Shown: one piece after another, positions 1 through 64,000 of the stretch
How positions within the stretch are numbered: position 1 is the first letter of the stretch
Layout: each line of letters begins with the position of its first letter
DNA from: Gammaproteobacteria bacterium
GTDB taxonomy: Bacteria; Pseudomonadota; Gammaproteobacteria; Thiohalomonadales; Thiohalomonadaceae
Length of the DNA: 64,000 nucleotides
NCBI GenBank assembly: GCA_024709225.1
Contig: JANJXC010000104.1
Span: forward strand, 1-64,000
Direction: 5' to 3'
Program-made: the position numbers and the translations under genes
Notes under the pieces: generated by a model
What the model saw: the letters and a program-made list of their open reading frames with translations, nothing else
Told to the model about the DNA's origin: nothing
Database searches by the model: none

Positions 1-102
1 ACCTTCGGCAACCACAACGCCGCACTGCCTGATACAAACTGCACCAGCTGCGGCGACTGCGTGGCTGTGTGTCCGACCGGGGCGTTGAGCGAGCACGGCT
101 GA
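1..102 (+). CDS. C-terminal end of a [4Fe-4S] ferredoxin-type protein (5' truncated)
   Basis: Frame 1 is open from the first base to the TGA at 100-102 and encodes 33 residues. They contain CTSCGDCVAVCPTGAL, the CxxCxxCxxxCP signature of one [4Fe-4S] cluster, followed by a short tail. The gene begins outside the window. A ferredoxin motif this close to the C-terminus is seen in several redox subunits, including NuoG/HoxU-type diaphorase subunits, formate dehydrogenase subunits and stand-alone ferredoxins. The visible part cannot decide between them. Confidence 0.7.
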   Translation, partial: TFGNHNAALPDTNCTSCGDCVAVCPTGALSEHG

Positions 103-128
103 CGTCCGTTCGGCGCAATACGCGTTGC

Positions 129-368
129 TCATTGCGCCCTACCTTGTCCTTCCTGCCGGCTGCTGACGTACAGTGCCTCCACCTTCGCCCTGGCCCACGG
201 TGTCTTGCGCAGGAATTTCAGGCTGGAGGCGATGCTGGGGTCGTTGGTGAAGCAGTTGATGGTGATGCGTCGTCCCAGCTCCTCCCAGCCGAATTTCTCC
301 ACCAGGAAGGTGAGCGCCATCTCCAGCGTCACGCCGTGCAGGGGATCCCGATCGCGTTGGCTGTTCAT
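129..368 (-). CDS. VF530-family (DUF2132) small protein
   Basis: A 79-residue protein beginning [16 protein letters not shown] and containing [33 protein letters not shown] and a short tail. This pattern is typical of the VF530/DUF2132 family, compact proteins of about 70-80 residues annotated as DNA-binding on structural grounds; their cellular role is not established. I chose the internal ATG at 368 because GGTGGAG lies just upstream, and the 17 extra N-terminal residues of the longer frame do not look conserved. It lies upstream of dbpA on the same strand, separated from the dbpA stop by the interval 369-453, so it is transcribed away from dbpA's 3' end. Confidence 0.75.
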
Positions 369-453
369 CGTTGCTCCACCTGGCAATGGCCTGACCACCG
401 CCCGAGAGTTTTCCAGCAACCGGTCAAGACCGGGCTGCGCTGCTGGCTGACGG

Positions 454-1833
<1,380 letters not shown>

Positions 1834-1935
1834 GTGGGGCCTTGGAAGATTCTGGCGATGCCGGGGATGGCATCCGGCGCCATGATACCAGCAGGCGCAG
1901 TCGTTGGTGTCGCAACAGATACGACCGGCGTAATG

Positions 1936-1961
1936 AAAAGGGGCGCCGCGAGGCGCCCCTT
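1936..1961 (-). terminator. Rho-independent terminator after the TauD-like gene
   Basis: A GC-rich stem (GGGGCGCC at 1940-1947 paired with GGCGCCCC at 1952-1959, loop GCGA) lies 26 bp beyond the stop of the TauD-like gene. Read on the minus strand it is followed by TTTT. Confidence 0.85.
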
Positions 1962-1986
1962 CCTGTTGCACTTCCCTGGGAAAGGG

Positions 1987-2919
1987 TTACAGCGTGTAGA
2001 TATCCGCGATGCCGGTGCCTTGCAGGCGGTCGAAGTAGCGGGCGCGGTAGTAGTGGCGCTTGTGGGTGGCGTCATCGGTGAAGGCGGCGCGGTCGTGCAG
2101 CACGTTGTTGCTGACCAGGCCCATGCCGGACTCCAGACGGCCACGGTAGATGTAGGGCGACGGGTTGTTGAGGATCTCCTGCAAATAGGCCAGGGCCTCG
2201 CGGCTCAGCGCATCGTCGGCCCACATCACGTTGTTGACGCGGATGGTGTAGCGCATGTGCAGGTCGCCGGACGGCATGATGATGAACACCGGACCGGGTT
2301 CTTCCGGCCGCGCCACGGTGCCGCCCTCGTCGATGCGGGCCGGGATGGTCATGGCCTTGGGACCCATCAGGGCGCGGATGTAGTCGGGATTCTTTTCGCG
2401 CAGCAGGATGTAGGCGATCTCGTGATCCATCAGCTGGTTCTCGCCGCCGCTGGCGGCCTGCATCACCACGTGCAGGTTGAGGGCGTGGATCTGGCGGTTG
2501 GCGGCATTGTAGTAGCCGTCGGTGTGCCAGTTGATGGCGCGGTTGGTGTACGGAATGTAATTCTGGCGCACGCCTTCATTGCGCACGGTGAGCGAGGTGA
2601 GGCCGGTTTCGTCGGCCAGCCAGTTCTTGTTGATATCCTGCAGGCCGAAGCGGCGGCCCATGGACAGCGGGATCTCCGGGTCGGGGTCGGTGCCGGTCTT
2701 GCTGGCATACAGCGCCATGTTGGCCTTCTGGCAGCGCTGCAACAGGGCGGCGTGTTCCTTGTCGGTGAGCTTGCGCGGGTCGTTGATCTCCACCAGCAGG
2801 TCACCCAGACCCTGGGGATAATCCTTGAGTTTCTGATCGCGCCAACGCTGATACAGATCGTTGTTGTCGAGACTGAAGGGGCTGGCGGTGGCAGCAAGTT
2901 TCTGTTGTGCACTGGTCAT
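1987..2919 (-). CDS. TauD/TfdA-like Fe(II)/2-oxoglutarate dioxygenase family protein
   Basis: A 310-residue soluble protein with a TauD-type metal site: HTD in INWHTDGYYN (about residue 152) and a distal histidine candidate in NNVLHDRAAF (about 278). Family members use Fe(II) and 2-oxoglutarate to hydroxylate small molecules such as taurine, 2,4-D or amino-acid derivatives. Specificity cannot be read from sequence. The central stretch (GPVFIIMPSGDLHMRYTIR) and the HDRAAF end suggest a conserved proteobacterial subgroup rather than TauD itself. Monocistronic: its own terminator follows, and the histidine kinase upstream is 190 bp away. No sulfonate transport genes are nearby. Confidence 0.75.
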   Translation of the reverse strand: MTSAQQKLAATASPFSLDNNDLYQRWRDQKLKDYPQGLGDLLVEINDPRKLTDKEHAALLQRCQKANMALYASKTGTDPDPEIPLSMGRRFGLQDINKNWLADETGLTSLTVRNEGVRQNYIPYTNRAINWHTDGYYNAANRQIHALNLHVVMQAASGGENQLMDHEIAYILLREKNPDYIRALMGPKAMTIPARIDEGGTVARPEEPGPVFIIMPSGDLHMRYTIRVNNVMWADDALSREALAYLQEILNNPSPYIYRGRLESGMGLVSNNVLHDRAAFTDDATHKRHYYRARYFDRLQGTGIADIYTL

Positions 2920-3109
2920 ACAAAACCTCGTTGAGCCTTGGGTTTGGGTGATGAAAACAGGCTGAACAGCTTAATCAAAGCCGATGGCCCTGTAATTGAC
3001 CAAGAACAACTAAAACCGGCGCACAGCGGCGCTACACCGCTGATTTTCTGGGTATTTTTTGCGTAATGGCAGCAAATACCGCAACCGCCTACGGTATGCG
3101 CCGACCGAC

Positions 3110-5869
3110 CTACCTACCGGTCTGCCGGATGGGCAACCAGACCCGGAACCGGGTACCGCGCCCCGGCTCGCTGTCCACCTCGATGCGCCCGCCGTGTTTT
3201 TGCACGATGCCATAGGACAGCGACAGGCCGAGCCCGGTGCCCTTGCCCACCGGCTTGGTGGTGAAGAAGGGTTCGAAGATGCGCTTGAGATGTTCCGGTG
3301 CGATGCCGGAACCGTTGTCTTCCACTTCGACCCAGACGTGGTCCTGCTCCTGCCCGGTGCGCACGGTGATGATGCCTTGCCGCTCCATGGCGTGCGCGGC
3401 GTTGACCAGGAGGTTCATGAACACCTGGTTGAGCTGCGAGGGCACGCATTCCACCTCCGGCAGCTCACCGTACTCGCGCACCACGTCGGCCTTGTACTTC
3501 AGTTCGTTGTGCACGATGTTGAGCGTGCTTTCCAGCCCCTGGTGCAGATCGGCCAGCTGCCAGTCCGCCTGTTCCTGGCGCGAGAAATCCTTGAGGTCCT
3601 GCACGATCTGCTTCACGCGCTTGATGCCCTCGCCCGACTCTCCGAGCAGGGCGCAGATATCCTCGCGCAGGTAGCCTATGTCGAGTTCCTGCTTGAGGGC
3701 ATTGATCCGCTCCAGCGCCGCGGCGTCGGCCAGGGCGGGCTCCGCCTTCATGTAGGCATCGAGCAGGGTGAACAGCCCCTGCAGATAGCGTCCCAGGCTG
3801 TTGATATTGGAACTGACATAACCCATCGGGTTGTTGATCTCATGGGCCACGCCGGCGGCCAGCTGGCCGATGGAGGCCAGCTTGTCGGACTGTCGCAACT
3901 GCTCGTCCATGCGGTGGCGCTCGGTGACATCCTTGGCGGTGCAGACGTAGTGGGTGACGTTACCTGCGGGGTCGCGCAGCGGCGAGATGGTTTCCTCGGC
4001 GTGGAACAGCTCGCCGTCCTTGCGCCGGTTGATGATGGCCGCGTGAAACGATTCGCCGTCGGCGATGGTCTGCCACATCTGCTGATAAAACGCCGCGTCA
4101 TGCAGGCCGGATTTGAGCAGGCCGGTCGTCTTCCCCAGCACCTCCTCCCGGCTGTAGCCGGTAATGCGTTCGAAGGCCGGATTCACATACTCGATGCCCC
4201 CTTGCGGGCTGGTGATGATGACCAGGTCGTCGGCCTGCTCCACCACGCGCAACAGGCGCTGCTTTTCATCCTCCGCCTCCTTGCGCCAGGTAATGTCGCG
4301 GCTGATGCCGCGATAGCCGGCAAACTCCCCGCTGCTATCGAACACCGGCACCCCGTTGGCCTCCATCAACACCACATGGCCATCCTTGTGGAGGGCGGCG
4401 ATTTCAATACCGCGAAAGGGTTCATGGCGCTGCAGCAGCGCGTCGATGACCGGGACCAGCTGCCCCGCCCTGATCGGCGGCAGCAAATCGACCGGCGTCT
4501 TGCCCAACAGCTCCTCCGGGGCGCAACCGAGCATCGCCCGCACCTGCGGGCTGACATAGGTATAACGGCCGGCGTCATCGATCTCCCACAGCAGATCATT
4601 GATGTTTTCCACCAGGCCGCGAAAGCGCTGCATGCTCGCCTGCAGCAGGGCCTCGATCCGCTCCTGCTCCTGCATCTGCGCGCGCAGATTGTTGCGCATG
4701 GACTCGAATGCCGCCGCCACATCCCCCAGTTCGTCCTGATAAAATCCGGTTATCGGCTTGTTCAGGTCGCCGGCGGCGATGGTGTGGGCGGCGCACTGCA
4801 GGCGCAGCAGCGGGCGCAAGCCACGGCGGTGAATGACGTACATCATGGCCAGCATGGTGCTCACCACCAGGGTCGCTGCAATCGTGAGCAGCAGCAGCTC
4901 GCGCCGCACCTGTGCCTTCACCTGCCGGATATCCTCTGCCGCCTTGATGCCCAGCTCCTCCGACAGGCTCATGATGGTGGCGATGGCGGCGGTAGCCGCA
5001 TCGAACCACTGTTCGGCACTCACCGGATAGGCCTGGCCGTGCATGCCGGCGTCATATACCCGCTGCCGCAATGCCTCGAACCGGCCCTGGTATTCCACCC
5101 GGAACGCCTCCCGCGCCGCCGCCACCTTGTCGTCCGGCGGCAGTTGCCGGATCACCGCGTCTGCACGCTGCAAATTGCCGGCGATCACCCCGCGGTAGCC
5201 GAACAGTTCCGCCATTTCATCCTGGGTTAACGGCCGCCCCTGCGCAATCACCCCGACGATCATTGCCCGCTCCCGCCCGGCGAATTCCAGCAGGTTATGT
5301 GCGATCTGTTTTACCAGGGGGTTATCGGTGTAGGGGTGTTCCTCGTCGTCATGAAAGCCCAGCGCAGCGCGGCGCAGCAGGGCCAGCTCGTCGATATACG
5401 CGGTTGTGACCTCGCGCCAGCGCGCAGTGCCGATCGCGTTTCCGTCTCCCTCCCATAGCCGGTCGGCCAGACGGCGCGCCTCCTCCAGGTGCTGCCGGGC
5501 CTGGGGCAGGTTGAGCGCGGCATCCTCCATCCACACCTTGCTCTCCAGTGCCTGCAGTTCCTGCAACTGATGGATCAGCCGCGCATGCAATTCGTCACCC
5601 TGCGCGCGCAACCGGCGCAACTGCGCCAGCTCCTCCGCCGTCCGCTGGGCGCGGGTCAGCAGCAGGGTCGTCCTGCCGCGCTCGATGCCGGCCTGATTGA
5701 TGGCACGCAGCGCCAGGCCGCCCAGGCGGTTGGCCTGCTCGATGCGCTCGGCCTTCTGCAGGCGCGCATAGGCATCGATCACATCCCCGCCTATGGCCAC
5801 CAGGGCGATAAGCACCATCAGGCCCATCAGACTGGTAAGCAAGTGGCGCAGCGTCAGTGTATGCAACAT
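3110..5869 (-). CDS. Membrane multi-PAS sensor histidine kinase
   Basis: A 919-residue kinase, last gene of the signalling operon. Order: TM1 (about 11-28), large periplasmic region (about 35-322), TM2 (about 325-346), HAMP (about 348-400), PAS (about 412-530), PAS (about 540-655), HisKA with GVAHEINNP (His676), and a HATPase with DNGSGIAP, FEPFFTTKP and GKGTGLGLS. The periplasmic part has ERGRTTLLL and GRERAMIVGVIAQGR, reminiscent of nitrate/nitrite-sensing (NIT) domains; that match is weak. There is no receiver domain, so phosphate must go to one of the separate receivers of the operon. It is 41 bp downstream of the receiver-GspE gene. Its HisKA/HATPase module closely resembles the soluble kinase at 8201-9427. 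Confidence 0.88.
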   Translation of the reverse strand: MLHTLTLRHLLTSLMGLMVLIALVAIGGDVIDAYARLQKAERIEQANRLGGLALRAINQAGIERGRTTLLLTRAQRTAEELAQLRRLRAQGDELHARLIHQLQELQALESKVWMEDAALNLPQARQHLEEARRLADRLWEGDGNAIGTARWREVTTAYIDELALLRRAALGFHDDEEHPYTDNPLVKQIAHNLLEFAGRERAMIVGVIAQGRPLTQDEMAELFGYRGVIAGNLQRADAVIRQLPPDDKVAAAREAFRVEYQGRFEALRQRVYDAGMHGQAYPVSAEQWFDAATAAIATIMSLSEELGIKAAEDIRQVKAQVRRELLLLTIAATLVVSTMLAMMYVIHRRGLRPLLRLQCAAHTIAAGDLNKPITGFYQDELGDVAAAFESMRNNLRAQMQEQERIEALLQASMQRFRGLVENINDLLWEIDDAGRYTYVSPQVRAMLGCAPEELLGKTPVDLLPPIRAGQLVPVIDALLQRHEPFRGIEIAALHKDGHVVLMEANGVPVFDSSGEFAGYRGISRDITWRKEAEDEKQRLLRVVEQADDLVIITSPQGGIEYVNPAFERITGYSREEVLGKTTGLLKSGLHDAAFYQQMWQTIADGESFHAAIINRRKDGELFHAEETISPLRDPAGNVTHYVCTAKDVTERHRMDEQLRQSDKLASIGQLAAGVAHEINNPMGYVSSNINSLGRYLQGLFTLLDAYMKAEPALADAAALERINALKQELDIGYLREDICALLGESGEGIKRVKQIVQDLKDFSRQEQADWQLADLHQGLESTLNIVHNELKYKADVVREYGELPEVECVPSQLNQVFMNLLVNAAHAMERQGIITVRTGQEQDHVWVEVEDNGSGIAPEHLKRIFEPFFTTKPVGKGTGLGLSLSYGIVQKHGGRIEVDSEPGRGTRFRVWLPIRQTGR

Positions 5870-5910
5870 CTCAGTTCACCCTGCCGGTCATACGCCCGGT
5901 CGCATGACGG

Positions 5911-8151
5911 TCAAACCGGTTCCTGCTGCGGCCCCAGCACCCGCAAGATCTCCGCCATATCGGTGCTGCCGTTACGCACCTTCTCCCAGGCATCCTGCAG
6001 CAGGGAGCGCACTCCCTGCACCCGCGCCGCGCGGTTGATCTCCAGCATGCTGGCCCCGCTGGTCATCAGATGACGCAGCTCGTCGTCGGGCACCAGCACC
6101 TCGAACAGCCCGATGCGACCCTGATAGCCAGAGCCGCCACAATGGCCGCAGCCACGGGCATGAAACACCTCCGGCAGGCGCTCGGCAGCGAACAGCGGCC
6201 CCAGCTTGCGGCTCAGCGCCGGATCGGGCGGCGCCGGCTCGCGGCAATGCGGACACAGGCGGCGCACCAGACGCTGGGCAATGATGCCCTCCAGCGCCGC
6301 GGCCACCACATAGGGCTTCAGCCCGAGATCGAACAGGCGCGCCACCGTGGCCACGGCGGAATTGGTGTGCAGGGTGGAAAACACCAGGTGCCCGGTGAGC
6401 GCCGCATGAAACGCCACCTCGGCGGTGTCGAAATCGCGGATCTCGCCCAGCAGGATCACATCGGGGTCCTGACGCAGGATGGAGCGCAGCACGATGGGAA
6501 AGGTCAGCCCGATCTGCTCACGGATATGCACCTGGCCCGCCATGTCCATGAAAAACTCCACCGGGTCTTCGATGGTCACGTAGTTGCGGCCGGGGTCGGC
6601 ATTGTGTTGCAGCAGCGAATACAGGGTATTGGTCTTGCCGCTGCCGGTGGGGCCGGTGGCCAGGATGATGCCCTGCGGCTTTTCGGTCAGCCGCTGTACC
6701 CGTTCCAGATCGTCGGCGGTAAACCCGAGCGCGCCCAGATCGCTGATGGCGGCGTTGCGGTCCAGCAGCCGCATCACCACCTTCTCGCCGCTGATGGTCG
6801 GCAGGGTGGACAGGCGCAGGTCGACGATGCGCAGCGGCGTCTTCACGGTGATGCGCCCATCCTGCGGCCGGCGCCGTTCGGCAATATCCAGCTCCGCCAT
6901 GATCTTGATGCGCGACACCAGGGAGCTGAAAATCTGATGGGGAATATGCAGCTTGTCCTTGAGGATGCCATCGATGCGGTAGCGCACCACCACACTCTTG
7001 GCGCGCGGCTGGATATGGATGTCGCTGGCCCGCAGGCGCACCGCCTCGAGGATGATGGCGTTGACCAGGCGCACCGCCGGCATCTCTTCGGTCTGGTGCA
7101 GCAACTCCTCCAGCGAGACGTCATCCTCTTCGTCAATGACGATCTCGATGCTTTCGAACGGATCGGTCATGGCGACCAGGGTTTCCATGTCGCCAAACGA
7201 CGGGCCGGAGTCTGCGCCATAGAGGTCGAGGATCTTGCTCTCGATGGCGGCACTGTCCGCCATCACCGTCTCTACCTCCAGGCCGGCGGAAAAGCGCAAA
7301 TCGTCGATCAGGCCGGTATCCATCGGGTCGGCCATCACCAAGGTCAGGCGCTTGCCCTCCAGGCGCAGGGGCAGCACCCAGTTGCGTTCGCAGAAGCTGC
7401 GCGGCAACAGCTCCGCCAGCGCCGGCTCCAGCGTGTGCTCGGCCAGCGCCACCTCCTCGATCAGCAGGTCCTTGCGCAGGATTGCCCGTATCGCCTTTTC
7501 GCTCACCCATTCCCGCGCCAGCAGCAGGCGCAACATCGGCTCCTTGCGCAGCTGGGAAAGTTTGTGCAGCTCCTGCACCTGCTGTTCGTTGAGCATGCCC
7601 TTTTTGTGCAGCATGATGGCAAGCTGGCTGCGATTGGTGACGGCAAGACGGGACAGCGCCTGGATCTCCTGCGACTTCTTGCTGTTTTCCGCCTGCAGCT
7701 GCCGATTGCGGCGGATCAGGTCATGCTGCTCCAGCGCCAGCGCCACCGTCACGCGCAGGTCGTCGTCGTTCCATGGCTTGAGGATGAACTTGTATACCGC
7801 TCCTTCGTTGACGGCACCCATGACCGCGCCGGTATCGGCGTGCCCGGTGAGCATGATGCGTATGGTGTCGGGCCAGGTCTGCTTGAAGCGGCGCAGCAGT
7901 TCGGCGCCGTTCATCTTCGGCATCATATAGTCGGAGATAACCACATCCACCGGTGTTGCGCTGCACAGGCGCAGCGCCTCATCGCCATCGGGCGCGGTCA
8001 GCACCTCATAGTTCTCCTGGCGGAAAACCCGCTGCAAGGCCTTGAGCACATTGGGCTCGTCATCGACGATCAGCAGGCGATAGCGTGCCGGCGCCGCCGG
8101 GTCCGGGGCGGCCGGGCTGTTACCGGTAAAAAACGAGGCGTAACCCGCCAT
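5911..8151 (-). CDS. Receiver domain fused to a GspE/PilB-type secretion ATPase
   Basis: A 746-residue fusion. Residues 24-140 form a complete receiver: DDE at 30-32, phospho-acceptor Asp74 in VVISDYMMP, Thr in LTGHAD, Lys in ILKPW. After a coiled linker (about 140-185), residues about 185-312 resemble the GspE/PilB/MshE N-terminal domain, but the RLGxxL c-di-GMP-type signature is degenerate. Residues 345-746 are a full E-type ATPase with Walker A GPTGSGKT (500-507), Asp box, Walker B ILLGEIRD, His box TGHLVFSTLHTN, and a CPHC/CGHC zinc tetracysteine (633, 636, 668, 671). The ATG at 8151 is preceded by AGGAG; the longer frame has no such site. No other type II secretion or type IV pilus genes are in the window. 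Phosphorylation probably tunes a pilus or secretion motor. Confidence 0.9.
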   Translation of the reverse strand: MAGYASFFTGNSPAAPDPAAPARYRLLIVDDEPNVLKALQRVFRQENYEVLTAPDGDEALRLCSATPVDVVISDYMMPKMNGAELLRRFKQTWPDTIRIMLTGHADTGAVMGAVNEGAVYKFILKPWNDDDLRVTVALALEQHDLIRRNRQLQAENSKKSQEIQALSRLAVTNRSQLAIMLHKKGMLNEQQVQELHKLSQLRKEPMLRLLLAREWVSEKAIRAILRKDLLIEEVALAEHTLEPALAELLPRSFCERNWVLPLRLEGKRLTLVMADPMDTGLIDDLRFSAGLEVETVMADSAAIESKILDLYGADSGPSFGDMETLVAMTDPFESIEIVIDEEDDVSLEELLHQTEEMPAVRLVNAIILEAVRLRASDIHIQPRAKSVVVRYRIDGILKDKLHIPHQIFSSLVSRIKIMAELDIAERRRPQDGRITVKTPLRIVDLRLSTLPTISGEKVVMRLLDRNAAISDLGALGFTADDLERVQRLTEKPQGIILATGPTGSGKTNTLYSLLQHNADPGRNYVTIEDPVEFFMDMAGQVHIREQIGLTFPIVLRSILRQDPDVILLGEIRDFDTAEVAFHAALTGHLVFSTLHTNSAVATVARLFDLGLKPYVVAAALEGIIAQRLVRRLCPHCREPAPPDPALSRKLGPLFAAERLPEVFHARGCGHCGGSGYQGRIGLFEVLVPDDELRHLMTSGASMLEINRAARVQGVRSLLQDAWEKVRNGSTDMAEILRVLGPQQEPV

Positions 8152-8200
8152 GTCGGCTCCTGTTGCGTTGTCCGGTATCTCCCGCGATACCGCCCATGCC

Positions 8201-9427
8201 TCAGCGCAGCGGCAACCACACCGTGAACGTGGTGCCCGCGCCCGGACGACTGTCGACCTCGATGCGCCCGCCATGGGCCCGCACGATGTCGTTGCTCACC
8301 GTGAGGCCCAATCCGGTGCCGCGACCGACCTCCTTGGTGGTAAAGAACGGGTCGAAGATGCGCGGCAAGACCGTGGGCGGAATGCCGCCGCCGTTATCGT
8401 GTACGCGCAGCCGGAGCTGCCCCTGTGCCACGGCCGTTTCGAAGGTCACCACCCCCGGCGGAGTGACGGCATCTGCCGCATTGAGCAACAGATTGAGTAT
8501 CACCTGACCGAGCTGCGCCGCATTGCAGCGCAATGGCGGTACCTCGCCCAGCACGAAGACAGGCGCCAGGCGCCCGCGGATCTGCCCTTCGGCCACATTG
8601 CACACCTGGCGAATGATGGCGTTGATGTCGGCCGCCTCCTCGCCGCCCTGATCGACGCGGGAAAATCCCTTCAGGTCGGCCACGATGCGGGCCACCCGTG
8701 CGGCACCGCTACGGCTCTCGTCGATGAGGTCGCTGAAGTCCTGCAGCACGAACCCCAGGTCGGCGGCGGCCCACGCCTGCTGCACGGCGGCGAGGTCGGG
8801 CGCCGCCGGCAGCTGCTCCGCCCAGTGTCCCAGACGTTGCAGATAGCCCTGTGCCGTATTCAGGTTGCTGGCGATGAAACCGATGGGATTGTTGATCTCG
8901 TGGGCAACCCCGGCCGCCAACTGGCCGACCGAGGCGAGCTTTTCACTCTGGTAGAGCCGCCGCTGTGTCGCCTCGATGGTCTGCACCTGTTCCGCCACGC
9001 GCTGCTCCAGATGCAGCGCCAGCTCGCGGTACCGCGCCTCGGACTCCTGCAGGGCCGCATGGCGGCGCTGCAATTCTGCGTAATCCTCATGCACTGCCTG
9101 CAAGTGCAATTCCGAGGCCATGAGATAGCGGGCGTTTGCGCGCAGGATCCATTGCAGCAGCACCACGGCGGCGGCGGCCTGTGCCTCGGTGGCGTCGCAC
9201 TCCAGATAGCCGATGGGCTCCATCTCGCCGCGCACCGGCAGGCGGACCCCGCCGTGTACCTCGCCCCTGGCCAGCAGCTCGCGGCCGCGCACATCGCTGA
9301 GGCGCAGCCCCGTCCCGAGCAGGGCGACCAGGGCATCCGCCAGCCGCGCACGATCGACCGAACGCAGCAACTCGTCCAGACCCAGTTCGCGATCAAAGCC
9401 GGCGGCGGGGACGGTATCCGGACTCAT
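8201..9427 (-). CDS. Soluble sensor histidine kinase with coiled-coil linker
   Basis: A 408-residue cytoplasmic kinase with no membrane segment. The first about 105 residues are a small sensor-like domain of unknown type, followed by a coiled coil (about 110-160), HisKA with GVAHEINNP (His176), and a HATPase with NLLLNAADAV, DNGGGIPP, FDPFFTTKEVGRGTGLGL and a normal C-terminus. Its start overlaps the stop of the GTPase gene by four bases (ATGA), so the two are translationally coupled. That suggests the GTPase and kinase act together. The N-terminal domain could bind the GTPase or a ligand; neither can be shown here. The GspE-fused receiver lies immediately downstream and is a plausible phosphate target. 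Confidence 0.88.
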   Translation of the reverse strand: MSPDTVPAAGFDRELGLDELLRSVDRARLADALVALLGTGLRLSDVRGRELLARGEVHGGVRLPVRGEMEPIGYLECDATEAQAAAAVVLLQWILRANARYLMASELHLQAVHEDYAELQRRHAALQESEARYRELALHLEQRVAEQVQTIEATQRRLYQSEKLASVGQLAAGVAHEINNPIGFIASNLNTAQGYLQRLGHWAEQLPAAPDLAAVQQAWAAADLGFVLQDFSDLIDESRSGAARVARIVADLKGFSRVDQGGEEAADINAIIRQVCNVAEGQIRGRLAPVFVLGEVPPLRCNAAQLGQVILNLLLNAADAVTPPGVVTFETAVAQGQLRLRVHDNGGGIPPTVLPRIFDPFFTTKEVGRGTGLGLTVSNDIVRAHGGRIEVDSRPGAGTTFTVWLPLR

Positions 9428-10077
9428 GGCGCAAGGCCCGCGGCGGCATCGACGAATGCGGGCCGGGTCAGGCCGTGTACCGCACTCAGCTGCATCTGGC
9501 CATCGATGGCGTCATACACCTGCTCCAGCAGGGCGCGTAACGTCTCCACCACCCCGCAGCCGATGAGTGCCGTGCTGAATACCACCGGCCAGCGTGCCCC
9601 CTGCCAGCGCGCCAGGATCTCTTCCTCGGCGAGCACACCGGGCAGGTCGCGCTTGTTGAACTGCACCACCAGGGGCAGCCGCTCGAAATCCAGTCCGACG
9701 CGGGCGGCATTCTCGGCCAGATTCTCAAAGGCGGCGCCATTGTTCACGCTCTGTGCCCGCTGCGAGTCGGCCACGAACACCACGCCGTCGGCACGCGACA
9801 GCACCGCCTTGCGGGTGCTGTCATGCTGCACCTGACCCGGCACCGTGAACAGCTTGAACTTGATCAGCAGGCCAGACGGAGCGGTGATGCCGAGCGGCAA
9901 CAGATCGAAGAACAAGGTGCGATCATTGTGTGTCTCCAGCGTCATCATCTCACCCTTCATTTCCGGCTGCAGCAGATCGTGCAGCCGCATCAGATTGGTG
10001 GTCTTGCCGCTCTGTGCCGGGCCGTAATACACCAGCTTGATGGTGATGCGTCCGGCCTCGGCCTCATAGTCCGCCAT
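9424..10077 (-). CDS. MglA-like Ras-type small GTPase
   Basis: A 217-residue GTPase. P-loop GPAQSGKTT (19-27), switch-region Thr (TLETHNDRT), DxxG-equivalent TVPGQVQHDSTRKAVLSRAD as in MglA proteins, VVFVADSQ, NKRD (QFNKRDLP) for guanine recognition, and a STALIG segment near the SAK position. MglA proteins set the leading pole and activate type IV pili or gliding motors in Myxococcus and related polarity systems. In this operon it sits between a receiver protein and a kinase: the upstream gene's stop is directly adjacent (TGAATG) and the downstream kinase overlaps by 4 bp. No MglB/roadblock gene, its usual GTPase-activating partner, is visible in the operon. Confidence 0.9.
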   Translation of the reverse strand: MADYEAEAGRITIKLVYYGPAQSGKTTNLMRLHDLLQPEMKGEMMTLETHNDRTLFFDLLPLGITAPSGLLIKFKLFTVPGQVQHDSTRKAVLSRADGVVFVADSQRAQSVNNGAAFENLAENAARVGLDFERLPLVVQFNKRDLPGVLAEEEILARWQGARWPVVFSTALIGCGVVETLRALLEQVYDAIDGQMQLSAVHGLTRPAFVDAAAGLAP

Positions 10078-10608
10078 TCACTCGCCGTCCCCATCCAGCA
10101 GTACCGAGCCGTCGTCACCCCAGCGCACCCGCGCGATCTCGGGATGGGTGCGCTCGAGTTCGCGCAGAGCCGCATCCTGCTGGCTGAGCTGGGTCTGCTG
10201 GCGCCGGACCTGATCGGCGAGGCGTCGATTCTCCACCAGCACGGCACGGTGCTCGAGCGCGCGATCGATGGTGATGCGCAAGTCGTCGGCATCCCACGGC
10301 TTGGGCAGAAAACGATAGATCTCGGCCTGATTCACCGCTGCCAGCAAGGCATGCCAGTCGGTATAGGCACTCAGGATCAGCCGCATGGCATCCGGCTGGA
10401 TGGCCCGAAAGCGGGTCAGAAATTCCACTCCGTCCATGCCCGGCATGCGGTAGTCGGACAACACCAGATCGAAGGTTGCCGTCTGGGCGCGGCGCAACGC
10501 CTCTTCGGCCGTAGCGAATGTTTCGATCGCGTGGCGCGGGGTGGTCAGCAGCCGTTCCAGCGAACGCAATACATTCGGTTCGTCATCCACCAGCATGATG
10601 CGATACAT
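10078..10608 (-). CDS. Response regulator, receiver plus coiled-coil tail
   Basis: A 176-residue protein. The receiver occupies about residues 1-125: DDE at 8-10, phospho-acceptor Asp52 in VLSDYRMPGMDG, Ser/Ala in ILSAYTD, Lys in FLPKPWD. A charged coiled-coil tail (about 125-155) ends in an acidic segment (WGDDGSVLLDGDGE). There is no DNA-binding or enzymatic output domain, so it probably works by protein contact, perhaps with the adjacent GTPase. Its start lies inside the 3' end of the HD-GYP gene (26-bp overlap), and its stop abuts the GTPase start. The Ser in place of the usual Thr after the Ile-Leu pair is a conservative change. Confidence 0.87.
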   Translation of the reverse strand: MYRIMLVDDEPNVLRSLERLLTTPRHAIETFATAEEALRRAQTATFDLVLSDYRMPGMDGVEFLTRFRAIQPDAMRLILSAYTDWHALLAAVNQAEIYRFLPKPWDADDLRITIDRALEHRAVLVENRRLADQVRRQQTQLSQQDAALRELERTHPEIARVRWGDDGSVLLDGDGE

Positions 10609-11932
10609 GGTCCTCTCCCTCCGCCAGAATATGAATCACAAATTCGCTGTGGTCGTCCCGCTCCAGGGCGTTGATCTTGCGCACCAGCGCCTCGGTGAGC
10701 CGATACCCCTTGGTGAGCAGCAGCACGCCATCCTGTCCCAGCAGATCGCGCGACAGCACCATCCCCGGCCGCAGCGCCGGCGGCTCCAGGCGCAACTCGC
10801 GGATCAGACCCTCACCGCGTTCGCGCGCATCGAGCACCGCAACGCAGGCATCCACCACGGCGCCGTCATAGCGCTTGTCGCGCCGCTGTTGCAGGAAACC
10901 GCGGGCATCCAGCGGGCTCAGTTCCTCGCCGAGCAGTGCGCCGCTGCGCAGGCCGTCATAATCGTTGGCCACGGCGACTATGCGCGCGCCGAGCGGGATC
11001 TGTTCGCCGTACAGCCGATCCGGATATCCCTTTCCGTCATAGTGCTCATGGTGGTGGCGGATGAACAAAGCGGTCTTCTGCAAGGGCTCCATGCCCATCA
11101 GGATGGCCTGTCCGGTGATCGGGTGTTTCTCCACCACCTTGCGCTGCGTGGTGTTCAGGTTGGCGGCCGGGATGCGCAACAGCCCGTCCGGCCACGCCAG
11201 CTTGCCGATATCGTGCAGCAGACCGGCGAAATAGATGTGGCGTACGTCGTCCTCTTCCAGCCCGAGATAGGTGGCTATGTCGCGGGCCAGCTCGGCCACC
11301 CGCTTGCCGTGGCCGCCGCCGGGTCCTTCACGCAGCTGCACCAGATTGGCGAATACCGGTATCGCGGCGTAATAACTTTCCTGCAGCTGCTCATAGGCCA
11401 ACTCCAGAAACATATTGGTCTGCCGCAACTCCTCGGTGCGCGCCACCACCTTCTGCTCCAGGGTGGCATTGAGCTCCTTCAGCTCGTCGTTCTGCCGCTG
11501 CGTCAGCGCCAGCAGGCTGTCACGCTCCGCCCGCAGACGCTTCTGCTCCAGGGCGTGCTGCACGGCCAGCTTGATGTCATTGTCTTCCCAGGGCTTGCTG
11601 AAATAGCCGTAGATCTGTCCCTGATTGATCGCCGCGATGGTGGAGGTGAGATCGGCATAGCCGGTCAGCAGGATGCGCACCACCTGCGGCCAGCGCTGCG
11701 CCACCTGGGCCAGGAACTGGGCGCCATCCATCTGCGGCATGCGCATGTCGGAGATGACCAGATCGATGGGCTCCTGTTCCAGGATTGCCAGGCCGCCCGC
11801 CCCGCTCTCCGCGGTGTGCACGGTATAGCCGAGGGGGCGGAACAGACGCCGCAACGAAGCCAGGATATTGGTTTCGTCATCGACCAATAACAGGGTGGCC
11901 GGTGCCGTGCTCACCGCCAGCGGTTCAGTCAT
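10583..11932 (-). CDS. Response regulator with HD-GYP (c-di-GMP phosphodiesterase-type) domain
   Basis: A 449-residue protein of the RpfG type. Receiver about 12-130 (DDE 18-20, Asp62 in VISDMRMPQMDG, Thr in LLTGYAD, Lys in FSKPWED), coiled coil about 130-185, HD-GYP about 190-365 with HGKRV, HDIGK (His240-Asp241), HHHEHYDGKGYPD and a complete GYP, then a C-terminal domain about 375-449 (LRPGMVLSRDLLG ... LLLTKGYRLT). HD-GYP enzymes hydrolyse c-di-GMP, and the metal ligands look intact. An AGGAGAG ribosome site precedes the ATG at 11932, after a 63-bp gap from the HDOD gene. The C-terminal domain resembles the separate 100-residue protein encoded at 12817-13119. Likely ties receiver phosphorylation to c-di-GMP level. 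Confidence 0.9.
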   Translation of the reverse strand: MTEPLAVSTAPATLLLVDDETNILASLRRLFRPLGYTVHTAESGAGGLAILEQEPIDLVISDMRMPQMDGAQFLAQVAQRWPQVVRILLTGYADLTSTIAAINQGQIYGYFSKPWEDNDIKLAVQHALEQKRLRAERDSLLALTQRQNDELKELNATLEQKVVARTEELRQTNMFLELAYEQLQESYYAAIPVFANLVQLREGPGGGHGKRVAELARDIATYLGLEEDDVRHIYFAGLLHDIGKLAWPDGLLRIPAANLNTTQRKVVEKHPITGQAILMGMEPLQKTALFIRHHHEHYDGKGYPDRLYGEQIPLGARIVAVANDYDGLRSGALLGEELSPLDARGFLQQRRDKRYDGAVVDACVAVLDARERGEGLIRELRLEPPALRPGMVLSRDLLGQDGVLLLTKGYRLTEALVRKINALERDDHSEFVIHILAEGEDHVSHHAGG

Positions 11933-11995
11933 GCCTGCTCTCCTCTTTTGCCGCCCGCCGCATCAGCTTGGCACATGGCGCCGCATTGATCTGCA

Positions 11996-12817
11996 TCAGA
12001 ACTCAAGCCGCGCCGCGGCGGCGGCCTCCCGCTCCATCTCCGGCAACAGCGCTTCCAGCTGCCGCCAGCTCAGGCCGAGCCGCGCCCAGGCCTCCGGCTG
12101 CAGCGGCGGGATCTGCGCGCCGGCGGCATGGCCCAAGGCATGGGCCAGGACATCGGCCAGATGCACGATATCACCGAGGCGATCGCCGCCGGGATGGTGA
12201 TGCCGCCCCACCGCCAGCACCAGCGCCTCGGGAAAATGCCACTTGCGCGCCAGCCGTTCGCCCACGGTGCCGTGCTCGCAGCCCAGCACGGTCTGCTCGG
12301 CCGCCAGCAGCAACCCAGCGTCGGCGGCATGCCGTTGCAGTACCTGGCGGTATTCATCGGGAAAATACGCCGCCAGGGCCAGCTTGCCCAGGTCGTGCAA
12401 CAGGCCGGCGGTGAAGGCCTGCTCGGCATCATCGCCCAGCAACACCGCCAGCCGCGCAGCGATGCTGCCGGTAACCAGGGCATGGCGCCACAGCCGCGGC
12501 GCATCCAGCAGGTGAACATCCGGTTGCAGCTGCTGCATCACCGCCACGGCGAGAACCACCTGGCGCACGGTACGGCTTCCCAGCAGCATGCAGGCCTCAC
12601 GCAGGCTGCCGATGCGGCCGGAAAAACCGAAGAATGAGGAGTTGGCCAGACGCAGCACGCGCCCCGCCAGGGCCGGCTCATGCGCAATCAAACGCTCCAC
12701 CGCGCCGATGTCCACGGCAGCGGCCTCCAGCATGGACAGCAACTGGCCGGTCACCGGCGCCAATGCCGGCAATTCGCCTAGGCGTGCATCCAGTGTGGCG
12801 GTGGAGAGGAGCGGCAT
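11996..12817 (-). CDS. HDOD-domain signalling protein
   Basis: A 273-residue protein dominated by an HDOD domain (about 15-215): LPALAPVTGQLLSML, LANSSFFG, RTVRQVVLAVAVMQ, GLLHDLGKLAL, then HHHPGGDRLGDIVHLADVLAHALG. HDOD domains are HD-superfamily folds, usually without enzymatic activity, found in signalling and motility operons as protein or nucleotide-binding modules. The ATG at 12817 overlaps the preceding stop as TGATG; a GTG one codon upstream is possible. It is followed by the largest gap inside the operon (63 bp), which carries the HD-GYP ribosome site but no clear terminator. Confidence 0.87.
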   Translation of the reverse strand: MPLLSTATLDARLGELPALAPVTGQLLSMLEAAAVDIGAVERLIAHEPALAGRVLRLANSSFFGFSGRIGSLREACMLLGSRTVRQVVLAVAVMQQLQPDVHLLDAPRLWRHALVTGSIAARLAVLLGDDAEQAFTAGLLHDLGKLALAAYFPDEYRQVLQRHAADAGLLLAAEQTVLGCEHGTVGERLARKWHFPEALVLAVGRHHHPGGDRLGDIVHLADVLAHALGHAAGAQIPPLQPEAWARLGLSWRQLEALLPEMEREAAAAARLEF

Positions 12818-13119
12818 CACGAACTCAGCCCCCGATAACGCTGTATGAGCTGCAACAGCTCCTCCATGAGCGGCTGGCCGCGGACACTGGAAAACTGCAT
12901 CTGCAGCTGCGCTGCCAGTGCCGCACGCTGGGCGGCGGTCAGCGTCTCCTCCACCATCACCGGCAGCGCAGTCACGCCGCGCCGCGCCAGTTGTTGCAGC
13001 GCCCGTTCGCTGATCACGCTGCCGGCCCCCAGCAACAGGTCACCACGGGCGTCCATCACATCCAGCGCCACCCGGGCACCGACGCTCACCTGCTCCAGCG
13101 CCTGTTCCTCCACGCGCAT
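12817..13119 (-). CDS. Small stand-alone domain resembling the C-terminus of the HD-GYP regulator
   Basis: A 100-residue protein starting MRVEEQALEQVSVG. The core VGARVALDVMDARGDLLLGAGSV followed by a LxxLxxRGVTALPV segment resembles the C-terminal domain of the HD-GYP protein in the same operon (MVLSRDLLGQDGVLLLTKGYRLTEALVRKI). A short helical tail follows (LMEELLQLIQRYRG). I chose ATG 13119 because it forms a TGATG overlap with the upstream stop and makes the same kind of junction with the HDOD gene; the longer upstream frame only reads another gene in the wrong frame. Function unknown. It may bind the same partner as the HD-GYP tail and compete with it. Confidence 0.7.
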   Translation of the reverse strand: MRVEEQALEQVSVGARVALDVMDARGDLLLGAGSVISERALQQLARRGVTALPVMVEETLTAAQRAALAAQLQMQFSSVRGQPLMEELLQLIQRYRGLSS

Positions 13120-13949
13120 CACGCCGGCCCTCCGTCCGGCACCAGCACCAGCACGTTGCCGGCGGCCACGGTAGCGCCCTCCAGGCGCTCGCAATGCACG
13201 CGCAGGGGTACACTGTCCGCGGTCAGACGTATCTTCATGTCGGCGATCGCCGGTGGGGCATCCGGGGCGTGCCTGCACAGCGCCTGCAACGGCTCGGGCA
13301 GGCTGTTGCGATCCTTCCCCAACAGCGTCCCCATGGCCTGCCCGAGCAGGAGGTGCGCGCGGCCGTTGGCCACGGCAATGAGGCCGTCGTCCCCCACGCC
13401 GAGCACGCCCACCGGCAGATGTTCCAGCACCTCGCGCGACAGCTCCAGCATGCGGTGGTGCAGGGCAAGTTCGTGCCCCTGCGTGGCGATCGTGCGCGCC
13501 AGGCCGGCATTGGCCTGGGCGAGCTGCGTATTGACCTCGCCCAGCTCCCGGGCCAGATGGTCGCGCTCGGCGCGCAACTCGTACTGCTCGAAGGCCTGAC
13601 GCACATTCTCACGCAGCAGGTCGTCCTCCCAGGGTTTGGTGAGAAACTTGTATATGGCGCCGCGATTGATCGCATCGGTCACCGATTCCAGCTCGGTATA
13701 GCCCGACAGCATGATGCGGATGGTGTCGGGCCGCTTGTCCTTGGCCTGTTCCAGGAACGCCGAGCCCTTCATGCCCGGCATGCGCTGATCGGAGATGATG
13801 ACGCCGACGGGATGCTCATCCAGCAACGCCAGTCCCTCGGCACCGCTGCCGGCGGTAATGATGGTGTAACCGTCGCGGCGCAGCAGACGCACCAGCGCAC
13901 GCAGGATATTTTCCTCATCGTCCACCAGCAGCAAGGTGCGTTCAGCCAT
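13119..13949 (-). CDS. Response regulator with C-terminal PAS-like domain
   Basis: A 276-residue protein. Receiver about 1-125 (DDEEN, Asp54 in VIISDQRMPGMKG, Ser in MLSGYTE, Lys in FLTKPWED), coiled coil about 125-170, then a PAS-like domain (EVLEHLPVGVLGVGDDGLIAVANGRA) and a terminal beta-rich stretch. No kinase, DNA-binding or cyclase domain is present, so output must be through protein or ligand binding. The start is 8 bp inside the 3' end of the HTH-receiver gene, and the stop overlaps the next ATG by one base, so it is coupled on both sides. The FLTKPWED segment matches FSKPWED and ILKPWND in the neighbours, suggesting these receivers arose by duplication. Confidence 0.85.
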   Translation of the reverse strand: MAERTLLLVDDEENILRALVRLLRRDGYTIITAGSGAEGLALLDEHPVGVIISDQRMPGMKGSAFLEQAKDKRPDTIRIMLSGYTELESVTDAINRGAIYKFLTKPWEDDLLRENVRQAFEQYELRAERDHLARELGEVNTQLAQANAGLARTIATQGHELALHHRMLELSREVLEHLPVGVLGVGDDGLIAVANGRAHLLLGQAMGTLLGKDRNSLPEPLQALCRHAPDAPPAIADMKIRLTADSVPLRVHCERLEGATVAAGNVLVLVPDGGPA

Positions 13950-14538
13950 GCCTCACCTCCCCCGTGTACCCGGCGGCATCCGCCAGTGCGGTGACCTTCT
14001 GTATCAGCGCCTCCTGCTCGAACGGCTTTTCCAGGATGTCGTCCGCCCCGGCGGCCTGCGCCCGGAGCAGTTCGGCCTGCGGCAGCGCCGAGACCACCAG
14101 GACGCGCACCGCGTTGAACTCCGCCCGGCTGCGGATGAAGCGCAGCACCTCATGGCCGTCCATGCCCGGCATCTTCAAATCCAGCGTCATCACCGCGGGG
14201 GCGAAGGACTGCAACAGCACCCCGGCCTGCAGGCCATCCAGCGCCACCTGGATCTCGAATCCGGCATGACGCAGGACCCGCTGCATCGACTGCGCCATCA
14301 GCCGGTCGTCGTCGACCACCAGGACGCGCCGCGCGGTCTGCTGGAACTCGCTGGGGACCGGCATGTTGTTGGCCTTGAGAAAGGCCAGCAGCTCGCTTTG
14401 CAGCACCCGGTTGTCACCGCGCCGGCCCGGCAGCTTGAAGGCCTTGAGCCGCCCCTGCTCTATCCAGCGCAGCACGGTGCGCAGGTGGACACCGCAGTAC
14501 CGCCCCACCTCACCGGTCGTTAAGGTCTTCTCCACCAT
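13942..14538 (-). CDS. Excisionase/BldC-like HTH fused to a C-terminal receiver domain
   Basis: A 198-residue protein and the first gene of the signalling operon. Residues 5-60 are a MerR/excisionase-type winged helix (TTGEVGRYCGVHLRTVLRWIEQGRLKAFK, then a wing LPGRRGDNRV). Residues 70-190 are a receiver (DDD at 76-78, Asp120 in MTLDLKMPGMDG, Ser in VVSALPQ, Lys in LEKPFEQ). HTH before receiver is the reverse of ordinary response regulators. It is the only DNA-binding output in the operon and probably the operon's own regulator, because a phased direct-repeat array overlaps the promoter just upstream. Start: ATG 14538 with AGGTGG upstream; the longer frame begins at a TTG without support. Confidence 0.88.
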   Translation of the reverse strand: MVEKTLTTGEVGRYCGVHLRTVLRWIEQGRLKAFKLPGRRGDNRVLQSELLAFLKANNMPVPSEFQQTARRVLVVDDDRLMAQSMQRVLRHAGFEIQVALDGLQAGVLLQSFAPAVMTLDLKMPGMDGHEVLRFIRSRAEFNAVRVLVVSALPQAELLRAQAAGADDILEKPFEQEALIQKVTALADAAGYTGEVRHG

Positions 14539-14557
14539 GACACCCACCTCTATCAAG

Positions 14558-14584
14558 ACTAACTTAACTAATATGACTAAATGG
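14558..14584. repeat. Three 9-bp-phased direct repeats (ACTAA) over the operon promoter
   Basis: ACTAA occurs at 14558, 14567 and 14576, exactly 9 bp apart, with a degenerate fourth unit (ACACT) at 14585. Head-to-tail repeats at constant spacing are what a cooperatively binding excisionase/BldC-type HTH would need. The first gene of the operon encodes such an HTH. Confidence 0.8.
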
Positions 14585-14596
14585 ACACTCTGTCAA
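14568..14596 (-). promoter_or_regulatory. Sigma-70-type promoter of the signalling operon
   Basis: On the minus strand, TTGACA (14596-14591, perfect -35) is followed after exactly 17 bases by TATTAG (14573-14568, 4/6 to the -10 consensus). The predicted transcript start near 14561 leaves a leader of about 23 bases to the ATG at 14538. The -10 and part of the spacer lie inside the 9-bp direct repeats, a geometry that suits autorepression. Confidence 0.7.
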
Positions 14597-14754
14597 CCAT
14601 CCCGCCAGTGGGAATAAGAGCTAGGCAATGTAAGTCTTTTGCCGGCACCTGGCAGGGCGGATCGCACCATAACAGTGCATAAATCCTCAGTGCTCCCCAC
14701 AATAACCAAGTTTATTACGATGATTTTATTTCTGACATTTTTTTACCGAAACTA

Positions 14755-14781
14755 TACAATTGGACTCATTCCAGCCGATAT
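14755..14781 (+). promoter_or_regulatory. Sigma-28 (FliA)-type promoter of the chemoreceptor gene
   Basis: TACA (14755-14758), 15 bases, then GCCGATAT (14774-14781). The FliA consensus is TAAA-N15-GCCGATAA, so this is 3/4 plus 7/8 with the exact spacer. It lies 68 bp upstream of the receptor ATG. It would place the receptor in the late flagellar/chemotaxis regulon. Confidence 0.75.
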
Positions 14782-14848
14782 GACTCGCGGACAGACGGAT
14801 CGTTAACATCCCCCACGGAAGGCAGGACAAATTGCCACAGGTCACACG

Positions 14849-16429
14849 ATGAAAAAGAACTTCCCCATCACCGGTAACGAAGTAAGTTTTGCCGACAGCG
14901 CCAACATCCTCTCCACCACCGATCTCAAGGGCGCGATTACCTACGTCAATGACGATTTCATCGCCATCAGCGGCTTCACCCTCGATGAGCTGATGCACAA
15001 GAACCACAACGTGGTGCGCCATCCCGAGATGCCGCCGGCCGCCTTCGAGGAACTGTGGAGCACGGTCAAGAGCGGCCGCTCCTGGATGGGCATGGTGAAG
15101 AACCGCTGCAAGAATGGTGACCACTACTGGGTCAGCGCCTATGTCACGCCGATCCTGCAAAATGGCCAGGTGGTGGAATATCAGTCGGTACGCACCAAAC
15201 CCAAGCGCGAACTGGTCCAAAAGGCGGAAAAACTCTACGCCGAACTGATGGCGGGGCGTACGCCGCTGGCGCTGCGCCTGCCGCGTATCGGTATCAAGAG
15301 CAAGGTATTCGGTGCCATGGCCATCGGCGTCGGCACCGGTCTGGCCGCCGCCGCCTTCACTGGGCTGACGCTGGCCGGCGCCGCCCTCATCGGCGGCGTG
15401 ACGCTGGCGGTGGGCGGACTGCTCGGCATGGCCCTGCTCTCCCCCCTGTGCCGCGTCGTGGCCCACGCCCGCACCATCGCCAACAATCCGGTGGGACAGC
15501 TGCTCTACACCGAGCGCATGGACGAGGCCGGCGAGCTCATGTTTGCCATGAAGATGCTGGAGGCCGAGGCCAGCGCCGTGGTGGGACGCATTGCCGATGC
15601 CTCGCTGCAACTCTCCGGCACCGCCGACAATCTGGTGGCCGCGGTCGAGCACAGCAGTGTCGGCATCCGCCAGCAGCAGGGCGAGACCGATCAGGTGGCC
15701 ACGGCGATCACCGAGATGGCGGCCAGCGTACAGGAGGTGGCGCGCAACGCGCAGAATACCGCCGATGCCGCCGACAAGGCCGATGCCGAGGCGCGCGCCG
15801 GCCGCCAGGTGGTGGCCGACACCAGCAGCGCCATCGGCCGCCTGGCCGCGGAGGTGGAAAAGGCCTCCGGCGTGATCCAGCAACTGGAGGCGCACAGCAG
15901 CGAGATCACCTCCGTGCTCGACGTGATCCGCGGTATTGCCGAACAGACCAACCTGCTGGCGCTCAACGCGGCCATCGAGGCCGCCCGCGCCGGCGAACAG
16001 GGCCGTGGCTTTGCCGTGGTGGCCGACGAGGTGCGCACCCTGGCCTCACGCACCCAGCAGTCGACCCAGGAGATCCGCGCCATGATCGAAAAGCTGCAGG
16101 AGGGCGCCCGCTCGGCAGTGAAGGTGATGGGTCTGAGTCGTGAACAGGCAGACAACAGTGTCGAGCAGGCGCGTCACGCCGCCGATTCGCTGGAAAGCAT
16201 CACCCGCAGCGTTCGGGTCATCACCGACATGAGCGCGCAGATCGCCACCGCCGTGGAGGAACAGAGCGCGGTCGGCGAGGAGATCAACCGCAACATCATC
16301 TCCATCCGCCACATCTCCGATGCCAATGCCCACACCGGGGCGGAAAGCGAACAGGCGGCGCAGAACGTGGCTCACCTGGCCTTGAGCCTGCGCAATCTGG
16401 CAGCACAGTTCTGGGCCAAGCGGCGCTGA
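14849..16429 (+). CDS. Aer-type PAS methyl-accepting chemotaxis protein
   Basis: A 526-residue receptor. An N-terminal cytoplasmic PAS domain of the Aer type (about 10-130: [44 protein letters not shown]) is followed by a hydrophobic anchor (about 150-195) with no periplasmic domain, then a full signalling domain with the hairpin-tip sequence [26 protein letters not shown]. Aer proteins bind FAD and sense internal redox or energy state for aerotaxis. The conserved PAS features are present, but FAD binding is inferred. It is divergently transcribed from the 10-gene signalling operon and has its own sigma-28-type promoter. Confidence 0.93.
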
Positions 16430-16473
16430 GCACTCGCGGCGTTCGGGCGCACCGTAGGCTGGTGCGCCCGGGC

Positions 16474-16496
16474 GCGGCGGCCTGCCGCTTGTTTTT
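16474..16496 (+). terminator. Probable terminator after the chemoreceptor gene
   Basis: GCGGC (16474-16478) pairs with GCCGC (16484-16488), followed by TTGTTTTT. A longer inverted repeat without a T-run, GGGCGCACC / GGTGCGCCC (16445-16453 and 16461-16469), sits just upstream. Confidence 0.6.
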
Positions 16497-16568
16497 GTCA
16501 GTGGATAGCCGCATCTATCCTACTGCTGTATTCTCCCGCCCAGTGACGACTGCCGAATCGGTCCCCGC

Positions 16569-17156
16569 ATGAATATCGCCTACAGTGCACAGCTGCCTGC
16601 CGCCGACCACATCCCTGGCAACAAGGGGATGTGGGCAGGCATTTTGTGCGAGATGACCGAGTTTGCGGTGCTGTTCATGGTCTACTTCACGGCCCGCGTG
16701 TTTTTCCCGCAGGAGTTCCGCAGTGGCCCGGACCATCTGAACCTGCTGGCCGGCACACTCAACACGCTGTGGATGATCTCCGGCAGTTATTTCGTGGTCA
16801 ATGCGGTGATCGCCATCCGGCAGAACCGTCCCGCGGTCAGCGCGCGCTATCTGTATCTGGTGATGCTGGCGGCCGCGGCCTACATGCTGACCAAATACCT
16901 TGAGTTCCAGTGGAACGTCGCGCACGGCGTCACCGGCGGGAATGGCGCCTTCTTCACCGTCTATTACTACCTGACGCTGACGCACATGGTGCATGTCTTC
17001 TGGGGGATGATCGGCCTGGGCTGGGTGATCCTTCGTACCCGGCAGGGCGCCTACACGCCGGTGGATCACGAGGGGATGGAATCCTTCGCCTCCTACTGGC
17101 ATGCCACCGACCTGGTGTGGCTGATCATCTTCCCCTTGCTGTATCTGCTGCGCTGA
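16569..17156 (+). CDS. norE: NorE-like cytochrome c oxidase subunit III family protein
   Basis: A 195-residue integral membrane protein with five hydrophobic segments and the haem-copper oxidase subunit III pattern: GMWAGILCEMTEF near the N-terminus, THMVHVFWGMIGLGWVI, and SYWHATDLVWLIIFPLLYL at the end. Its length and the five-helix fold match NorE, an accessory protein of nitric oxide reductase, rather than a full seven-helix oxidase subunit III. The next gene, 11 bp on, is a NorF-like partner. The structural genes norC and norB are not in the window, so the pair is detached from its enzyme or serves another haem-copper oxidase. Confidence 0.85.
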   Translation: MNIAYSAQLPAADHIPGNKGMWAGILCEMTEFAVLFMVYFTARVFFPQEFRSGPDHLNLLAGTLNTLWMISGSYFVVNAVIAIRQNRPAVSARYLYLVMLAAAAYMLTKYLEFQWNVAHGVTGGNGAFFTVYYYLTLTHMVHVFWGMIGLGWVILRTRQGAYTPVDHEGMESFASYWHATDLVWLIIFPLLYLLR

Positions 17157-17167
17157 GGGCACGCACG

Positions 17168-17437
17168 ATGAGCCACAAACAGATCGTTGCCGCGCTGTGG
17201 GTGATCCTGGTGGTGTTGACCCTCGCCGGTTCGCTGCTGGGCGAGACCGCCGAGCCCGGCTATGCGCTGATGCTGGTGGTCACCCTGACCATGGCCGTCA
17301 AGGGACGCATGGTGATCGATCACTTCATGGAACTGAAGCATGCCAACCGTTTGATCCGCCGGCTGATGCAGGCGTATTTCTATGTCCTGCCGCTGGCCAC
17401 CGTGCTCAGCTACGTGCTGAGCACCCGGCAGCTTTAG
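17168..17437 (+). CDS. norF: NorF-like small membrane protein (prokaryotic COX IV family)
   Basis: An 89-residue protein (MSHKQIVAALWVILVVLTLA...) with three hydrophobic segments and the sequence LTMAVKGRMVIDHFMELKHA, typical of the short COX4_pro/NorF family that partners subunit III-like NorE. The ATG at 17168 lies 11 bp after the norE stop. A longer open frame reading back into norE is an artefact. NorF is needed for full nitric oxide reductase function in some denitrifiers, though its molecular role is unclear. The gene ends 19 bp from the convergent apbE stop. Confidence 0.78.
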   Translation: MSHKQIVAALWVILVVLTLAGSLLGETAEPGYALMLVVTLTMAVKGRMVIDHFMELKHANRLIRRLMQAYFYVLPLATVLSYVLSTRQL

Positions 17438-17456
17438 CGCGGCGGGCGCCGGGCGG

Positions 17457-18485
17457 CTAGAGCTCGGCGCTGAGCACGATGACCGGCGCGTTCTCGCCGA
17501 AGTGCACGCGCGCCGCCATGGCCGGGTTCATGTACACCGTGCCGTCCTCGCCCACCAGTATCACGTATTTGATCCCCATCCTGACGGCCAGGCGGTGCCA
17601 TTCGTCACGGCCGGCGATCACCAGTGCGGTCGCGGCGGCGTCGGCCAGGGTGCCGTCACGGCTGATCACCGTGCAGGAGGTGATGCTGTCCACCGGCCAG
17701 CCGCTGCGCGGGTCGAGGATGTGGGCATAACGAAGGCCCTCATGCTCGCGGAAACGCTCGTAATTGCCGGAGGTATGCACATGCTCACCGTCATGTACCT
17801 CCAGCGAGGCCAGAATCCCCTGCCCCTGCGGGTGGCGCACGCCGACGTTCCAGGGGCGATCGCCGCGCCGGCCGATGACGCCGAGACCGCCGCCGGCATT
17901 GACGATGGCGTTGTCGATGCCGAAGCTGCGCAGGCGCGCCAGCGCCAGTTCCACCGCATAGCCCTTGGCGATACCGCCGAAATCCAGTTGCACCGCCGTG
18001 TTGGAGGAGTGGAGCATGCCGTCCTTCAGTTCCAGGTCCGTCATCGCCGGCCGCGCGGCCAGCAGCGCGGCAATGGCCTCGCGCGCCGGCGGCGGCCCGC
18101 TGGGACGCTCGCTGCTCTGAAAACCCCACAGGTGGAGCAGACGGCCGATGGCCGCATTGAAGCGGCCTTCGCTCAGCAGGTAGATCTGCTGTGAGCGCTC
18201 GATCAGGGGAATAATGGAAGGCAATACCGCTGCCGGCCGGCCCGCGGCGATGGCGGCATTCAAGTCGACCAGCGGCCCCGGCTCCCAGGCATGCCACTCG
18301 TGATGCATGCGCTGAAAATCGCTGGCCACTGCAGCGACGGCGGTGCGCGCCGTGTTCTCCTCGGCGCCCCACACGGAGATATCCGCCAGCGTGCCGAATA
18401 CATAGACCTTGGATTCATACAGCGCCGGCTGCGTGCAGCCCGCCAGCACGAGCAGCACCACCAGATACAGATAGCGCAAGGACAT
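17457..18485 (-). CDS. apbE: FAD:protein FMN transferase (ApbE), lipoprotein
   Basis: A 342-residue lipoprotein: hydrophobic signal with lipobox LAGC (Cys about residue 17), then the ApbE core (FGTLADISVWG, GRFNAAIGRLLHLWGF, VQLDFGGIAKGYAVE, NAGGGLGVIGRRGDRPW, HTSGNYER, HILDPRSGWPV, DAAATALVIAG). ApbE attaches FMN to Thr/Ser of periplasmic flavoproteins such as NosR, RnfG or NqrC. The metal-binding DAAATA and the nucleotide loop are present. The start could also be GTG 18494. It lies 12 bp downstream of cheV, but its natural partners are respiratory: the adjacent norEF pair hints at anaerobic nitrogen-oxide respiration. Confidence 0.92.
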   Translation of the reverse strand: MSLRYLYLVVLLVLAGCTQPALYESKVYVFGTLADISVWGAEENTARTAVAAVASDFQRMHHEWHAWEPGPLVDLNAAIAAGRPAAVLPSIIPLIERSQQIYLLSEGRFNAAIGRLLHLWGFQSSERPSGPPPAREAIAALLAARPAMTDLELKDGMLHSSNTAVQLDFGGIAKGYAVELALARLRSFGIDNAIVNAGGGLGVIGRRGDRPWNVGVRHPQGQGILASLEVHDGEHVHTSGNYERFREHEGLRYAHILDPRSGWPVDSITSCTVISRDGTLADAAATALVIAGRDEWHRLAVRMGIKYVILVGEDGTVYMNPAMAARVHFGENAPVIVLSAEL

Positions 18486-18497
18486 GACAGGCACAGG

Positions 18498-19388
18498 TCA
18501 CGCGCACAGCGCGCGCGCCACCGCATGGGCCAGGTCGACCGGCACGAACTTGGTCAGCACGTCATTGGCGCCGGCCTTTTGCGCCTTTTCCGTATTGATG
18601 GCGCCGTTCAGCGAGGTGTGCAGCAATACATACAGATGTTGCAGGGCGGGGTCGTTGCGGATCTCCCGCGTCAGGGTGTAACCATCCATCTCCGGCATCT
18701 CGATGTCGGACAGCACCATATCCACCAGGCGCTCATCACGCGCCAGCACCTTCAGCGCCTCCAGTGCCTCCTTGCCGTCACGCACCATCACGCATTCCAA
18801 GCCCAGCGGTTCCAAGGTATGGGAGGTCTGATGACGGGCCACCACCGAGTCGTCCACCACCATCACGCGGCGCCCCTGCAACTGCGCCCGCTCGCCCTCG
18901 GCCAGCTGCACCTCACCCGAGGCCTCGACCGGCTCGATGACCTCGCCGATGACCTTTTCCACATCCAGGATCTGCACCAGGTCGCCATCCACATCGGTGA
19001 CTCCGGTGATATAGCTGCCGAAACCGGTTCCCACCGGCGGCGGCAACACCTTTTTCCAGTCGCAGTGCACGATGCGGTCCACCTTGTTCACCAGAAAGCC
19101 CTGCATGCTGCGGTTGAACTCGGTGATGATGATCGAGCCGTTGCACTCGCCCTGCTGCTGCAGTTGGCCGCGGCCGATGGCGCGGGCCAGTTCGATCACC
19201 GTCACCGGCGCGCCGCGCAGGTGGGCAACCCCCTTCACCGCCGCGCGGGCCTGGGGCAGATGGGTCAGGCTGGGGCAGGGGATGATCTCCTTGACCTTGA
19301 GCACGTTGATGCCGAAGCGCTGTCTGCCGCCCAGATCGAACAGCAGCAACTCCAGGCGGTCATCGGATGCGTGTAATTGCTTTGCCAT
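18498..19388 (-). CDS. cheV: Chemotaxis protein CheV (CheW-receiver fusion)
   Basis: A 296-residue protein. The CheW-like domain spans about residues 10-160 (RFGINVLKVKEII, AHLRGAPVTVIELARAI, GFLVNKVDRIVHCDW, ITGVTDVDGDLVQILDVEK), and the receiver about 173-296 (VVDDSVVARHQ, Asp in VLSDIEMPEMDGYTL, Lys in LTKFVPVDL). CheV couples receptors to CheA and may act as a phosphate sink in adaptation. Cotranscribed with cheW 20 bp upstream. CheA and the other chemotaxis core genes are not in the window. Confidence 0.94.
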   Translation of the reverse strand: MAKQLHASDDRLELLLFDLGGRQRFGINVLKVKEIIPCPSLTHLPQARAAVKGVAHLRGAPVTVIELARAIGRGQLQQQGECNGSIIITEFNRSMQGFLVNKVDRIVHCDWKKVLPPPVGTGFGSYITGVTDVDGDLVQILDVEKVIGEVIEPVEASGEVQLAEGERAQLQGRRVMVVDDSVVARHQTSHTLEPLGLECVMVRDGKEALEALKVLARDERLVDMVLSDIEMPEMDGYTLTREIRNDPALQHLYVLLHTSLNGAINTEKAQKAGANDVLTKFVPVDLAHAVARALCA

Positions 19389-19408
19389 GCTGCCTCCCTA
19401 CCGCCTGC

Positions 19409-19885
19409 TCAGAAGCTGGCCAGCTCGGACAATTCCTCATCGGACAGCAGCTTGCTGGCATCCACCAGGATCAGCAGGCCCTCCTTGCGATTGGACAGGC
19501 CGGAGATGAAACGGGCCGAATCGCCGGCACCGGTGTCGGGCGCAGATTCGATCTCCGAGGCACGCAGCTCGGCCACCTCGCAGACGCTGTCCACCAGGAA
19601 ACCGACGGCATGGTCGCCGGCCTCCAGGATCAGGATGCGGGACGCATCGTCCATCTCGTGCGCCGGCAGACCAAACCGGCTGCGGGTATCGATGATGCTG
19701 ACCACATTGCCGCGCAGGTTGATGATGCCGAGCACATAGGTCGGCGCACCGGGCACCGGGGAAATCTCCGTGCCGCGCAGCACTTCGCGCACCTGCATGA
19801 CATCGATGCCGTAGGTCTCGCTGCCCAGGCGGAAGGTAACCCAGCGCGACACCGCCTCACTACGCGATTTCATTTCCTGAGCCAT
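19409..19885 (-). CDS. cheW: Chemotaxis coupling protein CheW
   Basis: A 158-residue CheW with the expected elements: WVTFRLGSETYGIDVMQVREVLRG, PVPGAPTYVLGIINLRGNVVSIIDTRSRFG, VGFLVDSVCEVAEL, FISGLSNRKEGLLILVDASKLL. It links chemoreceptors to the kinase CheA. GGAGGAG precedes the ATG. It forms an operon with cheV downstream. The C-terminus is acidic (SDEELSELASF), as in many CheW proteins. Confidence 0.94.
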   Translation of the reverse strand: MAQEMKSRSEAVSRWVTFRLGSETYGIDVMQVREVLRGTEISPVPGAPTYVLGIINLRGNVVSIIDTRSRFGLPAHEMDDASRILILEAGDHAVGFLVDSVCEVAELRASEIESAPDTGAGDSARFISGLSNRKEGLLILVDASKLLSDEELSELASF

Positions 19886-20056
19886 GCAGGCACTCCTCCA
19901 TGCATTTTTTAAGAATTTTACCTACGAAAAACCACTGTTGAGGAGATTACTCTGACTGGGCGGGAACCGCCAGCACGGCAATCCGCTCAACCGGCAGCGC
20001 CGGTGCCGCGCGCATCCGGCCGGGCCTGTTGCGCCCATTCCCGCGACTAGACACGT

Positions 20057-20161
20057 GTTCCGAATGGTAGCCATGCATAGGGCGCCCCATGGGCGCCGTG
20101 TCGCGGCGGGCGCGGCCCGCCCTATGACGTGCCGCGGAGAAGACGGATAGCCATTCGGAAC
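20057..20161. repeat. Nested inverted-repeat element after dnaQ
   Basis: A 105-bp segment is bounded by perfect 11-bp inverted repeats (GTTCCGAATGG at 20057-20067, CCATTCGGAAC at 20151-20161). A second inverted pair lies inside (CATAGGGCG at 20076-20084, CGCCCTATG at 20118-20126), with further GGCGCC/GCGGGC palindromes between. It starts 6 bp beyond the dnaQ stop. It may be a small mobile MITE/REP-like unit or a structured 3' end; there is no T-run, so a simple terminator is unlikely. The rest of 19886-20167 holds only the cheW leader. Confidence 0.7.
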
Positions 20162-20167
20162 AGCGAT

Positions 20168-20893
20168 TTAGCCGGTCTGCTCCCCATCCTCAGCCTGCCA
20201 CAGACATTTGCCGCCGCTGGCCTTGTCGATGGCCTGCAGACGCTGCTCGTGGGCCGCCTGTTCGTCGGCGCTGGCGCGCACCACGCGCAGCGGCGGCCGG
20301 CCACTGAGACGGCGGATGGCCTCGGGTGCGGCGGCGCTACCGGCGGCATGGCTGCCGCCCAGCGACAGCGTGGTCTGGCCGCCGGTCATGGCCAGATAGA
20401 CATCGGCCAGGATCTCGGCGTCGAGCAGGGCGCCGTGCAGTTCGCGGTGGGCGTTGTCGATGCCGTAGCGCTTGCACAGCGCGTCCAGGTTGTTCTTCTG
20501 TCCCGGATGCAGCTGGCGCGCCATGGCCAGGGTATCGAGCACGCTGCAATGTTTGTCGATGCGGCCCCAGTCGCCTTCCAGCCGCTTCAGTTCATGGTTG
20601 AGAAAACCAACGTCGAAGGGGGAGTTGTGGATGATCAGCTCGGCGCCGCTGACGAAGTCGAGGAAGTCGCGCGCCACATCGGCAAAGCGCGGCTTGTCGG
20701 CCAGCATTTCGTTGCTGATGCCGTGCACCTCCATGGCCCCGGGGTCGATCTCGCGGTCCGGCTGCAGGTACTGGTGGTAGGTGTTGCCGGTGAGGCGGCG
20801 GTTGACCAGTTCGACACAGCCGATTTCAATGATGCGGTGGCCGTCGCCCGGCTCCAGGCCGGTGGTTTCCGTATCGAGTACGATCTGGCGCAT
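20168..20893 (-). CDS. dnaQ: DNA polymerase III epsilon subunit (3'-5' exonuclease)
   Basis: A 241-residue DnaQ. Exo I DTETTGLEPGDGHRIIEIG at the N-terminus, Exo II NSPFDVGFLNHE, and Exo III HGALLDAEILADVY with the catalytic His. These are the DEDDh residues that bind two metal ions for proofreading. The C-terminal tail (SGRPPLRVVRASADEQAAHEQRLQ...) is the region that contacts the polymerase alpha subunit. Start ATG 20893 overlaps the rnhA stop by one base (TGATG), the usual rnhA-dnaQ arrangement in gammaproteobacteria, here on the same strand. Confidence 0.96.
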   Translation of the reverse strand: MRQIVLDTETTGLEPGDGHRIIEIGCVELVNRRLTGNTYHQYLQPDREIDPGAMEVHGISNEMLADKPRFADVARDFLDFVSGAELIIHNSPFDVGFLNHELKRLEGDWGRIDKHCSVLDTLAMARQLHPGQKNNLDALCKRYGIDNAHRELHGALLDAEILADVYLAMTGGQTTLSLGGSHAAGSAAAPEAIRRLSGRPPLRVVRASADEQAAHEQRLQAIDKASGGKCLWQAEDGEQTG

Positions 20894-21351
20894 CAGGCCT
20901 GCTCCTGCATTTCATCGATGGCGCGGTTGGCCAGCTGATCGGCCAGTTCATTTTCCGCGTGGCCGTTGTGGCCGCGCACCCAGGCCCACTCCACCTCGTG
21001 GCGCCTGGCCGCCTCATCCAGCCGCTGCCACAGGTCGGCATTCTTCACCGGCTTCTTGTCGGCGGTCTTCCAGCCACGGCGGCGCCAGTTGGCCAGCCAC
21101 TCGGTGATGCCCTTCATCACATACTGCGAGTCGGTGGTAAGGCGCACCTTGCAGCCGCGCTTCAGCTCCTCCAGCGCCATGATGGCGGCCATCAGCTCCA
21201 TGCGATTGTTGGTGGTCAGCGACTCGGCGCCATACAGACTCTTCTCCTTGCCCTTGAAGCGCAGCAGCGCCCCCCATCCCCCCGGGCCGGGATTACCGCG
21301 GCAGGCGCCGTCGGTATAGATCTCCACAATGTCGTTACAGCTTTCCGTCAT
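20893..21351 (-). CDS. rnhA: Ribonuclease HI
   Basis: A 152-residue RNase HI, normal length. Active-site residues are visible: Asp in [16 protein letters not shown], Glu in [10 protein letters not shown], Asp in TTDSQYV, and the Asp of the C-terminal [19 protein letters not shown] supplies the catalytic His loop. It cleaves the RNA strand of RNA:DNA hybrids. ATG 21351 has AGGAAC upstream and lies inside the 3' end of the methyltransferase gene (17-bp overlap); the longer frame start is not supported. Coupled to dnaQ. Confidence 0.96.
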
Positions 21352-22147
21352 GTTCCTGCTTTCTAACAGTAGGGCCGGCAAGGCCTGCGGGCACCAGGGC
21401 ACGGCGCGGACGCCAGCGCGGTCGGATCGGGGTCAGGGTGGCGACGCGCTTCCTCGCTACCAGCAGGTAGGCGCCGCCCAGTATCGGCCACCAGCGTTGT
21501 CCCCATCGCTCCAGAAACAGCAGGCGCTGCAACAGGCCCGGGTGAGCCAGCGGCGGCCGGTAATATACGTGGCGCAGCAGCACCGTATCAAAGCCCAGCA
21601 GCGACAGCCAGTCCTTGACCCGCCACGGACTCAGGAAGCGTCCGCACCACGGCGTGCGCCGGCGCCAGCCCAGCGCCAGCCGTCCCAGTCCCCACAGACT
21701 CCAGGGATTGAAGCCGAGTACCGCCACGTGTCCCTCCGGGATCAATACCCGCTCCGCCTCGCGCAGGACCTGGTGCGGCTCGTCGGCAAACGCCAGCACA
21801 TGGGGCAACAGCAGCAGGTCGATACTGTCGCTGGCCACCGGCAGGGCCTCGGGCAGGCCGACACAGCCTTCGCCGCCATTCAGCGCCGGCAGGGCGGCGG
21901 CGCTGTCCACCAGGAGCATGCGGTGGGAGATGCGCGAGGCCGTGGTCAGGTCAGCGCCCTGGGGCGCCCCCACCTGCAACAGGTGATAGCCGAACAGGTT
22001 GTACAGACTCTCGTCCAGCAGACGCTGTTCACAGGCGGTCAGGGCGTGGCCCAGCGGCGAGGCATACCACTGGCGCAGGCCCGCACGCGCCTCACGCCCG
22101 GAGGCGCAGCGATACGACATCAATACGCGCTTGACGCTAGCCCACAT
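21335..22147 (-). CDS. SAM-dependent methyltransferase-like protein
   Basis: A 270-residue class I methyltransferase-like protein. [30 protein letters not shown] starts a pattern typical of the protein encoded between gloB and rnhA in many gammaproteobacteria. The glycine-rich motif I is degenerate ([12 protein letters not shown]), whereas the post-motif [49 protein letters not shown] matches Methyltransf_11 well. The substrate is unknown. Start ATG 22147 has AGGGG upstream; an internal ATG at 22120 is possible. It overlaps rnhA and is divergent from gloB. Confidence 0.8.
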
Positions 22148-22185
22148 TGACCCCTATCCCCCCCGCTGTCACCATGCGCCCCATT

Positions 22186-22959
22186 ATGCTCGATGTACGC
22201 TGTGTTCCCGCCTTCAACGACAATTATATCTGGCTGCCCGGACTGCCCGGCAGCCGCCACGTCGCCATCGTCGACCCGGGTGATGCCGCCCCGGTGCTGC
22301 GGCGCCTGGCCCGGGATGGCCTGGAGCCGGTGGCCATCCTCATCACCCACCATCACCGCGACCACACCGGTGGCATCAGCGACCTTGCCGCGCGCTTTGA
22401 CATCCCGGTCTACGGTCCCGCCCATGAACACATCCCCGGCCTCACCCACCCGCTCACCGACGGCGACAGCGTGGTACTGGAGGCGCTGGGCCTGGAGTTC
22501 AGTGTACTGGAGACCCCGGGCCACACCCACGGCCATGTCTGTTATGTCGGCCACGGCGCCCTGTTCTGCGGCGACACCCTGTTCACGGCCGGCTGCGGCC
22601 GCCTGTTCGAGGGCACGCCGCAGCAGATGCACGCCTCCCTGAGCCGCATCGCTGCCCTGCCCGAATCCACCCTGGTGTATTGCGCCCACGAATACACCGC
22701 CGCCAACCTGCGCTTTGCCCTGGTGGTGGAGCCGGACAATGCGGACATCCTGGCCCGCGTCGATGACGTGGCACGCCGCCGCGCCCGCCACGAGCCCACG
22801 GTGCCAGTGCCGCTGCTGCAGGAGCTGAGAACCAATCCCTTCCTGCGCTGCGGCGTGCCGACGGTGATTGCTGCCGCCGAGGGCTTTGCCGGCCACGCCC
22901 TCCCCGCGGGGGCCGACGTGTTCGCCACCGTGCGGCATTGGAAAGATACCCTCGACTGA
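22186..22959 (+). CDS. gloB: Hydroxyacylglutathione hydrolase (glyoxalase II)
   Basis: A 257-residue metallo-beta-lactamase-fold hydrolase. THHHRDHTGG supplies the zinc ligands, with TPGHTHGHVCYV, CGDTLFTAGCGRLFEGTP and CAHEYTAANLRFA as further ligand motifs. It hydrolyses S-lactoylglutathione to lactate and glutathione, the second step of methylglyoxal detoxification. I chose MLDVRCVPAFNDNYIW (22186), which fits the family N-terminus; ATG 22174 is the alternative. Its promoter must lie in the short gap shared with the divergent methyltransferase gene. Confidence 0.95.
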   Translation: MLDVRCVPAFNDNYIWLPGLPGSRHVAIVDPGDAAPVLRRLARDGLEPVAILITHHHRDHTGGISDLAARFDIPVYGPAHEHIPGLTHPLTDGDSVVLEALGLEFSVLETPGHTHGHVCYVGHGALFCGDTLFTAGCGRLFEGTPQQMHASLSRIAALPESTLVYCAHEYTAANLRFALVVEPDNADILARVDDVARRRARHEPTVPVPLLQELRTNPFLRCGVPTVIAAAEGFAGHALPAGADVFATVRHWKDTLD

Positions 22960-23100
22960 CCCACCGACCGCGGCAAGGCGGGGATGCATCGCCGTCCTGA
23001 CGGCCGTAGTAGAATGGCGGCGAGAAATGCGGGTTTAATCCTTGAACCCACCCCGGGCCCCGGCCTACCATTGCACCCTGCGCCCTGGATGAGAACAACA

Positions 23101-24723
23101 ATGCTCCGGATTCTGTCCCTGTCACTGCTTCCCCTGGCCCTGGCGGGCTGCCTGCAACAGCAGGCACGCCACGATCGCGACGCCCCTGCCGGACAGGAAA
23201 CCGTGCTGGCTGCGGTGCCTGCGCAAGCCGGCCAGGTCACCACACTGTGGACCCTGCCCGATGAGCCCGGCGCCCTGTGCGAGCCGCCGCAGGACATCTG
23301 GGATCGCGTCCGCGCCGGCATGACCTTGCCCGACCACGATCACCCCGGCGTACGTGCCGATCTGGAGTGGTACGCCAGTCATCAGGGTTACCTGGACCGT
23401 GTCGTCACCCGCGCCGCACCCTATCTGCACCTCGTAGTGGAGGCGGTGGAGGAACGCAATCTGCCCACCGAACTGGTGCTGCTGCCGGTGGTGGAAAGCG
23501 CCTTTCAGCCCTTTGCCTATTCCCATGGCCGTGCCGCCGGTCTGTGGCAGTTCATCCCGGGGACCGGCCGCCGTTTCGATCTGAAGCAAAGCTGGTGGTA
23601 TGACGGCCGCCGCGACGTCGCCGCCTCCACCCGCGCCGCCCTCGATTATCTGGAATACCTGCGCGATCACTTCTCTGGCGACTGGCTGCTGGCCCTCGCC
23701 GCCTACAACTCCGGCGAAGGCACCGTAAAGCGCGCCGTGGCGCGCAACAAGGCGCGCGGCAAGCCGACGGACTTCTGGTCGCTGGACCTGCCGCGTGAAA
23801 CCCGCGGCTATGTACCCAAGCTGCTGGCCATCTCGCGTCTAGTCACCGACCCGGACCAGCATGGCGTCAGCCTGGAAGCCGTCGCCAATGAACCCTTCCT
23901 CACCCGCGTGGCGCTGGATTCGCAGATCGACCTGGCCCTGGCCGCCGAACTGGCCGACATCTCGCTGGAGGAAATCTATCTCTACAACCCCGGCTTCAAC
24001 CGCTGGGCCACCGACCCCGACGGTCCGCACGACCTGCTGCTGCCCATCGAGCGTGTGGCCAGCTTCCAGGAGCGTCTCGCCGAATATCCGCCGGAGCGGC
24101 GCGTGCGCTGGGAGCGCCATCGCGTCAAGAGCGGCGAAAGCCTGCTGCAGATCGCACAGAATTACCGCACCACGGTGGAACTGCTCAAGAGTGTCAACAA
24201 CCTGCGCGGCAACAGCATCCGTGCCGGCGCTACCCTGACCATTCCGGTGGCGCGGCAGAAGCTGGCCAGCTACCGCCTGAGCGAAGAGCAGCGCCTCATT
24301 GCCACGCAGAACCAGCCGCGGGAAGGCCGCCGTGTGGAATACCATGTCAGGAGCGGTGACTCGCTGTGGAGCATCGCCCGCCGCCACGATGTCGGGGTCA
24401 ACGAGCTGGCACGCTGGAACGGCATGGCGCCGCGCGACCCGCTGGTGCCGGGGCGCAAGCTGGTGATCTGGACCGATGCCAAGGCCGAGCGCGTGGCCGC
24501 CACCAATCCGGCCGGCTTCACCCATCCCTTCAGCAGCAGCACCCGTCAGCGCATCGGCTACACCGTGCGCAACGGCGATTCACTCGCCACCATCTCGCAA
24601 CGCTTCCGCGTCAGCGTCGGCAACCTCATCAGCTGGAACAAGCTGGATGGCAAGAAGTATCTGCAGCCGGGCCAGCGCCTGACCCTGTATGTGGATGTGA
24701 TCCGGCAGTCGGGGAATATGTAA
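23101..24723 (+). CDS. mltD: Membrane-bound lytic murein transglycosylase D with three LysM repeats
   Basis: A 540-residue lipoprotein. Lipobox LAGC follows a 14-residue hydrophobic signal. The SLT domain (about 95-260) has LPVVESAFQPFAYSHGRAAGLWQFIPGTGRRF with the catalytic Glu, and LALAAYNSGEGTVKRAV. Three LysM modules follow in the C-terminal part (HRVKSGESLLQIAQNY, YHVRSGDSLWSIARRH, YTVRNGDSLATISQRF). MltD cleaves peptidoglycan glycan strands between MurNAc and GlcNAc. The gloB-mltD order is common. The start could also be ATG 23089. Confidence 0.94.
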   Translation: MLRILSLSLLPLALAGCLQQQARHDRDAPAGQETVLAAVPAQAGQVTTLWTLPDEPGALCEPPQDIWDRVRAGMTLPDHDHPGVRADLEWYASHQGYLDRVVTRAAPYLHLVVEAVEERNLPTELVLLPVVESAFQPFAYSHGRAAGLWQFIPGTGRRFDLKQSWWYDGRRDVAASTRAALDYLEYLRDHFSGDWLLALAAYNSGEGTVKRAVARNKARGKPTDFWSLDLPRETRGYVPKLLAISRLVTDPDQHGVSLEAVANEPFLTRVALDSQIDLALAAELADISLEEIYLYNPGFNRWATDPDGPHDLLLPIERVASFQERLAEYPPERRVRWERHRVKSGESLLQIAQNYRTTVELLKSVNNLRGNSIRAGATLTIPVARQKLASYRLSEEQRLIATQNQPREGRRVEYHVRSGDSLWSIARRHDVGVNELARWNGMAPRDPLVPGRKLVIWTDAKAERVAATNPAGFTHPFSSSTRQRIGYTVRNGDSLATISQRFRVSVGNLISWNKLDGKKYLQPGQRLTLYVDVIRQSGNM

Positions 24724-24727
24724 GGCA

Positions 24728-24824
24728 ATTCAAGATTCAAGATTCAAGATTCAAGATTCAAGATTCAAGATTCTGCAACAGCGTGCCGTAGAGCGCAGCT
24801 GGCTTTCAATCTTGAATCTTGAAT
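24728..24824. repeat. Tandem heptamer repeats with inverted copies between mltD and yejF
   Basis: Six tandem copies of ATTCAAG (24728-24769) follow the mltD stop. After about 40 bp, two copies of the reverse complement, CTTGAAT, occur at 24811-24824 and run up to the yejF stop codon at 24825. The two arrays can pair into a long AT-rich hairpin between the convergent genes. The same unit family recurs at 59291-59391. Confidence 0.9.
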
Positions 24825-26429
24825 TTACTTAAAGAGTGCCGCCGCCAGCAGCCGCTGGGTGTATTCATGCTGCGGTGCATCGAACACCCGCTCCGTCTCC
24901 CCCGCCTCCACCACTCTTCCCTCGTGCATCACCAGCACGCGATGGGCGATGGCTCGGATCACCTTCAGGTCGTGGGAGATGAACAGGTAACTCATGCGGT
25001 GCTTGCGCTGCAGCTCGCGCAGCAGGGCCAGCACCTGCTTCTGTACCGATACATCGAGGGCACTGGTAGGTTCGTCGAGCAGAATGAGCTTGGGCTCCAG
25101 CACCACTGCGCGGGCAATGGCAATGCGCTGGCGCTGGCCGCCGGAGAACTCGTGCGGATAGCGCTGCAGCATGTCGCCGGACAGCCCCACCTCCTCCAGC
25201 ACCTGTACGATGCGCGCGCGCCGCGCCGGTCCACCCAGTTGCGGGTAATGCAGCTCCAATCCTTCACCGATGATCTGCTCCACCGTCATGCGCGGCGACA
25301 GCGAGGAATAGGGATCCTGGAACACCACCTGGAAATCGCGGCGCAGCGGACGCAGGGCGCGCTGCTGCAAGGCATCCAGGCGCCTGCCTTCGAAGCCGAT
25401 CTCGCCAACGCAGTCCTGCAGGCGCAGCAGGCACATGCCCAGCGTCGACTTGCCCGAGCCGGATTCGCCCACCACCCCCAGCGTCTCCGCGGGGCGCAGC
25501 TCCAGCTCGACCTCGTCCACCGCCCGCACCGCCCCCACCTGGCGGCGGAAAAATCCCGCCTTGATGGGAAAGTGACACGACAGTCCGCGGGCCGTCAGCA
25601 GCGCCGGCTGGCCAGCCAGTGCCGTGCGCTCGGCCGCTGCAGGCAGAACGTCCGGCTCACTGGCCAGCAGTTGACGGGTGTAGGGATGCTGCGGCGCGTC
25701 GAATAACGTTGCCACCTCGCCCTGTTCCACCAGCCGGCCGCCCTGCATCACGCACACGCGCTGGGCATAGCGGCGCACCATGTTCAGATCATGGGTGATG
25801 AGCAGCACCGCCATGCCGAATTCGCGCTGCAACTCATCGAGCAGGTCGAGGATCTGACGCTGGATGGTCACATCCAGCGCGGTAGTCGGCTCATCGGCGA
25901 TAAGCAATTTGGGTTTGCAGGCCAGGGCCATGGCGATCATCGCGCGCTGGCGCTGACCACCGGACAACAGGTGCGGATAGGCATCCATGCGCTGCGCCGG
26001 ATCGGGGATGCCGACGCGTCCCAGCAGCTCGATGGCGCGCTGGCGCGCCGCCCGGGCATCGAGCCCTTCGTGCAGCAGCAGCGGCTCGATGATCTGCTGG
26101 CCGATGGTATGCAGCGGATTGAGCGCGATCATCGGTTCCTGGAAGATCATCGCGATATCACGCCCCCGCACCGCACGCAGCGCCGCCTCGTCGAGGCCGA
26201 ACAACTCCCGCCCGGCGAAGCGGATGCTGCCGCTGTATTCGCTCTGCTGCGCATCGTGCAGGCGCAGGATGGACAGCGCCGTCACCGACTTGCCCGAGCC
26301 CGACTCGCCCACCAGCGCCAGCTTCTCGCCGGGACGGATGTCGAAACTCACCTCCTCCACCACGCGCCGGCGCGCACCGGCGCGGCCAAACGCGACGCTG
26401 AGCTGCTGTACCTGTAGCAATGGCTCCAT
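24825..26429 (-). CDS. yejF: Peptide ABC transporter ATP-binding protein YejF (double ATPase)
   Basis: A 534-residue protein with two complete ABC modules. First: Walker A GESGSGKS, signature [16 protein letters not shown], Walker [13 protein letters not shown]. Second: Walker A GESGSGKS, signature [14 protein letters not shown], Walker [13 protein letters not shown]. This two-in-one layout is typical of YejF. It powers import of oligopeptides and microcin-C-like compounds with YejA, YejB and YejE. It starts 1 bp after the yejE stop, in the order A-B-E-F. Confidence 0.94.
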
Positions 26430-26430
26430 G

Positions 26431-27450
26431 TCAGCCCTGCCGCGTATCCAGCGCCGAACGCAGCGCCTCGCCGATGAAGATGAGCAGCATCAGGGTGCCG
26501 ACCAATACCACGAAGGTCGTCATCGACAGCCACCAGGCATCGATACTGTCCTTGCCCTGGGCCAGCAGTTCGCCCAGGCTGGGGGTGGTCGGCGGCACGC
26601 CGAGGCCGAGAAAATCCAGGCTGGTCAGCGCCAGCACGGCGCCGCTGACGCGGAACGGCAGGAAGGTGATCACCGGCGTCATCGCGTTGGGCAACAGGTG
26701 ACGCCACATGATGGTGCGGTTGGACACCCCGAGGGCGCGCGCGGCGCGCACGTAATCCATATTGCGGCCACGCAGAAACTCGGCGCGCACGTAGTCGGCC
26801 AGCCCCATCCAGCCGAACAGACTGAGCAGGACGATGAGCAGCAGCAGGCTGGGCTGGAAGATGGAGGCAAAGATGATCAGCAGATACAGTTCCGGCATAG
26901 AGCCCCATACTTCCATGAAGCGCTGCGCATACAAATCGATGCGGCCGCCGAAATAGCCCTGGATGGCACCGGCCACAATGCCGATAGCGACACCGATCAC
27001 CGTCAGGGCGAGGCCGAACAGCACAGAGATGCGGAAGCCATAGATCAGGCGCGCCAGCACATCGCGACCGCGATCATCGGTGCCCAGCAGGTTCTCCGCC
27101 GACGGCGGCGCCGGGTTGGGTGCCTGCGCGAAATAGTTGATGGTGTCGTAACGATAGGGATTGAGCGGGTACAGCGCCCAGTTGTCGCCCGCGCTCAGCC
27201 GGTCGCGGATGAACGGGTCGAGATAATCGGTCTCGGTGACGAAGTCGCCGCCGAAAGCCGTCTCCGGATAGGTGACGAACAGCGGGAAATAATATTCCCC
27301 CTGATAGTGCACCAGCAACGGCTTGTCATTGGACAGCACCTCGGCGCCAAGGCTCAGAACGAACAGGATGCTGAACAGCCACAGGCTGACATAGCCGCGG
27401 CGATTGGCCTTGAAGCGGCGCCAGGCACGCTGTCTGCTGATATCGCTCAT
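26431..27450 (-). CDS. yejE: Peptide ABC transporter permease YejE
   Basis: A 339-residue permease. A single N-terminal helix and a periplasmic loop (FPLFVTYPETAFGGDFVTETDYLDPFI) are followed by a five-helix OppC-type domain with GTDDRGRDVLARLIYGFRISVLFG and the EAA loop EFLRGRNMDYVRAARALG. The loop residues contact YejF. Start overlaps the yejB stop by 4 bp (ATGA). Confidence 0.93.
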   Translation of the reverse strand: MSDISRQRAWRRFKANRRGYVSLWLFSILFVLSLGAEVLSNDKPLLVHYQGEYYFPLFVTYPETAFGGDFVTETDYLDPFIRDRLSAGDNWALYPLNPYRYDTINYFAQAPNPAPPSAENLLGTDDRGRDVLARLIYGFRISVLFGLALTVIGVAIGIVAGAIQGYFGGRIDLYAQRFMEVWGSMPELYLLIIFASIFQPSLLLLIVLLSLFGWMGLADYVRAEFLRGRNMDYVRAARALGVSNRTIMWRHLLPNAMTPVITFLPFRVSGAVLALTSLDFLGLGVPPTTPSLGELLAQGKDSIDAWWLSMTTFVVLVGTLMLLIFIGEALRSALDTRQG

Positions 27451-28499
27451 TGCTTCATCGACTCGAACTGAATGCGGGGGTCGACCAGCACGTAGCAGAT
27501 ATCGGTCAACAGCTTGCCGAGCAGACCGAGCAGGGTGAACAGATACAGGGTGCCCAGCACCACCGGGTAGTCACGCTTCATCACCGCGTCATAGGACAAA
27601 AGGCCGATGCCGTCGAGGGAGAAGATGGTTTCGATGAGCAGGCTGCCGGTGAAGAACGCCGCCAGGAACGCGCTGGGGAAACCGGTAATCAGCGGAATGA
27701 TCGCGTTGCGGAACACGTGACGATACAGCACGGCATTTTCACTCAGCCCCTTGGCGCGTGCCGTCAACACATACTGCTTGCGGATCTCTTCCATGAAACT
27801 GTTTTTGGTCAGCATCGTCATCACCGCGAAACTGCCCACCACCGAGGCCGTCACCGGAAGCACCATATGCCAGAGATAATCCAACACCTTGCCGGCCAGA
27901 GACAGTTCCTCCCAGTTGTCCGAAGTCAGTCCGCGCAGCGGGAACAGGTCCCAGAAGCTGCCGCCGCCGAACAGCACCAGCAGGGTGATGCCGAGGACAA
28001 AACCCGGAATGGAATAACCGACGAGGATCAGCGTGCTGGTGACGAAGTCGAACGGCGTGCCGTCGCGCACCGCCTTGGCCACACCGAGCGGAACGGAAAT
28101 CAGATAGGTAATGAAGAAGGTCCACAGGCCGAGACTGATGGACACCGGCAGCTTGGAGATCACCAGGTCCAGCACCGACTGGTGATGAAAATAGCTGTCA
28201 CCCAGATTGAAGGTGACATAGTTGCCCAGCATCTCCACGAAGCGTTGCCAGGCCGGTTTGTCGAAGCCATAGAACGCCTTCAGCTCGTCCAGCCGCTCGC
28301 TATCCAGTCCCTGGGCGCCGCGATACAACCCCTGCAGCCCGGCGCTGGCCTCACCGTGCGTGCCCTGCCCCTTGAGTTGCGACACCAGTTGTTCCACCGG
28401 TCCGCCGGGCACGAACTGGATGACCATGAAGGTGATCAGCAACACTCCGATCAGGGTCGGGATCATCAGCAGCAGCCGTTTGAGTATGTAGGCGGCCAT
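27447..28499 (-). CDS. yejB: Peptide ABC transporter permease YejB
   Basis: A 350-residue OppB-type permease: N-terminal helix (ILKRLLLMIPTLIGVLLITFMVIQFVPGGPVEQ), a long periplasmic insert typical of YejB, then a five-helix core with EEIRKQYVLTARAKGLSENAVLYRH as the EAA loop. It forms the heterodimeric channel with YejE. The start shares one base with the yejA stop. Confidence 0.93.
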   Translation of the reverse strand: MAAYILKRLLLMIPTLIGVLLITFMVIQFVPGGPVEQLVSQLKGQGTHGEASAGLQGLYRGAQGLDSERLDELKAFYGFDKPAWQRFVEMLGNYVTFNLGDSYFHHQSVLDLVISKLPVSISLGLWTFFITYLISVPLGVAKAVRDGTPFDFVTSTLILVGYSIPGFVLGITLLVLFGGGSFWDLFPLRGLTSDNWEELSLAGKVLDYLWHMVLPVTASVVGSFAVMTMLTKNSFMEEIRKQYVLTARAKGLSENAVLYRHVFRNAIIPLITGFPSAFLAAFFTGSLLIETIFSLDGIGLLSYDAVMKRDYPVVLGTLYLFTLLGLLGKLLTDICYVLVDPRIQFESMKQ

Positions 28500-30283
28500 C
28501 AGCGCCCCCCCTCACGGTTCCACCAGGTGGCCAGCATCCAGCTGGAGGCACTGTAATAACGCGGCACCTGCTGCGGCCGGCCGAAACGATCCCAATAGGC
28601 GACACGATGGGTGCCGATATACCAGTGCGGCACCAGATATTCGCCCCACAGCAGCACCCGATCCAGCGCATGCGCCGCCGTCACCAGGGCCTGGCGGTCA
28701 CGGGCATAGATCACCTTTTCCACCAGGGCATCCACCACCGGGTTCTGGATGCCGATCAGGTTGCGGGCCCCCTCCTGCGCGGCAGTGGAGGAATGGAACA
28801 TGCCGACCAGTTCATTGCCCGGTGACTGGGACTGGCCGAAACCGCTCACTACCATGTCGAAATCGTAGGTATCGAGACGGCGCTGATACAGCGCCGGGTC
28901 GACGGTGCGGTAACTGACCTCGATGCCGAGCTTGCCCAGATTGCGTGCATAGGGTGCCACGATGCGCTCAAAGCCCTTTTGCACCAGCATGATATCGAAG
29001 TGGAATGGCTCGCCCTGGGCATTGCGCAAGGCACCATCACGATAGGTCCAGCCGGCGTCCTGCAACAGCGCCCTGGCCTCGCGCAGATTGTCGCGCAGGC
29101 TGTGCGGCGCGTCCGTACGGGGCGGCAGCCACGGCCGCTGGAACAGCTCCGGCGGCAACTGGGCGCGGAACGGCTCCAGCAGCGCCAGTTCGTCACCCGC
29201 CGGTACGCCGCGGGCGGCCAACTCGCTGTTGCTGAAATAGCTGTCGCAGCGTTGATACTGGTTGTAGAACAGCTTGCGGTTGGACCATTCGAAGTCCAGC
29301 GCCAGCGACAGGGCGCGGCGGACACGGATGTCCTGGAACAGTGCACGCCGCAGATTGAACACGAAACCCTGCATGCCGGCATTATTCTGATGCTCCAGCT
29401 CGGTCTTGACGATGCGCCCGTCACGGAACTTGCTGCCGACATAGTCGCGTGCCCAGGTCTTGGAGTTGTATTCGACATTGAAATCGAACTCACCGGCCTT
29501 GAATGCCTCCAGTGCCACGGTAAAGTCGCGGTAGAACTTGTAGGTCACGCGCTCGAAGTTGTACATGCCGCGGCGCACGTTGAGGTCATTGGCCCAATAA
29601 TCGGGATTGCGCACGAAGGTGATGTATTTGCCCAGTTCGTATTTCTCGATGCGATAGGGCCCGCTGGTCAGCGGCTCCACCAGCGCCATCTTCTCGAAAT
29701 CGCGTTCACCGACCCAGGCGTGGGAAAAGATCGGGATCTGCCCCACGATCAGATGTAACTCCGGATTCACGCGCGCAAAATCGAAGCGCACCGTACGCTC
29801 ATCCAGTACCACCGCACGCAGGATGTCGCCCCAGTAGAAGCGATATTGCGGGTGTCCTTTCTCGCGCAGGGTATCGAAAGAAAACTGGACATCGGCCGCC
29901 GTGACCGTGCTGCCGTCATGGAAGCGGGCGCGGGGATTGAGACGATAGGTCACCGAACGCCGATCTGCGGCAAGGCTCACATCCTCGGCCAGCAAACCGT
30001 ACTGGCTGAACGGCTCATCCAGGCTGCCCTCCATCAGCGTCTCGAACATCAGCTCGGTGAGTCCGGCCGCGGCCTGCCCCTTGAGAGTGAACGGATTGAG
30101 GCTGTCGAAGCCGCTGACCGCCGCCAGATTCACGCTGCCACCCTTGGGGGCCGCAGGATTGACGTAGTTGAAATGGGCAAAGCCGGCAGGATACGCCGGT
30201 GCGTAACCGAGCGCCTGCGAGGGTGCCGCGGATACCGGCATCACACCCGTCAGCAGAAGCAGGAACAGCAACATTCGATGCAT
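28499..30283 (-). CDS. yejA: Peptide ABC transporter substrate-binding protein YejA
   Basis: A 594-residue SBP_bac_5 protein. The signal peptide MHRMLLFLLLLTGVMPVSAAP ends at an AxA-type site; the core shows FDSLNPFTLKG, LMEGSLDEPFSQYGLLAEDV, LTSGPYRIEKYELGKYITFVRNPDYW and ALSLALDFEWSNRKLFY. It captures peptides in the periplasm for YejBEF. I prefer ATG 30283 because it opens the signal peptide; the frame extends 25 codons upstream to 30358, with no clear ribosome site at either. Divergent from fabI. Confidence 0.93.
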   Translation of the reverse strand: MHRMLLFLLLLTGVMPVSAAPSQALGYAPAYPAGFAHFNYVNPAAPKGGSVNLAAVSGFDSLNPFTLKGQAAAGLTELMFETLMEGSLDEPFSQYGLLAEDVSLAADRRSVTYRLNPRARFHDGSTVTAADVQFSFDTLREKGHPQYRFYWGDILRAVVLDERTVRFDFARVNPELHLIVGQIPIFSHAWVGERDFEKMALVEPLTSGPYRIEKYELGKYITFVRNPDYWANDLNVRRGMYNFERVTYKFYRDFTVALEAFKAGEFDFNVEYNSKTWARDYVGSKFRDGRIVKTELEHQNNAGMQGFVFNLRRALFQDIRVRRALSLALDFEWSNRKLFYNQYQRCDSYFSNSELAARGVPAGDELALLEPFRAQLPPELFQRPWLPPRTDAPHSLRDNLREARALLQDAGWTYRDGALRNAQGEPFHFDIMLVQKGFERIVAPYARNLGKLGIEVSYRTVDPALYQRRLDTYDFDMVVSGFGQSQSPGNELVGMFHSSTAAQEGARNLIGIQNPVVDALVEKVIYARDRQALVTAAHALDRVLLWGEYLVPHWYIGTHRVAYWDRFGRPQQVPRYYSASSWMLATWWNREGGR

Positions 30284-30429
30284 AAACGCAGTCAGTACGG
30301 CACGGTTGGGGGCGTATGGCAGCGCCTGTGGTTCATCATTATCGTTCAGTTGTATCATGCGTACACGATGGGCGGTGCGCCAGCCGCATGGTAGTACGAG
30401 CCTCCGCCCCAGAACAACTGGAGAACGCC

Positions 30430-31218
30430 ATGGGATTCCTGCACGGCAAGCGCGCCCTCATCGTCGGCGTGTCCAGCAATCGCTCCATCGCCTGGGGCAT
30501 TGCCGCGGCCATGCAACGTGAGGGGGCAGAACTGGCCTTCACCTACCAGACGGAGAAACTACAACAGCGTGTGGAAACGCTGGCCGCCGAACTCGGCTCG
30601 GATATCGTCCTGCCCTGCGATGTGGGCAGCGACGCTGACATCGAACGGGTATTCGAGTACCTCGACGACTACTGGGATCACATCGACATCATCGTTCATT
30701 CCGTGGCCTTCGCGCCCGCCGGCCAACTGGAAGGCAACTACATAGACGACATCACCCGCGAAGGGTTCCGTATCGCGCACGACATCAGCTCCTACAGCTT
30801 CGTCGCCCTGGCCAAGGCAGCGCGCCCCATGCTGCGGCCGGGCAGCAGCCTGCTCACCGTCAGCTATCTGGGTGCGGTGCGGGCGGTGCCGCACTACAAC
30901 GTGATGGGCCTGGCCAAGGCCAGCCTGGAGGCCAACGTGCGCTACATGGCTGCCGCCCTGGGGCCGGAGCAGATACGGGTGAACGCCATCTCCGCCGGCC
31001 CCATCAAGACCGCCGCAGCCAAGGGCATCAGTGACTTCAGCCTGATGCTGGACTATGGTGCACGCAACGCGCCGCTGCGGCGCAACGTCACCATCGATGA
31101 GGTAGGCAATGCAGCCGCCTTCCTCTGCTCCGACCTGGCCTCCGGCATCAGCGGCGACGTGCTCTATGTCGATGCCGGCTACCACATTCTGGGGATGGCG
31201 GCACTGGAAGACCTATGA
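30430..31218 (+). CDS. fabI: Enoyl-[acyl-carrier-protein] reductase (NADH) FabI
   Basis: A 262-residue atypical short-chain reductase. [13 protein letters not shown] binds the cofactor, SVAFAP is followed by a substrate-loop region, and Y-x6-K (YNVMGLAK, with the catalytic Tyr further upstream in [13 protein letters not shown]) is the FabI active-site pattern. It carries out the last reduction of each fatty-acid elongation cycle. ATG 30430 follows CTGGAGAACGCC. It ends one base before the convergent symporter stop codon, so transcripts of the two genes probably overlap. Confidence 0.95.
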
Positions 31219-31219
31219 T

Positions 31220-32506
31220 TTAGGCCTGCACCTTCGCCTGCAAGACGCCCTCTTCCCCTTCCAGTCGCGCGATGATCACGGCACCGCAAGAATCGCTGTA
31301 CACATTCACCGCCGTACGGCACATGTCGAGGATGCGGTCCACCGCCAGGATCAGGGCGATCCCCTCCAGAGGCAGCCCGATGCTGCCGAGAATGATGGCG
31401 ATCGCCACCAGGCTCGCCGCGGGGATGCCGGCCACACCGATGGACGTAAGCAGGGCGAGCAACACAACCGTGAACTGCATGGCGAAGCTCAGTTCCAAAC
31501 CATAGGCCTGCGCAATGAACATCGCCGCCACACATTCGTACAAGGCGGTGCCGTCCATATTGACGGTAGCGCCCAGCGGCAAGACGAAACTGCTGGTGCG
31601 GTTGGATACCCCCGCATTCTTCTCCACGCACTCCAGGGTGAGCGGCAAGGTGGCGGAGGATGACGCAGTGGAAAAGGCCGTGAGCAGTGCCGGAGCCATG
31701 GCCCTGTAATGGCGCAGCGGGCTGACATGACCGACCAGGCGCAGCAGCAGCGGCAAAATGATGAGGAAATGAACCGCCAGCGCGGCCAGGACGGTAAAGA
31801 AGAACCAGGCGAGTGGCGCAAAGGCAGCAAAACCGGTATCCGCCACTACCCGTGCCACCAGGGCAAACACACCCAACGGAGCAAACCGGATCACCCACTC
31901 GGTGATCAGCATCATCACCTTGAATACGCCGTGCCAGAAGTTGTACTGCACCTCGGCATAGGCCGTACCGATGCGCGTCATGAAAAAACCATACAGAAGG
32001 CTGAAGAAGATCAGCCCCAGCATCTGCCCTTCCGCCGCTGCCGCCACCAGATTGACCGGCACCATGCGCAGGAAGACATCCACCACGTCACCTGCATCGT
32101 GTCCCGCCACCTTGTCCAGTACAGCATGATTCTCCGCTGTCAGCCCGAGACGCTCCCGGGCAGGCTCACCATCGACGATGCCGGGGGTAATCAGGTTGAC
32201 GAGCAGCAGGCCGACAAGAATCGCCAGCAGGCTGGTAGACAGGTAATACAGCAGGGTGCGGCCACCCAGTCGGCCCAGGGCCGAGGAGGAACCGATACCG
32301 GCGATGCCGCTGATGATCGAAGCCACGATCAGCGGCACGATCAACATTTTCAGGGCATTGAGAAACAGGGTGCCGACGAAATCAAACACCCCATAGAAGC
32401 TGACGCCGAACAGACCGCCGTCGCGGCCGGCCAACAGGCCGGCCGGCACGGCGAGTGCCAGCGCGATGAGTATCTGCCAGTGCAGTTTTAGCTGCAGCAG
32501 TCTCAT
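31220..32506 (-). CDS. DAACS-family dicarboxylate/glutamate:cation symporter
   Basis: A 428-residue membrane transporter of the GltP/DctA family. N-terminal helices (WQILIALALAVPAGLLAG), the serine-rich re-entrant loop TAFSTASSSATLPLTLECVEKNAGVSNRTSSFVLPLGATVNMDGTALYE, and the terminal motif VDRILDMCRTAVNVYSDS are all present. The NMDGTA motif and the Asp/Arg/Asn of the last helix bind substrate carboxylate and cation. Whether it carries glutamate, aspartate or C4-dicarboxylates cannot be told; Asp in VDRILDM and Arg in CRTAVN suit acidic amino acids or dicarboxylates. Start ATG 32506 follows GGGGGCGG. Confidence 0.9.
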   Translation of the reverse strand: MRLLQLKLHWQILIALALAVPAGLLAGRDGGLFGVSFYGVFDFVGTLFLNALKMLIVPLIVASIISGIAGIGSSSALGRLGGRTLLYYLSTSLLAILVGLLLVNLITPGIVDGEPARERLGLTAENHAVLDKVAGHDAGDVVDVFLRMVPVNLVAAAAEGQMLGLIFFSLLYGFFMTRIGTAYAEVQYNFWHGVFKVMMLITEWVIRFAPLGVFALVARVVADTGFAAFAPLAWFFFTVLAALAVHFLIILPLLLRLVGHVSPLRHYRAMAPALLTAFSTASSSATLPLTLECVEKNAGVSNRTSSFVLPLGATVNMDGTALYECVAAMFIAQAYGLELSFAMQFTVVLLALLTSIGVAGIPAASLVAIAIILGSIGLPLEGIALILAVDRILDMCRTAVNVYSDSCGAVIIARLEGEEGVLQAKVQA

Positions 32507-32521
32507 CACGCCGCCCCCGAT

Positions 32522-34420
32522 TTAGGGTTGCCGTGCCGGTCGGCTGATCGAGGCGGCGGTGCGGACGCTGCCCAATGTCGCCGCAAAGGCGGCATCACCG
32601 GAGGCCCGCTCCAGATCACCGGCGGCACCGGCTTCACCTTCAGCCACCTCGCCATCGCGCACGGCATAGAGCCCCACCACTGCGATATCGCCGTTGGCCG
32701 TCACCACCAGATCCCAGTTCGGTTGCGCGGCCTGTGGCCGCGGTATGGAAAATGCCTTACGCAGAACGGCCGCATCGACACTGCCATCCTCCCGCGCCAG
32801 GCCGTCCTTACGCTGCCACTTGGCGCGCGCTCCCTTGGCCACCAGCGCCGGATCGCCGCCTTGCTGCAGCTGCTGCTGCAGCGCCACCGCCGCCTCATGC
32901 GCAGCAACAGCTGCCTTGTCACGGCGCAAACGCGTCACGATATCCTCGCGTACACTTTCCAGCGGACGCCGCATCTCCGGCTGATGCTGCAATGCGCGCA
33001 ACACCACCAGATGATTGCGTCCGACTTCAATGACCTCGCTATTGTTGCCGCGGGCCAGCACGTCCTCGCTGAAAGCGGCACTCACCAGGCGCGGATTCGC
33101 CAGCAGCTCAGCACCGCCACGACGGGTAAACGGCTCACTCTGCTTGACCGTCAGCGCCAGCTGGCTGGCCGCCTGCTCAAGAGTATCCGGATGCTCATAG
33201 GTAAGGTTGGCGAGCTGTTCCGCCTGGTCGTAGAACTGCTGTTCGGCGCGTTCGTTGCGCACCTCAGCCAGAATCTGCTCACGCACCTCGGCGAATGGCC
33301 TGGTGCTGCCGCCACGTACCGTCTCGAGGCGAATGATGTGATAGCCAAAGGCGCTGCGCACCAGCTCGCTTACTTCGCCCGGCTTGAGCGCAAAAGTGGC
33401 GTCCTCAAACGCCTTGTCCATCACGCCACGACCGAAGAAACCGAGATCACCGCCCTCTGCGGCGGACACCGGATCCTGCGAGGACTTGCGCGCGACGTCG
33501 GCAAATGGCGTGCCGCCACGCACCTGTGCCAACAGCTTGTCCGCCTCGGCACGCGCCGCAGCCTCGGCCGCGGCATCCGCGCCCGGTGCCACCTGGATCA
33601 GGATATGACGCGCATGCCGCTCCTCCGGCGTGGAATAACTGGCAAGTTGCGCCTCATAACGCGCACGCAACTCCTCCTCTCCCACCTTGATCCCCTGCGC
33701 GATCTGCTCTGCAGAAAGCTCCAGGTAGGAAACGCTCACCTGCTCAGGCTGCATGAACAGGGTGCCCTGTGCCTCATAATAGGCCGATACTTCATCATCG
33801 CTGACCTGGGCCTTGGCGATGAAATCAGCCAGCGGCAACAGCAGGAATCCGATATCACGCTGCTGTCCCGCCAGTTGCTGCATGGCGCGACGCTCCAGCG
33901 GAGTGGCAAAGTCGCTGCGCACGACACCGGCATACAGCTGCTGCGTCAGCATGTCGCGGCGCAAATCACCTTCGAATACCGACGCCGGTATGCCACGGGC
34001 GTTCAACGCACGTTCATAGACCTGCTGCGAAAACTGGCCATCCATCTGGAAGGCCGGCACATTGTGGATAGTCGCCGCCAGCAGGCCATTGCCGATGCGC
34101 ATGCCGCTGCCCATCGCCGTCTGTACCAGCAGTTCCTGCTCGATCAACCCGTCCAGCACCTGCTGCCGCATCTGTTCCTCGGGAAACATATCCGGCCGGT
34201 AGTTATCGCCCAGCATTTCACGCAGCCGTTGCTGCTGCTGATAAAACACCTGCTGCAGGCGCTGCTGCGAAATCTCGATGTCATTTACTTTGGCCGCAGG
34301 AACTTCCTTGCCGCCATCGAAGTATTGATTTATTCCCCACAACGCAAAGGGAATGATGAGCAGAGTTACGATAACCCAGGCAATCCAACTCTGGGCACGT
34401 TCACGGATGAATTGCAGCAT
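32522..34420 (-). CDS. ppiD: Periplasmic chaperone/peptidyl-prolyl isomerase PpiD
   Basis: A 632-residue inner-membrane-anchored protein. Short cytoplasmic start (MLQFIRERAQSW), one membrane helix (IAWVIVTLLIIPFALWG), a SurA-N-like chaperone region with KVNDIEISQQRLQQVFYQQ, a parvulin domain about 265-365 (RHARHILIQVAPG ... DVARKSSQDPVSAAEGGDLGFFGRGVMDKAFEDATFALKPGEVSELVRSAFGYHIIRLE), and a C-terminal chaperone lobe. PpiD sits near SecYEG and helps folding of exported proteins. Its position after hupB is the classic gammaproteobacterial order, here with two tRNAs between. Confidence 0.94.
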   Translation of the reverse strand: MLQFIRERAQSWIAWVIVTLLIIPFALWGINQYFDGGKEVPAAKVNDIEISQQRLQQVFYQQQQRLREMLGDNYRPDMFPEEQMRQQVLDGLIEQELLVQTAMGSGMRIGNGLLAATIHNVPAFQMDGQFSQQVYERALNARGIPASVFEGDLRRDMLTQQLYAGVVRSDFATPLERRAMQQLAGQQRDIGFLLLPLADFIAKAQVSDDEVSAYYEAQGTLFMQPEQVSVSYLELSAEQIAQGIKVGEEELRARYEAQLASYSTPEERHARHILIQVAPGADAAAEAAARAEADKLLAQVRGGTPFADVARKSSQDPVSAAEGGDLGFFGRGVMDKAFEDATFALKPGEVSELVRSAFGYHIIRLETVRGGSTRPFAEVREQILAEVRNERAEQQFYDQAEQLANLTYEHPDTLEQAASQLALTVKQSEPFTRRGGAELLANPRLVSAAFSEDVLARGNNSEVIEVGRNHLVVLRALQHQPEMRRPLESVREDIVTRLRRDKAAVAAHEAAVALQQQLQQGGDPALVAKGARAKWQRKDGLAREDGSVDAAVLRKAFSIPRPQAAQPNWDLVVTANGDIAVVGLYAVRDGEVAEGEAGAAGDLERASGDAAFAATLGSVRTAASISRPARQP

Positions 34421-34462
34421 GGCGGTTTGGCCCCTACGCTGACCGGTTAGTATTTTTGTTCA

Positions 34463-34502
34463 CAAAAAAAAGAAAAGGGCGCACTTTGCGGTGCGCCCTT
34501 TT
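34463..34502 (-). terminator. Rho-independent terminator after tRNA(Asp)
   Basis: GGGCGCAC (34477-34484) pairs with GTGCGCCC (34491-34498), flanked by complementary A/T runs. On the minus strand the stem is followed by TTTTCTTTTTTTTG. It ends the hupB/tRNA transcript before ppiD. Confidence 0.9.
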
Positions 34503-34507
34503 GCTAG

Positions 34508-34584
34508 TGGCGGAGTGGACGGGACTCGAACCCGCGACCCCCGGCGTGACAGGCCGGTATTCTAACCGACTGAACTACCACTCC
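34508..34584 (-). tRNA. tRNA-Asp (GTC)
   Basis: 77 nt including an encoded CCA. Acceptor GGAGTGG/CCACTCC, T-loop GGTTCGAGTCC, anticodon loop CTGTCAC with GTC. Confidence 0.95.
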
Positions 34585-34603
34585 AAAAAACAACTGCATT
34601 GCA

Positions 34604-34679
34604 TGGTGGGTGCTGAGGGACTTGAACCCCCGACCCTCGCCTTGTAAGGGCGACGCTCTACCAACTGAGCTAAGCACCC
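34604..34679 (-). tRNA. tRNA-Val (TAC)
   Basis: 76 nt including CCA. Acceptor GGGTGCT/AGCACCC, anticodon loop CTTACAA (TAC), T-loop GGTTCAAGTCC. It lies 15 bp past the hupB stop and may share its transcript. Confidence 0.95.
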
Positions 34680-34694
34680 TGTCCTAAAGGCGCG

Positions 34695-34967
34695 CTAGTT
34701 TACTGCATCCTTCAAGGCTTTGCCAGCCTTAAAAGAAGGATTTTTTGCAGCCTTGATATCGATGGTCTCACCGGTGCGCGGATTGCGGCCGCTACGCGCA
34801 GCGCGCTCACGCACAACGAAAGTACCGAAACCAACCAAGTTCACCTGCTCGCCATTCTTCAGCGCACTGGTCACAGCCTCGATCATAGCATCCAACGCAC
34901 GACCTGCGGCGGCCTTGGAAATGTCGGCGCCAGCGGCAACCGCGTCGATCAACTCGGACTTATTCAC
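34695..34967 (-). CDS. hupB: DNA-binding protein HU-beta
   Basis: A 90-residue HU protein: [74 protein letters not shown]. The beta-arm with RNPRTGE and the conserved Pro bends and packs DNA. The start codon is GTG, with GGAGATAACCTG before it. It follows lon with a terminator between and has a near-consensus promoter of its own. Confidence 0.97.
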
Positions 34968-35042
34968 CAGGTTATCTCCTATATTCCGCTTTTCAAAAAA
35001 AACACCGCCTCATTACTGGGCGGCCGGCGATTCGTGGGCGGT

Positions 35043-35072
35043 TTTATACCAACTGCCCCGAGACACTGTCAA
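35043..35072 (-). promoter_or_regulatory. Sigma-70 promoter of hupB
   Basis: Minus strand TTGACA (35072-35067), 18 bases, TATAAA (35048-35043). It is 75 bp upstream of the hupB GTG. Confidence 0.8.
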
Positions 35073-35111
35073 GCAAGGATTTGCCTTGTTGCTATTGCGA
35101 ATTGATTTTGC

Positions 35112-35146
35112 AGGAAAAACATCCTGCCGCGCCAGCGGCAGGATGT
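35112..35146 (-). terminator. Rho-independent terminator of lon
   Basis: A 12-bp stem (35119-35130 with 35135-35146, loop GCCA) just past the lon stop, followed on the minus strand by TTTTTCC. Confidence 0.88.
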
Positions 35147-35156
35147 GCGGCACTTC

Positions 35157-37583
35157 TCAGTGTGGCCGGATGGTCCCCTGGGTTTCTGCCTCGGCCGGCT
35201 TGGCTGCTTCGGCCACTTCAACCTTTTCGGGCAAGGGTTCGGGCATATGCACCAGCGCCAGCTGCAAAACTTCATCTATCCATTTCACCGGATGGATATC
35301 GAGATTTTCCTTGATGGAGTCGGGAATATCAGCGAGATCACGCCGGTTGTCATCCGGAATCACCACCGTCTTGATGCCGCCACGCTGCGCTGCCAACAGC
35401 TTCTCCTTCAAGCCACCGATGGGCAGTACCTCGCCGCGCAGGGTGATCTCGCCGGTCATCGCCACATCGGCCCGCACAGCAATGCCGGTCAGTGCCGACA
35501 CCAGGGCGGTGCACATCCCAATGCCGGCACTGGGCCCGTCTTTGGGAATGGCACCCTCGGGAACGTGAATATGGATGTCCTTCTTCTCGTAGAACTCCGG
35601 ATCAATCCCCAGCTTGCGGGAGCGGCTACGCACCACGCTCATCGCCGCCTGTATCGATTCCTTCATCACATCGCCAAGCTGACCGGTGATGGTGTGCTTG
35701 CCCTTGCCGGGTACCACCGCGGTCTCGATACTGAGCAACTCGCCTCCCACCTCGGTCCAGGCCAGCCCGGTCACCTGACCCACCTGATCCTTTTCCTCGG
35801 CACGCCCGAAGCGGAAGCGACGCACACCGAGATATTTCTCGATGTTGCCATCGTCCACCGTGGCCTTGCCCTGTTCAGGATGCAGCAACAGGTCTTTCAC
35901 CACCTTGCGGCAGATCTTGGAGATCTCCCGCTCCAGGTTGCGTACGCCTGCCTCACGGGTGTAGTAGCGGACGATCGCCCGCAGCCCCTCGTCACCGATA
36001 TCCAGCTCGCCATCCTTGAGGCCATTGGCCTTGATTTGCTTCGGCAACAGATAGCGCTGGGCGATATTGAGCTTCTCGTGCTCCGTATAACCCGGTATGC
36101 GGATCACCTCCATGCGATCCAGCAGCGGCGCCGGAATATTCATGGAGTTGGCGGTGGCCACGAACATCACATCGGACAGGTCGTAGTCCACTTCCAGGTA
36201 ATGATCGTTGAAGGTGTTGTTCTGTTCCGGATCCAGCACCTCCAGCAGCGCCGAAGCCGGATCACCGCGGAAATCCATCGCCATCTTGTCGATTTCATCG
36301 AGCAGGAACAGCGGATTGCGGGTGCCGATCTTGGACAGGTTCTGCACAATCTTGCCCGGCATGGATCCGATATAAGTTCGACGATGACCGCGAATCTCCG
36401 CCTCGTCACGCACCCCGCCCAGCGACATGCGCACGAACTGTCGGTTGGTGGCGCGGGCAATGGATTTTCCCAGCGACGTCTTGCCCACACCCGGAGGGCC
36501 AACCAGACACAGCACCGGTCCCTTCAGCTTGTTGACCCGCTGCTGTACAGCCAGATATTCGAGGATGCGCTCTTTGACCTTCTCCAGGCCGTAGTGATCC
36601 TCTTCCAGTACCTGCTCGGCAACAGCGAGATCGTTGCGCACCTTGCTGCGCTTCTTCCACGGCACATTCACCAGCCAATCGATGTAGTTGCGCACCACGG
36701 TGGCCTCAGCCGACATGGGCGACATCATCTTCAGCTTGTTGAGTTCGGTGGTGGCCTTGGTCTTCGCCTCCTTGCTCATGCCGGCCTTCTGAATCTTGTG
36801 CTCCAGCTCCTCCATTTCGTTGGGCGCCTCTTCCAGATCGCCCAACTCCTTCTGGATCGCCTTCATCTGCTCGTTCAGGTAATACTCGCGCTGGCTCTTC
36901 TCCATCTGCCGCTTGACGCGGGTGCGGATGCGTTTTTCCACCTGCAGCAGATCGAGTTCTGACTCCAGCGCGGCGATGATGTGCTCGAAGCGCTCGCGCA
37001 GGTCGACGATCTCCAGAATCTTCTGCTTTTCGTCGATCTTGAGCGCCATATGCGCCGCGATGGTATCAGCCAGACGATTGCTGTCCTCGATACCAGCGAG
37101 GGAGGTCAGCACCTCCGGCGGCACCTTCTTGTTCAGCTTGACATACTGTTCGAACTGGTTAAGTACCGAGCGAGACAGTACCTCCGTTTCACGCTCGTCC
37201 AGCCGCGGCGTCTCCAACAGGCTGATCTGGGCGGAGAAGAAATTTTCGTTAGGAAGAAAGTGGATGATTTTGGCGCGCCGGGTGCCTTCCACCAGCACCT
37301 TGACCGTACCATCCGGCAGCTTGAGCAATTGCAGGATATTGGCAACCGTGCCGATACGGTACACATCATCCTGCTCGGGGTCGTCCTGCGCCGCACTCTT
37401 CTGTGCCACCAGCAGGATGTGCTTGTTGCCGGCCATGGCCTCTTCCAGGGCCAGAATGGACTTCTCGCGGCCGACGAACAGCGGGATCACCATATGGGGA
37501 TAGACCACGACATCGCGCAGGGGCAATACCGGCATCACCTGCAGCTGGTCGGTCAATTCGGAAGTCTTGTCCTGATCTGTCAT
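35157..37583 (-). CDS. lon: ATP-dependent protease Lon
   Basis: An 808-residue Lon protease. Substrate-binding N domain ([28 protein letters not shown]), AAA+ domain with Walker A GPPGVGKT and Walker B FLLDEIDK, and C-terminal serine/lysine protease domain with GPSAGIGM (catalytic Ser) and the Lys about 43 residues later ([14 protein letters not shown]). It degrades misfolded and regulatory proteins. The C-terminus is slightly extended and acidic/Ala-rich ([17 protein letters not shown]). It follows clpX by about 170 bp and has its own terminator. Confidence 0.97.
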
Positions 37584-37712
37584 TCTCGGTTACCTCATCG
37601 CCAGGCCTGCTGTCCCGCAAGCGGATACATCAGGCCTTGGCCGTGTGTGGGCATGCGAACCCCATGCAGTGAAAAAAGATATGCGGATTACGCATAAGGT
37701 TTTCAAGCATGG

Positions 37713-37746
37713 CCAGAAACAACACGGCCGCCCTGGGGCGGCCGTG
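37713..37746 (-). terminator. Probable terminator of clpX
   Basis: An 11-bp inverted repeat (37723-37733 with 37736-37746) right after the clpX stop, followed on the minus strand by TTGTTTCTGG. The T-run is interrupted, so read-through into lon is possible. Confidence 0.6.
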
Positions 37747-37753
37747 GTCGGGT

Positions 37754-39031
37754 TCATTCGCTGGCCGCCGCCGAGCGTTCGCCGCCTTCATACAACAGCA
37801 ATGGTTCGGCCTCCCCCTTGATGACGCCTTCATCGATAACCGCCTTGCTGACCCCCTCCATTGAGGGCAGGTCATACATGACATCCAGCAGGATGGTTTC
37901 GAGTATGGAACGCAAACCACGGGCACCGGTCTTGCGTTCCATCGCCTTGCGCGCCACCGCGGATAGCGCCTCATCAGTAAATTCCAGCTCAACCCCCTCC
38001 ATATCAAACAGTCTGGCGTACTGTTTAGTGAGGGCATTGCGTGGCTCGGTGAGAATCTGCACCAGCGCCGCCTCGTCCAGCTCTTCCAGCGTAGCGACCA
38101 CCGGCAGACGACCGACAAACTCGGGAATCAGACCGTACTTGATCAAATCCTCCGGCTCGACGTCGTAGAGCACTTCGCCGACATTGCGCTTGTCTTCCTT
38201 GCTCTTCACCTCGGCGGAAAAACCAATACCACCCTTCTCGGAGCGGCTGCGGATCACCTTCTCCAGACCGGAGAATGCACCGCCGCAGATGAACAGGATA
38301 TTACGCGTATCGACCTGCAGGAACTCCTGCTGCGGATGCTTGCGGCCGCCCTGCGGCGGAACCGACGCCACCGTGCCCTCGATCAGCTTGAGCAGCGCCT
38401 GCTGCACACCTTCACCGGACACATCACGCGTAATGGACGGGTTATCGGACTTGCGCGAGATCTTGTCGATTTCGTCGATATAGACGATGCCGGTCTGCGC
38501 CTTCTCCACATCGTAATCGCACTTCTGCAGCAACTTCTGGATGATGTTCTCCACATCCTCACCGACGTAACCCGCTTCAGTCAGTGTGGTGGCATCGGCA
38601 ATGGTGAAGGGCACATTGAGCAGCCGCGCCAGCGTCTCGGCCAGCAGGGTCTTGCCGCTACCGGTGGGGCCGATAAGCAGAATGTTGCTCTTGGCGATCT
38701 CGACATCGTCCTTTTTATGGCCGGCATCCAGGCGCTTGTAGTGGTTGTACACCGCCACCGACAGAACCTTCTTGGCCCGCTCCTGACCGATGACATATTC
38801 ATCGAGTATCGACTTGATCTCGCGCGGCGGCGGCAACTTGCTGCGGCCACCGGAGGTCTGCTCTTCCTGCACCTCTTCGCGGATGATGTCGTTGCACAAC
38901 TCAACGCATTCATCGCAAATGAAGACCGACGGCCCGGCAATCAGCTTGCGCACCTCATGCTGGCTCTTGCCACAGAAGGAGCAGTAAAGCAGCTTGTCGT
39001 TGTCGCCCGTGCTGTTGGAACCTTCGCTCAT
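37754..39031 (-). CDS. clpX: ATP-dependent Clp protease ATP-binding subunit ClpX
   Basis: A 425-residue ClpX. N-terminal zinc finger ([11 protein letters not shown] ... CDECVELC), AAA+ Walker A GPTGSGKT, Walker B YIDEIDKI, the RSR... sensor region, and IGF-type loop QTGIV/GIGF ([10 protein letters not shown]) that docks on ClpP. It unfolds tagged substrates and feeds them to ClpP. It is 133 bp downstream of clpP. Confidence 0.97.
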
Positions 39032-39164
39032 GGGCTGTCCTCGCGTCTTTCGGTTACCTGTTTACACCATGCAGGGTTTCGGCCTGATTTTCAAGCCGAC
39101 CACCTGCCGGGTTACTGCGCCCTCCCCACCACCAGCTCTAGGTGGCGGGATAGGGCCTTGTGTG

Positions 39165-39797
39165 TCAGACGCGCTTCTCCAGCACCTTGTCCACCAGACC
39201 GTACTCCTGGGAGACCGTCGCGCTCATGAAGTTGTCACGCTCGGTGTCCTGCTGAATGCGTTCCAGCGGCTGCCCGGTATGGTGGGCCAGGATGCCGTTC
39301 AGACGTTCGCGTATATAAAGGAGTTCCCGCGCATGAATCTCCACATCCGAGGCCTGGCCGGAGAAACCACCCAGCGGCTGATGGATCATGACACGGGAGT
39401 TGGGCAGGCAGTAACGCTTGCCGGGTTCGCCCGCCGCCAGCAGAACCGCGCCCATGCTGGCCGCCTGGCCGATACACATGGTGCTGACATGGGGCTTGAT
39501 GAACTGCATGGTGTCGTAAATCGCCATGCCGGCGGTCACCGAACCGCCGGGTGAATTGATGTACAGGTGGATGTCCTTGTCCGGATTATCCGACTCGAGG
39601 AACAGCAACTGGGCCACGATCAGATTGGCCATGTGGTCCTCAATGGGGCCGACCACGAAGATCACCCGTTCCTTGAGCAGACGCGAATAGATATCGAAGG
39701 CGCGCTCACCGCGCCCCGTCTGCTCAATAACCATGGGAACCAGTCCCAGGTTACGGATTTCCTGCATTCCGGCCATAGGCCCCTTATCGGTAATCAT
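39165..39797 (-). CDS. clpP: ATP-dependent Clp protease proteolytic subunit
   Basis: A 210-residue serine peptidase with Ser in [12 protein letters not shown], His in [11 protein letters not shown] and Asp in [30 protein letters not shown] forms the oxyanion region. It assembles as two stacked heptamers and partners ClpX. AAGGAAC precedes the start. It lies 26 bp downstream of tig. Confidence 0.97.
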
Positions 39798-39823
39798 GCG
39801 TGTTCCTTTAATGACTGGTGCGC

Positions 39824-41116
39824 TTACGCACGGTTCATGAGGTCATTGAAGCCTTGCGACTTCTCCGTCACCTGCACCTGCCCCAGCACCCACTCCACCA
39901 CACGCTCTTCCAGCGCCATGGACTCCACTTCGCCCAGGCGGCGCTTGTCGGCATAGAACCACTTGACCACCTCATCCGGCTGGTCATAACCGGCGGCCAT
40001 CTGTTCCACCTTGCGGCGCAGGGCATCGGCATCCACCTTGAGATTGTGGCACTGCACCAGTTCCGCAAGGATCAGACCCAGGGTGACACGCTTTTTCGCC
40101 TGTTCCTCGAACATGGACGGGGAAAGAGAGCCGGACTTGTCGGCCGGCAGCTGCATGTTCTCGCGCATTTGCTGCGCCAGCGCCTGGGACTCCTGCATCA
40201 CCAAGGCCTGAGGAACGGTGATGTTATTGATTTCCAACAACTTATCCATCACCTGCTGCTTTACCAGGCTGCTCAGGCGCTGTTCCAGTTCGCGCTCCAT
40301 ATTGGCGCGAACCTCGCCGCGCAGGGCGGCAATACCACCCTCCACGCCAAACTTGGCGGCAAAGGCATCGTCCAGTTCCGGCAGCTGCGGCTCTTCCACC
40401 TGCTTGACGCTGACCTTGAACTGCACCGGCTTGCCGGCCACTTCCTTATAACCATAGTTGTCGGGGAACTGCAGGTCGAGGGTACGCTCCTCACCGGCCT
40501 TGGCGCCCACCAGCCCCTCTTCGAAACCGGCAATCATGCGCTTGCCGCCCAGGGTCACCGGGACGTTCTCGCCCTTGTTGCCCTGGAACTCGGCGCCATC
40601 AATGGTTCCCTTGAAATCAATGGTAATACGGTCGCCGTCGGCGGCGCCGCGCTCAACGGCCTGCCAGCCGGCGTTCTGCTTGCGCAGGGTCTCCAGCATG
40701 GTGTCCACGTCGGCGTCGGTCACGCTCGCCACCGGCTTTTCGATGGTTACGCCGTCAAAACCGGCCAGAGTGATCTCCGGCATGATCTCGAAAGTCGCCA
40801 CATACTCGATGCCCTTGCCCTGCTCCAGGCTCTTCGGCTCGAAGGACGGGTAGCCCGCCGGACGCAACTTCTCCTGGGTCACCGCTTCGAAATAGGTAGA
40901 TTGAATCACGTCACCCAGCACTTCCTGGCGCACCTGATCGGCATAGCGCTGCTGCACCATCTTGAACGGCACCTTGCCGGGACGGAAACCCTTGATGCTG
41001 GTGGTGCGGGCCAACTGGCGCAGGCGGCTGTCCACTTCCGACGCGATGCGATCTTCGGGAACCTGGACAGTCATGCGGCGCTCGAGGCCGGCGGTCGTCT
41101 CAACTGAAACCTGCAT
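39824..41116 (-). CDS. tig: Trigger factor (ribosome-bound chaperone/PPIase)
   Basis: A 430-residue trigger factor. The N-terminal ribosome-binding signature is GFRPGKVP in [20 protein letters not shown]; the FKBP-type PPIase domain follows ([29 protein letters not shown]); the helical chaperone arms make up the C-terminal 180 residues. It binds L23 near the exit tunnel. AAGGAG lies upstream of the ATG. First gene of the tig-clpP-clpX-lon series. Confidence 0.97.
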
Positions 41117-41224
41117 TGCAACTCCTTAATTCCAATAGCAAATAGTCGTGTTCGGGAAGTCTGGCCGCCCACTCGGGGGCTAGGCGTGTGCGGTACGTCA
41201 AGGTAAATGCTGCGCCAGGCGTGC

Positions 41225-41309
41225 TGGTGCGAAAGGAGAGACTCGAACTCTCACGGATTGCTCCGCTGGAACCTAAATCCAGTGCGTCTACCAATTCCGC
41301 CACTTTCGC
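41225..41309 (-). tRNA. tRNA-Leu (TAG)
   Basis: 85 nt including CCA, with the long variable arm of a class II tRNA. Acceptor GCGAAAG/CTTTCGC; anticodon loop TTTAGGT reads TAG. Confidence 0.94.
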
Positions 41310-41319
41310 GAATCGGGGG

Positions 41320-41348
41320 ATTATAACGATTCCCATCGGCACGATATA
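41320..41348 (-). promoter_or_regulatory. Probable promoter of tRNA-Leu
   Basis: A perfect -10 TATAAT on the minus strand (41325-41320), 10 bp from the tRNA 5' end, followed by CCCCCG. The -35 region at 17 bp spacing (TATATC) is poor. Confidence 0.5.
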
Positions 41349-41419
41349 GCCCCAAATCGGCAGGCCAATGCGGTGGGGTAAAGAAACTATGCGCGGGAAA
41401 TATACTGGAGAGGAATAAA

Positions 41420-41495
41420 TGGTGGGCCGTGTAGGATTCGAACCTACGACCAAGAGATTAAGAGTCTCCTGCTCTACCAGCTGAGCTAACGGCCC
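41420..41495 (-). tRNA. tRNA-Lys (CTT)
   Basis: 76 nt including CCA. Acceptor GGGCCGT/ACGGCCC, anticodon loop CTCTTAA giving CTT, T-loop GGTTCGAATCC. Confidence 0.92.
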
Positions 41496-41509
41496 TTGCG
41501 AGGGCGCAG

Positions 41510-41538
41510 ATTAAACCAAATTCATTTGGGCTGATCAA
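41510..41538 (-). promoter_or_regulatory. Promoter of tRNA-Lys
   Basis: Minus strand TTGATC (41538-41533), 17 bases, TTTAAT (41515-41510), followed by a GC-rich discriminator (CTGCGCCC) typical of stringently controlled stable-RNA promoters. Confidence 0.72.
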
Positions 41539-41581
41539 GAGGAAATTTACACTTAATTGCACTCACCGCTCATCAGCATGC

Positions 41582-41595
41582 TTGATCGCGGTCAA
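41582..41595 (+). promoter_or_regulatory. FNR/DNR-type box upstream of the sigma-54 activator gene
   Basis: TTGATCGCGGTCAA matches TTGAT-N4-ATCAA at 9 of 10 positions. TATGTA at 41621-41626 could be the -10 of an FNR-activated promoter. The gene starts at 41735. The rest of 41496-41734 shows no other signal except the tRNA-Lys promoter. Confidence 0.6.
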
Positions 41596-41734
41596 GGCGA
41601 TCCAGCGCCCTTCATGGCCATATGTACGCAAAGGGCTTTACCGCCACGGGGAGCGGGCGCTATTCTTCACCGCGATGAAGGTCGCCGCAACCACGGCACC
41701 GCCAACAACAACCGACGGGACAGGAGCAGCAACC

Positions 41735-42694
41735 ATGCCATGCATGAATGCATTTGAACAACTGCTGACCGGGCAATCCCCCGAGTTCTGTGCCCTCATC
41801 CGCTCCGCCAAGGTGGTCGCTGCCACCGATGTCACGGCGCTGCTTCTGGGTGAAAGCGGCACCGGCAAGGAGTTGTTTGCCACCGCCATTCACCAGGAAA
41901 GTCGCCGTGCCCACGGCCCCTTCGTCGCCATCAATTGTGCCGCCCTGCCGGAAGGGTTGGCGGAGTCTGAACTGTTTGGTCACCGCAAGGGGGCCTTTAC
42001 CGGTGCCGTGCGGGAACACGCCGGCCGTATCCGTGCCGCACACGGTGGCACCCTGTTCCTCGACGAGATCGGTGAGTTGCCGCTGGCCGTGCAGGCCAAG
42101 TTGCTGCGCTTCCTCGAGTCCAGCGAGCTGCAGGCGGTGGGCGATACCGAAGTCGAGCGTGTCGATGTGCGCGTCATTGCCGCCACCCATCACGATCTGC
42201 ACCAGCGGGTAAAACAGGGCCTGTTCCGCGCCGATCTCTATTATCGCCTCAACGTGGTGCCCCTGGAGCTGCCGTCTCTGCGCAGCCGTCAGGACGATAT
42301 CCGCCTGCTGCTCGATACCCTCACGGCACGCATCGCCACACAGCATGGACTGCAGGCCCCGCATTACCGGCCGCGCGCGATCAAGGCGCTGGAACAATAC
42401 CGCTGGCCGGGCAATATCCGCGAATTGCGCAATTTCGCCGAACGGATGGTGGTGCTGCTCCCAGGCGGCGAAGTCGACTTCGAGAACCTGCCGCACGAAA
42501 TCCGCGTACCGCAAATTGATGAGCCGACGCTGTTCACCCTGCCCGACGGTGGCATCCGTCTGGAGGAGCTCGAGCAGCAGATGATCCGGCAAGCCCTGTG
42601 CAAGACCCGCGGCAACCGCAGCCATGCCGCCCGCCTGCTCGGCCTGACCCGCGACACCCTGCTCTATCGACTGAAAAAGTACGCCATCGAATAG
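41735..42694 (+). CDS. Sigma-54 activator without an N-terminal regulatory domain (PspF-like)
   Basis: A 319-residue bacterial enhancer-binding protein that starts almost directly with the AAA+ domain: Walker A GESGTGKE (39-46), the sigma-54 contact loop GAFTGA (86-91, intact, in ESELFGHRKGAFTGA), Walker B TLFLDE (106-111), DLYYRLNVVPLELPSLR, arginine-finger region, and a Fis-type C-terminal HTH (GNRSHAARLLGLTRDTLLYRLKKY). There is no receiver, GAF or PAS domain, so control must come from a partner or from gene expression, as for PspF. AGGAG precedes ATG 41735; earlier codons in the frame are unlike the family. It ends at a strong terminator shared with the copper chaperone gene. Likely regulator of the TonB/double-cubane locus. 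Confidence 0.9.
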   Translation: MPCMNAFEQLLTGQSPEFCALIRSAKVVAATDVTALLLGESGTGKELFATAIHQESRRAHGPFVAINCAALPEGLAESELFGHRKGAFTGAVREHAGRIRAAHGGTLFLDEIGELPLAVQAKLLRFLESSELQAVGDTEVERVDVRVIAATHHDLHQRVKQGLFRADLYYRLNVVPLELPSLRSRQDDIRLLLDTLTARIATQHGLQAPHYRPRAIKALEQYRWPGNIRELRNFAERMVVLLPGGEVDFENLPHEIRVPQIDEPTLFTLPDGGIRLEELEQQMIRQALCKTRGNRSHAARLLGLTRDTLLYRLKKYAIE

Positions 42695-42711
42695 ATTCTC
42701 CTCCCGCGAGA

Positions 42712-42750
42712 CCAACACAAAGGGCGGCTTCAAGCCGCCCTTTGTGTTGG
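42712..42750. terminator. Bidirectional terminator, sigma-54 activator / copper chaperone
   Basis: A perfect 19-bp inverted repeat (42712-42730 and 42732-42750) with flanking AAAG/CTTT runs between two convergent genes. Confidence 0.9.
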
Positions 42751-42761
42751 TGGCACTGAAA

Positions 42762-43235
42762 TCAGTGGCCGTGATGCATCATCTTGCCGTGATCCATCGC
42801 CATGCCCATACCGGCGCGCACCTCGAACGTAGCAGGCAAACTGCTGCCATCCTTGAACTTCAGGGTAATCTCCACCTTCTCTCCGGCCTTGAGCACACGC
42901 GCCGGCTGCATCAGCATCAGATGGTAATCACCGGGCTTGAACTCGAGCTTTCCGTTTGCCGGAATCTCGATATTGTGTTGATGCAGCATCTTGGCCATGC
43001 CCCCCTCCACCACCGTGCGATGGAGCTGTACTTCCGCGGCAACAGCGCTGTGTGCCCCGACCAGGACCAGCGACTTGGCCGTCTGATTGTGCAACACCAT
43101 GAATGCGCCCAGCGCGGCCGCCGTCGGCGGTGCCTCGCGTACCCAGGGATTCTCCACCATCACTCCGGCCGCTCCCGCCACCGAGGCATACAGCCCGGCC
43201 AGCACAACCGCCATCACCCGCAAATTCTTCATCAT
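42762..43235 (-). CDS. Periplasmic copper chaperone PCu(A)C
   Basis: A 157-residue exported protein. Signal peptide MMKNLRVMAVVLAGLYASVAGAA, then the PCu(A)C cupredoxin-like fold with the exact H-x10-M-x21-H-x-M ligand set (His72, Met83, His105, Met107). The tail is rich in Met and His (GMGMAMDHGKMMHHGH) and may add copper sites. Known members deliver Cu(I) to cytochrome oxidase CuA or cbb3 sites. Last gene of the exbB-exbD-tonB group, 32 bp after tonB, so copper is a candidate cargo of the TonB receptor. AAGGAG precedes the start. Confidence 0.92.
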   Translation of the reverse strand: MMKNLRVMAVVLAGLYASVAGAAGVMVENPWVREAPPTAAALGAFMVLHNQTAKSLVLVGAHSAVAAEVQLHRTVVEGGMAKMLHQHNIEIPANGKLEFKPGDYHLMLMQPARVLKAGEKVEITLKFKDGSSLPATFEVRAGMGMAMDHGKMMHHGH

Positions 43236-43267
43236 TACTGCACTCCTTCAGCCTTAGATTGAAAACA

Positions 43268-43921
43268 TCAATTCAACTTAAACTCTATCCCGAAACTTAC
43301 CCGCAAGGGGGTGGGCACATCGCGCGGCGGGGCGGGCATGGGAAGCGCAGCCCGAACCGCCTCCTCTGCTGCCTTGCGCAGGACCTCGTGACCATCCTCC
43401 AGCAGAATATCGCTAATCTGACCATTGCCTTGCAACACAAAGGAAACCTGGATCACGCCTTGCAATCCCCGGCGTCGCGCCGCACGTGGATAGAACTTGT
43501 GCGACTCGATATGTGCCAGCAATTGCCCGAGGTAGCTTCGCCTTGCCTGTTCCTGCTGCTGCGGATCACCCGCCGTCTCGACCGGGGCAGGCGCAGAGTC
43601 TGGTATTGGTGCAGGCTCTGGCTCCGCCACCGGTTCGACTGGGGCGGGCTTTTTTACCGGCTTCGGCTCGATAGGTTTGGGTTTTGGCGGCTCGGGCCTC
43701 GGCGGTTCGGGCGGCTTCGGCTGGGGTTTGACCTCAGGTACCGGCGCCGGGGGTTGCGGTTTGGCGGCCACGCGAAAACTCAGCGTCGTCACACCCGCCT
43801 GCTTCCGCGCCTTGCCATCCTCGGCGCTGAGCACAAACGCCCCGGGCCAGAACAGCGCCAAATGCAGGAGCAGGGATATGATGACGGCGCCACCCCAGAC
43901 GATGCCCTCGCGCAAGGTCAT
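43268..43921 (-). CDS. tonB: TonB energy-transducing protein
   Basis: A 217-residue TonB. N-terminal membrane helix (VWGGAVIISLLLHLALFWPGAF) with the SxxxH motif (SLLLH), a Pro/Lys/Glu-rich periplasmic spacer about 55-115, and a C-terminal TonB domain (YLGQLLAHIESHKFYPRAARRRGLQGVIQVSFVLQGNGQISDILL). It carries proton-motive energy from ExbBD to outer-membrane receptors. Overlaps exbD by 4 bp. Probably dedicated to the receptor encoded upstream. Confidence 0.94.
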   Translation of the reverse strand: MTLREGIVWGGAVIISLLLHLALFWPGAFVLSAEDGKARKQAGVTTLSFRVAAKPQPPAPVPEVKPQPKPPEPPRPEPPKPKPIEPKPVKKPAPVEPVAEPEPAPIPDSAPAPVETAGDPQQQEQARRSYLGQLLAHIESHKFYPRAARRRGLQGVIQVSFVLQGNGQISDILLEDGHEVLRKAAEEAVRAALPMPAPPRDVPTPLRVSFGIEFKLN

Positions 43922-44316
43922 TGTTCCACAGTCACAATATCCACACCCTCGGCACCGGCCTGGCGTGCGGCATCGAGTACGCCCACCGCCAATCCCAGCG
44001 TGACCGCCTTGTCACCACGGATACGCACCACCTTCTCCGGCTGCCTGGCCAGCTCTTCCTGCAGGCGGACACCGAGCTCGCTCATATCGATAAAGTGGTC
44101 GCGCAACAGGATGCGCCCCTGCGCGTCCAGCACCACCTGAACATATTCCATGTCGTCCGGCACACCACTTTGCGCCACCGGCAGATCGACCTTGATGCTT
44201 TCCTCGCGCACAAAATGCGAGGTAAGCATAAAAAATATCAGCAGCAGGAAGACGACGTCGATAAGCGGGGTGAGATCCAGCATCCGGCTCAGGCGGCGGC
44301 GTCCCTCAAACTGCAT
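43918..44316 (-). CDS. exbD: ExbD proton-channel subunit
   Basis: A 132-residue protein: one N-terminal helix with the conserved membrane Asp (LDLTPLIDVVFLLLIFFMLTS) and a periplasmic domain ending in VGVLDAARQAGAEGVDIVTVEQ. Together with ExbB it forms the proton-driven motor for TonB. The start is 11 bp inside exbB, the stop overlaps tonB; the order is exbB-exbD-tonB. Confidence 0.94.
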   Translation of the reverse strand: MQFEGRRRLSRMLDLTPLIDVVFLLLIFFMLTSHFVREESIKVDLPVAQSGVPDDMEYVQVVLDAQGRILLRDHFIDMSELGVRLQEELARQPEKVVRIRGDKAVTLGLAVGVLDAARQAGAEGVDIVTVEQ

Positions 44317-44965
44317 GGACCACGCCCTCGCGATGATGCACCGGCTCGGCGCCTTCCATCACGCTGCAACCCTGCATCTGTTCAAGCACCACCGAGGCGC
44401 AACTGCGCATGCCCTGCGCCCGACGATCAGCCATCCCTTCCAACACATGCAGCATCAATAGAATGGGAAGAGCCACCGCCAGACCGACACCAGTGGTAAG
44501 CATGGCCTCCCAGATCCCGCCCGCCAATGCCTGGGCATCCACCCTGCCGCCGGCCTGTTCGATAACCATAAATGCCTTGATCATGCCGGTAATCGTACCG
44601 AACAGGCCGAGTAGCGGGGCAGTATTCCCCAGCACAGCAAGTGTCCGAAAGCCGCGCTCCATGCGTTGCAGTTCCTCCGACCCGATGCGGGTGGCAACCC
44701 GCGCCAGATCCTTAACTCCGGAGACAGCGGCTTGTAACATACCACGCACGATCACTACCTCGGGGCCGCGCAGTGGCGCAAGCAGAGACGAAACATCATT
44801 GTTACGCAGCGCAAGCAATAGACGCTCCTCGAAATCACGCGGCAATCGCCCCAACAACATGAAGGTAATGAAACGCTCCAGCAACAAGGCCACAGCAAGC
44901 ACGGAATAGCCAAACAGAATCCAGACGACGAACCCGCCCTTTGCAAAGATATCCTCTACCGTCAT
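44306..44965 (-). CDS. exbB: ExbB/MotA-family proton-channel protein
   Basis: A 219-residue, three-helix protein. MTVEDIFAKGGFVVWILFGYSVLAVALLLERF, then the MotA/TolQ/ExbB core LAVLGNTAPLLGLFGTITGMIKAFM and IWEAMLTTGVGLAVALPILLMLHVL with the conserved Thr in the last helix. ATG 44965 has GGAGG at good spacing; a GTG four codons earlier is less likely. First of the exbB-exbD-tonB-PCu(A)C group. Confidence 0.93.
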   Translation of the reverse strand: MTVEDIFAKGGFVVWILFGYSVLAVALLLERFITFMLLGRLPRDFEERLLLALRNNDVSSLLAPLRGPEVVIVRGMLQAAVSGVKDLARVATRIGSEELQRMERGFRTLAVLGNTAPLLGLFGTITGMIKAFMVIEQAGGRVDAQALAGGIWEAMLTTGVGLAVALPILLMLHVLEGMADRRAQGMRSCASVVLEQMQGCSVMEGAEPVHHREGVVHAV

Positions 44966-45040
44966 GACTGCCTCCACCGCACGACCATCCGTCGCTCAAA
45001 AGTTCTCATCATCGCCGCGCCACCGTTGAATTTTCGTGCG

Positions 45041-45271
45041 TCATTGTAACAACTGCGATCCGGGATGCATCATCAACACGGCAACTACTGAGTAAAAAAA
45101 CGCCGCCAGCGCACCACAGGCCATCGACAACACTCGCACCAGCGCCTGCGGCGGTAATTTCGAGCTGAACGAAACATACAGCATCCGCGCCAGCACAGAG
45201 TGCAGGAAAACAATCGCGGCAGCAGCGGAACACCGAAGCGTCACGGCAGCAACTGTACCCCCAAGATACAC
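45041..45271 (-). CDS. Candidate small two-helix membrane protein
   Basis: An open frame whose C-terminal about 70 residues look coding: two hydrophobic segments (VAAVTLRCSAAAAIVFLHSVLA and ALVRVLSMACGALAAFFYSVVAVL) separated by a short basic turn. It lies between the TonB receptor and exbB, where small DUF3649-type membrane proteins occur in siderophore loci, but I could not establish homology. The start is uncertain; GTG 45271 has GGGGAG 10 bases upstream. The upstream part of the open frame (to 45403) looks non-coding. No known function. Confidence 0.4.
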   Translation of the reverse strand: MYLGGTVAAVTLRCSAAAAIVFLHSVLARMLYVSFSSKLPPQALVRVLSMACGALAAFFYSVVAVLMMHPGSQLLQ

Positions 45272-45407
45272 CTCAAGATCGCTCCCCCCTGGCCGGCCCG
45301 CCCTCCTGAGAGAGGTCGCACAACCTGCACTACCGGCCTCAGCGAAGGCAAACCCCAGTAGCCGCGTCGGAAAACCCGGTACAGATCCACAATGCGGCGC
45401 CACAGGC

Positions 45408-45439
45408 CAGCGTGGTCAGAGCATCGCCTGACCACGCTG
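45408..45439 (-). terminator. Strong stem-loop after the TonB receptor gene
   Basis: A perfect 12-bp stem (CAGCGTGGTCAG / CTGACCACGCTG, 8-nt loop) 48 bp past the receptor stop, with no T-run. It may protect mRNA ends or attenuate read-through into the exbB group. The remaining 45272-45407 shows no feature I can name. Confidence 0.55.
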
Positions 45440-45487
45440 CGACACGGACAGCACCGACACCGCCTATCCGACATCGGCACCCAAGAC

Positions 45488-47746
45488 TCAGAACTTGACG
45501 GAAACGCCGGCCGTATATACGCGCCCCGGATTTACGACAACCGAGATATCGTCACTGTTATAAACGCCATCATAGGAGTCATAAACACCATCGGCGTTAC
45601 TATCGACGGTCTTGGAGTCGCCAGTACCGCCGCGCGCCGTGTTGAAATAGGTCTCATCGAACAGATTATCGATCCGCGCAAAGAACGACCAGACGCTGTC
45701 GCCAAATTTGCGATCATAGTTAACAAGCAAATTGACGTTTTCGCGGCCGGCAATCTTCACCTGATTCACTTCGTCCGCATAATACGACGAAGTAGTATCC
45801 AGCTCCGCGGTAATCGTCCAGTAAGATGATGGCCGGAAACTGGCCGCAAGATTCATGTGGTGCCTGGGGGTGCGCGGAACAACATTCCCCTCGTTGTTAT
45901 AGTGTTCCAGGCAGTACTCCGTATTCGGATCAAACCCGGGATCGACAGTACACTCTTCGCCATAGCGATTGCCCAGCAAAAGATTGAAGTTATCATAATC
46001 AGTAAACTTGGCATCGAGGTAGGTGTAGGCCAGATTCCACGACCACATCTGTGACACCTGACTGTCCACCGACAACTCCAGACCGCGATTACGCACGCCG
46101 CCAATGTTGTCATACATGGTATTCGAGCCATCAGCCACCGCATACTGTCCCGCAGTAGTCATGATGTAATCCTTGCGATCGATCTGAAATACAGCTACAT
46201 CAATATCCGTTGGCGCGCCAAACAGCATCGTCTTGGCACGGAAACCAAGTTCAATATTAATCGCATGCTCCGGCTTGAGATCCGGATTATTGTCCGTCGT
46301 GCCAGTCGGACTGATGTCACCCGCAAACAGCTGATTGATTGATGGCGCCCGGAACCCGGTAGAGACGTTGGCGTAGACATCACGATTGTCGGCGAGCTCG
46401 TAATTGCCGCCCAGACGCCACGAACTTACGGTAAACGACTTCTCCAGCTTCAACCCGCTAAGATTTGAGTCATAGTCGAGATCGATGCGATCCACACGAC
46501 CGTTGAGCGTCATGGTCATAGGGTCGGACAACTGAAACTTCAATTCGCCGTACACCGCATTGACTGCCTCATCGGTCGTATCGTCGGAAATCGGGTCGCC
46601 TGCGGTGGCAGACTCGTTGACCCATGGAGTCCACGGATTATCCGCGATATCGATGTTGTTATAGGTGTTGTTCTTGTAACGATTCCGCCGCAGGTCCACT
46701 GCCGCCATCCACGCCACCTGTTCGCCGGAAGATCGGTACTCTGATTTCAGGCCGTTCTGCACCTGCTCATAGTCGTTAAGAACCTCGTAAAGCGTCGGGT
46801 CATTGCGGTTGGGCTTGGACACATACAGCGTGTCATCACGGAAACTATAGAGGCTGAGCAAGAGGTTGTCCGTGGCGTCGACGTCCCGCGAGTACGTCAC
46901 GAAATATTTTGCCAAATCAACGTCATAGTGATTGGCATAGTCGTTATAGCTGAAGATATCCTTGCTTTCCGGATCCGTTTCAGCCGCCACGGCGGTTATC
47001 GCACCATGGCTGTTCTTGTTGCGCTCGGACCGCTCGAAGCCGAACGAAACATCGCTGACATCATCAACGTAATATTGCAACTTGCCGTTGACGTATACCG
47101 CCTCCGATGCCGAGTCATCGTAATAGCCGTCCGTCGCCCGGCGCGACGCCTGTACGTGTCCGGCGAACTTGTCTTCCGCGAATCCGGCACGCACCAGCGT
47201 CTTGGATGCGTCGAAGCTACCACGCTCGCCCGCAACGGTGAAGCCCTTGTATTTCGCGCCGCGCTTGGTGGTTATGATAACCGCGCCGGAGAGTGCGTCG
47301 TCACCGAACAGGTATGAAGCACCACCCTTGACAACCTTTATCGACTCGATGTTATCAAGATCGATATTGACCCGCCCGGTGCGCTCGAACACCGGCACGC
47401 CATCGATAACCACGGCCACACCGGGCTTCTCACCCATGTACACCTGATTCTCAATGCCGCGGATATGAATCTTGATTGAGTCGCCGCTCTGCACCTCGGT
47501 GGTGACGCCGGGTATCGACTGCAACAACTGCTGAATATTTTCGGTGTGTGCCGCATCGACTTCATCACCGGAGATCACGGCAATATTTGACGGCTCATCG
47601 CGCTTTTGCTCGAACCGGTCATCAATGGTTGTGGATTCAACCTGAATCATCCCCAGATCTTCTGCCAGCACCGGCGCCCCCGCCATGACAACACCGGCCA
47701 GCGCAATAGCGCCGTGCATCGCCCGGCGATTGAATGGAATATTCAT
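45488..47746 (-). CDS. TonB-dependent outer-membrane receptor
   Basis: A 752-residue receptor. Signal peptide ends after GAPVLAE; TonB-box-like segment near DLGMIQVEST; plug domain (RDEPSNIAVISGDEVDAAHTENIQQLLQSIPGV, GEKPGVAVVIDGVPVF, IESIKVVKGGASYLFGDDALSGAVIITTKRG) and a 22-strand barrel ending in Phe (VYTAGVSVKF). An unusual Asp-rich run near the C-terminus (DSNADGVYDSYDGVYNSDD) resembles calcium-binding loops and probably sits in an extracellular loop before the last strand. The substrate is not evident: the plug is neither BtuB- nor FhuA-like by eye. The adjacent PCu(A)C gene suggests copper or another metal complex. Divergent from the double-cubane operon, with an FNR-type box upstream. 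Confidence 0.92.
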   Translation of the reverse strand: MNIPFNRRAMHGAIALAGVVMAGAPVLAEDLGMIQVESTTIDDRFEQKRDEPSNIAVISGDEVDAAHTENIQQLLQSIPGVTTEVQSGDSIKIHIRGIENQVYMGEKPGVAVVIDGVPVFERTGRVNIDLDNIESIKVVKGGASYLFGDDALSGAVIITTKRGAKYKGFTVAGERGSFDASKTLVRAGFAEDKFAGHVQASRRATDGYYDDSASEAVYVNGKLQYYVDDVSDVSFGFERSERNKNSHGAITAVAAETDPESKDIFSYNDYANHYDVDLAKYFVTYSRDVDATDNLLLSLYSFRDDTLYVSKPNRNDPTLYEVLNDYEQVQNGLKSEYRSSGEQVAWMAAVDLRRNRYKNNTYNNIDIADNPWTPWVNESATAGDPISDDTTDEAVNAVYGELKFQLSDPMTMTLNGRVDRIDLDYDSNLSGLKLEKSFTVSSWRLGGNYELADNRDVYANVSTGFRAPSINQLFAGDISPTGTTDNNPDLKPEHAINIELGFRAKTMLFGAPTDIDVAVFQIDRKDYIMTTAGQYAVADGSNTMYDNIGGVRNRGLELSVDSQVSQMWSWNLAYTYLDAKFTDYDNFNLLLGNRYGEECTVDPGFDPNTEYCLEHYNNEGNVVPRTPRHHMNLAASFRPSSYWTITAELDTTSSYYADEVNQVKIAGRENVNLLVNYDRKFGDSVWSFFARIDNLFDETYFNTARGGTGDSKTVDSNADGVYDSYDGVYNSDDISVVVNPGRVYTAGVSVKF

Positions 47747-47886
47747 TACACACCCCTTATGGTTAAGTTCCGCGACCGCGTCGCTTGCACTGAATTATTT
47801 GTTTTCAATGTGCAGCCCTGCACCGTATGCCCGATCAATACAGTGATTGATGGCGCGAACTATCTTGCGGAGAAGAGGAACAGACC

Positions 47887-47900
47887 TTGATTCAAATCAA
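47887..47900 (-). promoter_or_regulatory. Perfect FNR/DNR box upstream of the TonB receptor gene
   Basis: TTGATTCAAATCAA is an exact TTGAT-N4-ATCAA palindrome, 140 bp before the receptor ATG. A further inverted pair ATCAAT-N6-ATTGAT lies at 47834-47851. If it acts as a class II activator site, transcription would start near 47852 on the minus strand. Confidence 0.7.
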
Positions 47901-48022
47901 CCCGCCGGATTTCCATTTTTCGTTCCGGCAACGCAATAGCAGAATTCATACCAACCACAAGTCATTGATCTACAGCAATCAACCAGCGCGAGATTCTGTG
48001 ACTCATAGTTATTTGACGCGAA

Positions 48023-48161
48023 TGTGTGTGATATGACACACACCGACACAGAAACAAATATTTACACTCACGACACCCCTCACGATCAACAACGCAAGTG
48101 CTTATAAACACCGCAACCACGCAATAGCTCTGTGTCAAATCACACACGCGTGTGTCATTTG
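48023..48161. promoter_or_regulatory. Cluster of TGTGT-N6-ACACA palindromes in the divergent spacer
   Basis: Site A, 48023-48042: 7-bp arms (TGTGTGT / ACACACA) around GATATG. Site B, 48131-48146: TGTGT-CAAATC-ACACA. Site B runs into a larger 26-bp inverted repeat (48136-48161, one mismatched pair) with the perfect core ACACACGCGTGTGT. The sites are 110-250 bp upstream of the -24/-12 element at 48249, the distance expected for enhancer sites of a sigma-54 activator. The 5-6-5 layout would also fit a CRP/FNR-family protein. The rest of 47747-48358 holds two FNR-type boxes and promoter elements, listed separately. Confidence 0.7.
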
Positions 48162-48248
48162 CCTCACCTCAATGAGTCGCGCCAAGAGCCCAGCTGGCGA
48201 AAACGTACATCGCGTACGCCACACAACGCGCCAGCCTTAATTTCTTGC

Positions 48249-48262
48249 GGCAAATGTATTGC
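48249..48262 (+). promoter_or_regulatory. Sigma-54-type promoter of the double-cubane operon
   Basis: GGCAAATGTATTGC keeps the GG-N10-GC invariants and agrees with GGCACR-N4-TTGC at all but one position. It would start transcription near 48274, about 85 bp before the first gene. A sigma-54 activator is encoded 6.5 kb away in the same locus. Confidence 0.6.
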
Positions 48263-48276
48263 TTGACAATGATCAA
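48263..48276 (+). promoter_or_regulatory. FNR/DNR-type box of the double-cubane operon
   Basis: TTGACAATGATCAA matches TTGAT-N4-ATCAA at 9/10. TATCAT at 48296-48301 lies at the distance of a -10 box for FNR-dependent transcription from about 48308. It also overlaps the predicted sigma-54 start site, so FNR could activate one promoter and block the other. Confidence 0.65.
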
Positions 48277-48358
48277 CGACGCACACTTGATGCGCTATCA
48301 TCATCCGCCCCGGCAACATGCAGCGTGCAACCATCCGCCACAGCGCACTGGAATAATC

Positions 48359-49330
48359 ATGAAAAAGAGCACACTTCTGATATTTTTGTTTTCCATGAGC
48401 ATGACGCAGGCATTGCGTGCCGCAGACACACTATGGTGGTCCGAGACCATGCCTCACGCAGAGCATGGCAGCTCACAACATTCTCACGGCGGCCCGGTAG
48501 AAATCCGGCGTGGCATTTACCACAAGAATCTGTGGCTACGTTCCGGTGATGGACCGGTCGACGCAAAATACCTGGATGGTGCGGTCAGCGGCCGGATTCT
48601 TCTCACCGATGCCAACGGCGAAACCAAGGAGCTATCCGGCGGCAATGTTCACGGCTCCTATGGCGTCAACTTTGCGATGCCTGACGAAGGCTTCTACAAC
48701 CTCCATCTGATACGCGAATCTGTCGTTGATGGCGCCCGCCAGCTGACCATTGCGAAATCCGAGCCGCTCAAACACAGCTGCCGTGAGGGGCATGATCATG
48801 TAAAGCCGCTGATGGCGCCGAAACGATCCAGCCAGGTGCCGATGGAAATCGTTCGCCAACGCACAGCCGACGAGAATTTCCACAGCCTGCTCGGTTATGG
48901 CGATACGGCCAGTTTTCTGGTGCTGTACCAGGGCGAGCCTCTCGCTGGTGCGGAGGTCACCCTGCACACGGCCCGTGGCTGGCGCAACACGGTGCGCACC
49001 GATGCGCAGGGTATCGCCAGCTTCATGATGATTCGTGACTATTATCCCCCGTGGCACGAATTTGAGCGTCGCCATCGACAGGATTATGTCGTGCACGCTA
49101 GCCATACCACAGATGATGCCGGCACCACAGATAGCGGCAGCTATACCAAGACCCGCTATCTGGCCACGCTGAATGGCAGCTATTACCCCTCGACGCGTGA
49201 CTACAGGTCCTATGCCTACGGTCTGTTGCTTGGTGTATTCGCCCTCACCTTCACCGGTGTCGCCGTCTATTTCTACCGCCGTCGCCGCCAGCACCGTTTC
49301 CACGAGGTTCGTTTCGATGAAAAAAATTAG
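48359..49330 (+). CDS. Exported, His-rich, C-terminally anchored DUF4198-like protein
   Basis: A 323-residue protein. Signal peptide MKKSTLLIFLFSMSMTQALRAA, then a His-rich stretch (MPHAEHGSSQHSHGG: His33, 36, 41, 43), a domain with FNLH/GYGDTASFLVLYQGEPLAGAEVTLHTARGW and RTDAQGIASFMMIRD typical of DUF4198/carboxypeptidase-regulatory-like folds, more His near about 150 (HSCREGHDHVKP), and a C-terminal helix (YAYGLLLGVFALTFTGVAVYFY) with a basic stop. Related DUF4198 proteins accompany nickel/cobalt or other metal transporters. It probably binds a metal at the outer face of the inner membrane. The start at 48359 begins the signal peptide. Overlaps the next gene by 14 bp. Confidence 0.72.
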   Translation: MKKSTLLIFLFSMSMTQALRAADTLWWSETMPHAEHGSSQHSHGGPVEIRRGIYHKNLWLRSGDGPVDAKYLDGAVSGRILLTDANGETKELSGGNVHGSYGVNFAMPDEGFYNLHLIRESVVDGARQLTIAKSEPLKHSCREGHDHVKPLMAPKRSSQVPMEIVRQRTADENFHSLLGYGDTASFLVLYQGEPLAGAEVTLHTARGWRNTVRTDAQGIASFMMIRDYYPPWHEFERRHRQDYVVHASHTTDDAGTTDSGSYTKTRYLATLNGSYYPSTRDYRSYAYGLLLGVFALTFTGVAVYFYRRRRQHRFHEVRFDEKN

Positions 49331-50303
49331 AGACGCCATCAACGGCGTCGATCTGCGGCGCTTTCGTTTTCTGCTGCAACTGTTCTTTTTTGTGCTGCTG
49401 GTCTATGGCGGCTATTTCGCCGTCAATCTGGGCCAGAGCCTGCCGACCTTCGCCTGCGGTTTCAATGACGCCGGGCGGGGCGGCATCTGCTATCTGTTGC
49501 CGCTGCAACACCAGCTGGCGATGTCCTGGGGCACGCTGTTCGGCTGGGCCGGCCTAATGGTTCTGCAGGGCTTTCTGTTCTTTGCCCTGTGGTTCTTCAT
49601 ACTGAACAAGGGCTGGTGCGGCTATATCTGCCCCCTCGGCACCATTCAGGACTGGATTACCAGCCTGCGTACCCGCCTGGGCGTGCGCTACTCGCGCTAC
49701 ACCGAAGGACAGTTCCGCCGCCTCAGCCTGATCAAGTATCTGTTGCTGGCCCTGATGATCCTTATCCCGCTGGGCATCGGCGGCGCCCTGCTGCCCCACG
49801 ACATGGGCACGCCGTTCTGCGACATCTGTCCGGGGCGCATGATCATCCCGATGTTTACCGGCGATTTTTCCCAACTCACCATCGACTTTTCCACCAAGAC
49901 GACGATGGTGATGACCGCCCTGGGCATGCTGGTGACCGGGCTGTTTCTGGCCGGCGCCTTTTTCAAGAAGCGTTTCTTCTGCTTCTTCTGCCCGATGAGC
50001 GCCCTGCACTACCTGCTCTCCAAGCCGGCCCTGCTCAAGCTGAAGAAGGACGGCGCCAAGTGCACCCGCTGCGGTGACTGCTACCGGGTGTGCGACATGG
50101 AAATCCGGGAGATTGCCGACGAGGTGAAGGAGCCGCGCATCATGCAGGACGACTGCATCATGTGCCTCAAGTGCGTGGCCCATTGCCCGGAGCAGGGGGC
50201 GCTCAAGGCCACCTTTGCCGGCATTCCCATCTTCGAATCCACCGAACAAGGTTTCATCAAGCGCATGACCAAGGGACACCACGATGAACACAAACCCCAG
50301 TGA
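49317..50303 (+). CDS. Membrane polyferredoxin (NapH/CcoG-like 4Fe-4S protein)
   Basis: A 328-residue protein with about four membrane helices. Cys pairs of the NapH/NosR type occur at the membrane face (GWCGYICPLG, Cys101/105; CDICPGR, 168/171; FFCFFCPMSAL, 222/225), and a cytoplasmic C-terminal diferredoxin follows (CTRCGDCYRVC at 249-259, CIMCLKCVAHCP at 280-290). An extra pair lies at Cys47 and Cys58 on the first loop. Such proteins move electrons between quinol or periplasmic partners and cytoplasmic acceptors; CcoG reduces copper. Here it is the natural electron source for the activator and double-cubane protein next door. Start ATG 49317 overlaps the upstream gene; its stop lies inside the next gene. 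Confidence 0.88.
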   Translation: MKKIRDAINGVDLRRFRFLLQLFFFVLLVYGGYFAVNLGQSLPTFACGFNDAGRGGICYLLPLQHQLAMSWGTLFGWAGLMVLQGFLFFALWFFILNKGWCGYICPLGTIQDWITSLRTRLGVRYSRYTEGQFRRLSLIKYLLLALMILIPLGIGGALLPHDMGTPFCDICPGRMIIPMFTGDFSQLTIDFSTKTTMVMTALGMLVTGLFLAGAFFKKRFFCFFCPMSALHYLLSKPALLKLKKDGAKCTRCGDCYRVCDMEIREIADEVKEPRIMQDDCIMCLKCVAHCPEQGALKATFAGIPIFESTEQGFIKRMTKGHHDEHKPQ

Positions 50304-51564
50304 GGCCACCGCGCCCGCCTACAACCGTTCACGCCAGGCGCGTGAGGCGGAGACCCTGCTCGATCGCATCCAGGACGACTTCCCCGACAATCCGCAGGCG
50401 ATGCGCTACTTCTACGACCTGTTTCGCCGCGTCTATTGCCAGGGCGAACCGGTCAAGCATGAGGGCACCCTGGTCGGCACCACCTGCATTCACGCACCGG
50501 AAGAGCTGATCTATGCCTTCGGCGCCACGCCGGTCAGGCTGTGCAACGGCTCCTACCACTATGATCAGATCGGTGCCGATTTCATGCCGGCCAAGTCCTG
50601 CCCCCTGGTCAAGGCCACCCTCGGCTCGCTGCATGCCAAGGCCGCCGTTCCTGATACCAAGTCGCTGGAGCTGATCGTCAACCCCACCACCTGCGATCAG
50701 AAGACCAAGGCCAGCGCGATGATCGAGGCCATGGGCTACAGGGTGCATGACCTGGAACTGCCGCCGGCCAAGGAGAGCGAGGAGGCGCGGCTGTACTGGC
50801 AGCGCTCGGTGCGCCGCCTGGCCCTGCGCCTGCGTGAACTCACCGGGCGCAAGCTGACACGCAACAATCTCAGGCAGGCCATGGCCCGTACCGCCCGCGC
50901 CCAGACCGCCTTCCGCACCTTGCACCAGCTGCGCAAGAGCGCGCCGGCGCTGTTTCTCGGCAAGGATGCGTTTCTGGTCACCAACGCCTACTTCTTCGAC
51001 GACCTCGACCGCTGGACCGCCGCAGTCGAGCGGCTCAATGCCGAGCTGCAACTGCGGCAGATGGAAGGCTTCCAGGCGGCGCAGAAGCGCGCGCCGCGCA
51101 TCCTGTTCACCGGCTCGCCGCCCATCTTCCCCAACCTGAAGTTGCCGCTGCTCATCGAAGAGGCCGGCGGTGTGGTGGTGGCCGACGAAACCTGCTCCGC
51201 CAACCGCATGCTGTACGACATGACGGCGGTGGACGAGTGGCTGCTCAATGACATGGTGGACGGTCTGGCCGATCGCTATCTCAAGCCCTGCACCTGCCCC
51301 ATCTTCACCCGCAACGACGACCGTCAGCGCCGCCTGTTGCAGCTGGCGGCGGACTTCCACGTGGACGGCGTGGTGTATCAGGCCTTCGCCGGCTGTCAGG
51401 TGTACGAAATGGAGTACCGCAGCATCGCCGACGTGCTGGCGGCACAGGGGATCCCCATGTTGTACGTGGAAACCGACTACAGCCCCGACGACATGGGCCA
51501 GCTGTCCACCCGCATCGAGGCCTTCCTCGAATCCATCAAGACCCGCAAGAGGAATGCCCGATGA
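50284..51564 (+). CDS. Double-cubane-cluster-type protein (HgdB/FldB/BcrC superfamily, YjiM-like)
   Basis: A 426-residue single-subunit member of the 2-hydroxyacyl-CoA dehydratase D superfamily. Cysteines at 52, 68, 87, 106, 137, 304, 336, 338 and 371 sit in family-conserved settings (GTTCIHAPEEL, VRLCNGS, KSCPLVK, NPTTCDQK, DETCSANR, KPCTCP, FAGCQVYE). True dehydratases and benzoyl-CoA reductases need two such subunits; this locus has one, as in double-cubane proteins carrying an [8Fe-9S] cluster and in E. coli YjiM. Those proteins, fed by an activator ATPase, carry out ATP-driven very low-potential reductions; the physiological substrate is generally unknown. No CoA-ligase or CoA-transferase genes are nearby. 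Start overlaps the polyferredoxin gene by 20 bp, stop overlaps the activator by 4. Confidence 0.85.
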   Translation: MNTNPSEATAPAYNRSRQAREAETLLDRIQDDFPDNPQAMRYFYDLFRRVYCQGEPVKHEGTLVGTTCIHAPEELIYAFGATPVRLCNGSYHYDQIGADFMPAKSCPLVKATLGSLHAKAAVPDTKSLELIVNPTTCDQKTKASAMIEAMGYRVHDLELPPAKESEEARLYWQRSVRRLALRLRELTGRKLTRNNLRQAMARTARAQTAFRTLHQLRKSAPALFLGKDAFLVTNAYFFDDLDRWTAAVERLNAELQLRQMEGFQAAQKRAPRILFTGSPPIFPNLKLPLLIEEAGGVVVADETCSANRMLYDMTAVDEWLLNDMVDGLADRYLKPCTCPIFTRNDDRQRRLLQLAADFHVDGVVYQAFAGCQVYEMEYRSIADVLAAQGIPMLYVETDYSPDDMGQLSTRIEAFLESIKTRKRNAR

Positions 51565-52361
51565 ATTATTACGCCGGTATCGACATCGGCTCCACCGCCA
51601 TCAAGGCCGCGGTGGTCGACGAGGACGGCAGGCTGGTCGGCACGCGCATCGCCCCCACCGGCAGCTCGTTCCACAAGAACGCCATGGAAACCTTCGAGGC
51701 GCTGCTGGCGCAGCACGGCATCGCGCGCGATACGGTGAGGTTCATTACCGCCACCGGTTATGGCCGCAAGCTGTTCAAGGAGGCGGACGACTCCATCAGC
51801 GAGATCACCGCCAATGCCACCGGTGCACACGAGGCCGGCAAGGCCTTCGGCGGTGTACGCACCATCATCAATATCGGCGGTCAGGACTCCAAGGCGATCC
51901 AGATCGATATCCACGGCAACGTCAGCAACTTCGCCATGAACGACAAGTGCGCCGCCGGTACCGGGCGCTTCCTCGATGTGGCGGCGCGCAATCTGGAAAT
52001 CGACCTGGAGGAGTTGGGCGATTACCACTTCGGCGGCAGCGGCGCGCCGCTGACCATCAACAGCACCTGCGCGGTATTCGCCGAATCGGAGATCATCGGC
52101 CTGCTGGCCAAGGGCCATGGCAAGGAGGAGATCGTGGCCGGCATCCACTACTCCATCGCCCGCCGCACCGTGCGCCTGGCCAAGCGTGTCGGCATTGAGG
52201 ACCGCGTCTATTTCGACGGCGGTCCGGCGCTGAACAAAGGCCTGGTGGCCGCCATTCAGGACGAACTGGGACGCGAACTGGTGATCCCGGAACAGCCGCA
52301 GACCACCACCGCCTTCGGCGCGGCGATCCTGGCGCGCAGTCAGTACCTCGCAGAAGCGTGA
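51561..52361 (+). CDS. BadF/HgdC-type activator ATPase of the double-cubane protein
   Basis: A 266-residue ASKHA-fold ATPase. Phosphate loops AGIDIGSTAIKAAVVD and IINIGGQDSKAIQ; the cluster cysteines Cys130 (NDKCAAGTGRFLDV) and Cys170 (STCAVFAESEI) bind one [4Fe-4S] across the homodimer; adenosine motif FDGGPALNKG. It resembles HgdC, BadG and E. coli YjiL. ATP hydrolysis drives an electron onto the partner double-cubane cluster. Overlap with the partner gene (ATGA) and with the next gene (TGATG) shows strict coupling. Confidence 0.92.
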   Translation: MNYYAGIDIGSTAIKAAVVDEDGRLVGTRIAPTGSSFHKNAMETFEALLAQHGIARDTVRFITATGYGRKLFKEADDSISEITANATGAHEAGKAFGGVRTIINIGGQDSKAIQIDIHGNVSNFAMNDKCAAGTGRFLDVAARNLEIDLEELGDYHFGGSGAPLTINSTCAVFAESEIIGLLAKGHGKEEIVAGIHYSIARRTVRLAKRVGIEDRVYFDGGPALNKGLVAAIQDELGRELVIPEQPQTTTAFGAAILARSQYLAEA

Positions 52362-53044
52362 TGGAGCCTATCGAGCAGACCATCGTCACCCTGCCGCTGG
52401 CCCTGGCGCTCGGTCTGGTGTTCGGCTTCAGCGCCTGCACCATCAGCTGCCTGCCCTACCTCGGCCCGGTGTTCCTCGCCAGCGACGGCGGCATCCGCCA
52501 GTCCTGGCGCACGGTACTGCCGTTCTCCCTCGGCCGCCTGAGCAGCTATGCGGGGCTGGGCCTGCTGGCCGGCTTCGCGGGACAGTATCTGGGGGACGAT
52601 GCAGGCTTGGGCAGCGTGCGCTGGTTGGTCGGCTGCGCCGCCATCATGGTCGGCCTCGCCCTGCTGCTGCGCCGCGCGCCGCGCCCTGCTTGCAACACCA
52701 CGCCGGCGGCAGAACAGCCGCTGCTGCGCCACGACTCACGGCCACCGCGCGCGCTGATGCCCGGCGGGCTGTTCCTGATGGGCATCAGCATGGCGCTGAC
52801 GCCCTGCGCCCCACTCAGCACGATATTGTTCTCCGCCGCGCTCACTGCCAGTGCCACGCATGGTCTGGCCCTGGGGCTGTCCTTCGGCCTCGGTGCCATC
52901 GCCCTCCCCGCGCTTATCTTCGGCGTCGGCGTCGCCTATCTCGGCCAGCGCCTGCGCGAGCAGCTGCGTCACTGGAGCCATGGGGTGCAGCGGCTCAGCG
53001 CCGCGCTGCTCATTGCGGTGGGTAGCGTGAACCTGCTGGCCTGA
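52361..53044 (+). CDS. CcdA/DsbD-like (SafE-annotated) membrane protein
   Basis: A 227-residue six-helix membrane protein. Helix 1 ends with CTISCLPYLGP (Cys26, Cys30) and helix 4 has LTPCAP (Cys149), the pseudo-symmetric Cys-Pro signature of the CcdA/DsbD membrane domain. Databases often call this family sulfite exporter TauE/SafE. DsbD-type proteins pass thiol reducing power to the periplasm; the family is common next to copper and cytochrome-oxidase maturation genes. Between the halves is a hydrophilic linker with a His-containing stretch. Last gene of the operon; a terminator follows. It may reduce a periplasmic cysteine or metal site on the His-rich protein. Confidence 0.75.
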   Translation: MEPIEQTIVTLPLALALGLVFGFSACTISCLPYLGPVFLASDGGIRQSWRTVLPFSLGRLSSYAGLGLLAGFAGQYLGDDAGLGSVRWLVGCAAIMVGLALLLRRAPRPACNTTPAAEQPLLRHDSRPPRALMPGGLFLMGISMALTPCAPLSTILFSAALTASATHGLALGLSFGLGAIALPALIFGVGVAYLGQRLREQLRHWSHGVQRLSAALLIAVGSVNLLA

Positions 53045-53064
53045 GGACTAAAAACCCGGAAAGC

Positions 53065-53089
53065 AAAAAGCCCGCGCAAGGCGGGCTTT
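53065..53089. terminator. Terminator between the double-cubane operon and the tRNA operon
   Basis: AAAGCCCGC (53067-53075) pairs with GCGGGCTTT (53081-53089). It is followed by a T-run on the minus strand (TTTTTGC) for the tRNA transcript, and may serve both directions. Confidence 0.8.
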
Positions 53090-53099
53090 CTGTATTGGA

Positions 53100-53176
53100 T
53101 GGGGTGGACGATGGGACTCGAACCCACGACGGCCGGAATCACAATCCGGGACTCTACCAACTGAGCTACGTCCACC
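53100..53176 (-). tRNA. tRNA-His (GTG)
   Basis: 77 nt including CCA and the extra 5' G opposite discriminator C. Acceptor GTGGACG/CGTCCAC; anticodon GTG in ATTGTGATT. Confidence 0.95.
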
Positions 53177-53209
53177 ATTGAAACTATGGCCACTGAAGGC
53201 CGCCGGGAT

Positions 53210-53286
53210 TGGCGCGCCCGGCAGGACTCGAACCTGCTACCCTCGGCTTAGAAGGCCGATGCTCTATCCGGATGAGCTACGGGCGC
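53210..53286 (-). tRNA. tRNA-Arg (TCT)
   Basis: 77 nt including CCA. Acceptor GCGCCCG/CGGGCGC; anticodon loop CTTCTAA, anticodon TCT. Confidence 0.94.
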
Positions 53287-53336
53287 CGGATGGCCGAGTC
53301 CGCGTATCGTATCGAAAAACGGTCCCTTAATCGAGT

Positions 53337-53413
53337 TGGTCGGGGTAGAGGGATTTGAACCCCCGACATCCTGCTCCCAAAGCAGGCGCGCTACCGGACT
53401 GCGCTATACCCCG
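53337..53413 (-). tRNA. tRNA-Pro (TGG)
   Basis: 77 nt including CCA. Acceptor CGGGGTA/TACCCCG; anticodon loop TTTGGG with TGG. First gene of the Pro-Arg-His tRNA operon. Confidence 0.95.
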
Positions 53414-53460
53414 GATTCAGGAGCCGCGCCCAACCACTGGCGGGACGCGCGAAGCGGGCG

Positions 53461-53489
53461 ATAATACGCGCCGACCGCCGGCGAGTCAA
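53461..53489 (-). promoter_or_regulatory. Promoter of the tRNA Pro-Arg-His operon
   Basis: Minus strand TTGACT (53489-53484), 17 bases, TATTAT (53466-53461), followed by a GC-rich discriminator (CGCCCGC), as expected for stable RNA. Nothing else is evident in 53490-53634 besides the folD leader. Confidence 0.8.
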
Positions 53490-53634
53490 CGCCACCATGC
53501 CACGGTGCGCGGCCGGATAAAGATGCGGCGCAGTATAGCGGAAAACTCCCCCACGCGACCTGCGGCAACCTTGGCTAACCCCGGTCTGCCATGCGATCAT
53601 GTGCGCCCATACTCCTTAAGACAACGGCAAGGTT

Positions 53635-54489
53635 ATGAGCGCGCAGATTATCGACGGCAAGGCCATCGCATCGGGACTCCGCCAGCAGGTCAAGCAACGC
53701 GTCGACGAGCGCGTCGCCAAGGGACTGCGTGCCCCCGGCCTCGCCGTGATCCTGGTGGGCAACGATCCGGCCTCCGAGGTCTATGTGGCGCACAAGCGCA
53801 AGGATTGCGCCGAGGTGGGCTTCGCCTCCCGCGCCTACGACCTCGCCGCCGACACCACGCAGGACAAGCTGCTCACCCTCATCGACGAACTGAACGCCGA
53901 CGCCACGGTGGACGGAATCCTGGTGCAGCTGCCGCTGCCGGCGCACATCGACGCCGAAGAGGTGATCGAGCGCATCCATCCGGACAAGGATGTGGACGGC
54001 TTCCATCCTTATAACATCGGCCGCCTGGCCCTGCGCATGCCGGTGCTGCGCCCCTGCACGCCGCGCGGGGTGATGGTGCTGCTGGAGAGCCTGGGCCAGT
54101 CGCTCAAGGGCATGCACGCGGTGGTGGTCGGCGCCTCCAACATCGTCGGCCGACCCATGGGACTGGAGCTGCTGCTGGCCGGCTGCACCGTCAGCACCTG
54201 CCACCGTTTCACCCGCGACAGTGCGGCCTTGGCGCGCCAGGCCGACATCGTGGTGGTGGCCGTGGGCAAGCCCGGCCTGGTCAAGGCCGACTGGATCAAG
54301 CCCGGTGCCATCGTCATCGACGTCGGCATCAACCGCACCGCCGACGGCAAGCTGGTGGGCGACGTGGACTATGCCGGCGTGAGCCAGGTGGCCGGCTGGA
54401 TCACCCCGGTGCCGGGCGGCGTCGGGCCCATGACCCGCGCCCTGCTGCTGCAGAACACCCTCGACGCCGCCGACAAGCTGCATCAATAA
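53635..54489 (+). CDS. folD: Methylenetetrahydrofolate dehydrogenase/cyclohydrolase
   Basis: A 284-residue bifunctional FolD. Catalytic Tyr-Lys in [46 protein letters not shown]-binding [13 protein letters not shown], and the C-terminal signature [19 protein letters not shown]. It interconverts one-carbon folates for purine, thymidylate and formyl-Met synthesis. ATG 53635 follows AAGGTT. Confidence 0.97.
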
Positions 54490-54537
54490 GGCCGTCTTGG
54501 CATCAGCGGCGGGACAACCACCATAGAACCCGCCGCC

Positions 54538-55080
54538 ATGGAACTGCCCGGCCTGCTGCTCGCCGCCCTCTTCGTCTGGGGCGTGATCATCTACAACCTG
54601 CTGGTGCGTGACCGCAACCGCGTGCTCGCCGCCTGGTCGGACATTTCCGTCCAGCTCAAGCGGCGCCACGACCTGTTGCCCAAGCTGGTCGATGCGGTCA
54701 AACAGTACGCCGCCTATGAGCAGGCCACCCTGAGCGCCGTCATCGAACTGCGCACCCGGAGCGAACACGCCACTGCGCTGGCCGAAAAGGGACGCCTGGA
54801 GAGCGCGCTCGGCAGCGGTATGCGCCAGCTGCTGGCAGTGGCGGAGCAGTATCCGGAACTGAAGGCCAACCAGAACTTCCTCGCCCTGCAGCGCGACATC
54901 GCCGCCGTGGAAGACCACCTGCAATACGCCCGCCGCTACTACAACGGCGCGGTGCGCAATCTCAACACCCGTATCGATTCCTTCCCCGACCTGCTGCTGG
55001 CCCGCCCGTTCGGCTTCCGGCAGCAGGATTATTTCGAGCTGGAGTCCGCCGCTGAACGCCAGGATCCGGAGGTCCGCTGA
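54538..55080 (+). CDS. LemA-family membrane protein
   Basis: A 180-residue LemA-like protein: an N-terminal helix (LLLAALFVWGVIIYNLLV) and a helical domain with NRVLAAWSDISVQLKRRHDLLPKLVDAVKQYAAYEQ and LKANQNFLALQRDIAAVEDHLQYARRYYNGAVRNLNTRIDSFP. The role of LemA proteins is not established. It is coupled to the DUF2207 gene by a one-base overlap (TGATG), a common pairing, so the two probably form one envelope complex. Confidence 0.9.
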   Translation: MELPGLLLAALFVWGVIIYNLLVRDRNRVLAAWSDISVQLKRRHDLLPKLVDAVKQYAAYEQATLSAVIELRTRSEHATALAEKGRLESALGSGMRQLLAVAEQYPELKANQNFLALQRDIAAVEDHLQYARRYYNGAVRNLNTRIDSFPDLLLARPFGFRQQDYFELESAAERQDPEVR

Positions 55081-56975
55081 TGCGTCATTGGCTGCTGTTG
55101 CTGCTGCTCATCGCCACCGGTGCTCACGCCGACGAACGCCTCCTCGACTTCCACAGCGCCATCATCGTCTACAGCGACGGCAGCATGCTGGTCACCGAGA
55201 CCCTGCGCGTGCGCGCCGAAGGGCAGCAGATCCGCCGCGGCATCTACCGCGACTTTCCCACCGACTACCGCGACCCGCACGGCAACCGCTACCGTGTCGC
55301 CTTCGATGTCATCGAGGTGCTGCGCGACGGCCGGCGCGAGGACTATCACACCGAGCGCCGCAGCAACGGCGTGCGCGTCTATATCGGCCATGCCGATCGC
55401 CTGCTGCGGCCCGGTGAATACACCTACACCCTGAGCTACCGCACCAACCGCCAGCTCGGCTTCTTCGCTGCACACGACGAGCTGTACTGGAACGTCACCG
55501 GCAATGGCTGGAGCTTCCCCATCGACCGCGCCGCGGCCACCGTACAGCTGCCGCCCTCGCTGGGCGACAGCACGCTCACCCTGGAGGCCTACACCGGCCC
55601 CGCCGGCAGCCAGGACCGGCTGTATCGCGCCGCCCAGACCGATCAGGCCCTGGCCTGGTTCGAGACCACACAGCCGCTGGGCCCGCAGGAGGGCCTGACC
55701 ATCGTCGTGGGCTGGCCCAAGGGGCATGTGCAGAAGCCCACCCAGCAGGAGCAAGTCCGTTACCTACTCGACGACAATCGGGAACTGCTGGTGGCGGGCG
55801 GCGGCCTGCTGCTGCTCACCTTCTATTACCTGATGGTGTGGCACCGCGTCGGCCGCGATCCGGAGCCCGGCGTCATCATCCCGCAGTACGAGCCGCCGCC
55901 GCAGTTCCCGCCCGCCTCGCTGCGCTTCATCCGCCGCATGGGCTATGACCACAAGACCTTTGCCACTGCATTGGTCGGGCTGGCCGTCAAGGGACTGCTA
56001 CGCATCGATTACCTCAACGGACATTACACCGCCCATCGCGAACTGGCGCCGGCCAGCGAACTGGCGCCGGGTGAACAGGCCCTGCTCAAGCACCTGTTCG
56101 ACTCCTCCGACAGCATCACCTTCAAGCAGGAAAACCATCGCCGCATCAAGACGGCCATCGCTGCCCACAAGGCGGCGCTGCAGCGCCATTACGAAAAACT
56201 GTTCTTCGTCACCAACAGCGCCTGGCTGCTGCCGGGGATTCTGTTGTCCCTCGGCACCATGGTTCTTGCCGCCCTGCAACTGCCGCAGGGTGAGGAGGCC
56301 TTCGCCGGCATCTTCATGCTGGTGTGGCTCAGCGGCTGGAGCGTCGGTGTCACCGCGCTGCTCATCGGCGTCGTCACGGCGTGGCGCAGTGCCTTCGACG
56401 GCGGCAGCTACATCGGCGCCCTGGGCATCACAGCCTTCAGTATCCCCTTCCTCGCCGGCGAGGGCTTCGGCCTCTGGGCCCTGCTGCACTTCACCTCACC
56501 GAGCATGGTGGGGGTCCTGCTGGGGGTGCTCGCCCTCAACTTTGCCTTCTATCACCTGCTCAAGGCACCGACCCTGGCCGGCCGCAAACTGCTCGACCGC
56601 ATTGAAGGCCTGCGCCTGTATCTCGACGTGGCGGAGAAGGACGAGCTGCAGCTCAGGCATCCGCCGGAGAAGACCCCACCGCTGTTCGAGCGCCTGCTGC
56701 CCTACGCCATGGCATTGGACGTGGAACAGCGTTGGGGCGAACGCTTTGCCGCGGTCCTCGCCCGGCTCAGTGCCGAGCGGCAGGAGTACAGTCCATCCTG
56801 GTACCGCGGCAGCCACTTCAGCGGCCGCGACCTGGGCGGCTTTGCCGGCAGCCTCGGCGGCGCCATGAGCAGCGCCATCTCATCCTCCTCCAGCGCCCCC
56901 GGCTCCAGTTCCGGCGGTGGCGGCGGCGGCTCTTCGGGAGGCGGCGGTGGTGGTGGCGGTGGTGGTGGCTGGTAG
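55080..56975 (+). CDS. DUF2207 membrane protein with Gly-rich C-terminus
   Basis: A 631-residue protein. Signal peptide (MRHWLLLLLLIATGAHAD), an extracytoplasmic DUF2207 domain (RIYRDFPTDYRD-like: RRGIYRDFPTDYRDPHGNRYRVAF, EYTYTLSYRTNRQLGFF, DELYWNVTGNGWSFPI), a helix near 230, a cytoplasmic part, two to four more helices near 380-490, then a terminal domain that ends in a Ser/Gly run and a poly-Gly stretch closing with Trp. Such Gly-rich tails are typical of this family. Function unknown; partner of LemA. Confidence 0.88.
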   Translation: MRHWLLLLLLIATGAHADERLLDFHSAIIVYSDGSMLVTETLRVRAEGQQIRRGIYRDFPTDYRDPHGNRYRVAFDVIEVLRDGRREDYHTERRSNGVRVYIGHADRLLRPGEYTYTLSYRTNRQLGFFAAHDELYWNVTGNGWSFPIDRAAATVQLPPSLGDSTLTLEAYTGPAGSQDRLYRAAQTDQALAWFETTQPLGPQEGLTIVVGWPKGHVQKPTQQEQVRYLLDDNRELLVAGGGLLLLTFYYLMVWHRVGRDPEPGVIIPQYEPPPQFPPASLRFIRRMGYDHKTFATALVGLAVKGLLRIDYLNGHYTAHRELAPASELAPGEQALLKHLFDSSDSITFKQENHRRIKTAIAAHKAALQRHYEKLFFVTNSAWLLPGILLSLGTMVLAALQLPQGEEAFAGIFMLVWLSGWSVGVTALLIGVVTAWRSAFDGGSYIGALGITAFSIPFLAGEGFGLWALLHFTSPSMVGVLLGVLALNFAFYHLLKAPTLAGRKLLDRIEGLRLYLDVAEKDELQLRHPPEKTPPLFERLLPYAMALDVEQRWGERFAAVLARLSAERQEYSPSWYRGSHFSGRDLGGFAGSLGGAMSSAISSSSSAPGSSSGGGGGGSSGGGGGGGGGGGW

Positions 56976-57193
56976 CGCCCCGAAATGGTGCGTTGTGACA
57001 GCGATTTTTCCTGTTGCCTGGCGATGCCCGCGCGCGCTATTTTTCGCACCTTCGGGCCTGCCCATATTGGCGACCGGCATCCTGCCTTATGTTCAGGATG
57101 AACGGTATGTCGCGGGCGCGTGGATGCGCAGGAGCAATCTCGCCAATTAGGGCCCGTCCACGGACATAACAACAACCTGCACACGAGGCGCCT

Positions 57194-58639
57194 ATGCTGC
57201 TCTGGTTCGTGATTGGCTATCTGGTGATCTCCATCGGCCTCGGCCTGATGGCGGCGATGCGCGTGCACAACTCGCGCGACTACATCGTCGCCGGGCGCCA
57301 CCTGCCGATGTTCATGGTGTTCGCCATGGTGTTCGCCACCTGGTTCGGCGCCGAGACCGTGCTCGGCATCTCGGGCACCTTCCTCACCGACGGCCTCGCC
57401 GGCCTGGTCTCCGACCCCTTCGGCGCCGCGCTGTGTCTGATCCTGTTCGGCCTGTTCTTCGCCCGGCCGCTGTACCGCATGAACCTGCTCACCATCGGCG
57501 ACTTCTACCACAACCGCTACAACAAGCCGGTGGAAATGATCACCTCCATCTGCATCGCCCTGTCCTATCTCGGCTGGGTGGCCGCCCAGGTCACGGCCCT
57601 CGGCCTGGTGTTCAACGTGCTCACCGACGGTGGCATATCGTCGTCCATGGGCATGATCATCGGCGCCGCGGTGGTGCTGCTCTATACCCTGTTCGGCGGC
57701 ATGTGGTCGGTGGCCTTCACCACCGCGGTGCAGATGGTGATTATCGTCATCGGCCTGCTGATCATCACCGTGCTGGTGTCCGACCAGGCCGGTGGCGTCG
57801 CCACGGTGGTCAACCATGCCGCGGCGGCCGGCAAGTTCGAGTTCTGGCCGAGCTTCAGCGCCGCCGAATGGCTCGGCTTCATTGCCGCCTGGGTCACCAT
57901 GGGCTTCGGCTCGATCCCGCAGCAGGACGTGTTCCAGCGCGTCAACGCGGCGAAGAACGAGAGGATCGCGGTAAACGGCACCATCCTCGGCGGCAGCGCC
58001 TACTTCCTGTTCGCCTTCGTGCCGCTGTTCCTTGCCTATGCCGCCACGCAGATTGATCCGGAGATGGTCGCCCGCCTCATCGACGAAGACTCGCAGCTGA
58101 TCCTGCCCACCCTGATCAAGGAACATCTGCCGCTGTATGCGCAGATCATCTTCTACGGTGCCCTGCTGTCGGTGATCATGAGTACCGCCAGCGGTACCCT
58201 GCTGGCACCGTCGGTCACCATCGCGGAAAACGTGATCAAGAATCTGGTCGGACCGATGGACGACCGCCGCTTCCTGTGGCTGACCCGCGCGGTGGTGGTG
58301 TGCTTCGCCGTACTGGTCACCCTCTATTCCCTCTCCTCCGGCACCACCATCCACAAGATGGTGGAGAATGCCTACAAGGTCACCCTGGTCTCCGCCTTCA
58401 TCCCGCTGGTGGCCGGCATCTACTGGAGGCGCGCCACCACCCAGGGCGCCATGCTGGCCATCGTCCTGGGCCTTGGCTCGTGGATCCTGATGGAGATCTT
58501 CCTGCCGGAAGGCGACAGCATCTGGCCGCCGCAGCTGGTCGGTCTACTGTGCGCTGCCATCGGCATGGTGGCCGGCTCGCTGCTGCCTGAGGTCTACGGC
58601 CGTCACCACACGACGCCGGCCGAAGAGTCCCACCTTTAA
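57194..58639 (+). CDS. Sodium:solute symporter family protein
   Basis: A 481-residue transporter with 12-13 helices of the SSS (LeuT-like) family: SRDYIVAGRHLPMFMVFAMVFATWFGAETVLGISG, then FLRPLYRMNLLTIGDFYHNRY, a GGMWSVAFTTAVQMVIIVIG helix, and ASGTLLAPSVTIAENVIKNL. The FWGAET pattern is typical of bacterial SSS proteins with unassigned substrates; proline/pantothenate-type specificity cannot be assigned. It stands alone, 218 bp after the DUF2207 gene; that gap contains a small stem-loop (CATCCTG/CAGGATG, 57078-57100). Confidence 0.9.
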   Translation: MLLWFVIGYLVISIGLGLMAAMRVHNSRDYIVAGRHLPMFMVFAMVFATWFGAETVLGISGTFLTDGLAGLVSDPFGAALCLILFGLFFARPLYRMNLLTIGDFYHNRYNKPVEMITSICIALSYLGWVAAQVTALGLVFNVLTDGGISSSMGMIIGAAVVLLYTLFGGMWSVAFTTAVQMVIIVIGLLIITVLVSDQAGGVATVVNHAAAAGKFEFWPSFSAAEWLGFIAAWVTMGFGSIPQQDVFQRVNAAKNERIAVNGTILGGSAYFLFAFVPLFLAYAATQIDPEMVARLIDEDSQLILPTLIKEHLPLYAQIIFYGALLSVIMSTASGTLLAPSVTIAENVIKNLVGPMDDRRFLWLTRAVVVCFAVLVTLYSLSSGTTIHKMVENAYKVTLVSAFIPLVAGIYWRRATTQGAMLAIVLGLGSWILMEIFLPEGDSIWPPQLVGLLCAAIGMVAGSLLPEVYGRHHTTPAEESHL

Positions 58640-58651
58640 GTCGCCGCCGCC

Positions 58652-59287
58652 ATGATCCAGATACCCGCAGCCAGCGCCGAGGATCTGCGCTTCCAATGCC
58701 TGCTCGATGACCTGATCACCCAGGGCTGGTCGGTGCAGAAGAATTTTCTCACCGCCGATACCGCGGCCATGCTGCGCGCGGAATGCCTGATCCGCTGGCA
58801 AGGCGGCGAGTTCCGCCACGCCGGCGTCGGCCGTGGCGCCGAACTGAAGATCCGTCCCGAGGTGCGTAGCGACCACGTATGCTGGCTCGACCCCACCATC
58901 CCGGACACGCCGCAGCAACAACAGTATTTCGCCACCATGGAACAGTTGCGGCAGGCGGTGAACCGCGCCATCTTTCTCGGCATCTTTCAGTTCGAGGCCT
59001 TCTTTGCCGTCTACCCGCCGGGGAAGTTTTACCAGAAGCACCTCGATCGCTTCCGTGGCAGCGAGGACAGAACACTTACCGCCGTGCTGTACCTGAACGA
59101 AGACTGGAAGGAAGAGGACGGCGGCCAGTTGCGCCTGTATCTGGACGAGGCCGGCGTCGGCCCCCATGTGGACGTACTGCCCGAGGCCGGCACCCTGGCG
59201 GTGTTTCTCACCGAGGGGCGCTGGCACGAGGTATTGCCCGCCACGCGCGAGCGCATGAGTCTGACCGGTTTTTTCAGAACCCGGTAA
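58652..59287 (+). CDS. Prolyl-4-hydroxylase-like Fe(II)/2-oxoglutarate oxygenase
   Basis: A 211-residue oxygenase with the double-stranded beta-helix signature: YPPGKFYQKHLDRF (His-x-Asp of the iron site), LTAVLYLNEDWKEEDGGQLRLYL, and distal WHEVLPATRERMSLTGFFR (His, and Arg for 2-oxoglutarate). It belongs to the P4Hc/EGLN-like group found singly in many proteobacteria, some of which hydroxylate ribosomal or translation proteins; the target here is unknown. Starts 12 bp after the symporter stop, so they may be cotranscribed. Confidence 0.85.
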   Translation: MIQIPAASAEDLRFQCLLDDLITQGWSVQKNFLTADTAAMLRAECLIRWQGGEFRHAGVGRGAELKIRPEVRSDHVCWLDPTIPDTPQQQQYFATMEQLRQAVNRAIFLGIFQFEAFFAVYPPGKFYQKHLDRFRGSEDRTLTAVLYLNEDWKEEDGGQLRLYLDEAGVGPHVDVLPEAGTLAVFLTEGRWHEVLPATRERMSLTGFFRTR

Positions 59288-59290
59288 GAA

Positions 59291-59391
59291 ACTCAAGATT
59301 CAAAATTCAAGGACATTACGCCTTGAACCTTGAACCTTGAACCTTGAATTTTGAATTTTGAATTTTGAATTTTGAATTTTGAATTCAAAAT
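59291..59391. repeat. Tandem heptamer repeats between the oxygenase and mutarotase genes
   Basis: Four tandem CCTTGAA units (59321-59348) are followed by five tandem TTTTGAA units (59349-59383). Inverted counterparts TTCAAAA and TTCAAGG lie on the left (59299-59312), and one partial unit lies on the right. The array folds against itself between two convergent genes. It shares its unit family with the array after mltD. Confidence 0.92.
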
Positions 59392-59392
59392 C

Positions 59393-60298
59393 CTACAACG
59401 CCGCCACCGAATATTCCGCCACCAGGCGATGCACCGCCCCCGGTGCCAGGTTCACCACATCCTCCGCCGCATTGGCCGTCTCCACGCACAGCATGCGCAG
59501 ATAACCGTCGGCACCGAAGTCACCCATCTTCTCCGCCTTCTCGACCCCCGGATTCCACACGATGGTGGAGGCGCTGTGGCGGCTGCGGATGACGATGCGG
59601 CGCCCCAGCACCGGGTCGCGGATCTCGCAGCAGTTGCCGGTACCGAGATAGATGCGATCCACTTCGCCGGCGATGGTCACCGCTCCGCCCTGCTGCTTGC
59701 GCGCCCCGCCGTCCACCTTGTCGATATAGGCGCAGCCTTCGAGGCCGTGCACGGTGGCACGGCTCACGTCACCGACATGGAAATAGGTGTGCAGCGCATC
59801 GCCCAGCACGTAGGGCGTGGTGCCCAGATTGGTGGTTTCCAGCTCCACCTGCAGGGCGGCACCGACGGTGACGATATTGCGCACGCGCAGCGGATGCGGC
59901 TCCTGCGCGCGGGTGGCCGGCGTATCCTCCAGTTCGAAGGCCAGCTGGATGCGGCCATCGTCCAGCGGCGTCACCTGCACGATGCGCCAGTCGACGGTGC
60001 GGGCATAACCGTGGCCCGGCAGCTTGGCATTGCCGGCGTGGGGGCCGAACCAGGGCCAGCACACCGGCACACCGCCGCGGATGGACTTGCCCGCCGCGTA
60101 CTTGGCCTGCTCGCTGACCCATACCACCGCCGACTGCCCCTGCGGCGTCCAGGTGGTGACGTGCGCGCCCTGCAGGGCGATGTCAGCCTGCCCCTGCGCG
60201 GTGCGCACTTCGATCATCACAAAACCGCCCGCCCGCTCCACGAAGCGGACCTTGCCGTCGATACCAAATTGCTGGTTCAGTTGTTCCGCACTTGCCAT
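59393..60298 (-). CDS. D-hexose-6-phosphate mutarotase (YeaD family)
   Basis: A 301-residue aldose-1-epimerase-like protein: LQGAHVTTWTPQGQSAVVWVSEQAKYAAGKSIRGGVPVCWPWFGPH (substrate His and Arg region), DALHTYFHVGDVSRATVHGLEG (catalytic His), and a late FGADGYLRMLCVETAN with the catalytic Glu. It interconverts the alpha and beta anomers of glucose-6-phosphate and related sugars. The stop lies 9 bp from the heptamer array. Confidence 0.92.
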   Translation of the reverse strand: MASAEQLNQQFGIDGKVRFVERAGGFVMIEVRTAQGQADIALQGAHVTTWTPQGQSAVVWVSEQAKYAAGKSIRGGVPVCWPWFGPHAGNAKLPGHGYARTVDWRIVQVTPLDDGRIQLAFELEDTPATRAQEPHPLRVRNIVTVGAALQVELETTNLGTTPYVLGDALHTYFHVGDVSRATVHGLEGCAYIDKVDGGARKQQGGAVTIAGEVDRIYLGTGNCCEIRDPVLGRRIVIRSRHSASTIVWNPGVEKAEKMGDFGADGYLRMLCVETANAAEDVVNLAPGAVHRLVAEYSVAAL

Positions 60299-60434
60299 GT
60301 TGTCCTCTCCCCCGGGCCTCGGTGCCCATGTGTCGCCGCAGGCTAATGGAGCGCACGGCGGAAAACAAGCCGGCTAAACAAATATCACATGGCGCCGATA
60401 AACGACATAAGAGCGGCGGCAGGAGGTGCGGATC

Positions 60435-60592
60435 ATGTCCTACGAAGACCATGTCAGGCAGCTGGATGAGGCGGGTTTCGGGGAAGAGCGCCTGGAGCGC
60501 CTGTGCCGCCAGGAGGCGGTGAACCGCGGCCGCTTGCAGGTGGAGGATGAGGCCACCATGCGGCTGCTGGCTGCCGCCGGCCAGGGCGGCAG

Positions 60593-60599
<7 letters not shown>
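60435..60599 (+). CDS. 54-residue hypothetical small protein
   Basis: An open frame [20 protein letters not shown] ... [14 protein letters not shown], preceded by a full AGGAGG ribosome site 8 bases from ATG 60435. Its composition is that of a short, charged, amphipathic helical protein with one Cys. The last 7 bases overlap the 3' end of the convergent hybrid-kinase gene. No known family recognised. The strong ribosome site and clean termination support translation. Confidence 0.6.
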
Positions 60600-62626
<2,027 letters not shown>

Positions 62627-62731
62627 GTTCGATGTATTATCCGTGAAAGTATCGTGTCCCGCACGCGGGCATCAGGGCCCGCGACCGCAGGCCGCCAGGA
62701 TGGCTAACTCCTCACCATCCTGTCCTGCGGA

Positions 62732-64000
62732 TCAGGCGCGCCGCCAGGTGGTGCCCCCGGCGCCATCCTCCAGCACCACGCCCTGCGCCTTCAGCTCGTC
62801 GCGGATGCGATCGGAGGCGGCCCAGTCCTTGCGCTTGCGCGCCTCCAGGCGCTCGCTGATGAGGCGCTCGATCTCCGCATCGGCCAGGCCGCCGCCGGCG
62901 CCGCCCTGCAGGAAGGCCTGCGGCTCGCGCTGCAGCAGGCCGAGCAGGCCGGCGAGGTGGCGCAGCAGCGCGCCGTGCTGCGCCGCGGCACGCTCGTCGC
63001 TGCCGCGCAGGCGGTTCACCTCGCGCGCCAGGTCGAACAGCACCGCCATCGCCTCCGGTGTGGCGAAATCGTCGTCCATCGCCGCATAGAAGCGTGCCGC
63101 ATAATCCCCCAGCCCCTCGTCCGCCACGGGCAGGACCAGGCCGCGCAGGGTGGTGTACAGCCCGGTGAGCGCCGCCTTGGCGCCGTCCAGGTGCTGATCG
63201 GAATAATTGAGCGGGCTGCGGTAGTGGCTGGCGAGGATGAAGTAGCGCACCACCTCCGGGTCGTACTTCTGCAGCACGTCGCGGATGGTGAAGAAGTTGC
63301 CCAGCGACTTGGACATCTTCTCGTTGTCCACGCGCACGAAGCCGTTGTGGATCCAGTAGTTGACGTACTTGCAGCCGCAGGCCGCCTCGGACTGGGCGAT
63401 TTCGTTTTCGTGGTGCGGGAACTGCAGGTCGAGGCCGCCGCCGTGGATGTCGAAATGGTGGCCGAGCGCCTGGGTGGACATGGCGGAGCATTCGATGTGC
63501 CAGCCGGGACGGCCCGGCCCCCAGGGCGATTCCCACGCCGGCTCGCCCGGCTTGGCCGCCTTCCACAGCACGAAGTCCAGCGGGTCATCCTTGGCCTCGT
63601 CCACCGCCACGCGCTCGCCGGCGCGCAGGTCTTCCACGTTCTTGCCGGACAGCTGGCCGTAGTGCTCGAACTTGCTGACGTCGTAGTAGACGTCGCCATT
63701 GCCGGCGGCATAGGCATAGCCCCTGTCCACCAGGGCCTGGATCATGGCGAGGATTTCCTTGATGTGCAGCGTGGCACGCGGCTCGAGGTCCGGGCGCTGC
63801 ACGCCGAGCGCATCGGCATCCTCATTCATGAACTCGATGAAGCGCTCGGTCAACGCCGTGTACGGCTCGCCGTTGTCGTTGGCGCGCTTGATGATCTTGT
63901 CGTCGATGTCGGTGATGTTGCGCACGTAGGTCAGGTTGCCGGCGCCGTAGATCTTGCGCAGATGGCGGCTGATCACGTCGAACACCACCAGCACCCGCGC
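62732..64000 (-). CDS. cysS: Cysteinyl-tRNA synthetase (N-terminus outside the window)
   Basis: 423 residues from the right edge to the stop at 62732. The zinc/Cys-binding and ligand regions are visible: [61 protein letters not shown] and the ATP-binding KMSKS loop ([13 protein letters not shown]). The HIGH motif lies beyond the edge; the 5' end is missing. It charges tRNA(Cys). The remaining 62627-62731 shows nothing I can identify. Confidence 0.97.

Follow-up and report, generated by a model that had tools for sequence, protein, structure and literature searches.

A conserved GTPase-kinase-ATPase gene trio suggests a pilus-type machine switched through chemical modification of its motor

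Genes for an MglA-family GTPase, a soluble histidine kinase and a receiver-fused motor ATPase form a conserved trio whose association exceeds chance, because the three are adjacent in all testable loci and, of 369 genomes of the class, the 7 with the GTPase are also the 7 with the ATPase. The trio suggests a pilus-type machine that is switched by chemical modification of its motor and not by gene expression. The open literature searched yielded no description of the module. Control of type IV pilus (T4P) motors is known through partners (FimX/PilZ, cAMP, MglA-type polarity proteins) or through binding of c-di-GMP to MshEN. If the proposed model is true, the motor, fixed beside a Ras-like GTPase and a kinase, would itself be the response regulator, and phosphorylation would switch the filament machine directly.

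The operon and its conserved core

The window, the whole stretch of 64,000 nucleotides analysed, carries ten minus-strand genes running from 14556 to 3110. Their products include five receiver proteins, two histidine kinases, the MglA-family GTPase, an HDOD protein and one small protein of unknown function; the ATPase has the architecture REC-MshEN-T2SSE, and the HD-GYP member is a REC-HD-GYP protein. All ten genes of the signalling operon proposed in the first-pass annotation were thus found on this strand, and the interval it gave for them, 5911-14538, has to be widened, as the tenth gene (3110-5869) falls outside. The genes are as follows.

13942..14538, minus strand: HTH_17-REC protein, peripheral (PF12728 and PF00072)
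13119..13949, minus strand: REC protein with a tail of unknown function, peripheral (PF00072; its REC groups with same-position orthologs)
12817..13119, minus strand: ORF3, small protein of unknown function, peripheral (no Pfam or NCBIfam match)
11996..12820, minus strand: HDOD protein, peripheral (PF08668, E 9e-53)
10583..11932, minus strand: REC-HD-GYP response regulator of NosR type, frequent satellite (NF053512, 552.7 bits, cut-off 400)
10078..10608, minus strand: stand-alone receiver, frequent satellite; its C-terminal tail is conserved, as are its REC residues (44 orthologs)
9424..10077, minus strand: core gene 1, a Group 1-like small GTPase of the MglA family (MglA structure matches, motif conservation)
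8201..9427, minus strand: core gene 2, a soluble histidine kinase whose N-terminal domain is unclassified (HisKA/HATPase)
5911..8151, minus strand: REC-MshEN-T2SSE motor ATPase, core gene 3 (Pfam, ortholog alignment, start codon, own clade)
3110..5869, minus strand: membrane histidine kinase NIT-HAMP-PAS-PAS-HATPase, peripheral (PF08376, PF00672, PAS, PF02518)

From the HTH_17-REC gene to the HDOD gene, successive genes overlap by 8, 1 and 4 bp. A gap of 63 bp separates the HDOD and REC-HD-GYP genes, the latter overlaps the stand-alone REC gene by 26 bp, the REC/GTPase junction is 0, and the GTPase and kinase genes overlap by 4 bp. The kinase/ATPase gap is 49 bp, with the ATPase starting at the ATG at 8151, and a further 41 bp precede the NIT-HAMP kinase gene. 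Scans for promoters and terminators gave signals no higher than in shuffled sequence. HTH_17-REC is the sole member predicted to bind DNA (PF12728), as had been claimed.

The operon was compared across 80 named loci retrieved through similarity to its GTPase, among the matches listed, with roughly 400 more distant GTPase relatives beyond; a locus was counted as testable when its contig was long enough to show the gene in question. Among the matches listed, the kinase gene directly follows the GTPase gene in 79 of the 80 loci, and the REC-ATPase gene comes next in all 69 loci with sufficient contig. Orthologous operons lacking the GTPase and the ATPase, which the first-pass annotation had named as counter-evidence, did not turn up: the same 69 testable loci all keep the ATPase, and the 80 loci keep the GTPase by construction. 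The trio is spread through Beta-, Gamma- and Deltaproteobacteria and one Acidobacteriota MAG, with carriers that include Aromatoleum, Janthinobacterium, Methylomonas and Noviherbaspirillum. Around it, the gene content is looser. The REC-HD-GYP gene, present in 55 of 71 testable loci and missing from 16 (among the matches listed), is a frequent satellite together with the stand-alone REC; HDOD, HTH-REC and the second kinase are peripheral. The HDOD gene occurs in many loci but not all, ORF3 homologues adjoin it in other loci, HTH-REC is found in few, and the kinase genes around the core differ from locus to locus. The whole ten-gene operon is therefore ruled out as the unit, which consists of three genes plus satellites that differ among loci.

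The motor ATPase and its partner machine

The conserved start of the ATPase is the ATG at 8151, and the start at 8274 is an over-extension. Three domains follow one another in the protein.

7744..8073, minus strand: receiver domain, phosphorylatable (D71, D72, D115, T143, K166, numbered from 8274)
7210..7662, minus strand: MshEN region with a degenerate c-di-GMP motif (RLG to QLA; second copy lost)
5941..7095, minus strand: T2SSE ATPase domain, in which Walker A/B, the Asp and His boxes and two Cys pairs of zinc type are intact

The acidic pair, phospho-acceptor Asp, Thr and Lys of the receiver are all invariant in 74 of 74 orthologs, and by these residues the domain is predicted to be fully phosphorylatable. 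The T2SSE motifs are kept in 72-73 of the 74, with gaps only where sequences are truncated, and one position of the Asp box holds either D or E; the motifs predict a catalytically intact ATPase. The operon's description as a mostly post-translational control unit agrees with an output in the form of an E-type ATPase that contains a phosphorylatable receiver.

The ATPase scores below the cut-offs for PilB (TIGR02538, 539.2 against 675.65), GspE (TIGR02533, 545.9 against 630.25) and TfpB (NF053534, 454.6 against 850). In the tree it forms its own clade (100/100), apart from the PilB, GspE and MshE of the same genome, and its likeness to TfpB is one of functional analogy only. This genome encodes PilB-PilC, GspD/E/F, MshE/G and PilT/PilU elsewhere. 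Within the fetched flanks of the 80 loci, among the matches listed, there is no homologue of PilC, PilT, GspF, MshG or GspD, in agreement with the earlier suggestion that the rest of the machine lies elsewhere; the pil or gsp neighbourhood expected of a PilB or GspE equivalog is absent, and the only pilus-like genes near the module in these loci are two pilin-like ORFs in one locus (L040).

The motor had been assigned to a pilus or a secretion system, and co-occurrence now leans to the former. PilO, of the type IVa pilus (T4aP), is encoded in 25 of 26 carriers, and none of the 7 carriers within the class sample lacks it; T2SSM is above cut-off in 14 of the 26. The case for T4aP as the partner machine is modest, because 77% of the class has PilO. 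That the module instead drives a T2SS-like or MSHA machine, with the phosphorylated REC-ATPase replacing or supplementing GspE or MshE, is unlikely in our judgement. The near-equal GspE and PilB scores and the presence of GspD/E/F and MSHA genes in this genome speak for it, but the ATPase lies outside the GspE clade, and T2SSM falls below cut-off in 12 of the 26 carriers, with no match whatever in five module-carrying Aromatoleum/Azoarcus genomes.

The ATPase might also act as a signalling scaffold that has ceased to drive any filament, its hexamer integrating phosphorylation with the GTP state and the ATP level and passing the signal to the HD-GYP and tail receivers. Many satellites are indeed signalling proteins, no pilus gene is adjacent, and PilB of M. 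xanthus is reported to have a signalling role (PMC5544727). The Walker A/B motifs, the His box and the two Cys pairs of zinc type are nevertheless all but invariant in the family, as would be expected of a working motor, which makes this reading rather improbable.

Very improbable is a motor gated, like MshE, by c-di-GMP, in which HD-GYP would lower the level of this nucleotide and the ATPase would sense it through MshEN. The MshEN domain is recognisable, and the window copy of REC-HD-GYP has its HD and GYP residues intact. An MshEN receptor, however, has two RLGxx...Q motifs of 24 residues, and a change of the first-motif Gly was reported to abolish binding (PMC5013675). In the operon ATPase the first motif reads QLA, with R to Q in 67 and G to A in 57 of 74 orthologs, and the second is lost; because of this degeneracy MshEN gating is rejected as the main route. 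HD-GYP is, moreover, absent from 16 of 71 testable loci (among the matches listed), and about a fifth of its relatives have another residue in place of the catalytic H or D. The first-pass annotation had counted c-di-GMP among the module's means of action; a route to the ATPase is unlikely, since the motif is degenerate and the HD-GYP residues are lost in that fifth of relatives.

The GTPase, the kinase and a proposed circuit

The GTPase matches M. xanthus MglA with E 1e-52 and further MglA structures (3t12 and related) with 2e-49, against about 1e-5 at best for other GTPases in the same structure search. Group 1 of MglA is defined by an Arg beside the G2 Thr and TVPGQ in G3 (Wuichet and Sogaard-Andersen 2014). 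The operon protein carries this signature, catalytic Arg included: G1, R53 (G2), T-PGQ (G3) and NKxD are kept in 81 of 81 sequences, as are R53, T54, T78, P80, G81 and Q82 individually, and V79 is invariant in six orthologs. Coupling to an MglB Roadblock GAP, typical of MglA but not required, was not seen. The operon proteins have no Pfam match to Roadblock, and 19 of 26 carrier genomes encode no Roadblock/MglB protein above the PF03259 cut-off. This genome is among the 7 of 26 that do; its gene lies on a separate contig with no homologue of the operon GTPase nearby, and as the GAP of that GTPase it is neither supported nor excluded. An apparent natural REC-GTPase fusion in locus L035 was set aside, as its linker is unlike the conserved tail and reads as a frameshift.

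In the core kinase, H176, E177, N179 and the kinase motifs are invariant (52 rows), and the predicted structure has a pLDDT of 91.5.

9038..9427, minus strand: N-terminal domain of the core kinase (alpha, four strands, long helix; predicted structure, pLDDT 92)

By sequence the domain matches nothing in the PDB and no Pfam family consistently, and its fold weakly resembles CodY GAF/HbpS (best E 0.02). A Roadblock identity is not supported, the weak fold match being to GAF/profilin-like proteins; the domain is a candidate for contact with the GTPase.

The receivers were said to share a KPW segment, expanded by duplication. Four of the five have it and HTH-REC has KPF; across genera and phyla, receivers cluster with those of the same gene position, so that any duplication predates the operon's spread. 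KPW as a mark of local duplication is ruled out on both counts. In the four KPW receiver types, the alpha-1 recognition residues N-[I/V]-[A/S]-[V/L] predominate. The tail of the stand-alone receiver carries the motif PGITxVxWxxDG(S)V (44 orthologs).

10093..10143, minus strand: conserved motif in the C-terminal tail of this receiver, PEIARVRWGDDGSVLLD in the window copy (column counts, 44 orthologs)

We infer kinase-receiver pairing from adjacency and the shared recognition residues. The core kinase would phosphorylate the ATPase receiver, and the NIT/PAS membrane kinase, a candidate signal input, probably would too, along with other satellite kinases. The stand-alone, HD-GYP and tail receivers are probable further targets because their alpha-1 recognition residues are nearly identical. 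Phosphorylation would alter docking of the ATPase on, or its powering of, a T4P-type platform encoded elsewhere, most likely T4aP, where it would work alongside PilB as an auxiliary or alternative motor, in the way of Acinetobacter TfpB. The MglA-like protein, through its GTP state, would localise or license the ATPase, as with SofG and PilB/PilT in Myxococcus. The GAP or effector is probably inside the module, because most carrier genomes lack Roadblock/MglB, and the kinase N-domain and the tailed receiver are candidates. HD-GYP would tune c-di-GMP in parallel, not through the MshEN of the ATPase. We give even chances to this model, an accessory T4P-type motor that is gated by phosphorylation and whose position is set by an MglA/SofG-like GTPase working without MglB. 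Doubtful, though conceivable, is the wider proposal of a new motor class, gated by kinase phosphorylation and coupled to an MglB-independent GTPase whose GAP or effector is the kinase N-domain or tailed receiver; this would make the module a phosphorylation-GTP switch complete in itself, acting on surface filaments of Beta-, Gamma- and Deltaproteobacteria.

Comparison with known systems

MglA and SofG of Myxococcus xanthus and Bdellovibrio share with the operon GTPase the Arg in G2 and TVPGQ, and their control of T4P motor placement has in common with the operon a link to receiver proteins and PilB-type ATPases. SofG positions PilB and PilT in Myxococcus and has no MglB as GAP (PMC4316618). 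The operon differs in uniting GTPase, kinase and receiver-fused motor in one cluster, mostly in carriers without Roadblock, whereas Group 1 MglA is reported to have no conserved neighbourhood (Wuichet and Sogaard-Andersen 2014). The module would offer tractable strains for MglA-type GTPase action without MglB, a question that dates from SofG.

PilB, GspE, MshE and TfpB have the T2SSE fold and the Walker and zinc-type motifs in common with the operon ATPase, and an accessory extension motor has its precedent in TfpB of Acinetobacter (PMC8213720). The operon protein is set apart from this group by its N-terminal receiver, its degenerate MshEN, its scores below the PilB, GspE and TfpB cut-offs, its own clade and the absence of nearby pilus or gsp genes save the two ORFs in L040. 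REC-MshEN proteins have been noted previously (PMC5013675); here MshEN lies between REC and ATPase, and the c-di-GMP contact residues seen in receptor ATPases are not kept.

The operon HD-GYP protein belongs with the REC-HD-GYP proteins of the NosR family, above the family cut-off, but its catalytic residues are intact, whereas those of B. pseudomallei NosR are degenerate; no match to a NosP-type protein, as in NosPKR, was seen among the operon proteins. Finally, the actinobacterial conservons (kinase, Roadblock, CvnC and MglA-type GTPase) likewise cluster a kinase with an MglA-type GTPase. The operon lacks Roadblock and CvnC, the latter judged by absence of a matching gene only; its GTPase has the Group 1 signature in contrast to Group 2 in conservons, and its output is a receiver-fused motor.

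Gene order and conservation of the operon

The window's genome is gammaproteobacterial (2.9 Mb in 110 contigs), and its relatives bear names such as HGW-Gammaproteobacteria-1, Chromatiales MAG and Ectothiorhodospiraceae MAG. The first-pass annotation had listed ten minus-strand operon genes, and this list was borne out from 14556 to 3110; the order of transcription is HTH-REC, REC with a tail, ORF3, HDOD, REC-HD-GYP, stand-alone REC, small GTPase, soluble histidine kinase, REC-MshEN-T2SSE ATPase and NIT-HAMP-PAS-PAS kinase.

12817-13119, minus strand, small protein ORF3
10583-11932, minus strand, REC-HD-GYP protein
10078-10608, minus strand, stand-alone receiver
9424-10077, minus strand, MglA-family GTPase
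8201-9427, minus strand, soluble histidine kinase
5911-8151, minus strand, REC-MshEN-T2SSE ATPase

The most likely start of the ATPase is the ATG at 8151, which lies behind AGGAG and agrees with the orthologs, so that its gene would not overlap the kinase gene. ORF3 has no Pfam or NCBIfam match, and its homologues adjoin HDOD genes in many related loci. A gene for a PAS-MCP (Aer-like) chemoreceptor (14849-16429) adjoins the operon in divergent orientation, and a CheV/CheW-like pair was recognized by eye at 18498-19885. Also by eye, an adjacent pair at 50284-52361 (plus strand) resembles a 2-hydroxyacyl-CoA dehydratase subunit (BcrC/HgdB type) and its ATP-dependent activator, and adjoins a ferredoxin-type membrane protein gene (49173-50303).

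ATPase orthologs in relatives, four complete and one truncated at a contig end, all adjoin the same GTPase and kinase. Among 80 named loci retrieved with the GTPase alignment A1 (GTPase similarity of 62% or more), a kinase with the same N-domain directly follows the GTPase in 79, the remaining sequence stopping 26 bp past the GTPase. The REC-ATPase is next in order in all 69 loci that extend far enough downstream; of the 11 short loci, most stop within it. At the sequence level, the GTPase-kinase-ATPase trio is invariant. Of the 71 loci that could be tested for HD-GYP, 55 have it. HDOD, tail-REC, ORF3 and additional kinases occur often but not uniformly, and HTH-REC and the NIT-HAMP-PAS-PAS membrane kinase are rarer. 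Seven of the 369 genomes sampled from the class encode the full-length GTPase, and the same seven encode the ATPase; one more genome lacks the ATPase and has a weaker GTPase match, of 138 residues.

The motor ATPase and the GTPase

The receiver residues D, D, D, T and K of the ATPase are unchanged in 74/74 orthologs. Truncated rows aside, the same orthologs show no variation in Walker A, Walker B, the His box or four cysteines, and their Asp box varies only at one position (D/E). Judging from these residues, both receiver and motor are intact. The ATPase falls below the PilB, GspE and TfpB equivalog cut-offs; its PDB relatives are PilB, GspE and PilF, and in a tree it forms a clade (support 100/100) separate from its own genome's PilB, GspE and MshE. 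This genome has three more orphan GspE/PilB-like ATPase genes (loci L028, L029 and L032), without recognized pil/gsp neighbours.

The MshEN motif is defined as two copies of RLGxx(L/V/I)(L/V/I)xxG... (PMC5013675). In most ATPase orthologs the first motif begins QLA, and the second copy is not recognizable in them; the genome's own MshE retains RIG and KLG. The MshEN domain of the ATPase is degenerate by its motifs. Change of the first-motif Gly is reported to have abolished binding, and loss of c-di-GMP binding is predicted here; it stays a prediction because perfect motif conservation may not be required (PMC5013675).

The GTPase matches MglA structures at 1e-52. Group 1 MglA is defined by an Arg53-type residue and a T-PGQ motif, and a survey found no conserved neighbourhood for this group (PMC4316618). 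Arg53 and T-PGQ are invariant in 81 GTPases, which by these residues carry the Group 1 signature. No Roadblock protein was found in 19 of 26 carriers of the module, and therefore the GTPase usually works without MglB. The sole Roadblock/LC7 match of the window's genome (G000) lies on another contig, C107, at about 20357-20590 (5358-5591 of fetched locus L114), and the window GTPase has no homologue in its vicinity.

Kinases, receivers and the partner machine

The soluble kinase retains its phospho-accepting His within HEIN(N/T), plus the kinase motifs. Its N-domain is predicted as an alpha helix, four strands and a long helix (pLDDT 92). A PDB sequence search gave no match to this domain and Pfam no consistent one (1 of 47 members matches DUF6402 at 8e-4); in fold comparison GAF/profilin-like proteins rank highest, with E values no better than 0.02. 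For this genome alone, the NIT domain of the membrane kinase may point to nitrate/nitrite as an input.

The stand-alone receiver and its orthologs share a C-terminal tail, PGITxVxWxxDG(S)V, plausibly a docking peptide. In a REC tree, domains from the same gene position cluster together, even between different genera and phyla. At the alpha-1 positions that we take, after HK853-RR468, to be equivalent to recognition residues, all four KPW receiver types have mostly N, I/V, A/S and V/L, and common phosphodonors are therefore likely.

None of the 80 loci has a homologue of PilC, PilT, GspF, MshG or GspD close to the module; two pilin-like ORFs lie nearby in a single locus. The T4aP, T2SS, MSHA and PilT/PilU genes of the window's genome, recognized from context and by eye in translations, are all located away from the module. 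PilO occurs in 25/26 carriers versus 285/369 class genomes; T2SSM is above cut-off in 14/26 carriers and without any match in five Aromatoleum/Azoarcus carrier genomes. These counts lean toward T4aP as the partner machine, short of proof.

A proposed phospho-switched accessory motor

The likeliest reading is that the module is an accessory T4P-type motor, which phosphorylation of its own receiver would switch and which an MglB-independent MglA-type GTPase would place or license. The kinase-motor pairing, the GTPase contacts and the machine identity are what we infer. The accessory-motor half has a precedent in TfpB, a second extension motor (PMC8213720), and the GTPase-placement half in SofG, which positions PilB and PilT without help from MglB (PMC4316618).

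Follow-up and report, generated by a model that had tools for sequence, protein, structure and literature searches.

A PilB-like ATPase with a fused receiver domain is encoded with an MglA-type GTPase and a soluble histidine kinase in a compact, conserved triad

In Myxococcus xanthus, PilB is brought to the pilus machine by the GTPase MglA acting with its effector SgmX, and the receiver-domain protein FrzS assists (PMC11580455). The receiver is carried on FrzS, separately from the motor, and mglA lies away from the genes of its response-regulator partners, as described in a 2014 survey of MglA-family gene neighbourhoods (PMC4316618). In that survey, the gene contexts of Group 1 MglA proteins vary widely, Group 2 proteins are found in the conservons and Group 3 proteins are found with a receiver-like protein and MglB. 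The actinobacterial conservons (CvnA-D) are conserved units placing a histidine kinase and an MglA-family GTPase side by side (PMC4316618, PMC13343842). Type IV pilus assembly also receives two-component input through the control of PilB by PilG/PilH, PdeK-PdeR and FimX. The receivers of these systems reside on separate proteins, and a 2024 review of PilB control mentions neither MglA nor a receiver-fused PilB in the text searched (PMC11656802). A receiver and an MshEN domain do occur together in a single protein, Bdellovibrio Bd2402, which binds c-di-GMP tightly, and a 2016 paper lists the receiver-MshEN combination as a domain architecture (PMC5013675).

We analysed a window of 64,000 nucleotides (the whole stretch of DNA under study: positions 1 to 64,000 of contig JANJXC010000104.1) from a gammaproteobacterium of the Thiohalomonadaceae. 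Within a series of signalling genes on the minus strand, a single operon encodes an MglA-family GTPase, a soluble histidine kinase and a PilB-like ATPase with an N-terminal receiver; we term these three genes the triad and the ATPase its motor (Table 1). The nearest functional precedent is MglA/SgmX/FrzS of M. xanthus, in which, together with SopA, an MglA-family GTPase and a receiver protein are tied to a PilB-type motor. The triad differs in its single operon, its dedicated kinase and the fusion of the receiver to the motor. It shares the adjacent histidine kinase and GTPase with the conservons, but a conservon unites the CvnA kinase, CvnB roadblock, CvnC and CvnD GTPase in one operon, whereas the triad contains neither a CvnB roadblock nor a CvnC gene, has the receiver-motor as its third gene and encodes a GTPase with an intrinsic arginine finger that is absent in Group 2. 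The fused receiver sets the motor apart from PilG/PilH, PdeK-PdeR and FimX control, and the absence of the c-di-GMP motif sets it apart from Bd2402.

With PilB and GspE/MshE the motor shares an MshEN-like domain, a T2SSE ATPase with all motor motifs and the tetracysteine; PilB crystal structures were its best solved relatives in a PDB comparison, with HD-GYP/HupR-type receivers those of its N-terminus. It is distinguished from these ATPases by a receiver predicted to be functional, an N-terminal (Y/F)xxLF peptide, a clade of its own and the lack of an adjoining platform gene. The triad goes unmentioned in the accessible portion of the 2014 survey (PMC4316618). No description of it was found in the openly searchable literature, so an earlier one may exist elsewhere. 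The preliminary description of this DNA had held that its claim would fall if the architecture proved widespread and already characterised: the receiver-MshEN fusion itself has been mentioned before (PMC5013675), whilst we found no characterisation of the motor or of its operon.

Table 1. Coordinates of the motor, its domains and the neighbouring signalling genes in the window
Feature	Position	Strand	Remarks
REC-MshEN-like-T2SSE fusion ATPase, motor of the triad	5911..8151	minus	746 aa
N-terminal conserved peptide of the motor, Y4-G10 (YASFFTG), then variable linker	8122..8142	minus	
Receiver domain, residues 24-136; D30, D31, D74, T102, K125	7744..8082	minus	
D74, predicted phosphoacceptor	7930..7932	minus	
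Predicted long helix, residues 129-167, joining receiver to MshEN-like domain	7651..7767	minus	AlphaFold model
MshEN-like N-domain with degenerate c-di-GMP motif, about residues 175-314	7210..7629	minus	
T2SSE/PilB-type ATPase, residues 353-737; Walker A/B, Asp and His boxes, tetracysteine	5941..7095	minus	
Soluble histidine kinase	8201..9427	minus	408 aa; directly upstream of motor
MglA-family Ras-like GTPase	9424..10077	minus	gene end overlaps kinase start by 4 bases
Membrane histidine kinase (NIT-HAMP-PAS-PAS-HATPase)	3110..5869	minus	downstream of motor
Short response regulator	10078..10608	minus	immediately upstream of GTPase; frequent, not constant partner
Response regulator with HD-GYP, c-di-GMP phosphodiesterase type	10583..11932	minus	frequent triad partner

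The preliminary description, which dealt with the motor alone, had proposed a receiver fused to a GspE/PilB-type ATPase. The span that it gave proved correct, with the gene on the minus strand, and the fusion was confirmed, since every receiver and ATPase residue that it named, D74 included, is present. The adjoining kinase and MglA-type GTPase, which are near-invariably conserved with the motor, had been missed. A mechanically called open reading frame runs from 5911 to 8274; the actual start is the ATG at 8151, which is preceded by an AGGAG-like ribosome site (acaggagccgacATG) and lies about 50 bases past the stop of the upstream kinase gene. A scan for promoters and terminators returned nothing beyond chance level.

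Pfam matches above the curated cut-offs were obtained for Response_reg (residues 27-136, 93 bits), MshEN (residues 234-314, 62 bits) and T2SSE (residues 353-737, 417 bits). The receiver possesses the acidic pair, phosphoacceptor Asp, Thr/Ser and Lys expected of a response regulator. The ATPase combines the T2SSE domain with the Walker A/B motifs, Asp and His boxes and catalytic Glu of an extension-type traffic ATPase of the PilB/GspE superfamily: Walker A (GPTGSGKT) occupies residues 500 to 507, the Asp box lies around residues 526 to 531, Walker B/Glu is at E570, the His box at H595 and the cysteines at 633, 636, 668 and 671. The protein misses the NCBIfam equivalog cut-offs for both GspE (546 of 630 bits) and PilB (540 of 676 bits). 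The peptide ahead of the receiver takes the form (Y/F)xxLF across the family, with F8 present in 42/42 full-length motors, and we suggest that it may be a candidate docking motif. An AlphaFold model of the full-length motor was of low overall confidence (mean pLDDT 66.6, pTM 0.29), too low to support claims about domain interfaces.

The triad kinase comprises a conserved N-terminal alpha/beta domain, a long helix and a HisKA/HATPase_c core, and no membrane helix was predicted. Its H176 and ATP-site residues are invariant in 24/24 triads, and the catalytic residues of GTPase and kinase together are conserved in 23 to 24 of the 24. The fold of the N-terminal domain (residues about 11-100) is predicted with good confidence; the domain has no Pfam match, and the fold-search matches listed are kinase structures, none of which identifies it. 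It is a possible sensor or GTPase regulator. Assignment of the kinase to the NCBIfam family T2SS_HK was rejected (265 of 450 bits, the match being confined to the kinase core). Another kinase subtype occupies the kinase position in three Desulfobacterota triads, and at locus L122 (genome G016, 7546-8734) the kinase is broken into two reading frames (one with residues 1-149, the other with residues 226-407), reflecting either decay or an assembly error.

The window GTPase scores 151 bits against M. xanthus MglA, in an alignment covering residues 10 to 187. The MglA hallmarks, namely the intrinsic Arg finger R53, the G3 threonine T78 in place of Asp and the catalytic glutamine Q82 (M. xanthus numbering), are found in 24/24 triads, and the triad GTPase has the residues of the MglA Group 1 type. 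In a further departure from M. xanthus, an MglB-type roadblock (PF03259) is absent from 12 of 15 genomes, namely those Pseudomonadota whose GTPase scores highly; the window genome has one copy, away from the triad. Thus, regulation of the GTPase differs from the MglA model, and the kinase N-terminal alpha/beta domain and the neighbouring response regulator are candidates for switching it off. Many Desulfobacterota MglA homologues scoring 195 to 226 bits lie in open frames of 300 to 500 residues and may carry an extra domain. Carriage on plasmids was considered and discarded, as it was seen for one distant GTPase only.

Among the other neighbours, the membrane histidine kinase downstream of the motor is a possible second input. 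The HD-GYP response regulator belongs to NCBIfam NF053512 (annotated as NosR family c-di-GMP phosphodiesterase; 552 bits against a cut-off of 400), and the same run continues beyond it with an HDOD protein and additional response regulators. Just past the run, on the plus strand at 14849-16429, is a frame resembling a methyl-accepting chemotaxis protein with a PAS-like N-terminal part.

By its appearance, the triad is a self-contained unit controlling a type IV pilus motor. In our preferred reading, to which we give about an even chance, the three genes form a module in which the receiver-fused PilB-like motor is the effector of the MglA-type GTPase and the soluble kinase, gating type IVa pilus extension. 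The kinase would receive its signal via its small N-terminal domain, via the state of the GTPase or via both, and would phosphorylate D74. The phosphorylated receiver would alter the packing of receiver and long helix on the MshEN-like domain, favouring the active hexamer. GTP-bound MglA-like protein would position the motor or permit its engagement of the type IVa platform PilC, at which the motor may compete with, or add to, housekeeping PilB. Phosphotransfer from the triad kinase, contact of the GTPase with motor or kinase, the direction of activation and pilus extension as the output are steps that we infer. Points that count against the model are the lack of pilus genes next to the triad, two genomes with a motorless GTPase-kinase pair, the degenerate motor of locus L021, the frequent absence of a roadblock protein and the differing kinase subtype at three Desulfobacterota loci. 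Direct phospho-control of the motor, as the preliminary description had it, would be the natural reading of the sequence: the intact halves and a soluble kinase directly upstream in the same operon speak for it, with the phosphotransfer itself presumed. A rather doubtful version envisages type IV pilus assembly under a two-key switch, operated by motor phosphorylation and GTP loading of the MglA-like protein, in which the kinase N-domain would replace MglB as the regulator of the GTPase (GAP or sensor).

The machine served by the motor was sought through its platform proteins. By homology, no pilus or platform gene lies beside the triad in the regions inspected, and Pfam searches place the PilC/GspF platforms elsewhere in the window genome and in relatives. 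Of the seven large T2SSE ATPases in the window genome, three (GspE, PilB and MshE) each adjoin one of its three platforms; the receiver-motor and three other ATPases are orphans. A PilC/GspF-type platform is present in 23/23 genomes tested (22 with the triad, plus G402), which is weak evidence for a pilus role because such platforms are common. In genome G633 (1.9 Mb, 99% complete), which carries the triad, the sole platform is PilC, adjacent to pilB and pilD; besides the receiver-motor, PilT/PilU-type ATPases are encoded elsewhere in it.

A different kind of motor might be at work, driving not type IVa pili but a secretion-like or unknown envelope machine with its platform encoded elsewhere. 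Such a role would accord with a motor clade apart from PilB, GspE and MshE, with the near-equal GspE and PilB scores, with the lack of adjacent pilus genes and with the several platforms of most triad genomes. It is nevertheless unlikely: G633 offers only PilC, beside its own pilB and pilD; G769 likewise has a single platform, though its motor (locus L021) is degenerate; and no unknown platform gene accompanies the triad. Most simply, the receiver-motor would act at the platform of type IVa pili. With PilC the only platform in G633, a second extension motor for type IV pili, gated by phosphorylation and by the GTPase, is favoured.

Conservation was assessed over 42 full-length motors. Receiver residues D30, D31, D74, T102 and K125 are invariant in all 42, as are the Walker Lys, the catalytic Glu, the Arg residues checked and the four cysteines of the tetracysteine zinc site (C633, C636, C668 and C671). 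T507 and H595 are each retained in 41/42 and D529 in 35/42. Identity of the receiver and ATPase residues other than D529 in 41 to 42 of 42 relatives indicates that the fusion arose neither by chance nor through misassembly, and the earlier claim that both halves are intact is borne out by catalytic residues that are complete and strongly conserved. At L021 (9989-12238, from the halomonad Vreelandella nanhaiensis) the receiver is intact, with an altered Walker A (G503D, T507L) and H595R.

The ATPase half could alternatively act as a regulatory decoy, turning PilB off through mixed or competing hexamers, whether phosphorylated or not. Orphan motors are indeed common, as the seven large ATPases and three platforms with a neighbouring ATPase in the window genome illustrate, and L021 keeps its receiver whilst its Walker A and His-box residues are changed. 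However, a pure decoy would not need the Walker, Glu, Arg and Cys residues that are kept in 41 to 42 of the 42 motors, and we consider this explanation quite improbable.

In a maximum-likelihood tree, 24 receiver-motors group in a single, fully supported clade that is separate from PilB, GspE, MshE and other orphan ATPases of the same genome; a clade of 42 members persists in a quick tree with a support of 0.80. The single clade indicates that the receiver was most likely fused once. Receiver-ATPase fusion as a general trait of PilB was rejected, the next 65 best database relatives (from Geobacter, Nitrospira and others) having no receiver.

The order GTPase, kinase, motor on one strand was found at 43 distinct loci in Gamma-, Beta- and Deltaproteobacteria/Desulfobacterota, thereby spanning at least two phyla. 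In a motor-anchored search, all 15 full or near full-length relatives (Gamma-, Beta- and Deltaproteobacteria) were preceded by the GTPase and then the kinase. As an independent test, whole-genome profile searches were performed with the GTPase alone. Amongst Pseudomonadota, 14 of the 15 genomes with a GTPase of at least 326 bits carry the triad, counting G016, in which the motor runs into the contig end; in 395 genomes of Desulfobacterota (the phylum of Desulfogranum), 19 of 20 GTPases of at least 295 bits belong to a triad. The exceptions, one in each phylum (G402, locus L108, and G973, locus L163), have GTPase and kinase with the motor missing; at both loci another kinase or hybrid regulator takes the place after the kinase. 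A lower-scoring MglA homologue served as control; this one (L176, 219 bits) lacks both the kinase and the motor as partners. The distribution is wide but patchy, and even in the genus to which the window belongs the triad is absent from 2/5 genomes.

The pairwise distances for the three triad proteins are correlated (r 0.76-0.79), with 0/2000 label permutations reaching as high; this shows joint inheritance, not contact. In one genome (G007, L110; C64:138000-152000, about 6549-7236) the GTPase lacks its middle and is frameshifted, no kinase remains and the motor is reduced to its final part, whilst the neighbouring response-regulator, HD-GYP and HDOD genes are intact and 73-85% identical to those of the window. 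Loss of the three triad genes together fits one functional unit.

These data bear on the proposal that GTPase and kinase constitute a separate pathway and that the motor is a mere neighbour in a hub of two-component genes. The region is crowded with response regulators and kinases, and the motorless pairs of G402 and G973, which also count against our preferred model, suggest that GTPase and kinase may have another output. Set against this are the strict order and adjacency at 43 loci in at least two phyla, the joint loss in G007 and the constancy of the triad amidst hub genes that vary, and we accord a separate pathway little probability. That the motor is an ordinary T2SS or pilus ATPase whose receiver is without regulatory consequence is scarcely credible, for although receiver-MshEN fusions exist in databases (PMC5013675), the five receiver residues are invariant across phyla.

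The tandem c-di-GMP motif RLGxx(L)(V/I)xxG(L/V/I)(L/V/I)xxxxLxxxLxxQ is absent from the window motor and from 41/42 members of the family, agreeing with the degenerate signature noted previously for the window motor. The first half-motif is intact in one motor only (L172), and many Desulfobacterota motors retain much of it together with the receiver. The accompanying suggestion, that the receiver has replaced nucleotide control, is unsupported: the motif is likewise missing from two receiver-less ATPases of the window genome, PilB and GspE, and from the PilB of G633, and the Desulfobacterota motors with a receiver and a largely intact first half-motif oppose it. In some lineages, then, receiver and near-canonical half-motif occur in one protein, and motif loss in others says little about replacement. 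G633 additionally encodes another orphan PilB-like ATPase (L131, 3797-6220); this protein of 807 residues is extended at its N-terminus and has a single near-canonical c-di-GMP half-motif.

Routes leading from a Ras-like GTPase and a receiver to a pilus motor are known mainly from Myxococcus, where they pass through several adaptors that are not encoded together. The triad, present in at least two phyla, brings the same three elements into a compact operon and has its receiver built into the motor protein. This arrangement renders direct phospho-control, and coupling of GTPase to motor free of MglB, testable with three purified proteins. If the model is true, it would also mean that pilus motors can receive input over dedicated two-component lines that are distinct from c-di-GMP.
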